From Bacilli bacterium (GTDB lineage: Bacteria; Bacillota_I; Bacilli_A; RF39; UBA660), in the NCBI GenBank assembly GCA_030531695.1, contig JAUNMV010000012.1, positions 1 through 32,408 on the forward strand: a DNA stretch of 32,408 bases, given 5' to 3'. Below, in pieces: positions 1 to 32,408 of the stretch. The number at the start of each line of letters is the position of its first letter. The first letter of the stretch is position 1. The position numbers and the translations under genes were made by a program. A model generated the notes under the pieces. The model had not been told where the DNA came from and did no database searches. It was given only the letters and a program-made list of their open reading frames with translations.

Positions 1-12
1 ATTGCTTCTTTT

Positions 13-24
13 AACTGCTTTTTT
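13..24 (+). terminator. possible distal arm of a terminator cut by the window edge
   Basis: AACTGC followed by six T is the same 3' arm as in the clear terminator at 2080-2104. The matching 5' arm would lie outside the window, so this is only a guess. Nothing else in bases 1-74 looks coding. Confidence 0.25.
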
Positions 25-74
25 ATTAATGTCTCCTAAACAGGGTTCACTTCATAGTATATCTGCTTTTTTTG

Positions 75-83
75 TGGTACAAT
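75..83 (+). promoter_or_regulatory. extended -10 promoter of the P-loop kinase gene
   Basis: TGG followed by TACAAT (78-83) forms an extended -10. TAGTAT at 55-60 sits 17 bp upstream at the -35 position; the same hexamer at the same distance precedes the typA promoter. The start codon at 105 follows about 20 bases later. Confidence 0.55.
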
Positions 84-104
84 GATAGTAGGGTGGTGTA
101 GGTT

Positions 105-581
105 ATGAGAATATATATAATAGGATGTCCTGGTACAGGCAAGACAACAATAGCTAAACATTTAAATAAAAAACTAAGAATAAAACATTATGAATTAGAT
201 TGTATTGTTTATGATGATGAAAACAATCATAGAAAAAGATCTGATGAAGAAATAGATAAATTATTTAAAGAAATAATAAAGAAACCTAATTGGATTATTG
301 AAGATGTAGGAAGAAATAAATTCAAAGAAGGTAGAGATTTAGCAGATAAAATATATTATATAAAATTACCTAAAAGTGAAGTAAATAAAAGAGTAATAAT
401 ACGTTGGATAAAACAAAAGATAGGTAAAGCACCATCTAATTATCCACCTACAATAAAATCTTTATTTGAAATGTTAAAATGGGTAAAATTATATTCTAAA
501 AAAGAAAAAATATTATTAAAAGAATTAGATGAATATAAAGATAAAGTAAGAATAATAGATATCACAAAAATTTCAGAATAG
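105..581 (+). CDS. P-loop nucleotide kinase-like protein (FlaR/adenylate kinase-related)
   Basis: A 158-residue cytoplasmic P-loop ATPase. The Walker A motif GCPGTGKTT is at residues 8-16, and an acidic stretch WIIEDVG near residue 63-69 fits a Walker B-like strand. The length and the short MRIYIIGCPGTGKTT start match small proteins annotated as topology modulation protein FlaR or adenylate kinase-related kinases. The family is known to bind ATP and probably phosphorylates a small substrate, but the substrate cannot be read from sequence. The many Lys residues in the second half (RWIKQK) resemble a lid region. It has its own extended -10 promoter and ends in its own terminator, so it is a single-gene unit. 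GGTGGTGTAGG just upstream of the ATG serves as ribosome site. Confidence 0.7.
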   Translation: MRIYIIGCPGTGKTTIAKHLNKKLRIKHYELDCIVYDDENNHRKRSDEEIDKLFKEIIKKPNWIIEDVGRNKFKEGRDLADKIYYIKLPKSEVNKRVIIRWIKQKIGKAPSNYPPTIKSLFEMLKWVKLYSKKEKILLKELDEYKDKVRIIDITKISE

Positions 582-605
582 TGGAAAGAAAATCCACTAT
601 TTTTT
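577..605 (+). terminator. rho-independent terminator
   Basis: The arms AATAGTGGA (577-585) and TCCACTATT (593-601) pair perfectly over 9 bp around a 7-base loop, followed by T to 605. The 5' arm overlaps the TAG stop of the preceding gene. Confidence 0.9.
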
Positions 606-606
606 A

Positions 607-615
607 TGTTATAAT
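607..615 (+). promoter_or_regulatory. extended -10 promoter of the beta-helix gene
   Basis: TGTTATAAT begins one base after the T-tract of the preceding terminator. No -35 hexamer is visible, since the expected place is the terminator loop. The ATG at 636 follows an AAGGAGG ribosome site. Confidence 0.75.
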
Positions 616-635
616 AAAAAAAGTAAGGAGGATAT

Positions 636-2081
636 ATGAAAATAGTAAGAAAAATATTTATACTTTTAATTATTTCTATATTATTAATGCCAATAGTAAC
701 TTATGCAGTACCAGATGCTCCACCTGGTGGAATGGGAGGAGGTCCATCTAGAGGAACTACATCTGTATCATATACAGGAGCAACTACAATCTCATCAGAT
801 ACTACAGAGTCTAATAAAACATATTCTAGTACAACAGGTTCTCAAAATTCTTTATTAGTATCAGGAGGAACATCAACATTAAATAAGTGTACTATAGAAA
901 AAAGTGGAGAATCTAGTGGTGATGAAGCAGACTTCTATGGTACTAATGCAGCAGTGCTTGTTTATAATGGTGCTACTTTAAATATAAAAGGAGGTTCTTT
1001 TACAACCAATGGATCTCATGCAAATGCTGTTTTTGCTTATGGTACAGGTACTATTAATATAAATGATGCAACTATAAATACTACATCTAATAATTCAGGT
1101 GGAGTAATGGTAACTGGTGGAGGAACACTAAATGCTACTAATTGTACAGTTAAAACATTAGGTAATTCATCAGCAGCAATTAGATCAGATAGAGGTGGAG
1201 GAACACTAACAGTCGAAGGTGGTACTTATGAAACAAATGGTATGGGTTCACCAGCTATTTATTCAACTGCTAATATTACTACAAATAATACTAAATTGAT
1301 TTCTACATCATCAGAAGGAATAGTAGTAGAAGGAGCAAACTCAGTAACAATTAATAACACAAATCTAACAGATACCAATACAACATTAAATGGTAATTCA
1401 GAAACATATAAAAACATCTTCTTATATCAATCAATGAGTGGAGATGCTGATCAAGGAACTGCATCATTTACAGCAAAAGATTCCACAATAACAACAAATA
1501 AAGGAGATACTATATTTGTAACTAATACAACAGCTACAATCTCATTAGAAAATAATACTATTATTAATAATGATGGAGATTTATTAAGAATTCAAGCTGG
1601 TAAATGGGGAAATAGTGGTTCTAACGGAGGCCATGTTACTCTTAATATGAGTAATCAATCAGTAGAAGGTAATATAATAGTAGATAATATATCAACACTA
1701 AATTTATCATTAACTGATGGTAGTGAATTATTTTCAGGTATTAACACAGATAATCAAGCTAATAATATTTCAGTAAACATATCAAAGGATTCAGTAATTG
1801 TATTAAATGCTGATAGCTACATAACTTCACTTACAAATGAAGATACTACTAATCAAAATATATATTTAAATGGTCATAAATTATATGTAAATGGAAAAGA
1901 AGTAGAAGGTAATACTGGTACATATGAAAAGAAAACAACTAATGAAGATAATTTAGTTGAAGAATTACCTCCAACTAATTATGCTATTATTTTTACAGTA
2001 GTAGGATTAAGTTTAGTATTTGTCTTATTAGTAATAATAGTAATAATTATAAAAAGAAAAAAAGTAAATATAAAACAATAA
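636..2081 (+). CDS. secreted beta-helix surface protein with C-terminal membrane anchor
   Basis: A 481-residue exported protein. Residues 1-25 form a signal peptide: positive MKIVRK, a hydrophobic core, then an AVP cleavage-like site. A short Gly/Pro-rich segment follows (PPGGMGGGPSRG). Residues about 45-420 consist of short repeating strands rich in Asn, Thr, Ser and Gly (NAAVLVYNGATLNIKGG, GVMVTGGGTLNATNC), the look of a right-handed parallel beta-helix. A hydrophobic helix at about 449-472 ends in KRKK, so the protein is held by a C-terminal transmembrane anchor rather than an LPXTG signal, which is absent. Beta-helix proteins of this form occur in gut Firmicutes and are usually uncharacterised; adhesion or polysaccharide binding is an inference. 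Promoter and terminator on both sides show that it is transcribed alone. Confidence 0.75.
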   Translation: MKIVRKIFILLIISILLMPIVTYAVPDAPPGGMGGGPSRGTTSVSYTGATTISSDTTESNKTYSSTTGSQNSLLVSGGTSTLNKCTIEKSGESSGDEADFYGTNAAVLVYNGATLNIKGGSFTTNGSHANAVFAYGTGTININDATINTTSNNSGGVMVTGGGTLNATNCTVKTLGNSSAAIRSDRGGGTLTVEGGTYETNGMGSPAIYSTANITTNNTKLISTSSEGIVVEGANSVTINNTNLTDTNTTLNGNSETYKNIFLYQSMSGDADQGTASFTAKDSTITTNKGDTIFVTNTTATISLENNTIINNDGDLLRIQAGKWGNSGSNGGHVTLNMSNQSVEGNIIVDNISTLNLSLTDGSELFSGINTDNQANNISVNISKDSVIVLNADSYITSLTNEDTTNQNIYLNGHKLYVNGKEVEGNTGTYEKKTTNEDNLVEELPPTNYAIIFTVVGLSLVFVLLVIIVIIIKRKKVNIKQ

Positions 2082-2104
2082 AGCAGTTTATAACTGCTTT
2101 TTTT
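2080..2104 (+). terminator. rho-independent terminator
   Basis: The arms AAAGCAGTT (2080-2088) and AACTGCTTT (2092-2100) form a perfect 9-bp stem with a 3-base loop and a T-run. The 5' arm starts inside the TAA stop codon. Confidence 0.9.
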
Positions 2105-2114
2105 CTTTATAAAA

Positions 2115-2123
2115 TGATATACT
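2115..2123 (+). promoter_or_regulatory. extended -10 promoter of the Nudix gene
   Basis: TGATATACT, identical to the element upstream of HK4 (26847-26855), lies about 11 bases after the terminator T-run. A TAGGAG ribosome site and the ATG at 2142 follow. Confidence 0.6.
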
Positions 2124-2141
2124 ATTATTGTAGGAGATAAT

Positions 2142-2714
2142 ATGAAAAAGATAATTAATAAAATAGTAAACAATTATTTAAAAAAGTTTCCTAATGAGTA
2201 TGAAAGATTATCAAACTTTATAAGTTATTTAGATTGTCATGAGGATAATGAAATAACTGATTGGAATAACTTTGAAGGACACATAGTTGCTAGTGGATTT
2301 GTTTATTCGAAAGAAGATAAGAAATTTCTAGTACTATATCATAATGATATGAAAATGTATGTTTATCCTGGAGGACATATTGATAGTAGTGATACTGATC
2401 CAGAGTCTGCAACAAGAAGAGAATTAGAGGAAGAAACATGTTTAAATAACTTAAATAATTACATAATAAATAATGATAAACTTATCCCATTAGATATAGA
2501 TACTCATATTATAAAGAAGAATGAGAGATTGAATTTACCTCCTCATTATCATTTTGATTTTAGATATCTATATTTAATAGACAAAATACAAGATATTAGT
2601 ATTGATAAAGATGAATCACGTGATTATAAATGGATAGATATAGAAGAGTTATCAACTATAACTAATTGTACAGTAATAGTACCAAAAATAAGAAAAATAA
2701 TAGAAAGATTATAA
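2142..2714 (+). CDS. Nudix hydrolase
   Basis: A 190-residue cytoplasmic Nudix protein. The Nudix box is visible: GGH at about residues 78-80, then REL-EEE-TCL at about residues 93-101, matching the REUxEExGU core with Cys where Gly is usual. The acidic residues of the box bind the metal that cleaves a nucleoside diphosphate linked to another group. About 60 residues precede the domain, longer than in a minimal MutT, and PPHYHFDFRYLYL followed by a late WIDIEEL is typical of Nudix families that act on small nucleotide derivatives. The substrate cannot be named. It has its own promoter; no terminator is visible before the next gene. Confidence 0.85.
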   Translation: MKKIINKIVNNYLKKFPNEYERLSNFISYLDCHEDNEITDWNNFEGHIVASGFVYSKEDKKFLVLYHNDMKMYVYPGGHIDSSDTDPESATRRELEEETCLNNLNNYIINNDKLIPLDIDTHIIKKNERLNLPPHYHFDFRYLYLIDKIQDISIDKDESRDYKWIDIEELSTITNCTVIVPKIRKIIERL

Positions 2715-2722
2715 GAGATAAA

Positions 2723-2756
2723 TTGACAAAAATAAAATTAAAATATAAAGTATAAT
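2723..2756 (+). promoter_or_regulatory. probable promoter of the YcxB-like gene
   Basis: A perfect -35 TTGACA (2723-2728) is followed by TATAAA (2744-2749, spacing 15) and TATAAT (2751-2756, spacing 22). Neither spacing is ideal, so the exact -10 is uncertain. Confidence 0.45.
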
Positions 2757-2781
2757 TGTAGGATTGAAAGAGGTGTTTTAT

Positions 2782-3333
2782 ATGGATTTAGCAATCTATA
2801 GAGTAGCAAACAAAAAATTAGTATTAGATGAAATGAGAGGAATAATAAAGATATATCCAGCTTTATTAGAAAATCCAAAAACTAAAGTAAAAAGAATGTC
2901 ACAAGAATTAAGAATGAAGATAATTATACCTGCTGTATATACAGTACTACAAGGTTTAGAATTATTATTCTTATGGAGAAATCCAATATTCTATATGGCT
3001 TTAGGTGCAGGTATTATGGCAACTATTCTAGAGTATATGAGATATGATGAATATATGAAAAAACTAGAAATAGATAAAACTCAAAAAACAGATGCTGTAT
3101 TAAGTGTATCTGAAAATAGAATTCAATTTATTAATAATGTTACAAATAGAGTTAGAACAATAGAGTGGGAAAAAATAAAACAAATTTTAGTAACAGCTAA
3201 TTGTATTTGCTTCATGCCTGAATATATAGAAACAGGAGACATGAATGATATAATCATCTCTAGAGATTATGAAATAGAAATATTAGAGTTATTAAAGAAA
3301 ATAGGAAAAGACAAACTAATGGTCTTCAATTAG
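2782..3333 (+). CDS. YcxB-like membrane protein
   Basis: About 183 residues from the ATG at 2782. An upstream in-frame TTG at 2764 is rejected because the ribosome site AAAGAGGTG lies inside that extension. After a soluble N-terminus there are two close hydrophobic helices (about residues 45-60 and 64-83 of the shorter form), then a soluble C-terminal half with VSENRIQFINN and IEWEKIKQI. A membrane hairpin followed by a PH-like module with a tryptophan in IxWxxIxxI is the pattern of YcxB-like proteins. Their function is unknown. The next gene begins 4 bases after the stop, so the two are probably translated together. Confidence 0.55.
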   Translation: MDLAIYRVANKKLVLDEMRGIIKIYPALLENPKTKVKRMSQELRMKIIIPAVYTVLQGLELLFLWRNPIFYMALGAGIMATILEYMRYDEYMKKLEIDKTQKTDAVLSVSENRIQFINNVTNRVRTIEWEKIKQILVTANCICFMPEYIETGDMNDIIISRDYEIEILELLKKIGKDKLMVFN

Positions 3334-3337
3334 TATT

Positions 3338-4129
3338 ATGAAGAAACTATATAAACTCCTTAAAGAGTATGATAACGTCCTATTAGATAAAAAATTCTTA
3401 GAGAAAGCTTTTGAATATTATTTAGAAGAAGATCAAGATTTAAAAGATTATGTATGTAATATAAAAGTTACTGATAATGATGAAGATAGTAAGATATATG
3501 GTAATTATAGAAAACCACCTGATAAGTTAGTTACTATCTACATAAATAATATAATTAATAAAGATGTTTTCTCGGATAACGTTAATAGGAAAAATATTTT
3601 TGCGCTAGAGGCATTAAAGCATGAGTTAACTCATGCTAAACAGTTAAAAAGAATAGATGAGGGTAAAAAAGATTTAAATACAGAAGTAAATAAACTATCT
3701 TTATTAAATTACTGTAATGAAAAAGGTATCTTCTATCCATTACCAGAATATGATATGCAATATATAAACTTTTTAACTAATGAGAATTATGAGATATCTC
3801 CAGATGAAAGAAGTGCTGAAATAACATCATGGAAGTATATAGTTAATTTATTAAAGAACCAAAGAAAAACAGATGAGTTATTATACGCTAAAACTAATTT
3901 ATTTTATTCATATGTTAGAGGATATAAAGATAATGGTATTTATGTTAATTGTCCAACATATGAATTCTTAATAGAATTAAGATTAATGCGTGAATTTAAA
4001 TTGTTAAAAAACAAAACTGAGAAGAATAAATATAATTTAGAAACTAGATTATTAAATGGACTACCAATAACTCATCAAGAATATAATAATGAGATATTAA
4101 AGAGATTACGATTAACTAAAAGAAAGTAA
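3338..4129 (+). CDS. putative HExxH zinc metallopeptidase-like protein
   Basis: A 263-residue soluble protein with no signal peptide or membrane segment. It contains HELTH with H95, E96 and H99, the zinc-binding and catalytic motif of zincins. A second acidic cluster, SPDERSAE (E157, E161), lies about 60 residues later, where gluzincin-type enzymes place the third zinc ligand. I do not recognise the family beyond this. Its start is 4 bases after the YcxB-like stop and has almost no ribosome site of its own, which points to translational coupling and perhaps a shared role. Proteolysis is an inference from the motif alone; the C-terminal 70 residues are very basic. Confidence 0.55.
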   Translation: MKKLYKLLKEYDNVLLDKKFLEKAFEYYLEEDQDLKDYVCNIKVTDNDEDSKIYGNYRKPPDKLVTIYINNIINKDVFSDNVNRKNIFALEALKHELTHAKQLKRIDEGKKDLNTEVNKLSLLNYCNEKGIFYPLPEYDMQYINFLTNENYEISPDERSAEITSWKYIVNLLKNQRKTDELLYAKTNLFYSYVRGYKDNGIYVNCPTYEFLIELRLMREFKLLKNKTEKNKYNLETRLLNGLPITHQEYNNEILKRLRLTKRK

Positions 4130-4138
4130 TCTTTTTTT
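4103..4138 (+). terminator. probable rho-independent terminator
   Basis: AGATTAC (4103-4109) pairs with GTAATCT (4126-4132) around a 16-base loop, followed by a T-run to 4138. The stem starts within the last codons of the upstream gene. The long loop makes it weaker than its neighbours. Confidence 0.55.
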
Positions 4139-4139
4139 A

Positions 4140-4167
4140 TTGAAAAATATTTTTAAAATTATATAAT
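4140..4167 (+). promoter_or_regulatory. promoter of the MFS transporter gene
   Basis: TTGAAA (4140-4145), a 16-bp spacer and a consensus TATAAT (4162-4167). The ribosome site GTGAGG follows before the ATG at 4196. Confidence 0.7.
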
Positions 4168-4195
4168 GGTGTTGTAAGTATATAGTGAGGTTTAT

Positions 4196-5392
4196 ATGAA
4201 TAGGGAACAAAAAGCAATTATCGCAATTGCATCTTTAAAAAATGTAATGGGAATATTCTTAGGTCCATTCCTAACAGCTTATTTTATAAAAACAACACAA
4301 GATAGTTTAGCATTATTAGCTTTTTATTACATAATAACTTATTTAGTACTAGCTTTAGGTACTTTGATAGTCGCAAGAATTGTAAATAATAGATTTAGAA
4401 TACAAATGTATAGAATAGGTGTTATAACTACATTTATATATATGCTATCAATAGTATTCCTACAAGAAAAAATAGTTTATTATCTACCACTAATAGCCAT
4501 ATTAAATGGTACTGCATTATCTACTTATTGGTATCCATACAATTTATTTGTAACTAATAAAATAGATAATAAAGATAGAACTAAATTTACAGTAACAGCA
4601 AATACTGTAAGTTCTATAGTAGGAGTAATTACACCTGTTTTATTAGGTACTATTATAACTTCATCTAACTTTAAATTAACTTCTATTATAATTGCAGTAT
4701 TATCAGGAATAATAATATTATTATCATTTGTATTAAAAACAGAAAAGAATTATGATTTACCTAAAGTAACTTATAATGATACATGGGATTATCTAATATC
4801 TTACAAAGCTACAAGAAAAGCTTTATTTACAGAATTTTTAATAGGGTTAACTGCCAGTGATGGAGCTTTAAACATCTTAACAACAGTATTAATATTTACT
4901 TCATTTAAAACAGATTTAAATTTAGGTATTATTACATCTATCGCTACAGTATTAAAGATTATTTATATTAAATTCTATCAACATAAATTAAAAGGTAAAT
5001 ATGATAAGAGAGTAGTATTAATATCTAGTTTAATACCAGCTTTATCTTTATTATTATTACTATTCTTTAAAACAAATACAATGGTAGTTATATATAATAT
5101 TTGTTTTACAGTTTTTGCTGGTTTAATATCACTAGTAAGTGAAATAAGATTAGTAAATATTTCTAATAGTAATCTAGTAGATAAAGATACTCAAATAGAG
5201 TTTTTAGCATTTAAAGAATTAGTATTAAACTTAGGTAGAATAGCTAGTTATGACTTAGTATTAGTATTAACTGTAATTAATATTAATAATTCATTATATA
5301 TATTATTAATTATATTAACTTTATTAACTATATATATGGGATATAATGTAAGTAGATTAAATAAATATGAAGTCGTAAAAAACAAGGATTAA
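4196..5392 (+). CDS. MFS-type membrane transporter
   Basis: A 398-residue integral membrane protein with about 12 hydrophobic helices in two halves separated by a polar stretch near residues 180-205 (KTEKNYDLPKVTYNDTWDY). The length and two-times-six arrangement fit the major facilitator superfamily. Residues after helix 2 (ARIVNNRFRIQMYRIG) resemble the basic loop 2-3 of the family, although the canonical GxxxDRxGRR is not intact. The substrate is unknown; no neighbouring enzyme pathway hints at one. It is a single-gene unit with its own promoter and a strong terminator. Confidence 0.75.
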   Translation: MNREQKAIIAIASLKNVMGIFLGPFLTAYFIKTTQDSLALLAFYYIITYLVLALGTLIVARIVNNRFRIQMYRIGVITTFIYMLSIVFLQEKIVYYLPLIAILNGTALSTYWYPYNLFVTNKIDNKDRTKFTVTANTVSSIVGVITPVLLGTIITSSNFKLTSIIIAVLSGIIILLSFVLKTEKNYDLPKVTYNDTWDYLISYKATRKALFTEFLIGLTASDGALNILTTVLIFTSFKTDLNLGIITSIATVLKIIYIKFYQHKLKGKYDKRVVLISSLIPALSLLLLLFFKTNTMVVIYNICFTVFAGLISLVSEIRLVNISNSNLVDKDTQIEFLAFKELVLNLGRIASYDLVLVLTVININNSLYILLIILTLLTIYMGYNVSRLNKYEVVKNKD

Positions 5393-5394
5393 TG

Positions 5395-5422
5395 AATATA
5401 TAGAGAAATCTATATATTTTTT
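5395..5422 (+). terminator. rho-independent terminator
   Basis: AATATATAG (5395-5403) pairs perfectly with CTATATATT (5410-5418) around a 6-base loop and runs into T. The stem is AT-rich but has 9 bp. Confidence 0.8.
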
Positions 5423-5423
5423 A

Positions 5424-5432
5424 TGTTATAAT
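5424..5432 (+). promoter_or_regulatory. extended -10 promoter of the HD gene
   Basis: TGTTATAAT directly behind the terminator T-tract. The stretch TATTTTTTATGTTATAAT is identical to that at the first terminator-promoter junction (598-615). Transcription would begin near 5439, which rules out the ATG at 5441 as start. Confidence 0.75.
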
Positions 5433-5461
5433 ATAAAAAGATGTGGAAAGAAGGTAATAAC

Positions 5462-6196
5462 ATGGAAATTAATAAAAAAGAATTTGATAGATATACAAGT
5501 GAATTTGATATGAATGATCCTAAGATAGATTTAAAGTATTATCACACTTATAGAGTAGTAGAGTATTGTACTAAATTAGCTAAAAGTCTAAACTTAGATG
5601 AACATGATACTTTTCTAGCAGAAACAACAGGTCTATTACATGATATCGCAAGATTCCCTCAAGCAAGGGATTATAATACTTTTAATGATTTCATATCATT
5701 TGATCATGGTAAAAAAGCTGTAGAAATACTTTTAGAAAATAATTATATATATGAATATGTTGATAATGAAGAAGATAAAAATTTAGTATTAAAAGCAGTA
5801 GAATTACATAATGATAAATATATACAAGAAGAATTAAGTGAAAGAGAAGAATTATTCTGTAAAATAATAAGAGATGCCGATAAACTAGATATCATGGATA
5901 AACAAGGTATGAAGTTAGAAGATAATAGTACACACTTTCAAGAAGATGCCTTTAATGAATTAAAAAATAAAACTTTAATAACTTATACTTATTGTAATAA
6001 TCATGCTACTAATATTTTAAAAACTTTAGCTTATATTTTTGATGTTAATTTTAAAGAAAGTTTCAAAATAATGGTAGAACAAAACATGATTGAGAAAAAA
6101 CTTAAATTATTAAAAGAACATGTAGTAAAAGAAGAATATGAAATAGTAGAAAAAATAATAAATGATTATGTAGAAGAAAGATTGAATGAGGAATAA
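5462..6196 (+). CDS. HD-domain phosphohydrolase
   Basis: A 244-residue cytoplasmic protein from the ATG at 5462, preceded by AAGAAGG. The upstream ATG at 5441 would be at the transcription start and without a ribosome site. The HD fold metal ligands are visible: H28 in HTYRVVEYC, the H60-D61 pair in LLHDIARF, H82 in FDHG, and a later D in IRDADKLDIMD. HD proteins hydrolyse phosphate esters of nucleotides or nucleic acids; the substrate here is unknown. The C-terminal third is Lys/Glu-rich and helical. One base separates its stop from the start of the broken Spx-like gene, so they formed an operon. Confidence 0.85.
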   Translation: MEINKKEFDRYTSEFDMNDPKIDLKYYHTYRVVEYCTKLAKSLNLDEHDTFLAETTGLLHDIARFPQARDYNTFNDFISFDHGKKAVEILLENNYIYEYVDNEEDKNLVLKAVELHNDKYIQEELSEREELFCKIIRDADKLDIMDKQGMKLEDNSTHFQEDAFNELKNKTLITYTYCNNHATNILKTLAYIFDVNFKESFKIMVEQNMIEKKLKLLKEHVVKEEYEIVEKIINDYVEERLNEE

Positions 6197-6197
6197 G

Positions 6198-6545
6198 ATG
6201 TTATTTATCCATTATCCAAAATGTAGTACATGTAAGAAAGCTAAAAAGTTCTTAGATGATAATAATATTAAGTAAGAAGAAAGAGATATAAAAGTAAATA
6301 ATCCAACTTATGAAGAACTAAAAAGCTGGTATAAAATATCTGATTTACCATTAAAAAAATTCTTCAATACAAGCGGTAATTTATATAAAGAATTAAATTT
6401 AAAAGATAAACTAAATAGTATGAGTGAAGAAGAACAATTAAAACTATTAAGCTCTAATGGTATGTTAGTTAAAAGACCAGTATTAATAACTAATAATAAA
6501 GTATTATTAGGATATAAAGAAGATGAATATAAAAAGATTAAGTAA
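6198..6545 (+). pseudogene. Spx/ArsC-family (YffB-like) gene with an in-frame TAA
   Basis: One reading frame runs from the ATG at 6198 (ribosome site GAGGAATAAG) to TAA at 6543-6545, interrupted only by TAA at 6273-6275, codon 26. The pieces join into a 115-codon protein with a thioredoxin-like fold of the arsenate reductase/Spx type: CSTC redox motif at residues 9-12 (YPKCSTCKKAKKFL), ERDI after the stop, LPLKKFFNTSG, and a cis-proline-like region VKRPVLI. In relatives the stopped position is often Tyr before EERDI, and TAT or TAC to TAA is one change. Downstream sequence is fully conserved in frame, so the damage is recent, or the base is an error, or the codon is read through. A free 25-residue product would be inactive. 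Confidence 0.8.
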
Positions 6546-6562
6546 GAAACTTAATCTTTTTT
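6531..6562 (+). terminator. strong rho-independent terminator
   Basis: AAAAAGATTAAG (6531-6542) and CTTAATCTTTTT (6550-6561) pair perfectly over 12 bp with a 7-base loop made of the TAA stop and following bases. It ends the HD/Spx-like operon. Confidence 0.9.
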
Positions 6563-6585
6563 ATTTAAAAAATAATAAATTAAGT

Positions 6586-6604
6586 GCTAACTACGTTGGT
6601 TCGA
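6586..6604 (+). repeat. inverted partial copy of the adjacent tRNA-Gly
   Basis: GCTAACTACGTTGGTTCGA on the + strand matches 17 of 19 bases of the tRNA-Gly segment from the 3' side of the anticodon stem to the T loop, which is read from the minus strand at 6673-6691. No acceptor or D arm is present, so this is a fragment and not a gene. Confidence 0.65.
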
Positions 6605-6613
6605 AATAAGTAC

Positions 6614-6642
6614 AAAAAAAGAACTTATCAATTGATAAGCTC
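6614..6642 (-). terminator. terminator of tRNA-Gly
   Basis: On the minus strand GAGCTTATC, AATT and GATAAGTTC form a 9-bp stem with one G-T pair, followed by seven T (A at 6614-6620 on +). It contains the palindrome CTTATCAATTGATAAG (6624-6639). Confidence 0.8.
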
Positions 6643-6654
6643 TGTAATTCTAAA

Positions 6655-6728
6655 TGGAGCGGATGATGGGAATCGAACCCACGTAGTCAGCTTGGAAGGC
6701 TGAGGTTCTACCATTAAACTACATCCGC
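6655..6728 (-). tRNA. tRNA-Gly (anticodon UCC), CCA encoded
   Basis: The minus strand folds as a standard cloverleaf of 74 bases. The acceptor stem is GCGGATG with CATCCGC, followed by discriminator U and an encoded CCA (6655-6657 on +). The D arm contains GTTTAATGGTAGAAC. The anticodon stem TCAGC/GCTGA encloses CTTCCAA, so the anticodon is UCC (6694-6696 on +), reading Gly GGA and probably GGN. The T arm is GTGGG-TTCGATT-CCCAT. It is the only RNA gene seen in the window and is transcribed opposite to both neighbours from a near-consensus promoter. Confidence 0.97.
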
Positions 6729-6804
6729 ATAAATTTTTAATTGAACCTCAGTTTTACAAAGTTTCCGACAACCGAGTTCCAATCAAATTCAGTAGACATT
6801 TACA

Positions 6805-6832
6805 ATTATATCAAAATTAGTAGTTAAGTCAA
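6805..6832 (-). promoter_or_regulatory. promoter of tRNA-Gly
   Basis: On the minus strand TTGACT (6827-6832), a 16-bp spacer and TATAAT (6805-6810) with an upstream TGA extension: a strong promoter. It leaves a leader of about 70 bases before the tRNA, in which TTGGAACTC and GAGGTTCAA can pair with one mismatch. The rest of 6729-6870 holds nothing coding. Confidence 0.8.
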
Positions 6833-6871
6833 CACTTTTTTACGAAAAATTAATAAAAATCCTCTAAAATA

Positions 6872-6880
6872 TGGTAAAAT
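6872..6880 (+). promoter_or_regulatory. extended -10 promoter of the HAD gene
   Basis: TGGTAAAAT, with -10 TAAAAT at 6875-6880. It overlaps the ATG at 6871, which therefore cannot be the start of the following gene. Confidence 0.6.
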
Positions 6881-6921
6881 TAAGTAGAAATTTAAATAAA
6901 TGGCCAATAAAAGGAGAAAAA

Positions 6922-7605
6922 ATGAGAGTAATAGCAAGTGATTTTGACAACACGTTATATGTAAAAGATGATATCGAAATGCAAAAAAATATCGATTCTG
7001 TAAAAAGATTTATTGAAAGCGGAAATATTTTTATGATTATTACAGGTAGAAGTTTTAGTAATATTAAAAAAGTATTAACAGAATTAGGAATACCTTATAG
7101 TTATTTAGTATGTCAGGATGGAGCCAATATATTTGATAAAGATGATAATTGTATTAAGAGTACTTTATTAGATAAAAATAAATCTATAATACTAGAAGAA
7201 TATATGAAAAAGAGTAACTTAGATTATAGTTTTGAATCTGCATTTAATGACTATGATACAATCGATAATGCAGTAAAAATAACAGTTACATTATCAGGAT
7301 TAGAAGATGCCAAAGAAGAATTAACTAAGATTATAGATAATACTAAAGTATCTATATATGCATATGTAAGTAGTAAACATATAAATATAATAGATGATTA
7401 TGTAAATAAAAGTTATGCTCTAAATTATTTAAAAGAAAACAATTATATAACGAATAATATTGAAGTAATTGGTGATGATATAAATGATTTTGAAATGTTA
7501 TCTAACTTTGATGGTGTAGTCATGGAAAAACATGATCCAATATTAGATAAATTAAATAAAAAAAGTGTAAAGTCAGTACACAGTTTTCTTGATGAAAATC
7601 TTTAA
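6922..7605 (+). CDS. Cof-type HAD phosphatase
   Basis: About 227 residues from the ATG at 6922, which follows an AAAGGAG ribosome site; the in-frame ATG at 6871 lies in the promoter. HAD motif I is SDFDNTL with D7 and D9; motif II is MIITGRS (Thr in TGR); motif IV is IGDDINDFEML near residue 192. The cap between motifs II and III, with an open alpha/beta pattern, matches the Cof/YwpJ class (type IIB). Such enzymes remove phosphate from sugar phosphates or FMN-like compounds in the cytoplasm, and specificity cannot be predicted. The promoter is its own; no obvious terminator separates it from HK1 at 7664. Confidence 0.85.
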   Translation: MRVIASDFDNTLYVKDDIEMQKNIDSVKRFIESGNIFMIITGRSFSNIKKVLTELGIPYSYLVCQDGANIFDKDDNCIKSTLLDKNKSIILEEYMKKSNLDYSFESAFNDYDTIDNAVKITVTLSGLEDAKEELTKIIDNTKVSIYAYVSSKHINIIDDYVNKSYALNYLKENNYITNNIEVIGDDINDFEMLSNFDGVVMEKHDPILDKLNKKSVKSVHSFLDENL

Positions 7606-7620
7606 AAAATAATTCAATTT

Positions 7621-7648
7621 TTAACTATTTTATGGTAAGCTATATTAT
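7621..7648 (+). promoter_or_regulatory. possible promoter of HK1-HK2
   Basis: TTAACT (7621-7626), 16 bp, TATTAT (7643-7648). The following bases ATAGTAGGTGATAG closely resemble the leader of the UbiB-like gene (12070-12086). The match to consensus is moderate. Confidence 0.4.
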
Positions 7649-7663
7649 AGTAGGTGATAGTAC

Positions 7664-9607
7664 ATGTCAGAAGGTAATATGTATGGTAGTTTTTATTTTC
7701 AAGCTTGTTCACTTGCATATATTATATTGCTTGCCTTTGTTTTTTTCTCAAGAAGAAAATTGAATACAATTGAAAATAAAGTATACTCAATATTAATAAT
7801 TTTAAACTTATTCGGTGTTACCGTTGACATCGTTAGTATTTATTATGCCTTTTTTAACGAGACTAGTCCTATGCTAATAATATTAGCTAAGGTTTATTTG
7901 ATGTATTTAATTGCATACATGATAGTAGTAACTTTATATTTTATGATTATTGTTTTTGCTGGATCAGCATCTACAGAAAAAAAGAATTACTTATATAAGA
8001 AATATAATAAGTCATTCTTTTTAGTGGCAATAATATTTTCAATTATAATTGCTATAATACCACTATATTTTAATACAGCAGATGGTAGATTATATTCATA
8101 TGGTCCTGGTGCTTTAACAACGTATGCAGTATGTGCTATGTTCATTGTATTATGGATCATAGTCGCAATCATTAAACGTAAAGAAATACCAAGGAATAAA
8201 TTTTTCCCAATGATATCAGTTACTGCAACTGGTACAATTGCTGCCGTAGTTCAATTCTTTGTACCTGAATTACTAGTTGTATCAGCTGCCGAAGTTTTAT
8301 GTATCTTCATCTTATATCTAACAGTATTCTTAGTAGAGAACCCAGATATAAGAATGATTGAAGAAATTAAAGAAGCAAGAAATGAAGCTGAAAGAGCAAA
8401 TACTTCAAAAACAGAATTTTTATCTAACATGTCACATGAAATAAGAACTCCGCTTAATGCTATCTTAGGTTTCTCACAAGGATTACTAGAAGAGAATCTT
8501 AAAGGGGAAGCTAAAGAAGATGCAGAAGATATAGTAAATGCATCAGATAGTTTATTATCAATAGTAAATGAAATACTGGATATATCTAAGATAGAATCAA
8601 ATAAACTAGAAATAGAAGAAGGAGAATACTCTTTCGATAAAATCTATAGATACTTAGTAACGATGACACAAGGTAGATTAGGTAATAAACAATTAGATTT
8701 TATTCATAATTGTGCAGATAATATACCTGCAGTATTATATGGAGATTCTGTAAGAATAAAACAAATAGCAGTAAACTTATTAACTAACTCAGTAAAATAT
8801 ACTCAAACAGGATTTGTTAAATTAAATATCGATTGTGAAATAATTGATTCAGAAAAATGTAAAATAATAATTTCAGTAGAAGATTCTGGTATAGGTATTA
8901 AAAAAGAAGACTTAGAAAAATTATTCTCTAAATACGAAAGATTTGATTCTGAAAAGAATATTAATGTTGAAGGTACAGGATTAGGTCTTGCACTAACTAA
9001 GACATTAGTAGAATTAATGAATGGTACTATTAATGTTGATAGTAAGTATGGAGAAGGATCAAAATTCGTAGTTACATTTGAACAAAAAATAGTAAAACTA
9101 GAAAAACAAGCAGAAAATGAAGCTGTTACTACAAATACAAATTTAGGATTTATTGGTAATAAGCAAAAGATTCTTATAGTAGATGATAATACAGTTAATT
9201 TAAAAGTGGCAAAGAGAATACTAGAACCATACAATCTAGAAATAGAATTCTCTGGTAGTGGAAAAGATTTTATCAAAAAGTATACATCAGGAGAACATTA
9301 TGATTTAGTAATGTTAGATGATATGATGCCTGAATTAAGTGGTGTAGAAACATTAAAATATTTAAAAGAACACACAGATTACAATATTCCAACTATAGCT
9401 CTAACTGCTAATGCTTTAGCAGGAATGAGAGAACAATATTTCAAAGATGGATTCGATGATTATTTATCTAAACCAATAGATAAATTATTGTTAGAAGAAA
9501 TATTAAATAAACATTTAAAAAGTAATGGTACACCTAATGAAGTTATTCAACAAGAACAACCAGAACCTATTGTGGAAGGAAACTTAGAAGAAATAGAAGT
9601 ATTATAA
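7664..9607 (+). CDS. hybrid histidine kinase HK1 (7TM sensor, HisKA, HATPase, receiver; no HPt)
   Basis: A 647-residue membrane kinase. About seven hydrophobic helices fill residues 10-225, with no large extracellular domain, as in HisKA_7TM-type sensors. A short coiled linker (EEIKEARNEAERANTSKT) leads to the H-box SHEIRTPLNAILGF, with the phosphorylated H258. The ATPase domain shows the N-box (VNLLTNSVKYT) and the G-boxes DSGIGI and GTGLGLAL. The receiver shows ILIVDDN, the phospho-acceptor D552 in MLDDMMPE, ALTANAL and the lysine in LSKPIDK. The protein ends in a Glu/Pro-rich tail without HPt, unlike its three paralogues here. Known chemistry: His to Asp phosphotransfer. A separate HPt and response regulator must complete the relay; using the HPt of a neighbour is my inference. 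HK2 starts 15 bases later, so the two are an operon. Confidence 0.92.
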   Translation: MSEGNMYGSFYFQACSLAYIILLAFVFFSRRKLNTIENKVYSILIILNLFGVTVDIVSIYYAFFNETSPMLIILAKVYLMYLIAYMIVVTLYFMIIVFAGSASTEKKNYLYKKYNKSFFLVAIIFSIIIAIIPLYFNTADGRLYSYGPGALTTYAVCAMFIVLWIIVAIIKRKEIPRNKFFPMISVTATGTIAAVVQFFVPELLVVSAAEVLCIFILYLTVFLVENPDIRMIEEIKEARNEAERANTSKTEFLSNMSHEIRTPLNAILGFSQGLLEENLKGEAKEDAEDIVNASDSLLSIVNEILDISKIESNKLEIEEGEYSFDKIYRYLVTMTQGRLGNKQLDFIHNCADNIPAVLYGDSVRIKQIAVNLLTNSVKYTQTGFVKLNIDCEIIDSEKCKIIISVEDSGIGIKKEDLEKLFSKYERFDSEKNINVEGTGLGLALTKTLVELMNGTINVDSKYGEGSKFVVTFEQKIVKLEKQAENEAVTTNTNLGFIGNKQKILIVDDNTVNLKVAKRILEPYNLEIEFSGSGKDFIKKYTSGEHYDLVMLDDMMPELSGVETLKYLKEHTDYNIPTIALTANALAGMREQYFKDGFDDYLSKPIDKLLLEEILNKHLKSNGTPNEVIQQEQPEPIVEGNLEEIEVL

Positions 9608-9622
9608 TAAAAAGGTGGTGAG

Positions 9623-11536
9623 ATGATGTCAGTATATTATTTTTCTATAATATCATTAGTATATATGATATTAATAACAATAGCATTTTTGACTAAAAAG
9701 AAAAATTTAACTTCAGAAAACATCATCTTTTCTCACTTAATCTTAATAGTTTTAGCAGAAGTGTTATTAGATTTTGGAAATATTTATCTATCAAGAAATT
9801 ATCCAGAAAGTATTATATATAAATACTGTTTTAGATTATACTTAATATTTATAATTTACTATGTTTTAGTATTCACTGAATATACTATATCTTTAGTACA
9901 AACTGAAGTTGAGGGTGAAGAAAAGATTATTAAACAAAATAGACTATGTAATAGCGTAATGGTCTTTATGATTTTCTGGGCCATTTTAATTGTTTATATA
10001 GATCAATTTACTCAAAGTGCTTCACATTTTAATTCTAGAGGTTTCGTAACAACAATAACAGTAACAATGTCTATGTTATTACTAGTAGTATGGATGGCTA
10101 TTTTGATTATTAATAAAAAGAAATTAAATAATCAAAAATTAGTTCCAATTACAATAGTTATATTATCTGGTACAATAGGTGCTTGTGCACAATATCTTTA
10201 TCCAAATTATAGATTAATTGTTCCAGCTTTCGTCTTCTCATTAGTTACTTTATATTTCACAATATTCCCATTAGAAAATCCTGATGTAAAAATGGTTAAT
10301 GAAATGGAAAAAGCTAAGAAAGAAGCAGATCAAGCAAATAAATCAAAGACAGAGTACTTATCTAATGTATCACATGAAATTAGAACACCATTAAATGCAA
10401 TCTTAGGATTTTCTCAAAGTATGTTAGAAGAAGATATAGATGATAATGTAAAAGAAGAAGTTGAGGATATAGTAGATGCTTCTGAAATATTACTAGAAAT
10501 AGTAAATGAAATATTGGATATTTCAAAAATAGAGTCTAATAAACTAGAAATAGTAAATGTGGATTATTCTACAGAAAAAGTATATAAGTCATTAGTATCA
10601 ATGACTGAAGGAAGATTAGGTAGTAGACAACTACAATTTATACATAATTATGCAAATGATATTCCTCCTGTGTTATTAGGAGATTATGTACGTATAAAAC
10701 AAATAGTAGTAAATTTATTAACTAACGCTATAAAATATACAGATCAAGGATTTATAAAATTAAGCTTTAGTAGTGAACGTACAGAAGAAGAAAATACAAT
10801 CAAATTAAGAATATCTGTTACAGATTCAGGTATTGGTATAAAAGAAGAATACTTCGACAAAATATTCTCTAAGTTCAATGGACTAGAACTACAAAAAGAT
10901 GTAGCCATTGAAGGTACAGGATTAGGCCTTTCGTTAACTAAAAAATTAGTAGATATGATGGGTGGAAAAATAGTAGTTCAAAGTAAATATGGTGAGGGCT
11001 CTACTTTCACAGTGATTTTAAATCAAAAGATTTCAGAAAAAACATTAGAAGAATTAGAGTTAGAAACTCCTAAGGCTACAAAAAATAGTTTTGTAGGTAA
11101 TGGACAAAGAATATTAATAGTTGATGATAATGCTGTAAATTTAAAAGTAGCTTTAAGATTAATGAAACCATATAATTTAGATATAGAAACACTAACAAGT
11201 AGTAAAGATTGTATATCTAAAATAGTAGCTGGAAATAAATATGATTTAGTAATGCTAGATGATATGATGCCTGAAATGAGTGGAGTAGAAGTACTAAAAT
11301 ATTTAAAAGAGAATATAGGTTATAATACTCCTACTATTGCACTTACAGCTAATGCTATATCAGGTATGAAGGAAAAATATTTAAATGATGGATTTACTGA
11401 TTACTTATCTAAACCAATTGATAAGAATATCTTAGAGGATTTATTAATTAAATATTTAGGTAATACATCATCAACATCAAAAGAAGCATCTAATGATATA
11501 AAAGAGACTGTTAATAAAGTAGTAGAAGAAGTATAA
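9623..11536 (+). CDS. hybrid histidine kinase HK2, cut before its HPt by TAA
   Basis: A 637-residue paralogue of HK1 with the same order: about seven helices in residues 5-220, H-box SHEIRTPLNAILGF with H251, N-box VNLLTNAIKYT, G-boxes DSGIGI and GTGLGLSL, receiver ILIVDDN with D546 in MLDDMMPE and K in LSKPIDK. The ribosome site AAGGTGGTGAG precedes two ATG codons, 9623 and 9626; either could start. The frame stops at TAA 11534-11536 in a Glu/Lys-rich linker, but the same frame continues downstream into an intact HPt domain (see 11537-11980). As encoded, the kinase is complete through the receiver and resembles HK1 in lacking HPt. It is the second gene of the HK1-HK2 operon. The sensor differs from HK1, so the ligands may differ. 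Confidence 0.9.
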   Translation: MMSVYYFSIISLVYMILITIAFLTKKKNLTSENIIFSHLILIVLAEVLLDFGNIYLSRNYPESIIYKYCFRLYLIFIIYYVLVFTEYTISLVQTEVEGEEKIIKQNRLCNSVMVFMIFWAILIVYIDQFTQSASHFNSRGFVTTITVTMSMLLLVVWMAILIINKKKLNNQKLVPITIVILSGTIGACAQYLYPNYRLIVPAFVFSLVTLYFTIFPLENPDVKMVNEMEKAKKEADQANKSKTEYLSNVSHEIRTPLNAILGFSQSMLEEDIDDNVKEEVEDIVDASEILLEIVNEILDISKIESNKLEIVNVDYSTEKVYKSLVSMTEGRLGSRQLQFIHNYANDIPPVLLGDYVRIKQIVVNLLTNAIKYTDQGFIKLSFSSERTEEENTIKLRISVTDSGIGIKEEYFDKIFSKFNGLELQKDVAIEGTGLGLSLTKKLVDMMGGKIVVQSKYGEGSTFTVILNQKISEKTLEELELETPKATKNSFVGNGQRILIVDDNAVNLKVALRLMKPYNLDIETLTSSKDCISKIVAGNKYDLVMLDDMMPEMSGVEVLKYLKENIGYNTPTIALTANAISGMKEKYLNDGFTDYLSKPIDKNILEDLLIKYLGNTSSTSKEASNDIKETVNKVVEEV

Positions 11537-11980
11537 GAACAAGTTGATGAAGTAAAAGAACAAGTCGAAAAAGAAAACGTAGAAGAAAAGATTACTCAAG
11601 ATACTACAAATACTATAGATAATCATAGTAAAGATTATTTACTAAACAATAATGTTGATTTAGATAAAGCTTTAGAATCTTTAGGCGACATGGAGATGTA
11701 CGATGAAACTGTACAAGACTTCTTAGTAGAAGCAGATGGTAAACTAAGTGACATTGAGAAATTTAAAAATGCTCAAGATATGCCTAATTATGCTATATTA
11801 GTCCATTCACTTAAGAGTGATTCAAAATACTTAGGTATGATGGATTTAGCAGATATAGCATACAAACATGAAATGGCAAGTAAAGAAAATAATGTTGATT
11901 TTGTTAATAGTAATTATGATGAATTAATGAAATTAGCTAAAGAAAAAGTAGAAATGCTAAAGAAATATATCGGTAATTAA
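11537..11980 (+). pseudogene. detached HPt domain of HK2, in frame after the TAA
   Basis: Codons 639-785 counted from the HK2 start stay open and encode a linker (EQVDEVKEQVEKEN), then an HPt domain: NNNVDLDKALESLGDMEMYDET and VHSLKSDSKYLG, in which the His accepts phosphate. It is very close to the fused HPt of HK3. An ATG exists at 11690, but it lies inside the first helix and has no good ribosome site, so independent translation would give a damaged domain. The sequence shows no other decay. The TAA probably arose from AAA: the linker is duplicated, and the second copy has GTAAAAGAACAAGT where the first has GTATAAGAACAAGT. A recent nonsense mutation, a sequence error or readthrough are all possible. 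Confidence 0.8.
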
Positions 11981-12008
11981 GAAGAGTAATAAAACTCTTC
12001 TTTTTTTT
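11979..12008 (+). terminator. rho-independent terminator of HK1-HK2
   Basis: AAGAAGAGT (11979-11987) and ACTCTTCTT (11994-12002) form a perfect 9-bp stem with a 6-base loop and a T-run to 12008. It sits after the detached HPt stop, not after the kinase stop, so the transcript still includes the HPt. Confidence 0.9.
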
Positions 12009-12023
12009 GTCTATAGACAAAAA
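12004..12023 (+). promoter_or_regulatory. 20-bp perfect palindrome, possible operator
   Basis: TTTTTGTCTATAGACAAAAA is its own reverse complement. Its left part is the terminator T-tract; the core TTGTCTATAGACAA is independent of it. It lies 17 bp upstream of the -35 of the UbiB-like gene. A DNA-binding dimer site is plausible but unproven. Confidence 0.35.
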
Positions 12024-12039
12024 TATCAAAACTTAAAAA

Positions 12040-12068
12040 TTGTAAATAGTAACCTATTATGATAATAT
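12040..12068 (+). promoter_or_regulatory. promoter of the UbiB-like gene
   Basis: TTGTAA (12040-12045), a 17-bp spacer, then TAATAT (12063-12068) with a TGA extension. TATAAT at 12069-12074 is an alternative -10. Confidence 0.65.
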
Positions 12069-12086
12069 TATAATAGGTGATAATAG

Positions 12087-13640
12087 ATGGAGAGTAGTAA
12101 CATACAAAGATTTTGTGAAATAATGAAAATCTTAAAAAATAGTGGCTTAACTAATGGTTTCACTCCTAAAAAAGTGTATGATACACTTGAATCTTTAGGG
12201 CCATCATTCATAAAGCTAGGACAAATATTATCCGCAAGAGTAGATTTACTACCTGCAGAATATTGTATAGAACTAAGTAAACTTAGAACAGATGTAGCTC
12301 CTATGCCATATGAAGAAGTAGAAGAAATATTAAGAAAAAATTATGAAAATATAGATGAAGTATTTGTATATGTAGAAAGAACTCCTTTGGGTTCAGCATC
12401 TATTGCTCAAGTACATAAAGCTAAATTAAAAAAGAATAATAAAGAAGTAGCTATTAAAATAAGAAGACCTAATATAGAACAAATTATGGCTAATGATTTA
12501 AATCTATTTAGAAAAGCTCTACATATGCTTCAACTAAATAAATTAATTAAAGTAATAGATATAGATTTAGCTCTAGATCAAATATATGAAACAACTATGG
12601 AAGAAACTAATTTTAAATATGAAGCAGATCATTTAAAAGAGTTTAAAGAAAGAAATAGAGATAATGAATATATAGATTGTCCTACAGTATATACAAAACT
12701 ATGTACAGAAGATGTAATAGTAATGGAATATATTGATGGAATTAAAGTGTATGAAAAAGAAAAACTAGAAAAAGATAATTATAATTTAGAAACTATCTCT
12801 AATATAATATGTGAAAATTATATAAAGCAAACATTAGAAGATGGTTTCTTCCACGCAGATCCTCATCCAGATAATATTATGATTAAAGATGATAAAGTAA
12901 TATTTATAGATTTAGGAATGGTAGGAAGATTAACTGATAAAAGTAAAGATTCAATAAAAAAATGTATTAAATCAATGCTTGCCAAAGACTATAAAACTAT
13001 AACAGATGTTATACTAAGTTTATCTAAACAATATGGTAAAAATGAATTAGATTATCAAAAATTAGAGAGTGATATAACTTTATTAATACAAGAATATCTA
13101 ACATTAGAATTAGAAAATATTAATATAGCTAAATTTGCTAATGAAATGTTTAATTTATTAAGAGAACATAAATTAATGTTAGATAAAGATGTTACTATGA
13201 TGATTAGAGGAGATGGAGTAATCGAAGGAGTATTAAAAAATGTTAATCCTAAGATTAGTTTCTTAAATGTCTTATCATTAAGTAAATATGGTCAAAATGA
13301 AGTATTCACAATAGATAATATAAAAGAAACATCTACTAGAGTAATAAGAAGTATGGATAATTTAATAGATTTACCTACAGAAGTAAATACACTATTAAAA
13401 TCAGTTAATAGTGGACAAACTAAATTTAAAGTAGAATTAAGTGAATCAGCTAATCAAGTAGATAAATTAGAAAACTTAGTACATGAAGTAGTAATAGGTT
13501 TTATAGATGGATGTTTAGTTATTGCTACCGCAATCATTGATGTAAAAGAATTAAAATTTATTGGTGCAATATTAGTATTTATATTAACTATTTGGTTAAT
13601 TATTAAGATGATAAAAGATTTAATTCATAGAGGTTATTAA
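12087..13640 (+). CDS. ABC1/AarF/UbiB-family atypical kinase
   Basis: A 517-residue member of the UbiB protein-kinase-like family. Diagnostic motifs are clear: KLGQILSAR (the KxGQ helix, about residues 43-51), GSASIAQVHKA (Ala/Ser-rich nucleotide loop, 102-112), VAIKIRRP with the ATP lysine, HADPHPDN from H256 (catalytic loop), and IDLGM (metal-binding DFG equivalent, about 274-278). Two hydrophobic helices near the C-terminus (about 463-480 and 485-505) anchor it to the membrane, as in UbiB proteins. Family members act as ATPases or kinases that support quinone and other isoprenoid lipid metabolism; no ubi or men genes are nearby, so its role here is open. It has its own promoter and terminator but sits between HK2 and HK3. 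A link to their signalling is inference from position only. Confidence 0.9.
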   Translation: MESSNIQRFCEIMKILKNSGLTNGFTPKKVYDTLESLGPSFIKLGQILSARVDLLPAEYCIELSKLRTDVAPMPYEEVEEILRKNYENIDEVFVYVERTPLGSASIAQVHKAKLKKNNKEVAIKIRRPNIEQIMANDLNLFRKALHMLQLNKLIKVIDIDLALDQIYETTMEETNFKYEADHLKEFKERNRDNEYIDCPTVYTKLCTEDVIVMEYIDGIKVYEKEKLEKDNYNLETISNIICENYIKQTLEDGFFHADPHPDNIMIKDDKVIFIDLGMVGRLTDKSKDSIKKCIKSMLAKDYKTITDVILSLSKQYGKNELDYQKLESDITLLIQEYLTLELENINIAKFANEMFNLLREHKLMLDKDVTMMIRGDGVIEGVLKNVNPKISFLNVLSLSKYGQNEVFTIDNIKETSTRVIRSMDNLIDLPTEVNTLLKSVNSGQTKFKVELSESANQVDKLENLVHEVVIGFIDGCLVIATAIIDVKELKFIGAILVFILTIWLIIKMIKDLIHRGY

Positions 13641-13666
13641 GCTATACAAAATGTATAGCTTTTTTA
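13640..13666 (+). terminator. rho-independent terminator
   Basis: AGCTATACA (13640-13648) and TGTATAGCT (13652-13660) pair perfectly, with a 3-base loop and a following T-run. It starts on the last base of the stop codon. Confidence 0.9.
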
Positions 13667-13742
13667 TTTAAAAAAAGATTTAATAGTGATAAAATTATAT
13701 TATGATAGATAATAGGCAAAAAAGATGAAAAGAGGTGAGAGT

Positions 13743-16061
13743 ATGGCAGATAGTCGTTATTATTTTCAAATAATATCACTAGTATATTTGTTATTAATAT
13801 CAATAGCTTTTTATGCTAAGAAGACTAAAAAAAATACTGGAAGTACCATATTCTCACAATTAATGTTTGACTTATTATTATGTATTATTTTTGATATTTT
13901 ATGTGTATATACAGATAATATGGAAAATACAATTATTAATTATTATTTAAGTTTAGCATTTTTATTAAGTATAGTTAGATATATACTAGTCTTTACTGAA
14001 TATATAACATTAATAGTAAGTGATATACCAGATGAAGAAATAAAAGCTAAAACTTATGAAAAGATACATATGATATGTAACATACTATACATAATATGGT
14101 CTGTTATAACTGTTTATATGTACAACTATTATTCATCATTTGACAGAGAAGTTGGTAACATAGTAGTTTACATATATTGTGGATTCTCATGGTCTGCATG
14201 TATAGGTTACTGGGTAGTAATAATGTCAAAATTCTTAATAAGACAAATTGGAGAAGAAACAAATCCAATGAAGATAGTATGGATATTATTAAAAACATTT
14301 GTAAAGAGATTAGCTCCTATAGCAGCAGCAATTATTCCAGGTACAATAGGATTAGTTATACAATTCTTTATACCTAATTTACACCTATGTGTACCTACAT
14401 TTACATTCTCAATAATAATTATGTACTTTACAATTTTCCCTACAGAAAACCCAGATGTTCAATTAGCCGAAGAAATAGAAAAAGCAAAACTTGAAGCAGA
14501 TCAAGCCAATAAGTCAAAGACAGAGTACTTATCTAATGTATCACATGAAATTAGAACTCCATTAAATGCCATCTTAGGTTTTTCTAATACTTTACTACTA
14601 CAAGAAGATATAGAAGATAGTACTAGAGAAGAAGTAGAATATATTATTGAATCATCTGAATCATTACTTGAAATAGTAAATGAAATACTAGATATATCTA
14701 AGATAGAATCAAATAAACTAGAAATAGTAAATGTTGATTATTCTATAGAAAAATTATATAGAACACTAGTTAATATGACACAAGAAAAAATAGGTAGTAG
14801 TCAACTACAATTTATCCATAATTTTAGTAATGATATACCTCCTGTATTATTAGGAGATTATGTAAGATTAAAACAAATATTATTAAATATAATTAATAAT
14901 GCAATAAAGTATACAGAAGTAGGTTTTGTAAAATTAAAATTTGCTTGTGAAAACATAAGTGAAGATGAATGTAGATTGATAATTAGTGTAACAGATTCTG
15001 GTATAGGTATAGATGAAGAATCTATAGAAAAAATATTCTCAAAATTTCAAGGAATGGAAGTCCAAAAAGATATTGAAATACAAGGTACTGGTTTAGGATT
15101 ATCTCTTACTAAAAGATTAGTTAATATGATGGATGGTAAGATAGTAGTTCAAAGTACTAAAGGTGAGGGTAGTACATTTATAGTTTATGTAACACAAAAG
15201 ATATCTGATAAAGCAATTAATGAATTAGAAGATGAAACTATATCTAATAATAGTATATTTGTGGGCAATGGACAAAGAATATTAATTGTCGATGATAATC
15301 CTATGAATATTAAAGTAGCTTTAAGATTAATGCAAGATTATAATTTAAAAATAGAAACTTTAAATAATGGAAAAGATTGTATTACAAAGATAAATGCCGG
15401 TAGAGTATATGATTTAGTAATGTTAGATGATATGATGCCTGAAATGAGTGGAGTAGATGTTCTAGCAATACTTAAACAAAATCCTAATTATAAGATGAAA
15501 ACAATAGCACTAACAGCTAATGCCATGTCTGGTATGAGAGATAAGTATATAGGATTAGGATTTGATGATTACTTATCTAAACCAATTGATAAGAGAGCAT
15601 TAAATGATTTATTAATTAAATATTTAGGTAATAATACAAAAGCTTCTCAAACTAAAGTAGAAATAAAACAAGAAGTACCAGTAAATAATACTTCTAATGA
15701 AAAATTAAATAAGGATTATTTATCTAATAATAATGTCGATTTAAATAAAGCTTTAGAGTTCTTAGGTGATATGGAAATGTATGATGAAACAGTTAAAGAT
15801 TTCCTAACTGAAGTAGATAGTAAATTAGAAAACATTTCTAAATATAAAGAGTCACAAGATATGCCTAATTATGCTGTATTAGTTCACTCTTTAAAAAGTG
15901 ACGCCAAGTATTTAGGCCTAATGGATTTAGCAGATATAGCATATAAACATGAGATGGCAAGTAAAGGCAATGATATTAATTTTGTTAATGAAAATTATGA
16001 TGAATTAATTAACTTAGCTAAAGAAAAAGTAGATATAATGAAAAAGTATATAGGAGAATAG
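13743..16061 (+). CDS. hybrid histidine kinase HK3 with fused receiver and HPt
   Basis: About 772 residues from the ATG at 13743; the in-frame ATG at 13725 is rejected because the ribosome site AAGAGGTGAG lies between the two. About seven helices occupy residues 6-235, and a longer loop follows helix 5 (RQIGEETNP). Kinase: H268 in SHEIRTPLNAILGF, N-box LNIINNAIKYT, G-boxes DSGIGI and GTGLGLSL. Receiver: ILIVDDN, D562 in MLDDMMPE, LSKPIDK. A linker of about 55 residues leads to a C-terminal HPt with H715 in VHSLKSDAKYLG. It therefore carries every step His-Asp-His in one chain, the intact form of HK2. Like its paralogues it lacks an output domain, so an unlinked response regulator should receive the phosphate. 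It is transcribed alone; TATTAT at 13698-13703 is a possible -10. Confidence 0.93.
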   Translation: MADSRYYFQIISLVYLLLISIAFYAKKTKKNTGSTIFSQLMFDLLLCIIFDILCVYTDNMENTIINYYLSLAFLLSIVRYILVFTEYITLIVSDIPDEEIKAKTYEKIHMICNILYIIWSVITVYMYNYYSSFDREVGNIVVYIYCGFSWSACIGYWVVIMSKFLIRQIGEETNPMKIVWILLKTFVKRLAPIAAAIIPGTIGLVIQFFIPNLHLCVPTFTFSIIIMYFTIFPTENPDVQLAEEIEKAKLEADQANKSKTEYLSNVSHEIRTPLNAILGFSNTLLLQEDIEDSTREEVEYIIESSESLLEIVNEILDISKIESNKLEIVNVDYSIEKLYRTLVNMTQEKIGSSQLQFIHNFSNDIPPVLLGDYVRLKQILLNIINNAIKYTEVGFVKLKFACENISEDECRLIISVTDSGIGIDEESIEKIFSKFQGMEVQKDIEIQGTGLGLSLTKRLVNMMDGKIVVQSTKGEGSTFIVYVTQKISDKAINELEDETISNNSIFVGNGQRILIVDDNPMNIKVALRLMQDYNLKIETLNNGKDCITKINAGRVYDLVMLDDMMPEMSGVDVLAILKQNPNYKMKTIALTANAMSGMRDKYIGLGFDDYLSKPIDKRALNDLLIKYLGNNTKASQTKVEIKQEVPVNNTSNEKLNKDYLSNNNVDLNKALEFLGDMEMYDETVKDFLTEVDSKLENISKYKESQDMPNYAVLVHSLKSDAKYLGLMDLADIAYKHEMASKGNDINFVNENYDELINLAKEKVDIMKKYIGE

Positions 16062-16085
16062 AAAAGTATAATTACTTTTCTTTTT
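16060..16085 (+). terminator. rho-independent terminator
   Basis: GAAAAGTA (16061-16068) and TACTTTTC (16073-16080) pair perfectly, with a TAAT loop and a T-run. It overlaps the TAG stop of HK3. Confidence 0.85.
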
Positions 16086-16093
16086 CTTTATAC

Positions 16094-16122
16094 TAGTATT
16101 TTTTATAAAATTATGTTATAAT
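16094..16122 (+). promoter_or_regulatory. promoter of typA
   Basis: Extended -10 TGTTATAAT (16114-16122), with TAGTAT at 16094-16099 exactly 17 bp upstream of the hexamer, as in the promoter at 55-83. Ribosome site GAAGAGGTG. Confidence 0.75.
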
Positions 16123-16154
16123 GATGGACGACGTTTAAGAAGAGGTGTATTAAA

Positions 16155-17972
16155 ATGGAAAAAAGAAACGTAGCTATTATAGCCCATGTCGATCATGGTA
16201 AGACTACTTTAGTAGATGGTATCTTAAAACATTCTGGTATGTTTAGAGATAATGAAGATTTAACAAATGTATCAATGGATTCAAACTCTTTAGAAAAAGA
16301 AAGAGGTATTACAATATTAGCTAAAACTACTGCTATGGATTATAAAGGAGTAAGAATTAATATTTTAGATACTCCAGGACATGCAGACTTTGGTGGAGAA
16401 GTAGAACGTATTATGAATATGGTTGATGGTGTTATCCTTGTTGTAGACGCTTATGAAGGAGCAATGCCACAAACTAGATTCGTTCTTAAAAAAGCTTTTG
16501 AAGCTAAAGTTAAACCAATAGTAGTAATTAATAAAGTAGATAAACCTAGTGCTAGATGTAAACAAGTAGTAGATGAAGTATTAGACTTATTTATTGAATT
16601 AGGTGCAGATGACTCTCAATTAGATTTTAAAGTTATTTATGCATCAGCTATCAATGGAACATGTTCATTAAGTGATGATTTATCAACACAAACACCAGGT
16701 TTTGATGAAATATTAGATACAATTATAGAAGAAATACCAGCACCATCTGGAAAAAATGACGCACCACTTCAATTCCAACCAGCATTATTAGATTATAATG
16801 AATTTGTAGGTAGAATTGGTGTAGGTAGAGTTCATAACGGTAAAATTAAAACAGGTGAAATGGTTACTTGCTGTAGATTAGATGGGTCTACTAAACAATT
16901 TAGAATTCAAAAATTATTTGGATATTATGGATATAGTAGAATTGAAATCGAAGAAGCAGAAGCAGGAGATATAGTCGCAATCGCAGGACTTGCTGATATT
17001 TCAGTAGGTGAAACAATTTGTAGTAATGATAATATCTTACCATTACCAAAACTACATATTGATGAACCAACTCTTCAAATGACTTTCGGAACTAACTCAT
17101 CACCATTTGTAGGTAAAGATGGAAAAATAGTTACTGCAAGAAAAATTGAAGAAAGATTAATTCGTGAAACACAAAAAGACGTAAGTTTAAAAGTAGAACC
17201 AGCTACTAATGAATCATTCTTAGTAAGTGGTCGTGGAGAATTACATTTAGGTATTTTAATTGAAAATATGAGACGTGAAGGTTTCGAACTTGAAGTATCA
17301 AAACCAACAGTTATTATTAAAGAAATAAATGGTCAAAAATATGAACCATATGAAGAAGTACAAATAGAAGTACCAGAAGATTGTATGGGTAACGTTATTG
17401 AACAATTAGGTATCCGCGGTGGAAAAATGGAAAGTATGGCAAACTTCGAAAATCAAGTAAGATTACTTTACACAATACCATCAAGAGGATTAATTGGATT
17501 CTCTACAGAATTCATGACATTAACTAGAGGTTATGGTATTATGTCACATACATTCAAAGATTATGAACCAGTAGAAAGTGGAATAATTGGAGAACGTAAA
17601 TTAGGTGTATTAGTATCAATGGAAAATGGAGCTTCTACTGCATACTCAATAGGTAACTTAGAAGACAGAGGTATCATGTTTATTGAGCCTGGTACTGAAG
17701 TATATGAAGGTATGATAGTAGGAGAATGTAATAGAGATAATGACTTAGCTGTAAACGTTGTAAAGGGTAAACAATTAACTAATACTCGTGCAGCAGGATC
17801 TGATCATACAGTAGTATTAAAAAGACCTCGTCCAATATCTCTAGAATATGCTCTAGATTATATAAATTCAGATGAGTTAGTAGAGGTTACTCCTAACTTC
17901 ATAAGATTAAGAAAAAGAATACTTAACACAGAAGAACGTAAAAAATTTGACGCAAGAGTAAAAAATAGCTAG
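16155..17972 (+). CDS. typA: translational GTPase TypA/BipA
   Basis: A 605-residue GTPase of full family length. The G domain shows [10 protein letters not shown] (G1, about residues 10-19), the switch I segment [20 protein letters not shown] (G3), NKVDKPSAR (G4) and a later SA (G5). EF-G-like domains follow, with [18 protein letters not shown] (domain III) and the C-terminal TypA-specific region ending [13 protein letters not shown]. The protein binds ribosomes and is known to help assembly of the large subunit under cold or stress. GC is slightly higher, with more CGT codons, than in neighbours, as expected for a well-expressed gene. It is transcribed alone from an extended -10 promoter. 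Confidence 0.98.
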
Positions 17973-17987
17973 AAATAGCTATTTTTT
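17960..17987 (+). terminator. strong rho-independent terminator
   Basis: A 12-bp perfect stem, AAAAAATAGCTA (17960-17971) with TAGCTATTTTTT (17976-17987), closed by a GAAA tetraloop. The last typA codons and the TAG stop form the 5' arm. Confidence 0.92.
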
Positions 17988-18008
17988 GTTTTACATTTTC
18001 TTTTCTTT

Positions 18009-18017
18009 TGTTATAAT
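18009..18017 (+). promoter_or_regulatory. extended -10 promoter of the one-helix membrane protein gene
   Basis: TGTTATAAT, with TTTACA 16 bp upstream at 17990-17995. The same TGTTATAATGAT occurs before typA. Confidence 0.7.
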
Positions 18018-18043
18018 GATACTAGAGAATAGAGGTGTGTTAG

Positions 18044-18733
18044 ATGAGTAAGAAGAAAAAACAGGCCACTGAAGAATTAGTCCAAACACAAGTTTTAAAT
18101 ATAGAAGAAGTTCGTCGTGTTGCGAACTACGAAAAAAAGCTAAGTAAAAAGCCAGCTGCAATTTGTGCAATATTGGGTATTTTTATGATACTTTTAGGAG
18201 GAACATCACAAGGTTATATTTCATATAATCAAATGATGCTAGAAACTAGTACTAAACAAAAAAATGTTGCAGCTAGAAAAGTAAATGACAATTTACAGTC
18301 TAATACAACATTAACATGTACACTAGCAAAAGCAGCTAACCCAGATGGAACTAATTTTCTTGCTACATTTACATATAAATTTACAAATAATCAATTAAAA
18401 GGTATAAAAAAAGAGTTATTAATGGATGGGTATAATACTCAAGGCTTAATAACTATCTTTGATCAATATACAATATATCAAAATCTAGCTACATTAGGTA
18501 ATACAGTAAATGGTTATAGTATTACTTCAGGACCACATGATAATGTAGGTTTCTATGTAACAACAGAAATTGATTTAACAAAAGTAGATGCAACTAAAGT
18601 ACCAGATATCTATTCTACATTAATGTATACAAGTGTTGATTATAAACTTAATACAAAATCAGAAGAAATTAAAACAAACTATGAAGCTTTAGGATTTACT
18701 TGTACTTCAGCAAGTGAATCAGTAAATAAATAA
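18044..18733 (+). CDS. membrane-anchored protein of unknown function
   Basis: A 229-residue protein that I do not recognise with certainty. A cytoplasmic N-terminus of about 36 residues is rich in Lys at first (MSKKKKQ), then comes one transmembrane helix at about 37-57 (AAICAILGIFMILLGG). The remaining 170 residues should face outside. They contain two well-spaced Cys (TLTCTL and GFTCTS) that could form a disulfide, and alternating strands. The C-terminal pattern with DYKLNTKSEEIKTNYEALGFTC recalls DUF1307/YehR-type lipoproteins, but there is no lipobox, so this likeness is weak. It has its own promoter, an AGAGGTG ribosome site and a terminator shared with the converging rpmB. Confidence 0.6.
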   Translation: MSKKKKQATEELVQTQVLNIEEVRRVANYEKKLSKKPAAICAILGIFMILLGGTSQGYISYNQMMLETSTKQKNVAARKVNDNLQSNTTLTCTLAKAANPDGTNFLATFTYKFTNNQLKGIKKELLMDGYNTQGLITIFDQYTIYQNLATLGNTVNGYSITSGPHDNVGFYVTTEIDLTKVDATKVPDIYSTLMYTSVDYKLNTKSEEIKTNYEALGFTCTSASESVNK

Positions 18734-18743
18734 TAAGACAAAT

Positions 18744-18774
18744 AAAAAACTGCATATCATTATGCAGCTTTTTT
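18744..18774. terminator. bidirectional terminator built from the rpmB 3' end
   Basis: CTGCATA (18750-18756) and TATGCAG (18761-18767) form the stem, flanked by A on the left and T on the right, so it works on both strands. On the minus strand the last rpmB codons (Lys Lys Ala Ala stop) form the 5' side. Confidence 0.85.
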
Positions 18775-18939
18775 ACTCTTTAATAAAGTTCTTTTTTCTT
18801 TAGTTGATAATCTTACTTTAGTTCCATCTTCTAATCTATAAACTTGTAAATTTAAACCTTGTCTAGATTTAGTAGCATTTAAAGCGTGAGATCTTTTGTT
18901 TTTTACATTACCAACTCTATTTGATACATTAACTGCCAT
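18760..18939 (-). CDS. rpmB: 50S ribosomal protein L28
   Basis: A 59-residue ribosomal protein of the large subunit. The start is the ATG at 18937-18939, preceded by AAAGGAGGAATTAAA; an upstream frame extension covers that ribosome site and is rejected. NKRSHALNATK matches the signature RSHAxNxxK of L28. The CxxC pair of zinc-binding L28 forms is absent, so this is the Cys-free type. The basic C-terminus ends KSKKAA. It is the only ribosomal protein gene here, alone and opposite in direction to its neighbours, with a strong promoter of its own. Confidence 0.95.
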   Translation of the reverse strand: MAVNVSNRVGNVKNKRSHALNATKSRQGLNLQVYRLEDGTKVRLSTKEKRTLLKSKKAA

Positions 18940-18977
18940 TTTAATTCCTCCTTTGGTTTTTCCGCGTCTGCTTAATA

Positions 18978-19006
18978 ACTTTACCATAAAAGTATTATAA
19001 AGTCAA
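18978..19006 (-). promoter_or_regulatory. promoter of rpmB
   Basis: On the minus strand TTGACT (19001-19006), a 17-bp spacer and TAAAGT (18978-18983) with a TGG extension. Confidence 0.8.
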
Positions 19007-19042
19007 ATAAATTCAATAAAAGTAAATTACTATTATATTCAA

Positions 19043-19068
19043 ACATCTATTCTATTAGATGTATTTTT
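19043..19068 (+). terminator. orphan terminator-like hairpin upstream of dnaE
   Basis: ACATCTA (19043-19049) pairs with TAGATGT (19056-19062), followed by ATTTTT. No + strand gene lies between the previous terminator (18744-18774) and this point, so its purpose is unclear. Confidence 0.5.
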
Positions 19069-19069
19069 A

Positions 19070-19078
19070 TGTTATTAT
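19070..19078 (+). promoter_or_regulatory. extended -10 promoter of the dnaE operon
   Basis: TGTTATTAT directly after the hairpin T-tract. The GGAGG ribosome site and the ATG at 19102 follow within 25 bases. Confidence 0.6.
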
Positions 19079-19101
19079 ATATTTGAATTGGAGGTAATAT
19101 C

Positions 19102-22059
19102 ATGTATACACAGCTATATAATAAAACAAATTATACGTTATTATCATCACTATTAAAAATAGATGATCTTATCTCTTATGCTAAAAATAATAATTTAAGT
19201 AGTATCTCAATAACAGATTCTAATATGTATGGTACTATGGAATTTATTAAGAAATGTGAAAAGAATAATATTAAACCAGTTATAGGATTAGAAGTAAATT
19301 TAGATGATTTCATAGTAGTATTATTCTCTAAAAATTATGATGGGTATAAAAGTCTAATTAAATTATCTACTATACAAAATGAATCCACAGTAACTGTGGA
19401 AAATATAAGAGAATATAATAAAGAAGTAATCGCAGTATTACCATTTATATATAAAGATAAATACAATGAAATATCTAATATATATAAGGAACTATATTTA
19501 GGATATAAAAATAAACAAGAAGAAAAAGAAGCATTAATATTAACTAATAATATAGTATTTTTTCAAGAAAACTTATATATAAATAAAGATGATTCAAGTA
19601 TATTACCTTATCTATATAGAATAAGAGACGGTAAAACTATATCAGAAGATATTACATATGATATAGATAATCATAATCTAAATATTACTAATATTTTAGA
19701 TTTATCTAATAATACAGGTTTAATAAATACAAATAAGATAATAGATTCATGTAATTTAGAATTTCCTAAGTCTAAATTATTATTACCTATATTTGAATGT
19801 GAAGATGCTCCTACATATTTATTTGAATTATGTAAAGTAGGTTTAAATAAAAGATTAAATGGAAAAGTAACTGATATTTATAAGGATAGATTATCTCATG
19901 AATTACAAGTAATTACAGAAATGGGATTTCCTAATTATTTCTTAGTAGTATATGACTTTATAAAGTTTGCGAAAAAACAAGGAATCTTAGTAGGTCCAGG
20001 AAGAGGTTCTGGAGCAGGTTCGCTTGTAGCTTATTCATTAGGTATAACAGATATTGATCCAATAGAATATGATTTATTATTTGAAAGATTCTTAAATCCA
20101 GAAAGAAAAACAATGCCTGATATCGATACAGATTTCCCAGATAATAGACGTGATGAAGTAATTAATTATGTTAGAGAAAAATATGGAAATAGAAGAGTAT
20201 GTGGAATAGTAACTTTTGGTACATTAAGTGCTAAACAAGTACTAAGAGATGTAGGTAGAGTATTAAATATTCCTAGTTATAAAATAGATGGAGTATGTAA
20301 ATTAATTCCTGGAATGACTCATGAAAAATTAAAAGACTTCTATGATAAAAATCCTACATTTAAAGCAAGAATTGATTCGGATTTATCTTTATCAAATATG
20401 TATAAAATTGCCCTAAAGATAGAAGGATTTCCAAGACATACATCCAGCCATGCTGCTGGTATAGTAATGTCTCAAGTAGACTTAGATGAAGTAATACCTC
20501 TAACTACAGGAGATGGAATGTACTTATCAAGTTATTCTATGGAGTACTTAGAAGATTTAGGATTACTTAAAATGGATTTCTTAGGACTAAAGAATCTTAC
20601 TATAATAGATAATATAATATCTGATATAAAAAATATTACTGGAGAAGAAGTAGATTTTTCTAAAATACCATTAGATGATAAAGAAACATTACATATGTTT
20701 GAAACAGCTAATACTAGTGGAATATTCCAATTTGAATCTACTGGTATGAGAAACTTCTTACGTAGATTAAAACCAAATACATTTGAAGATATATTCGCAG
20801 CTATTGCATTATTTCGTCCAGGTGCTGCCGTAAATATAGATTCTTATATTAGAAGAAGACATGGAGAAGAAAAAGTAACATATCTAGATCCATCTCTAGA
20901 AAGTATTACTAAAAATACTTATGGTATCTTAATTTATCAAGAACAGATAATGCAATTAGCAAATATCTATGCTGGTTATACATTAGGAGAAGCAGATATT
21001 CTAAGACGTGCTATGTCTAAGAAAAAAGTAGATTTATTAGCTTCTGAAAAAGAAAAGTTTATTAATAAGAGTATAGAAAAAGGTCATACTAAAGAACAAG
21101 CTTCTAATATATTTGAATTAGTATTAAACTTTGCTGGATATGGATTTAATAGATCACACTCTGTAGCATATTCACTTATAGCTTATAAAATGGCTTACTT
21201 AAAATGTCATTATAAAGAAATATTCTTTAGTGCCATACTAACTAATATGATAGGTAGTGAATCTAAAACACATGAATATATTATGGAAGCAAAAGCGAAT
21301 AACATTATAGTAGAAAAACCTACTATAAATGAAAGTGATTCAAGATACATAGTTAAAGATAATAAAATTATTTATCCAGTATCTAATATTAAATCAATAG
21401 GTACAGTAGTATCAGAACAAATAAAAAACGCAAGAGGCAATAATAAATTTACTGATATCTATGATTGTATAAGTAGATTATATATTAATGGTGTAGGTAA
21501 AAAGAATATAGAGACTCTTATTATGGCAGATACTTTTAAAGAATTTGGTTATAATAGAGCTACTTTAATATTTAATCTAGATAGCTTATTTAATTATGCA
21601 GAATTAACAAAAGATATAGATCCTACACTAGTAATGAAACCAGAAATAGAATATCAAAAAGATTACTCTGATGAAGTATTATTAGAAAAAGAAAAAGAAG
21701 TCTTTGGATTCTACTTATCATCTCATCCAACTACTAACTATAGGAAAGATAATCCATATTGTATATCATTAAATGAAGTAGAAAATCATTTAAATAAAAA
21801 AATAGATACATTAATATTAGTAGATAAAATGAAAGTAATTAATACTAAAAAAGGTGATAAGATGGCTTTTATTACTGGTAGTGATGAAACAGGTACAATA
21901 GAGTATACATTATTTCCTAAAACATATAATAACTATCCCGATATAGAAGTAGGATCACTATTAAAAGTAAGAGGTAATGTAGAAAGAAGATTAGATCAAA
22001 TACAAATAATAGTAGAAAAAATAAAAGATTTAAAAGGAGAAAATAATGAACAAAATTAA
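19102..22059 (+). CDS. dnaE: DNA polymerase III subunit alpha, DnaE type
   Basis: A 985-residue replicative polymerase, shorter than the roughly 1100 residues of the Bacillus DnaE. The N-terminal PHP domain is recognisable (YTLLSSLLKIDDLISYAKN, SITDSNMYG) but has lost the His residues of active PHP domains, so no proofreading or metal hydrolase activity is expected. The polymerase core has PGRGSGAGSLVAYSLG, the catalytic pair D340 and D342 in PDIDTDFPD, and the third Asp D492 in KMDFLGLKN. Helix-hairpin-helix and beta-binding regions lie between about 780 and 880. The C-terminal OB fold includes KVINTKKGDKMAFITGSDETG. It synthesises DNA with the beta clamp and may work beside a PolC elsewhere. 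It overlaps lspA by 14 bases and heads an operon of four genes. Confidence 0.97.
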   Translation: MYTQLYNKTNYTLLSSLLKIDDLISYAKNNNLSSISITDSNMYGTMEFIKKCEKNNIKPVIGLEVNLDDFIVVLFSKNYDGYKSLIKLSTIQNESTVTVENIREYNKEVIAVLPFIYKDKYNEISNIYKELYLGYKNKQEEKEALILTNNIVFFQENLYINKDDSSILPYLYRIRDGKTISEDITYDIDNHNLNITNILDLSNNTGLINTNKIIDSCNLEFPKSKLLLPIFECEDAPTYLFELCKVGLNKRLNGKVTDIYKDRLSHELQVITEMGFPNYFLVVYDFIKFAKKQGILVGPGRGSGAGSLVAYSLGITDIDPIEYDLLFERFLNPERKTMPDIDTDFPDNRRDEVINYVREKYGNRRVCGIVTFGTLSAKQVLRDVGRVLNIPSYKIDGVCKLIPGMTHEKLKDFYDKNPTFKARIDSDLSLSNMYKIALKIEGFPRHTSSHAAGIVMSQVDLDEVIPLTTGDGMYLSSYSMEYLEDLGLLKMDFLGLKNLTIIDNIISDIKNITGEEVDFSKIPLDDKETLHMFETANTSGIFQFESTGMRNFLRRLKPNTFEDIFAAIALFRPGAAVNIDSYIRRRHGEEKVTYLDPSLESITKNTYGILIYQEQIMQLANIYAGYTLGEADILRRAMSKKKVDLLASEKEKFINKSIEKGHTKEQASNIFELVLNFAGYGFNRSHSVAYSLIAYKMAYLKCHYKEIFFSAILTNMIGSESKTHEYIMEAKANNIIVEKPTINESDSRYIVKDNKIIYPVSNIKSIGTVVSEQIKNARGNNKFTDIYDCISRLYINGVGKKNIETLIMADTFKEFGYNRATLIFNLDSLFNYAELTKDIDPTLVMKPEIEYQKDYSDEVLLEKEKEVFGFYLSSHPTTNYRKDNPYCISLNEVENHLNKKIDTLILVDKMKVINTKKGDKMAFITGSDETGTIEYTLFPKTYNNYPDIEVGSLLKVRGNVERRLDQIQIIVEKIKDLKGENNEQN

Positions 22060-22552
22060 AGAAAAAATTCCCAATTATAAAATCTATTTATTAAGTATTC
22101 TAGTAATTATAATTGATCAAATATCTAAACTAATAGTAGTAAAAAATATGAATATAGGAGAAGAAATAGTAATAATAAAAAAATTCTTTTCTATTCTATA
22201 TGTTACTAATACAGGAGCAGCTTTTTCTATGTTAGAAAATTCTACTACTTTATTAATTATTATTAGTTTATTTTGTTTAGCACTAATAGTATCTTTACTA
22301 AAAAAAGAAAAAGATATTACTCCTATAAAGATAATATCATTTGGTATTTTAATAGGTGGAATGATAAGTAATTTAATAGATAGAGTTTTCTATAAAAATG
22401 TAATTGACTTTTTATCATTCACAATCTTTAATTATAAATTTCCAGTATTTAATATAGCTGATATAGGTATAACTATAGGAGTTGCATTGGTATTATTTTT
22501 ACAATATAATAATGAAAAAAAGGAGAAAAAGTATGAAAAACAGGATAGATAA
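22046..22552 (+). CDS. lspA: lipoprotein signal peptidase II
   Basis: A 168-residue inner membrane aspartic protease that removes signal peptides from diacylated prolipoproteins. Four hydrophobic helices are visible. Conserved features are IDQISKLIVV in helix 1, NTGAAFSML, the first catalytic Asp in SNLIDRVFY followed by VIDFLSF, and the second in FNIADIGITIG. The C-terminal tail is very basic. The ATG lies inside the end of dnaE with an AAAAGGAG ribosome site, and the next gene starts 20 bases before its stop, so translation of this operon is coupled. Confidence 0.96.
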   Translation: MNKIKEKIPNYKIYLLSILVIIIDQISKLIVVKNMNIGEEIVIIKKFFSILYVTNTGAAFSMLENSTTLLIIISLFCLALIVSLLKKEKDITPIKIISFGILIGGMISNLIDRVFYKNVIDFLSFTIFNYKFPVFNIADIGITIGVALVLFLQYNNEKKEKKYEKQDR

Positions 22553-23741
22553 TGTTTTAAATTATTACAAAGAAAATGAAAATTGTGATCCAAACGTATA
22601 TGAATTTATAAATATCTGTGATGAATTTGCTGAATATATAAATTCAGCCGCACCTAATTATGGAATATATATAGTTAATGGTGTTTCAGGAAAAGATAAA
22701 TATCCAAATGAATATGAGACACTTCAAAGCTTTATTCAACTAAGTAAACAAATAGAAGAAAAAATAAAAAATAGTGATTTAGAAAATAAAGAATTGCTAT
22801 TTACAATATGTGATAATTGTTACTCCAATGCAGTTCATTACAATCGAGTACCAAATTTAGATTTACAAGCATCTGTTAGTGGAGTATCACTATATATAGC
22901 TCAACAAAAGCGAGATTTGAAAAAGGGAATAATATCAGAATTTACATATAGCAATACAGAGGAATTTAACAGAATTAAAGAAAAATATAATGAAGCAAAA
23001 GATAGTGGATATTTTGCAGATACTATTAATGAAGTCAAGAATAACCATTTAGAAATAGCAGAACTTTTTGAAAATATTTGTAACACATATAATCCTAAGT
23101 ATGAATTAAATATAGATAATGAAATTAATAATAGAGGTACAAATGTTCCAGAAAGAGTAGATAATATTTTAAAATATTATGAAGAAAATAAAGATTGTGA
23201 TCCAAATTTATATGAATATATTGAATTATGCAGTGATTATGCAGATTTTATAAACATAGCAGCACCAAAATATGGAATATATTCTGTTAATGGAAGCAGT
23301 ATTGAAGAAGGTAGAAAAAAATATCCTCTAGCAGCACAGACATATGATAAATTTAAAATTTTAAGTAATAAAGTATTTGATAAGCTAATAAATAACGATT
23401 TAGATATAACTGAACTTTCACCATTATATCAATTAACTCTAGGTGTATATAGAAGTGCATTAACTTATGGTAAGTATGGAGACCAAACTCTTCGTGCAAA
23501 AGCAGCTTCAGTTTCTCTATATATAGCTCAAGGAAAAAGAAATGTAAGAAATGGTGTAACTGATGAATTTACATATAGCAATCTTGCAGAAATGAATAAT
23601 TTGAATAGTGAATGTGAAAAAATAGATATGTCAGATTCTAATGCTAATAACTATGGTGCTTTTAAAAGAGTATTAGAAGATATAAATAAAGATTATGGTG
23701 TTACTTATAGTTCTGAGAATATAGAAAGAAAGACGTTGTAA
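22533..23741 (+). CDS. unknown protein with two tandem copies of a ~200-residue domain
   Basis: A 402-residue protein from the ATG at 22533 with ribosome site AAAGGAG; a longer frame reaching back into lspA has no start signal. I do not recognise the family. Residues about 2-200 and 205-402 are two copies of one domain, aligned by RIDNVLNYYKEN / RVDNILKYYEEN, CDPNVYEFINICDEFAEYIN / CDPNLYEYIELCSDYADFIN, AAPNYGIYIVNG / AAPKYGIYSVNG, a middle VSLYIAQQKRD / VSLYIAQGKRN, and EFTYSN in both. No signal peptide, membrane segment or known catalytic motif is visible; the predicted fold is mostly helical. It lies between lspA and rluD, which are commonly direct neighbours. CGA and CGT Arg codons and a higher share of G differ a little from flanking genes, hinting at insertion. 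Confidence 0.75.
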   Translation: MKNRIDNVLNYYKENENCDPNVYEFINICDEFAEYINSAAPNYGIYIVNGVSGKDKYPNEYETLQSFIQLSKQIEEKIKNSDLENKELLFTICDNCYSNAVHYNRVPNLDLQASVSGVSLYIAQQKRDLKKGIISEFTYSNTEEFNRIKEKYNEAKDSGYFADTINEVKNNHLEIAELFENICNTYNPKYELNIDNEINNRGTNVPERVDNILKYYEENKDCDPNLYEYIELCSDYADFINIAAPKYGIYSVNGSSIEEGRKKYPLAAQTYDKFKILSNKVFDKLINNDLDITELSPLYQLTLGVYRSALTYGKYGDQTLRAKAASVSLYIAQGKRNVRNGVTDEFTYSNLAEMNNLNSECEKIDMSDSNANNYGAFKRVLEDINKDYGVTYSSENIERKTL

Positions 23742-23743
23742 TA

Positions 23744-24640
23744 ATGATAAAAGTAAGTGATAATGTAGGTCAAAGATTAGATTTATATCTATCAGAAAAA
23801 TTAGACTTATCTAGAAGTAAAGTACAAAAATTAATAAAAGATGAACAAGTAACAGTTAATAATAAACTAGTAAATGTAAGTTATCAAGTAAAATTAGATG
23901 ATGAAATAGAAGTAGATAGTGACTTAAATTATGATATGAATGTTGAAGCAGAAAATCTACCTATAGATATTGTTTATGAAGATGATGATTTATTAATTAT
24001 TAATAAAGCTAGTGGTATGGTAGTACATCCTGCTCCAGGAAACTATACAGGAACTTTAGTAAATGCATTACTTTATAAATTTAATCTAACTAGTGGAGAA
24101 TCTATGCGTCCTGGAATTGTACATAGATTAGATAAAGATACTAGTGGATTAATGTTAGTAGCTAAGAATGATTTCACTCATGAAAAATTATCTGAAATGA
24201 TTTCTAAAAAAGAAGTAGAAAGAAAATATCTAGCAATTGTAGATGGAGTAATTAAACATGAAACAGGTACAATAGATGCACCAATAGGAAGAGATATTAA
24301 TAATAGACAAAAAATGGCAGTTACTGATGTAAATAGTAAAGAGGCAGTAACTAACTTTAAAGTATTAGAAAGATTTAATAATAATACATTAATTGAATGT
24401 ATTCTAGAAACAGGTAGAACACACCAAATAAGAGTACATCTATCATATATAGGATATCCAGTAAATAATGATCCGTTATATGGTAGAGGTAAATGTACAC
24501 CATTTGGTCAAATGTTACATTCATATAGTATTAAATTAAAACATCCACGTACTGGTAAAGAATTATCTTATACAATAGATCCACCAGTAGAATTTAAAGA
24601 AAAACTAGAATTATTAAGACAAGAAAAAGGTAATATTTAA
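23744..24640 (+). CDS. rluD: RluD-type 23S rRNA pseudouridine synthase
   Basis: A 298-residue enzyme. An S4 RNA-binding domain occupies about residues 13-70 (LSRSKVQKLIKDEQVTVNNKLV). The catalytic domain has PIDIVYEDDDLLIINKASGMVVHPAPGN and HRLDKDTSGLMLVAK with catalytic D130, then the TGRTHQIRVHL motif and PLYGRGKC. These define the RluA/RluD family; in Bacillus the lspA-linked copy is YlyB. It isomerises uridines in 23S rRNA, the exact sites not being readable from sequence. It begins 2 bases after the two-repeat gene and closes the dnaE operon. Confidence 0.93.
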   Translation: MIKVSDNVGQRLDLYLSEKLDLSRSKVQKLIKDEQVTVNNKLVNVSYQVKLDDEIEVDSDLNYDMNVEAENLPIDIVYEDDDLLIINKASGMVVHPAPGNYTGTLVNALLYKFNLTSGESMRPGIVHRLDKDTSGLMLVAKNDFTHEKLSEMISKKEVERKYLAIVDGVIKHETGTIDAPIGRDINNRQKMAVTDVNSKEAVTNFKVLERFNNNTLIECILETGRTHQIRVHLSYIGYPVNNDPLYGRGKCTPFGQMLHSYSIKLKHPRTGKELSYTIDPPVEFKEKLELLRQEKGNI

Positions 24641-24658
24641 TTGATATTGCCTTTTTTT
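24624..24658 (+). terminator. rho-independent terminator of the dnaE-rluD operon
   Basis: GGTAATAT (24629-24636) pairs with ATATTGCC (24644-24651) with one G-T pair and a 7-base loop, flanked by A and T runs that extend the stem. It includes the rluD stop. Confidence 0.85.
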
Positions 24659-24726
24659 ATTAATTGTATAATTTAATGTAAAATGTATTTTATAGTATTT
24701 AAAATTATGTTATATATAAGTTAAAG

Positions 24727-24755
24727 TTGAAAAATATAGAGAAATATGATATAAT
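24727..24755 (+). promoter_or_regulatory. promoter of the AMP-ligase gene
   Basis: TTGAAA (24727-24732), a 17-bp spacer and TATAAT (24750-24755) with a TGA extension: close to ideal. The region 24659-24726 is AT-rich and without visible genes. Confidence 0.8.
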
Positions 24756-24780
24756 ATGTGCAACTTTGAGGGGTGAAGTT

Positions 24781-26790
24781 ATGAGAAAAGATGTTTTCAA
24801 AGAAATTGCATCTTTAGCAGCCATGAACTCAGTTGATGGCATTGATGAAGAAAAAATCCAAAAGATGATTGATAGTACAGAAGATACTTTAGGTGTAGAA
24901 CTATCTGGTTATGCAACTATTGATAAACCATATAGACAATTCTATACTAAACAAATGTTAGAAAGTGAGTATCCAAAAGATAAGATTAGTACTGCGATAC
25001 TAAAAAGAGCTTTAACAAATAGCGAAAAAGTAGCATATAGATGTGAAAGAGAATTTACATATGGAGAATTATACGACGAAGTTGTTAATTATGCATATGT
25101 TTTAAAAAATAAATATAAAGTACAAAAGGGCGATAAGATAATCATGGATATATTATCTACACCTGATGCAATTAGTGCATTTCTAGCAGCAAATTTAATT
25201 GGTGCAGAAATAAGACCAATTGATCCAATATATAGTCCACAACAAATTGATAAAATTTTAGTTGACTATGATCCAAAATTAATTATTTGTAATGCATTAC
25301 ATTATGAAAATATGAAAAAAGCAATTGGTGAAAGAAATATACCGGTTAGTTATATAAAATTAAGAGGTAATATACCATTCCTTTCTAAAACTAAGAAAGC
25401 TCTTCTTAATTCATTAGAATCTGCAAATGAAATTAAAATGAAATTTGAGAAAGCAACTAATTTTAATAGTTTTGAAAAAGATATGAAAAATATAGCTGAC
25501 AAAAATATAAAGATAGAAGATGTAATGTCAGAATATAAACCAAATGAAATAGCAGCAATTTTCTCAACTAGTGGAACTACAGGAGTAGCTAAAGGTGTTG
25601 AAGTTACTAATGAAAACTTCTTAAGTAATGTTCATAAAGAATATGTATCAGGATTTGATATAAAAGATGGGGATTCATTATTTAACCCAATGCCAACATG
25701 TAGTTCATTCTTCTGGTATACAATTGCCTTTGCATCATTCTTAGGTGTTACTACTTCATTAAGTCCTGTCTTTAATGCAAAAGCTAGTACAAAACAAATT
25801 GCCGAAGATGAAAGTACATGGGTATTATTAGGACCAATTATAATAAATCAATTATGTGATTTCATAGATAATTATGAAAACATAGTTTCAGATGATAAAT
25901 TTATTTCAAAAATTAAGAAAACTCTATTCAAAGAAAGAGATAAAAAAATAGTAGAGTCTATTAAAGGAAAGAGCCATTACATAAGTGGTGGAGATTTACT
26001 ATCTATTGATCTTGAAAGAAGAGCAAAAGAAAAAGATTTAGTTATTCATAATAACTTAGGAACTTCAGAAAATACAGGACCATCTACAAATCCTAATGGA
26101 GCAATAAGAGGTGGAATTGATTATTATGAAGGATCAGTTGGTGTACCATTACCTGGTAATGATGTGGGAATATTCTTATTTGATGAAGAAAATGATCTTC
26201 CTGCATTAGATGCACCAAATTATGTACAAGGATTAAAATATTATGAAGTAGGAGAAATATGTTTCGATGGTAAAAATCCAAACGTATTTCAAGGATATTA
26301 TAAAAATGAAAAAGAAACAAATAGAACAATTTTAAAACATGCAGATGGAACAATTTGGTACCATTCAGGAGATTTAGGTTATATTGATCCAGCTGGTCAC
26401 ATGTTCTGTTGTGGAAGAAAAAATGGTTTAATTGTTAGAGATGGTCATAAAGTATGGGCTGCTAGAATTGAAAACGTAACTAAAGAAATAGAAGAAGTAA
26501 GTGATTGTGCAATAATAGGAGTTCATGATGAAAAAGATAAAGAAGCTCCTGCAATGTTTATTGTATTCAAAGAAGATGTACACCAAGAGGAAAAAGAAGA
26601 AACAATAAATAAGGTATTTTCTCAAATAGAGAAAAAATTAGATAATAAACATGTCCCAGTATATTGGAAAGAATTAGATGAAATTCCTAGAAATTTAATG
26701 GCAAAAACAAGAATTTCAGAATTGAAAAAAATATATGATGAATCAATTCAAAATACAAATGAAGGACCACAAAAAATTATAAAAAAATAA
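24781..26790 (+). CDS. AMP-forming acyl-CoA synthetase/ligase family protein
   Basis: About 669 residues from the ATG at 24781, preceded by GAGGGGTGAAG. A TTG at 24727 in frame falls in the -35 element and cannot be the start. Adenylation-domain motifs are present: STSGTTGVAKG (phosphate loop, residues 262-272), NNLGTSENTG (A5), WYHSGDLGYID with D531 (ATP ribose contact), RKNGLIVRDGHKVWAARIE (hinge and A8), and a C-terminal lysine K642 in NLMAKTRISEL. The enzyme class activates a carboxylic acid as an acyl-AMP and passes it to CoA or a carrier. No carrier protein, thioesterase or other lipid gene is next to it, so the acid is unknown. It is transcribed alone, just ahead of HK4; any functional link is inference. 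Confidence 0.85.
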   Translation: MRKDVFKEIASLAAMNSVDGIDEEKIQKMIDSTEDTLGVELSGYATIDKPYRQFYTKQMLESEYPKDKISTAILKRALTNSEKVAYRCEREFTYGELYDEVVNYAYVLKNKYKVQKGDKIIMDILSTPDAISAFLAANLIGAEIRPIDPIYSPQQIDKILVDYDPKLIICNALHYENMKKAIGERNIPVSYIKLRGNIPFLSKTKKALLNSLESANEIKMKFEKATNFNSFEKDMKNIADKNIKIEDVMSEYKPNEIAAIFSTSGTTGVAKGVEVTNENFLSNVHKEYVSGFDIKDGDSLFNPMPTCSSFFWYTIAFASFLGVTTSLSPVFNAKASTKQIAEDESTWVLLGPIIINQLCDFIDNYENIVSDDKFISKIKKTLFKERDKKIVESIKGKSHYISGGDLLSIDLERRAKEKDLVIHNNLGTSENTGPSTNPNGAIRGGIDYYEGSVGVPLPGNDVGIFLFDEENDLPALDAPNYVQGLKYYEVGEICFDGKNPNVFQGYYKNEKETNRTILKHADGTIWYHSGDLGYIDPAGHMFCCGRKNGLIVRDGHKVWAARIENVTKEIEEVSDCAIIGVHDEKDKEAPAMFIVFKEDVHQEEKEETINKVFSQIEKKLDNKHVPVYWKELDEIPRNLMAKTRISELKKIYDESIQNTNEGPQKIIKK

Positions 26791-26795
26791 AAAAC

Positions 26796-26828
26796 AAAAA
26801 AAATTACATTCATATGTAATTTTTTTTA
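26796..26828 (+). terminator. rho-independent terminator
   Basis: ATTACAT (26803-26809) and ATGTAAT (26814-26820) with loop TCAT; flanking A and T runs extend the stem to about 14 bp. Confidence 0.88.
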
Positions 26829-26846
26829 TACTAAAAAATAATTTCA

Positions 26847-26855
26847 TGATATACT
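26847..26855 (+). promoter_or_regulatory. extended -10 promoter of HK4
   Basis: TGATATACT, identical to the element before the Nudix gene (2115-2123), placed just after a terminator. Confidence 0.6.
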
Positions 26856-26882
26856 GGTACTATAGAGAGTAAGGTGTTGCGC

Positions 26883-29579
26883 GTGGGAATAGCATTTACA
26901 ATAAGTAGTTTAATATATACATTAATACTATTATGTGTATTTTTTTCAAAAGAAAGAATAAAAAGTTCAGAAACAACTATATTCAGTTTCATTTTAATAA
27001 CTACTTTTATTGGATTAATATTAGAAATAACTAATTATTTACTTATACAAGTAGGTTTAACTGAAAAATCAATACTCTTTTTAATTAGTACAAAATTAAT
27101 ATTAGTATATTTCTTTATTTGGGCTTCATTATTTTCAATGTATATTAATGTAATTTCTAAAAAAGAAAAACATAATAACTTATATAAATATGCCATACCA
27201 ATTGGATCAATAATACTATTAGTTCTACCTGTTGATTTTTTACATGAAGGTTTATTAGTAATACCAACAGGAATTGCTACTAGTGTAGTATATGCTGTCA
27301 TAGGATTTTATATAGTTATGTCATTAATAAAAATGATAATTTGTAAACAAAAAGAATGGAAAAAGTTTTCTCCACTTATTATATTTATTATCTCAATGAC
27401 ATGTTCTACAATAATCCAATATTATCATCCGGAAATTATTTTAGGAGATGTAATATTTGCTTGTGTAATATTTATTATGTCTTTCACAATTGAAAACCCT
27501 GACGTTAAAATGATTGATCAATTAGAAGTAGCTAAAGATGCTGCCGAAAAAGCAAATTCTGCTAAGACTGATTTCTTAGCTAATATGTCACATGAAATTA
27601 GAACACCACTTAATGCCATAGTTGGATTTAGTGAGTTTGTTGCTGATGCAGAAACATTAGAGGAAGCAAAAGAAAATGCTAAAGATATAGTACATGCATC
27701 AGGTACATTACTAGAAATTGTTAATGGTATTTTAGATATTTCTAAGATTGAAGCAGGTAAAATTGAAATATTAAATGCTCCATATAAGCCAAAAGAAGTA
27801 TTAGAAGAGTTAGCTAAATTAATAACTCCTCGTATGCAAGATAAATGCTTAGAATTTACTTATACAATAGATCCTAAGTTACCTAAAGTATTAATAGGTG
27901 ATGCAGCTAACTTAAGAAAAATAGTTACAAACTTCTTAAGTAATGCGTGTAAGTATACTCCAACTGGATACGTTAAATATAATGTAGGATGTGAATTAAT
28001 AGGAGATACTGCAAGATTAACAATAAGTGTAGAAGATTCAGGTCAAGGAATAAAAAAGGAAAATATGGATAAATTATTTACTAAATTCCAAAGATTTGAA
28101 TCTGATAAGAATGCCAACATTGAAGGTACTGGTTTAGGACTAAATATCACTAAACAGTTAGCTGAAATGATGGGTGGTACTGTAGGTGTTAATTCTGAAT
28201 TTGGAAAAGGTTCAACATTCTACATAGTAATAGATCAAAAAATAGGTGATGAGAGCTTATTAGACGATACATCTAAATTAAGTCTTAACCTTGATTTATC
28301 TGGTGTTAAGATGTTAATGGTAGATGATAATGAATTAAATATAAAAGTAGGATTAAAAGTATTTAAAACTTATAATGCTACTGACATAGATACCGCTAAA
28401 AATGGTTATGAATGTTTAGAAAAAGTAAAAAGTGGTATAAAGTATGATATAATTTTATTGGATGATCAAATGCCTGGTATGAATGGTGGCCAAACTTTAG
28501 CTGAATTAAAGAAACATGAAGGATTTAATATTCCAGTAGTTGCTTTAACTGCTAACGCCTTAACAGGTATGAGAGAGAAATATATTTCACAAGGATTTAC
28601 AGATTATCTAGCAAAACCATTAGAGAAGATTCAAATTGTCAAAGTTTTAAATAAAATAATGGATGATTATCATATAAAACATGGCAATTCAAATGAGGGA
28701 GGTAATAATATGAATGAACAAATGAATCCAATGGGTGCTGTACAACAACCACAAGCAGTACCACAACCAACAGTAGCTCCTGTTGCACCAACACCTGTTG
28801 TTGAAACTCCAGTAGCTCCGCAACCTGCTCCAGAGGCAGTTGCTCCAGTAGTACAACCTACACCTGTAGTAGAGGCTGCACCAGTTGCACCAACACCTGC
28901 ACCAATGCCAGCACCTGCAGAGCCAGTTGCACCAACTCCAATGCCAGCACATGCTGCACCAGTTGCACCAACTCCAGTTGCTGAAACACCAGTGATTGAA
29001 GCTGCACCTGCTGAACCAGTTGCTCCAACTCCAGAGGCTGTTGCTCCAGTAGTACAACCTACACCAGTAGTAGATGCTGCTCCTGCTGTTCAACCAGCAC
29101 CAGTAGCTGAGGTACCAGTTGCCCCAACTCCAGTAGTTGAAGCTGCACCTGCACCAGAGGCTGTTGCTCCAGTAGCACCAGAACCAGCTCCAGTAATGCC
29201 AACTGAAGCACCTGCAGGAGATCCAAAAGCTTTCTTAGTAAGTAATGGATGTGATATTGATAAAGCTCTTGAATTATTAGGAGATATGGAAATGTATAAT
29301 GAAACAGTATCTGATTTCCTAGAAGAAGTAGAAGAAAAATGGCAAAGAATTCAAGATTACCAATTAGCAGGAGATATGCCTAACTATGCAATAGAAGTAC
29401 ACTCACTTAAGAGTGATGCAAGATACTTAGGATTCTATGTATTAGGAGATATTGCATATAATCATGAAATGGCTAGTAAAGAAAATAATGTTCAATTCGT
29501 AAATGAACATTATCCTGAATTAGTAGCAGAATATGAAAAAACACTAGATATCATTAAACGCTACAAAGAAATGATCTAA
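26883..29579 (+). CDS. hybrid histidine kinase HK4 with Pro/Ala linker and HPt
   Basis: About 898 residues from the GTG at 26883, 6 bases after AAGGTG; the GTG at 26874 overlaps that ribosome site. About seven helices fill residues 3-205. Kinase: H237 in SHEIRTPLNAIVGF, N-box TNFLSNACKYT, G-boxes DSGQGI and GTGLGLNI. Receiver: MLMVDDN, D527 in LLDDQMPG, ALTANAL, LAKPLEK. From residue 610 to about 777 there is a low-complexity linker of repeated VAPTPV, PAPEAVAPV and similar units. The C-terminal HPt has H840 in VHSLKSDARYLG, close to those of HK2 and HK3. A strong internal ribosome site opens the linker (see 28696-28712). The kinase core is more diverged than HK1-3 are from each other. It is the only gene of its transcript and converges with tspO, sharing 4 bases at the ends. 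Confidence 0.93.
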   Translation: MGIAFTISSLIYTLILLCVFFSKERIKSSETTIFSFILITTFIGLILEITNYLLIQVGLTEKSILFLISTKLILVYFFIWASLFSMYINVISKKEKHNNLYKYAIPIGSIILLVLPVDFLHEGLLVIPTGIATSVVYAVIGFYIVMSLIKMIICKQKEWKKFSPLIIFIISMTCSTIIQYYHPEIILGDVIFACVIFIMSFTIENPDVKMIDQLEVAKDAAEKANSAKTDFLANMSHEIRTPLNAIVGFSEFVADAETLEEAKENAKDIVHASGTLLEIVNGILDISKIEAGKIEILNAPYKPKEVLEELAKLITPRMQDKCLEFTYTIDPKLPKVLIGDAANLRKIVTNFLSNACKYTPTGYVKYNVGCELIGDTARLTISVEDSGQGIKKENMDKLFTKFQRFESDKNANIEGTGLGLNITKQLAEMMGGTVGVNSEFGKGSTFYIVIDQKIGDESLLDDTSKLSLNLDLSGVKMLMVDDNELNIKVGLKVFKTYNATDIDTAKNGYECLEKVKSGIKYDIILLDDQMPGMNGGQTLAELKKHEGFNIPVVALTANALTGMREKYISQGFTDYLAKPLEKIQIVKVLNKIMDDYHIKHGNSNEGGNNMNEQMNPMGAVQQPQAVPQPTVAPVAPTPVVETPVAPQPAPEAVAPVVQPTPVVEAAPVAPTPAPMPAPAEPVAPTPMPAHAAPVAPTPVAETPVIEAAPAEPVAPTPEAVAPVVQPTPVVDAAPAVQPAPVAEVPVAPTPVVEAAPAPEAVAPVAPEPAPVMPTEAPAGDPKAFLVSNGCDIDKALELLGDMEMYNETVSDFLEEVEEKWQRIQDYQLAGDMPNYAIEVHSLKSDARYLGFYVLGDIAYNHEMASKENNVQFVNEHYPELVAEYEKTLDIIKRYKEMI
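28696..28712 (+). promoter_or_regulatory. internal ribosome site and ATG inside HK4
   Basis: AGGGAGGT (28696-28703) lies 7 bases before the in-frame ATG at 28710. This is as good as any start in the window and would give a 289-residue protein of the Pro/Ala linker plus HPt. It may be in use, or be a relic of a once separate HPt gene. Confidence 0.6.
28737..29215 (+). repeat. Pro/Ala-rich low-complexity coding repeat
   Basis: About 160 codons of degenerate repeats such as GTTGCACCAACACC and GAGGCTGTTGCTCC, encoding PVAPTPV-like units. GC is well above the surroundings. A minus-strand frame full of Trp and Cys here is only its shadow. Confidence 0.85.
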
Positions 29580-30034
29580 AGATTAAGTAGATAAATACTT
29601 AATGATAAAATAGATGCATAAATATTAAAGAGTACATATAGCTTTAAGCCCTGTGTACTTTTTTTATTTAATTCTAATGATTCTTCATATAAGAATAATG
29701 AACTAATAAAAGTACCTATACAACTTACAAATCCTAAGAAGTTACTCTTTAATAAGAAAAATACAATTATAAAGCTTTGATTAAATAGATAATTTATTAC
29801 TAAAGATATCTTATATTCTTTAGGTATATCTTTATATTTATACTCAGAAAAAATACTAGACATACTAATACTTAATAGAATATAATTAATAGTCCAGATT
29901 ACTCCATAGAACCAGCTAGGAGGAGCAAATCCAGGAAGCATTAGTTCTTTATAATAAGAGTAATCTATAGGTATAAAATAACCTAAAAACCATAATAATA
30001 AAAATAAAATAAATAAACAGATTCGTTTTAACAA
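29576..30034 (-). CDS. tspO: TspO/MBR family membrane protein
   Basis: A 152-residue five-helix membrane protein, the usual TspO length. Signature segments are PGFAPPSWFYGVIWTINYILLSIS (about residues 34-57), NYLFNQSFIIVFF and a C-terminal LYVLFNIYASILSLSIYLLN. The start is a TTG at 30034, 7 bases after AGAGGTG; no ATG is available nearby. TspO proteins bind porphyrins and sterol-like ligands and have been tied to stress and tetrapyrrole responses; the ligand here is unknown. It converges with HK4, and its TAG overlaps the HK4 stop. Confidence 0.88.
   Translation of the reverse strand: MLKRICLFILFLLLWFLGYFIPIDYSYYKELMLPGFAPPSWFYGVIWTINYILLSISMSSIFSEYKYKDIPKEYKISLVINYLFNQSFIIVFFLLKSNFLGFVSCIGTFISSLFLYEESLELNKKSTQGLKLYVLFNIYASILSLSIYLLNL
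29626..29665 (+). terminator. likely HK4 terminator inside the tspO coding region
   Basis: On the + strand AGTACA (29631-29636) pairs with TGTACT (29654-29659), followed by seven T. The T-run is the AAA-rich KK codons of tspO. Closer to HK4, ATTAAGTA and TACTTAAT (29582-29589, 29596-29603) form another 8-bp hairpin without T-run. Confidence 0.5.
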
Positions 30035-30063
30035 AACTCTTCACCTCTTTTTTTATTTTATGT

Positions 30064-30092
30064 TTTATAATATAATAATATTAGTAATTCAA
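30064..30092 (-). promoter_or_regulatory. possible tspO promoter overlapping that of the rhomboid gene
   Basis: On the minus strand TTGAAT (30087-30092), 17 bp, TATAAA (30064-30069). On the + strand TATAAT occurs at 30066-30071 and 30071-30076 for the rhomboid gene. The two divergent promoters would compete for the same bases. Confidence 0.5.
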
Positions 30093-30103
30093 GGAGGAAT
30101 TAT

Positions 30104-31252
30104 ATGGAACAAGAAATGATGCTCGATGACAAAAATGTTCTAGCAATGAAATTACTTCATTACTTCATTACAGAAAAAAACTATAATCCAATAATTCTAC
30201 AAGGCGTAGAAAATGAGATATGGTTAGAAAATTTGAATGAAGATTGCAAAGTAGTTAGAATTGTATCAAGTTATATTCATAACAAAGAACAGTTTGATTT
30301 TGATAGATTTAAAACTAAAAAGATTTTAGGCAAAATAAAAAAGAAAACATTGTCTCTAAATATGAATGTATTAAGTATATTCTTAGACTTAGGAGAAAAT
30401 GTTGAGTTAAGTGAAGATAATTCTCATTTAATGTATGTAAATATTACTAATGAAACGGATGTGGAGAAGAGTGACATTTTAAGTAGAGTATTCCCTGATC
30501 TTGATAAGAAAATGAAGTATGATGAAAAAGGGGAAGAGTTATTTATGAAAATAACTAAAGATATAAATAGACATAATCAAGAAGATGCTAGACAAGTAGA
30601 AAAAGTATTCAAGATGAAATTTCCTATGATTACTTATACTTTAATAGCAATTAATATTTTATTCTATGTAATTCCTGTAATATTTGGAGAATATAACTAT
30701 GTAATTAATATACTATGTACTCATGGACCATCTATTAGAGCGGGTCAGTATTATAGATTATTTACAGGAATGTTTGTACATGGAGGATTAATGCATTTAG
30801 CATTAAACTGCTATTCTCTATATGTAATTGGTACTCAGATGGAAAGCTTCTTAGGAAAAATTAAATATTTAATTATTTATATAGTAAGTGGCTTAGCTGG
30901 AGCACTACTATCTATGACATTTAGTGGTAATGTTGCTTCAGTTGGAGCCAGTGGAGCAATCTTTGGTCTATTAGGATCAATGCTATATTTTGGATATCAT
31001 TATAGAGTATATTTAGGAAATGTTATAAAAAGCCAAATATTACCATTAATATTAGTTAATTTATCTATAGGATTTATGTTTCAAGGAATAGATAATGCAG
31101 CTCATATTGGAGGACTAATTGGTGGATCATTAATTACAATGGCATTAGGCATAGATAATAAGTCTACTGCTTTTGAAAGAGTTAATGGTTGGATTATTAC
31201 AACAATATATATTGTCTTCGTTGGTTATATGGCATTTGTCTATACAGCTTAA
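30104..31252 (+). CDS. rhomboid family intramembrane serine protease
   Basis: A 382-residue membrane protease. Residues 1-165 are a soluble N-terminal domain, as in GluP/YqgP of Bacillus. About six to seven helices follow from residue 175. Diagnostic features are RLFTGMFVHGGLMHLALNCYSLY (loop and helix 2), catalytic S283 in GASGAIFGL, and catalytic H334 in AAHIGGLIGG. The enzyme cleaves membrane proteins within or near the bilayer; YqgP is known to act in membrane protein quality control, and extension to this protein is by family likeness. The AAGGAGG ribosome site precedes the ATG. It is transcribed divergently from tspO. Confidence 0.92.
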   Translation: MEQEMMLDDKNVLAMKLLHYFITEKNYNPIILQGVENEIWLENLNEDCKVVRIVSSYIHNKEQFDFDRFKTKKILGKIKKKTLSLNMNVLSIFLDLGENVELSEDNSHLMYVNITNETDVEKSDILSRVFPDLDKKMKYDEKGEELFMKITKDINRHNQEDARQVEKVFKMKFPMITYTLIAINILFYVIPVIFGEYNYVINILCTHGPSIRAGQYYRLFTGMFVHGGLMHLALNCYSLYVIGTQMESFLGKIKYLIIYIVSGLAGALLSMTFSGNVASVGASGAIFGLLGSMLYFGYHYRVYLGNVIKSQILPLILVNLSIGFMFQGIDNAAHIGGLIGGSLITMALGIDNKSTAFERVNGWIITTIYIVFVGYMAFVYTA

Positions 31253-31262
31253 CGTAAAGATA

Positions 31263-31291
31263 TTGTAATAAGTTCTTAGTTTTGATAAAAT
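31263..31291 (+). promoter_or_regulatory. promoter of ireB-ruvX-yrzB
   Basis: TTGTAA (31263-31268), a 17-bp spacer and TAAAAT (31286-31291) with a TGA extension. Confidence 0.7.
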
Positions 31292-31319
31292 AAAACTATA
31301 AAATAGTGAGGTGAATAAT

Positions 31320-31571
31320 ATGTCACAAGAACAAACAACATTATTTAATTTTAATGAATTAGATGCGCAAGCAGCAAGAGAAACTTTAGAAGAAGTATAT
31401 GACGCATTAGAGGAGAGAGGATATAATCCAGTTAACCAAATAGTAGGTTATCTAATTAGTGGTGACCCTGGATATATCTCTAGCTACAAAGATGCTAGAA
31501 ATAAGATGCAAGAAGTAGATAGAGCAAAAATTGTAGAAATCCTACTACAAGAATTTAGAAAGAATAAATAA
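31320..31571 (+). CDS. ireB: IreB family regulatory phosphoprotein (DUF965, YrzL)
   Basis: An 83-residue protein from the ATG at 31320; a GTG at 31311 belongs to the TGAGGTG ribosome site. The sequence TTLFNFNELDAQAARETLEEVYDALEERGYNPVNQIVGYLISGDPGYISSYK is typical of DUF965. In Enterococcus, IreB is phosphorylated by the Ser/Thr kinase IreK on N-terminal Thr residues and lowers cephalosporin resistance; here the TT at residues 6-7 is in the matching region. No PASTA kinase gene lies in the window. Its stop overlaps the ruvX start by one base. Confidence 0.93.
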   Translation: MSQEQTTLFNFNELDAQAARETLEEVYDALEERGYNPVNQIVGYLISGDPGYISSYKDARNKMQEVDRAKIVEILLQEFRKNK

Positions 31572-31987
31572 TGAGATATTTAGGTTTAGATTTAGGTAGT
31601 AGAACATTAGGCGTCGCTAAAAGTGATGCTTTAGGTATGATTGCGTCAAGTTATACTGTAATACGTCATAATGAAGAATATGATAGACTTCTTACTGAAG
31701 TAGTGAAATTAGTTGAAGAATTAGGAATAGATGCGATTGTATTAGGATATCCAAAGAATATGAATAATACAGTTGGGCCTAAGGGAGAACTAAGTAAGGA
31801 ATTTAAAGAAAAATTAGAAAAAATGATTAATATTCCAGTTTATCTACAAGATGAAAGATTGACAACAAAGAGTGCAACTGATATGTTAATAACTGGGAAC
31901 GTTAGAAGAAATGATAGAAAAAAAGTAGTTGATGCCGTAGCTGCAACAATTATTTTACAATCATATTTAGATAGGAAAGGGAATTAG
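31571..31987 (+). CDS. ruvX: Holliday junction resolvase-like protein YqgF/RuvX
   Basis: A 138-residue RNase H-fold nuclease. The first strand carries LGLDLGSRTLGVAKSD with the catalytic Asp; the middle has IVLGYPKNMNNTVGPKG; the end has LQDERLTT (catalytic Glu) and DAVAATIILQSYL with a final Asp. YqgF proteins have been implicated in processing the 5' end of 16S rRNA precursor and in DNA resolution. Start and ireB stop overlap (TAATG), and yrzB follows in 3 bases, so the three genes are cotranscribed and coupled. Confidence 0.95.
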   Translation: MRYLGLDLGSRTLGVAKSDALGMIASSYTVIRHNEEYDRLLTEVVKLVEELGIDAIVLGYPKNMNNTVGPKGELSKEFKEKLEKMINIPVYLQDERLTTKSATDMLITGNVRRNDRKKVVDAVAATIILQSYLDRKGN

Positions 31988-31990
31988 AAT

Positions 31991-32284
31991 ATGAAGAAAA
32001 ATAGTTTTTCAATGATTGATGAAAATGGAAATGAAGTAGTATACGACGTACTATTTACTTTCGAAAATGAGGAAACTCATAAGAACTACATTGTATATAC
32101 TGATAATAAAGTTGATGAAGTATCAGGAAATATAGAAGTATATGCTTCAACTTATGATCCAGAAGATGAACATAGCAAATTAGAAGCTATTGAAACTGAT
32201 AAAGAATGGAAAGTAATTGAAACAATATTAGAAACATTACAAGAAGAAGTTCAAAAGAAGAATAATGAAAATAATGAGCAATAG
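31991..32284 (+). CDS. yrzB: DUF1292 protein (YrzB-like)
   Basis: A 97-residue acidic soluble protein. The start NSFSMIDENGNEVVYDVLFTFENEETHKNYIVYTD, followed by a predicted beta-rich middle (NIEVYASTYDP) and a helical end, is typical of DUF1292, which is found next to yqgF and ireB in Firmicutes. No biochemical function is established that I know of. The stop is TAG; only a weak 4-bp hairpin (GAGC/GCTC) follows before the next gene. Confidence 0.85.
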   Translation: MKKNSFSMIDENGNEVVYDVLFTFENEETHKNYIVYTDNKVDEVSGNIEVYASTYDPEDEHSKLEAIETDKEWKVIETILETLQEEVQKKNNENNEQ

Positions 32285-32310
32285 CTCTTTATTTTTTATG
32301 GAGGTTTAAA

Positions 32311-32408
32311 GTGGTAGTTAGAAGAAGACCTAAGCCTTTACTTATTATAATAATATTCCTATTTTTATTAGGAATACTTCTATTAGTAATGGCTGGAATG
32401 TGTATTTC
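32311..32408 (+). CDS. mltG: probable endolytic transglycosylase MltG, N-terminus only
   Basis: An open frame from the GTG at 32311, 6 bases after a GGAGG ribosome site, to the window edge (32 codons). It encodes a basic start (VVRRRPKP) and one hydrophobic helix (LLIIIIFLFLLGILLL). The preceding ATG at 32299 stops after three codons. A short cytoplasmic tail with one membrane helix is what MltG has, and mltG follows yrzB in Bacillus and relatives. The identification rests on gene order; the catalytic domain is outside the window. Confidence 0.6.
   Translation, partial: MVVRRRPKPLLIIIIFLFLLGILLLVMAGMCI

Follow-up and report, generated by a model that had tools for sequence, protein, structure and literature searches.

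Organization of the Kinase Genes

The window, i.e., the whole stretch of 32,408 nucleotides analysed here, belongs to a metagenome-assembled genome (MAG) of 1.46 Mb (assembly 81% complete) from a little-known lineage of uncultured, mostly gut-associated bacteria. The features relevant to this study are listed below, with the basis of each in brackets.

7664..9607, + strand: HK1, 7TM sensor-HisKA-HATPase-REC, without HPt (ORF, Pfam, structure model)
9623..11536, + strand: HK2, 7TM sensor-HisKA-HATPase-REC, terminating at an in-frame TAA (ORF, Pfam)
11537..11980, + strand: open frame with the HPt severed from HK2, ATG ORF only from 11690 (ORF, Pfam)
13725..16061, + strand: HK3, 7TM sensor-HisKA-HATPase-REC-HPt (ORF, Pfam)
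24727..26790 (alternative ATG 24775), + strand: AMP-forming acyl ligase (PF00501 + PF13193), putative cassette enzyme, directly upstream of HK4 (Pfam, 4.6e-41)
26874 (GTG) or 26883 (ATG)..29579, + strand: HK4, 7TM sensor-HisKA-HATPase-REC-long Pro/Ala linker-HPt (ORF, Pfam, kinase tree)
26883..27474, + strand: portion of the HK4 sensor predicted to be exchanged along with the ligase, to about 39 codons before the phospho-His (AF2 model; breakpoint from 40 relative pairs)
27564..28244, + strand: HK4 HisKA and HATPase (Pfam)
28308..28673, + strand: HK4 receiver domain (Pfam; acceptor Asp, Thr, and Lys kept)
29235..29564, + strand: HK4 HPt domain (Pfam)

HisKA, HATPase_c, and Response_reg were matched by Pfam in HK1, HK2, HK3, and HK4, and Hpt in HK3, HK4, and the open frame past the HK2 stop; the acceptor His, the N- and G-box residues, and the receiver Asp/Thr/Lys are present in all four kinases. 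The initial annotation, which described them as paralogous 7TM hybrids in four HPt states (absent in HK1, cut off in HK2, fused in HK3, fused through a linker in HK4), is borne out by these matches and by the ORFs; its further statements that the sensors diverge more than the kinases (24–36% vs. 45–72% identity) and that response regulators bearing an output domain are missing from the window were confirmed as well. The interval 7664–16061 also takes in an unrelated ABC1/UbiB-type gene (12087–13640). In HK2, a single in-frame TAA (11534–11536) severs the HPt, and the frame stays open over 11537–11980; as the first ordinary start past this stop, ATG 11690, would lose about 17 N-terminal residues of the HPt domain, the odds of a recent nonsense mutation or an assembly artefact equal those of a working detached HPt. 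The Pro/Ala-rich linker between the HK4 receiver and HPt spans about 187 residues. HK4 has one orthologue per genome, and its clade is supported at 100/100 in the kinase tree.

Enzyme Genes Upstream of the Kinase

The gene directly upstream of HK4 is the more telling feature of this locus and had been missed by the initial annotation. The ligase it encodes retains the A10 lysine and the A3 core of adenylate-forming ligases; there are only five AMP-binding matches in all in this genome. We compared the locus with those of related MAGs, one per species, which gave 123 non-identical HK-REC loci. An enzyme is encoded directly upstream of the kinase in 98 of them, either an AMP-forming acyl ligase (75) or a PlsC-like acyltransferase (23), and no recognised enzyme in about 20%; ligase and acyltransferase occur together in 10/123 loci, in either gene order. 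The A10 lysine is present in 75/75 upstream ligases, and their P-loop motif is variable but present in the alignment. Enzyme and kinase are mostly 0–220 bp apart, the gap being for the most part as small as 0–100 bp; with so short a gap, and with upstream homology stopping at the enzyme start, there is no room for a peptide precursor gene in the cassette.

Joint Exchange of Enzyme and Sensor

Between related species, enzyme and sensor are replaced jointly (25–40% identity), while kinase and flanks remain about 80–100% identical; median identity is 79–83% for the flanks vs. 31% for the sensors. This is the case, for example, for the pairs L170/L222, L178/L183, L133/L137, and L163/L169, whose kinases are 97–100% identical, with sensors at 25–41% and ligases at 26–34% or replaced by the other enzyme class. 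Conversely, L229 and L296 carry the same cassette on distant kinases (kinase 57%, sensor 63%, ligase 66% identity), and L106 and L114 have related sensors and the same two enzyme classes in reversed gene order. In disjoint pairs, same-class enzymes were at least 45% alike in 22/28 pairs whose sensors were at least 45% alike, vs. 0/29 pairs with kinases at least 80% alike and sensors below 45% (Fisher 1e-10). In partial Mantel tests, the sensor-ligase correlation controlled for the kinase was 0.115 (p = 0.002), and the kinase-ligase correlation controlled for the sensor had p = 0.11; the values are low owing to saturation of most pairs at 20–35% identity.

The limits of the exchanged piece are constant. 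DNA homology restarts about 39 residues (34–54) before the phospho-His in 40/40 pairs, and, in pairs with a comparable upstream flank, upstream homology usually stops no more than 80 bp from the enzyme start. As for the window, its nearest kinase, that of a genus-mate (L124, genome G001), is 74% identical, with sensor and ligase at 32% and 25%, and its nearest cassette (L141) shows 60% for the sensor, 61% for the ligase, and 67% for the kinase. Judged from these sequence comparisons, the ligase 24727–26790 and the HK4 sensor are such an enzyme-sensor cassette.

Predicted Fold of the Sensors

The predicted structures of HK4 (AF2 model, pLDDT 92.6) and HK1 (pLDDT 91.3) show seven TM helices plus a hairpin. 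Almost all the structural matches listed for the two sensor models are GPCR-fold proteins, with Z up to 19.1 for HK1 (3.4 Å, 214 residues) and, for HK4, a Z of 16.3 (5.1 Å, 212 residues) and mostly 15–16 (3.2–3.8 Å, about 198 residues); the Foldseek E-value is only 3.7e-3. The modelled sensors share the GPCR fold as a seven-helix bundle, a likeness at the level of predicted shape. Among 55 sensors, no consistent match to a known Pfam 7TM sensor family was found.

Phosphorelay Partners in the Genome

It had been proposed that several membrane sensors feed a small number of HPt domains and one distant regulator, and that orphan receivers and HPts should be sought across the genome. Kinases do greatly exceed outputs: the genome encodes 42 intact kinases of the HK1–HK4 family, 31 of which lack a receiver, for 5 HPt domains and 2 stand-alone receivers. 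The candidate for a distant regulator is one HPt-REC protein (contig C45), far from the window and devoid of a DNA-binding or other output domain. This genome (81% complete assembly) has 19 receiver domains, which belong to the hybrid kinases, the two stand-alone REC proteins, the HPt-REC, three OmpR-type regulators, each adjoining its own kinase, and one LytTR-type regulator; an output regulator of the kinase family, DNA-binding or enzymatic, was not found among them.

Among the relatives, HK-REC is followed by HPt-REC in 47 of the 123 loci, so that the idea of a single distant regulator stands in part only. According to the initial annotation, a dedicated response regulator beside each orthologous kinase would speak against a shared output; this applies by half, as an HPt-REC or HPt lies directly behind the kinase in 58/123 loci but this partner is not DNA-binding. 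Within the class, the HPt family is largely confined to the window's own family, which accounts for 36 of the 38 positives, counting the window's genome.

The proposed comparison of specificity residues separates two groups. In 27/27 receiver-less kinases with a readable H-box, the predicted contact residues are identical (N+7, A+8, G+11, L+12), and they match those of the array hybrids, whose receivers resemble the two stand-alone ones; with these residues shared, convergence of many array sensors on few receivers is plausible. HK1–HK4 are set apart by F at +12 and by the helix of their receivers, and we therefore predict limited cross-talk with the big array, so that the scheme of many sensors and few HPts is supported in part. 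Nor do the array sensors look like copies of known cassettes that could serve for eavesdropping, their best match being about 35% vs. a background of 32% (95th percentile 40%), with a few reaching 39–44% identity to cassette sensors.

Comparison with Known Systems

As far as sequences tell, the co-swapping pattern is the signature of pherotype systems such as agr and ComQXP, here without a peptide gene. Indeed, a hypervariable sensor half and a conserved kinase half stand at the same locus (29 disjoint pairs, constant breakpoint). The gene of the upstream enzyme co-varies with the sensor (22/28 vs. 0/29) and would correspond to the signal-making gene of those systems if the enzyme does make a signal. 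We did not file the cassette as agr or ComQXP because the peptide precursor gene is absent.

In ComQXPA of Bacillus (PMC4008528), a polytopic sensor kinase is likewise preceded at a short distance by an enzyme gene on the same strand, the sensor half is variable and the cytoplasmic half conserved, and there are pherotype groups; however, ComQ prenylates the peptide ComX, whereas the cassettes encode an acyl ligase or an acyltransferase, with no peptide gene fitting between enzyme and kinase, and the cassette kinase is a REC/HPt hybrid with no DNA-binding ComA. In agr of Staphylococcus, the signal-maturation gene and the sensor also co-vary as specificity groups, but the signal is a peptide, AgrC is a non-hybrid kinase, and AgrA is a DNA-binding regulator (PMC8919982, PMC10482373). 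The DSF system (RpfF/RpfB/RpfC/RpfG) resembles the cassette in its multi-TM sensor-HK-REC-HPt kinase near a fatty acyl-CoA ligase and in its paired synthase/sensor variants (RpfF-1/RpfC-1, RpfF-2/RpfC-2); it differs in that the crotonase RpfF makes the signal, RpfC has five TM helices, and RpfG, an HD-GYP protein, serves as output (PMC4504480). In the cassettes we saw no gene resembling RpfF, no crotonase was recognised among the inspected genes upstream of the kinases, and none of the 19 receiver domains in this 81% complete assembly is linked to HD-GYP as in RpfG. The RpfC-like PA1396 is an HPt-less hybrid kinase using a separate, orphan HPt, as HK1 would need, but its regulator PA1397 is DNA-binding (PMC4504480). 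Finally, the 7TM histidine kinase BtsS has a seven-helix membrane receptor attached directly to the kinase; it is of the LytS type with a LytTR regulator, whereas HK1–HK4 are HisKA hybrids (PMC10653868).

Proposed Mechanism and Alternatives

We propose that HK4 and the ligase form a swappable specificity cassette, in which a self-made acyl-type signal is read by a GPCR-fold receptor kinase and passed to a constant phosphorelay; we give this about an even chance. The ligase (elsewhere the acyltransferase, or both) would make or activate an acyl-type small molecule common to cells, and the 7TM sensor encoded by the following gene would recognise this product or its released form, binding setting the kinase. 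Phosphate would run from HisKA to the kinase's own REC, then to an HPt (fused, in the next gene, or elsewhere), and on to the REC of the HPt-REC protein; as this protein lacks a DNA-binding part, it would act on another protein. Species would change signal by swapping enzyme and sensor as a unit and keep the response through kinase, REC, and HPt-REC. HK1–HK3 would be older paralogues without enzyme, and the genus-specific array of 31 receiver-less kinases would be solo receptors feeding the few stand-alone receivers. One has to keep in mind that most acyl-CoA ligases serve catabolism or salvage, which counts against a signal-making role. The DSF ligase RpfB, found to salvage free fatty acids and not to make the signal (PMC4504480), is a case of this kind. 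The loci with no recognised enzyme directly upstream, about 20%, also speak against the proposal.

Identical co-swapping would be predicted if the ligase took up or activated a diet- or host-derived acid and the sensor detected the same acid, both being exchanged because both fit one substrate. The ligases do resemble long-chain fatty acid, malonyl, and coumarate CoA ligases, families mostly using external acids, and different animal hosts would favour different substrates; yet kinase, REC, and HPt-REC stay near-identical whatever the enzyme, which fits a changed signal with a fixed response better than changed food, and the downstream partner has no DNA-binding part able to switch a catabolic operon. 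We judge this account unlikely. Quite improbable, in our view, is a membrane feedback in which the enzymes build or remodel a particular lipid of the membrane, or an acylated glycan, which the 7TM sensor detects in the cell's own membrane, variation serving to evade phages, bacteriocins, or host factors directed at the lipid: the acyltransferase adjoining the kinase in 23/123 loci and its joint occurrence, in either gene order, with the ligase in 10/123, a combination known from phospholipid acylation, would suit it, but the enzymes lack TM segments (72/75 ligases by simple hydropathy count) and many cassettes hold a ligase only. That sensors were replaced by horizontal transfer with the ligase merely carried along, HK1–HK4 being an ordinary paralogous cluster, is very unlikely: adjacency alone (mostly 0–220 bp) would give co-inheritance, but the exchanged piece has its ends immediately ahead of the enzyme gene and at a single site within the kinase gene, the flanks are not transferred along, L106 and L114 keep the same two enzyme classes in reversed order, and the linked genes nearly always encode lipid-type enzymes.

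Returning to the self-made signal, joint exchange of a receptor half and a lipid-type enzyme next to an unchanging signalling half is the pattern expected of private chemical communication. Ligases, with or without acyltransferases, would make lipid-type signals, GPCR-fold kinases would read them, and specificity would be swapped by cassette; in the genus of the window, more than 40 solo receptors, a tandem repertoire of olfactory-like kind, would read other signals by way of a small set of shared receivers and a single HPt-REC hub. Together this might make up a new class of bacterial cell-cell signalling; we put it forward tentatively, as a possibility that falls short of an even chance.

Significance

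Of such systems, the genome paper on RF39/Tenericutes mentions just OmpR/EnvZ (PMC7301438), and we found no paper on ligase-linked 7TM kinases in the open-licence literature. If the proposal is true, a whole family of uncultured bacteria, with many MAGs from animal guts, would use species-private acyl-type signals, in a pherotype system of a non-peptide kind. The enzyme adjoining each receptor would then be a direct handle on the ligand, of a sort that hardly any orphan sensor kinase offers, and about a hundred natural enzyme-receptor pairs would be available for learning how GPCR-shaped 7TM receptors choose their ligands. Even with a purely catabolic enzyme, the cassette would point, sensor by sensor, to the enzyme product or substrate being read.

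Hybrid Kinases of the Window

The initial annotation had described four hybrid histidine kinases, each with a seven-helix (7TM) sensor, HisKA, HATPase and receiver (REC) domains, and four different states of the phosphotransfer domain (HPt); ORF and Pfam analyses bear out both points:

7664-9607: HK1, without HPt
9623-11536: HK2, HPt cut off by a stop
13725-16061: HK3, HPt fused
26874/26883-29579: HK4, HPt fused via a Pro/Ala linker of about 187 residues

HK1 and HK2 are in tandem and are separated from HK3 by an unrelated ABC1/UbiB-type kinase gene. In HK2, a single TAA (11534-11536) removes the HPt, the frame then staying open up to 11980; as this stop sits in an imperfect repeat (GAAGTATAAGAACAAGTTGAT / GAAGTAAAAGAACAAGTCGAA), mutation of one A to T in an AAA codon would account for it. 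The sensors are, as had also been claimed, more divergent (24-36% identity) than the kinases (45-72%), and no output-type response regulator was found within the window. A TspO/MBR-like gene (29576-30034, − strand) is convergent with HK4 and occupies the same place in many relatives. The window also encodes a Ser/Thr/Asn-rich repeat protein, probably secreted, with a C-terminal membrane segment (636-2081), and a protein of two related halves (22482-23741), neither with a Pfam match.

None of the Pfam sensor families fits these sensors consistently. AlphaFold2 models based on alignments of relatives (pLDDT 92.6 for HK4, 91.3 for HK1) have seven TM helices, a signalling helix and a beta hairpin between helices 4 and 5. 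Their best solved structural matches are GPCRs of several classes, with Z scores of 16.3 at best and mostly 15-16 for HK4 (3.2-3.8 Å, about 198 residues) and up to 19.1 for HK1 (3.4 Å, 214 residues). Since Foldseek by itself is weak (E 3.7e-3) and identity is about 10%, we take this modelled likeness as a common shape, without any claim of descent.

Kinase Arrays and Predicted Specificity

The MAG (1.46 Mb, 84 contigs, 81% complete), of which the window is contig C79, has 55 HATPase_c matches at a cut-off of 1e-5; the 24 other family genomes listed have 4-14 each, save one genus-mate with 23. According to our own domain models, there are 31 intact sensor-kinases lacking a receiver, 8 that have one and 3 that combine it with HPt, not counting broken copies and pieces truncated by contig ends. 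Many lie head to tail in arrays of genus-specific kinases filling the whole of contigs C55 and C2 and large parts of C9, C3 and C13, so that the real number may be higher. There are five HPt domains and 19 receivers: 12 in hybrid kinases (one truncated by a contig end), two stand-alone (on C13, flanked by low-complexity sequence), one in the single HPt-REC protein (HPt plus receiver, on C45), three in OmpR-type regulators, each adjoining a kinase gene, and one of LytTR type.

Some array kinases (L059:13749-15227, L064:4173-5603, L058:2301-3743) have Arg or Gln in place of the phospho-acceptor His (SRE, SQE) and keep most ATP-binding motif residues; they are possibly pseudokinase partners or decaying copies. 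In a genus-mate (G001, contig C4), two adjoining kinases (L119:5405-7564 and 7674-9236) have identical kinase domains, sensors 90% identical and a receiver in one only, a very recent duplication with loss or gain of the receiver. An apparent exported-protein family, whose N-terminal membrane segment resembles IIIVLILFISIGFAYLSTTLNI, is repeated, often near kinases or HPt-REC (L068:1765-4140, L071:100-1932 and 2667-4550, L118:35-1288, L117:1217-3208).

In the kinase tree, HK4 belongs to a clade with a single orthologue per genome (support 100/100), HK1-HK3 to a separate clade grouped with kinases of other genera that adjoin HPt or HPt-REC (90/78), and array members from G000, G001 and G005 to a third one confined to their genus (99/95). 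Along the tree, the receiver is gained or lost 11 times or more. We examined positions +7, +8, +11 and +12 after the phospho-His, which we take to be the specificity positions, as in EnvZ-type kinases. Wherever the H-box of a receiver-less kinase is readable (27 cases), these are N, A, G and L; at +12, array hybrids have L and HK1-HK4 have F. The receivers split alike, NKLNL[RK]VASK being found in both stand-alone receivers and the array hybrids, with other letters in HK1-HK4. From these residues we expect two insulated phosphotransfer groups, HK1-HK4 and the array, with a many-to-few design in the larger one. This upholds half of the earlier proposal that several sensors could share a few HPt domains and one distant regulator: many array sensors may plausibly converge on few receivers, with only limited cross-talk expected to HK1-HK4.

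Distribution Across the Family

We found the HPt family in 232 of the 386 genomes sampled from the window's taxonomic family; elsewhere in the class it is almost absent (of 38 positives, 36 belong to this family). The named relatives are uncultured Bacilli, Erysipelotrichaceae and Mollicutes MAGs, with sample names often indicating rumen, colon or other animal gut. Among the 123 distinct kinase-receiver loci that we collected from relatives, the next gene after the kinase encodes HPt-REC in 47 and a stand-alone HPt in 11; in others, the HPt is fused. The HPt His is conserved in HPt-REC orthologues, as are D, D, S/T and K of their receivers. Within the genus of the window, the HPt-REC gene lies in the obg/yebC neighbourhood, apart from the kinases. 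As a downstream partner alternative to HPt-REC, two loci encode a small receiver protein (178 aa, L156:6342-6878; 196 aa, L201:6347-6937) right after a kinase-REC-HPt gene.

Joint Exchange of Enzyme and Sensor

Directly upstream of the kinase, on the same strand, lies an AMP-forming ligase (75 of the 123 loci) or a PlsC-like acyltransferase (23 of 123), ten loci having both in varying order. Adjacency of ligase and kinase by chance is negligible, given only five AMP-binding matches in the window's whole genome. No such enzyme lies upstream of HK1-HK3 or the arrays. In place of the ligase or acyltransferase, four loci encode a protein of about 325 aa (MPGPKTHDIFYK...; L155:2839-3813, L200:1757-2740, L201:3018-3995, L249:1725-2702), with an HHVLDAYTHP motif in the L249 member and no Pfam or NCBIfam match for the L155 member, possibly a third class of cassette enzyme.

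Comparison of orthologous loci shows that the ligase or acyltransferase and the sensor part of the kinase gene are replaced together, as one cassette. Kinase, sensor and ligase identities are 100, 33 and 26% for L170/L222, 99, 25 and 34% for L178/L183, and 97, 37 and 26% for L133/L137, where two upstream genes are 96-97% and downstream genes 80-98% identical; in L163/L169 (kinase 97%, sensor 41%), one locus has a ligase and the other an acyltransferase. Conversely, alike cassettes sit on distant kinases (kinase, sensor and enzyme 57, 63 and 66% for L229/L296; 61, 58 and 72% for L163/L251). With every locus used once and alikeness thresholds of our choice (45% and 80%), alike enzymes of the same class accompany 22 of 28 alike-sensor pairs but none of the 29 pairs in which kinases are alike and sensors are not (Fisher 1e-10). 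Of the six alike-sensor pairs that depart from this, one at least (L106/L114) involves a two-enzyme cassette in which the gene order is reversed. The partial Mantel correlation of sensor and ligase given kinase is small (0.115), owing to saturation of most comparisons.

In all 40 swapped pairs, DNA homology is regained ahead of the phospho-His, at a median distance of 39 residues (34-54); at the other end, in pairs with a comparable upstream flank, it usually stops no more than about 80 bp from where the enzyme gene starts. Median identity is 79% for upstream flank genes, 83% for downstream genes and 31% for sensors. The dataset consists of MAGs only, one genome per species, with pairs picked by HPt similarity; that the swaps are artefacts of MAG chimerism is unlikely, since the reading frame is unbroken at the breakpoint, the breakpoint position is constant and related cassettes are found again in MAGs from different studies.

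The kinase closest to HK4 (74%, L124 of G001) is accompanied by a sensor (32%) and a ligase (25%) of foreign type, and the most similar cassette (L141; sensor 60%, ligase 61%) is on a kinase of 67%. Judging from this disagreement, the window carries one cassette allele:

24727-26790: ligase
26883 to about 27474: HK4 sensor

A Putative Private Signal

The catalytic A10 lysine is kept in 75 of 75 ligases, which should thus adenylate an acid; the relatives with solved structures are CoA ligases of the fatty-acyl, malonyl and coumarate types. Our main doubt is that the ligase might consume or activate an external acid which the sensor detects; co-swapping by itself fits both this and a private signal. 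In agr and ComQXP, exchange of a matched enzyme and sensor with a constant response half denotes signal specificity (PMC8919982, PMC4008528), and for DSF systems paired variants of synthase and sensor are reported (PMC4504480). The cassettes resemble agr and ComQXP in that enzyme and sensor swap as one piece and the response half is unchanged. By this analogy, the cassette most likely serves a private chemical signal, which the enzyme would make and the 7TM domain would read and pass to HisKA, the phosphate then travelling, as we propose, from HisKA to REC, to HPt and to the REC of HPt-REC.
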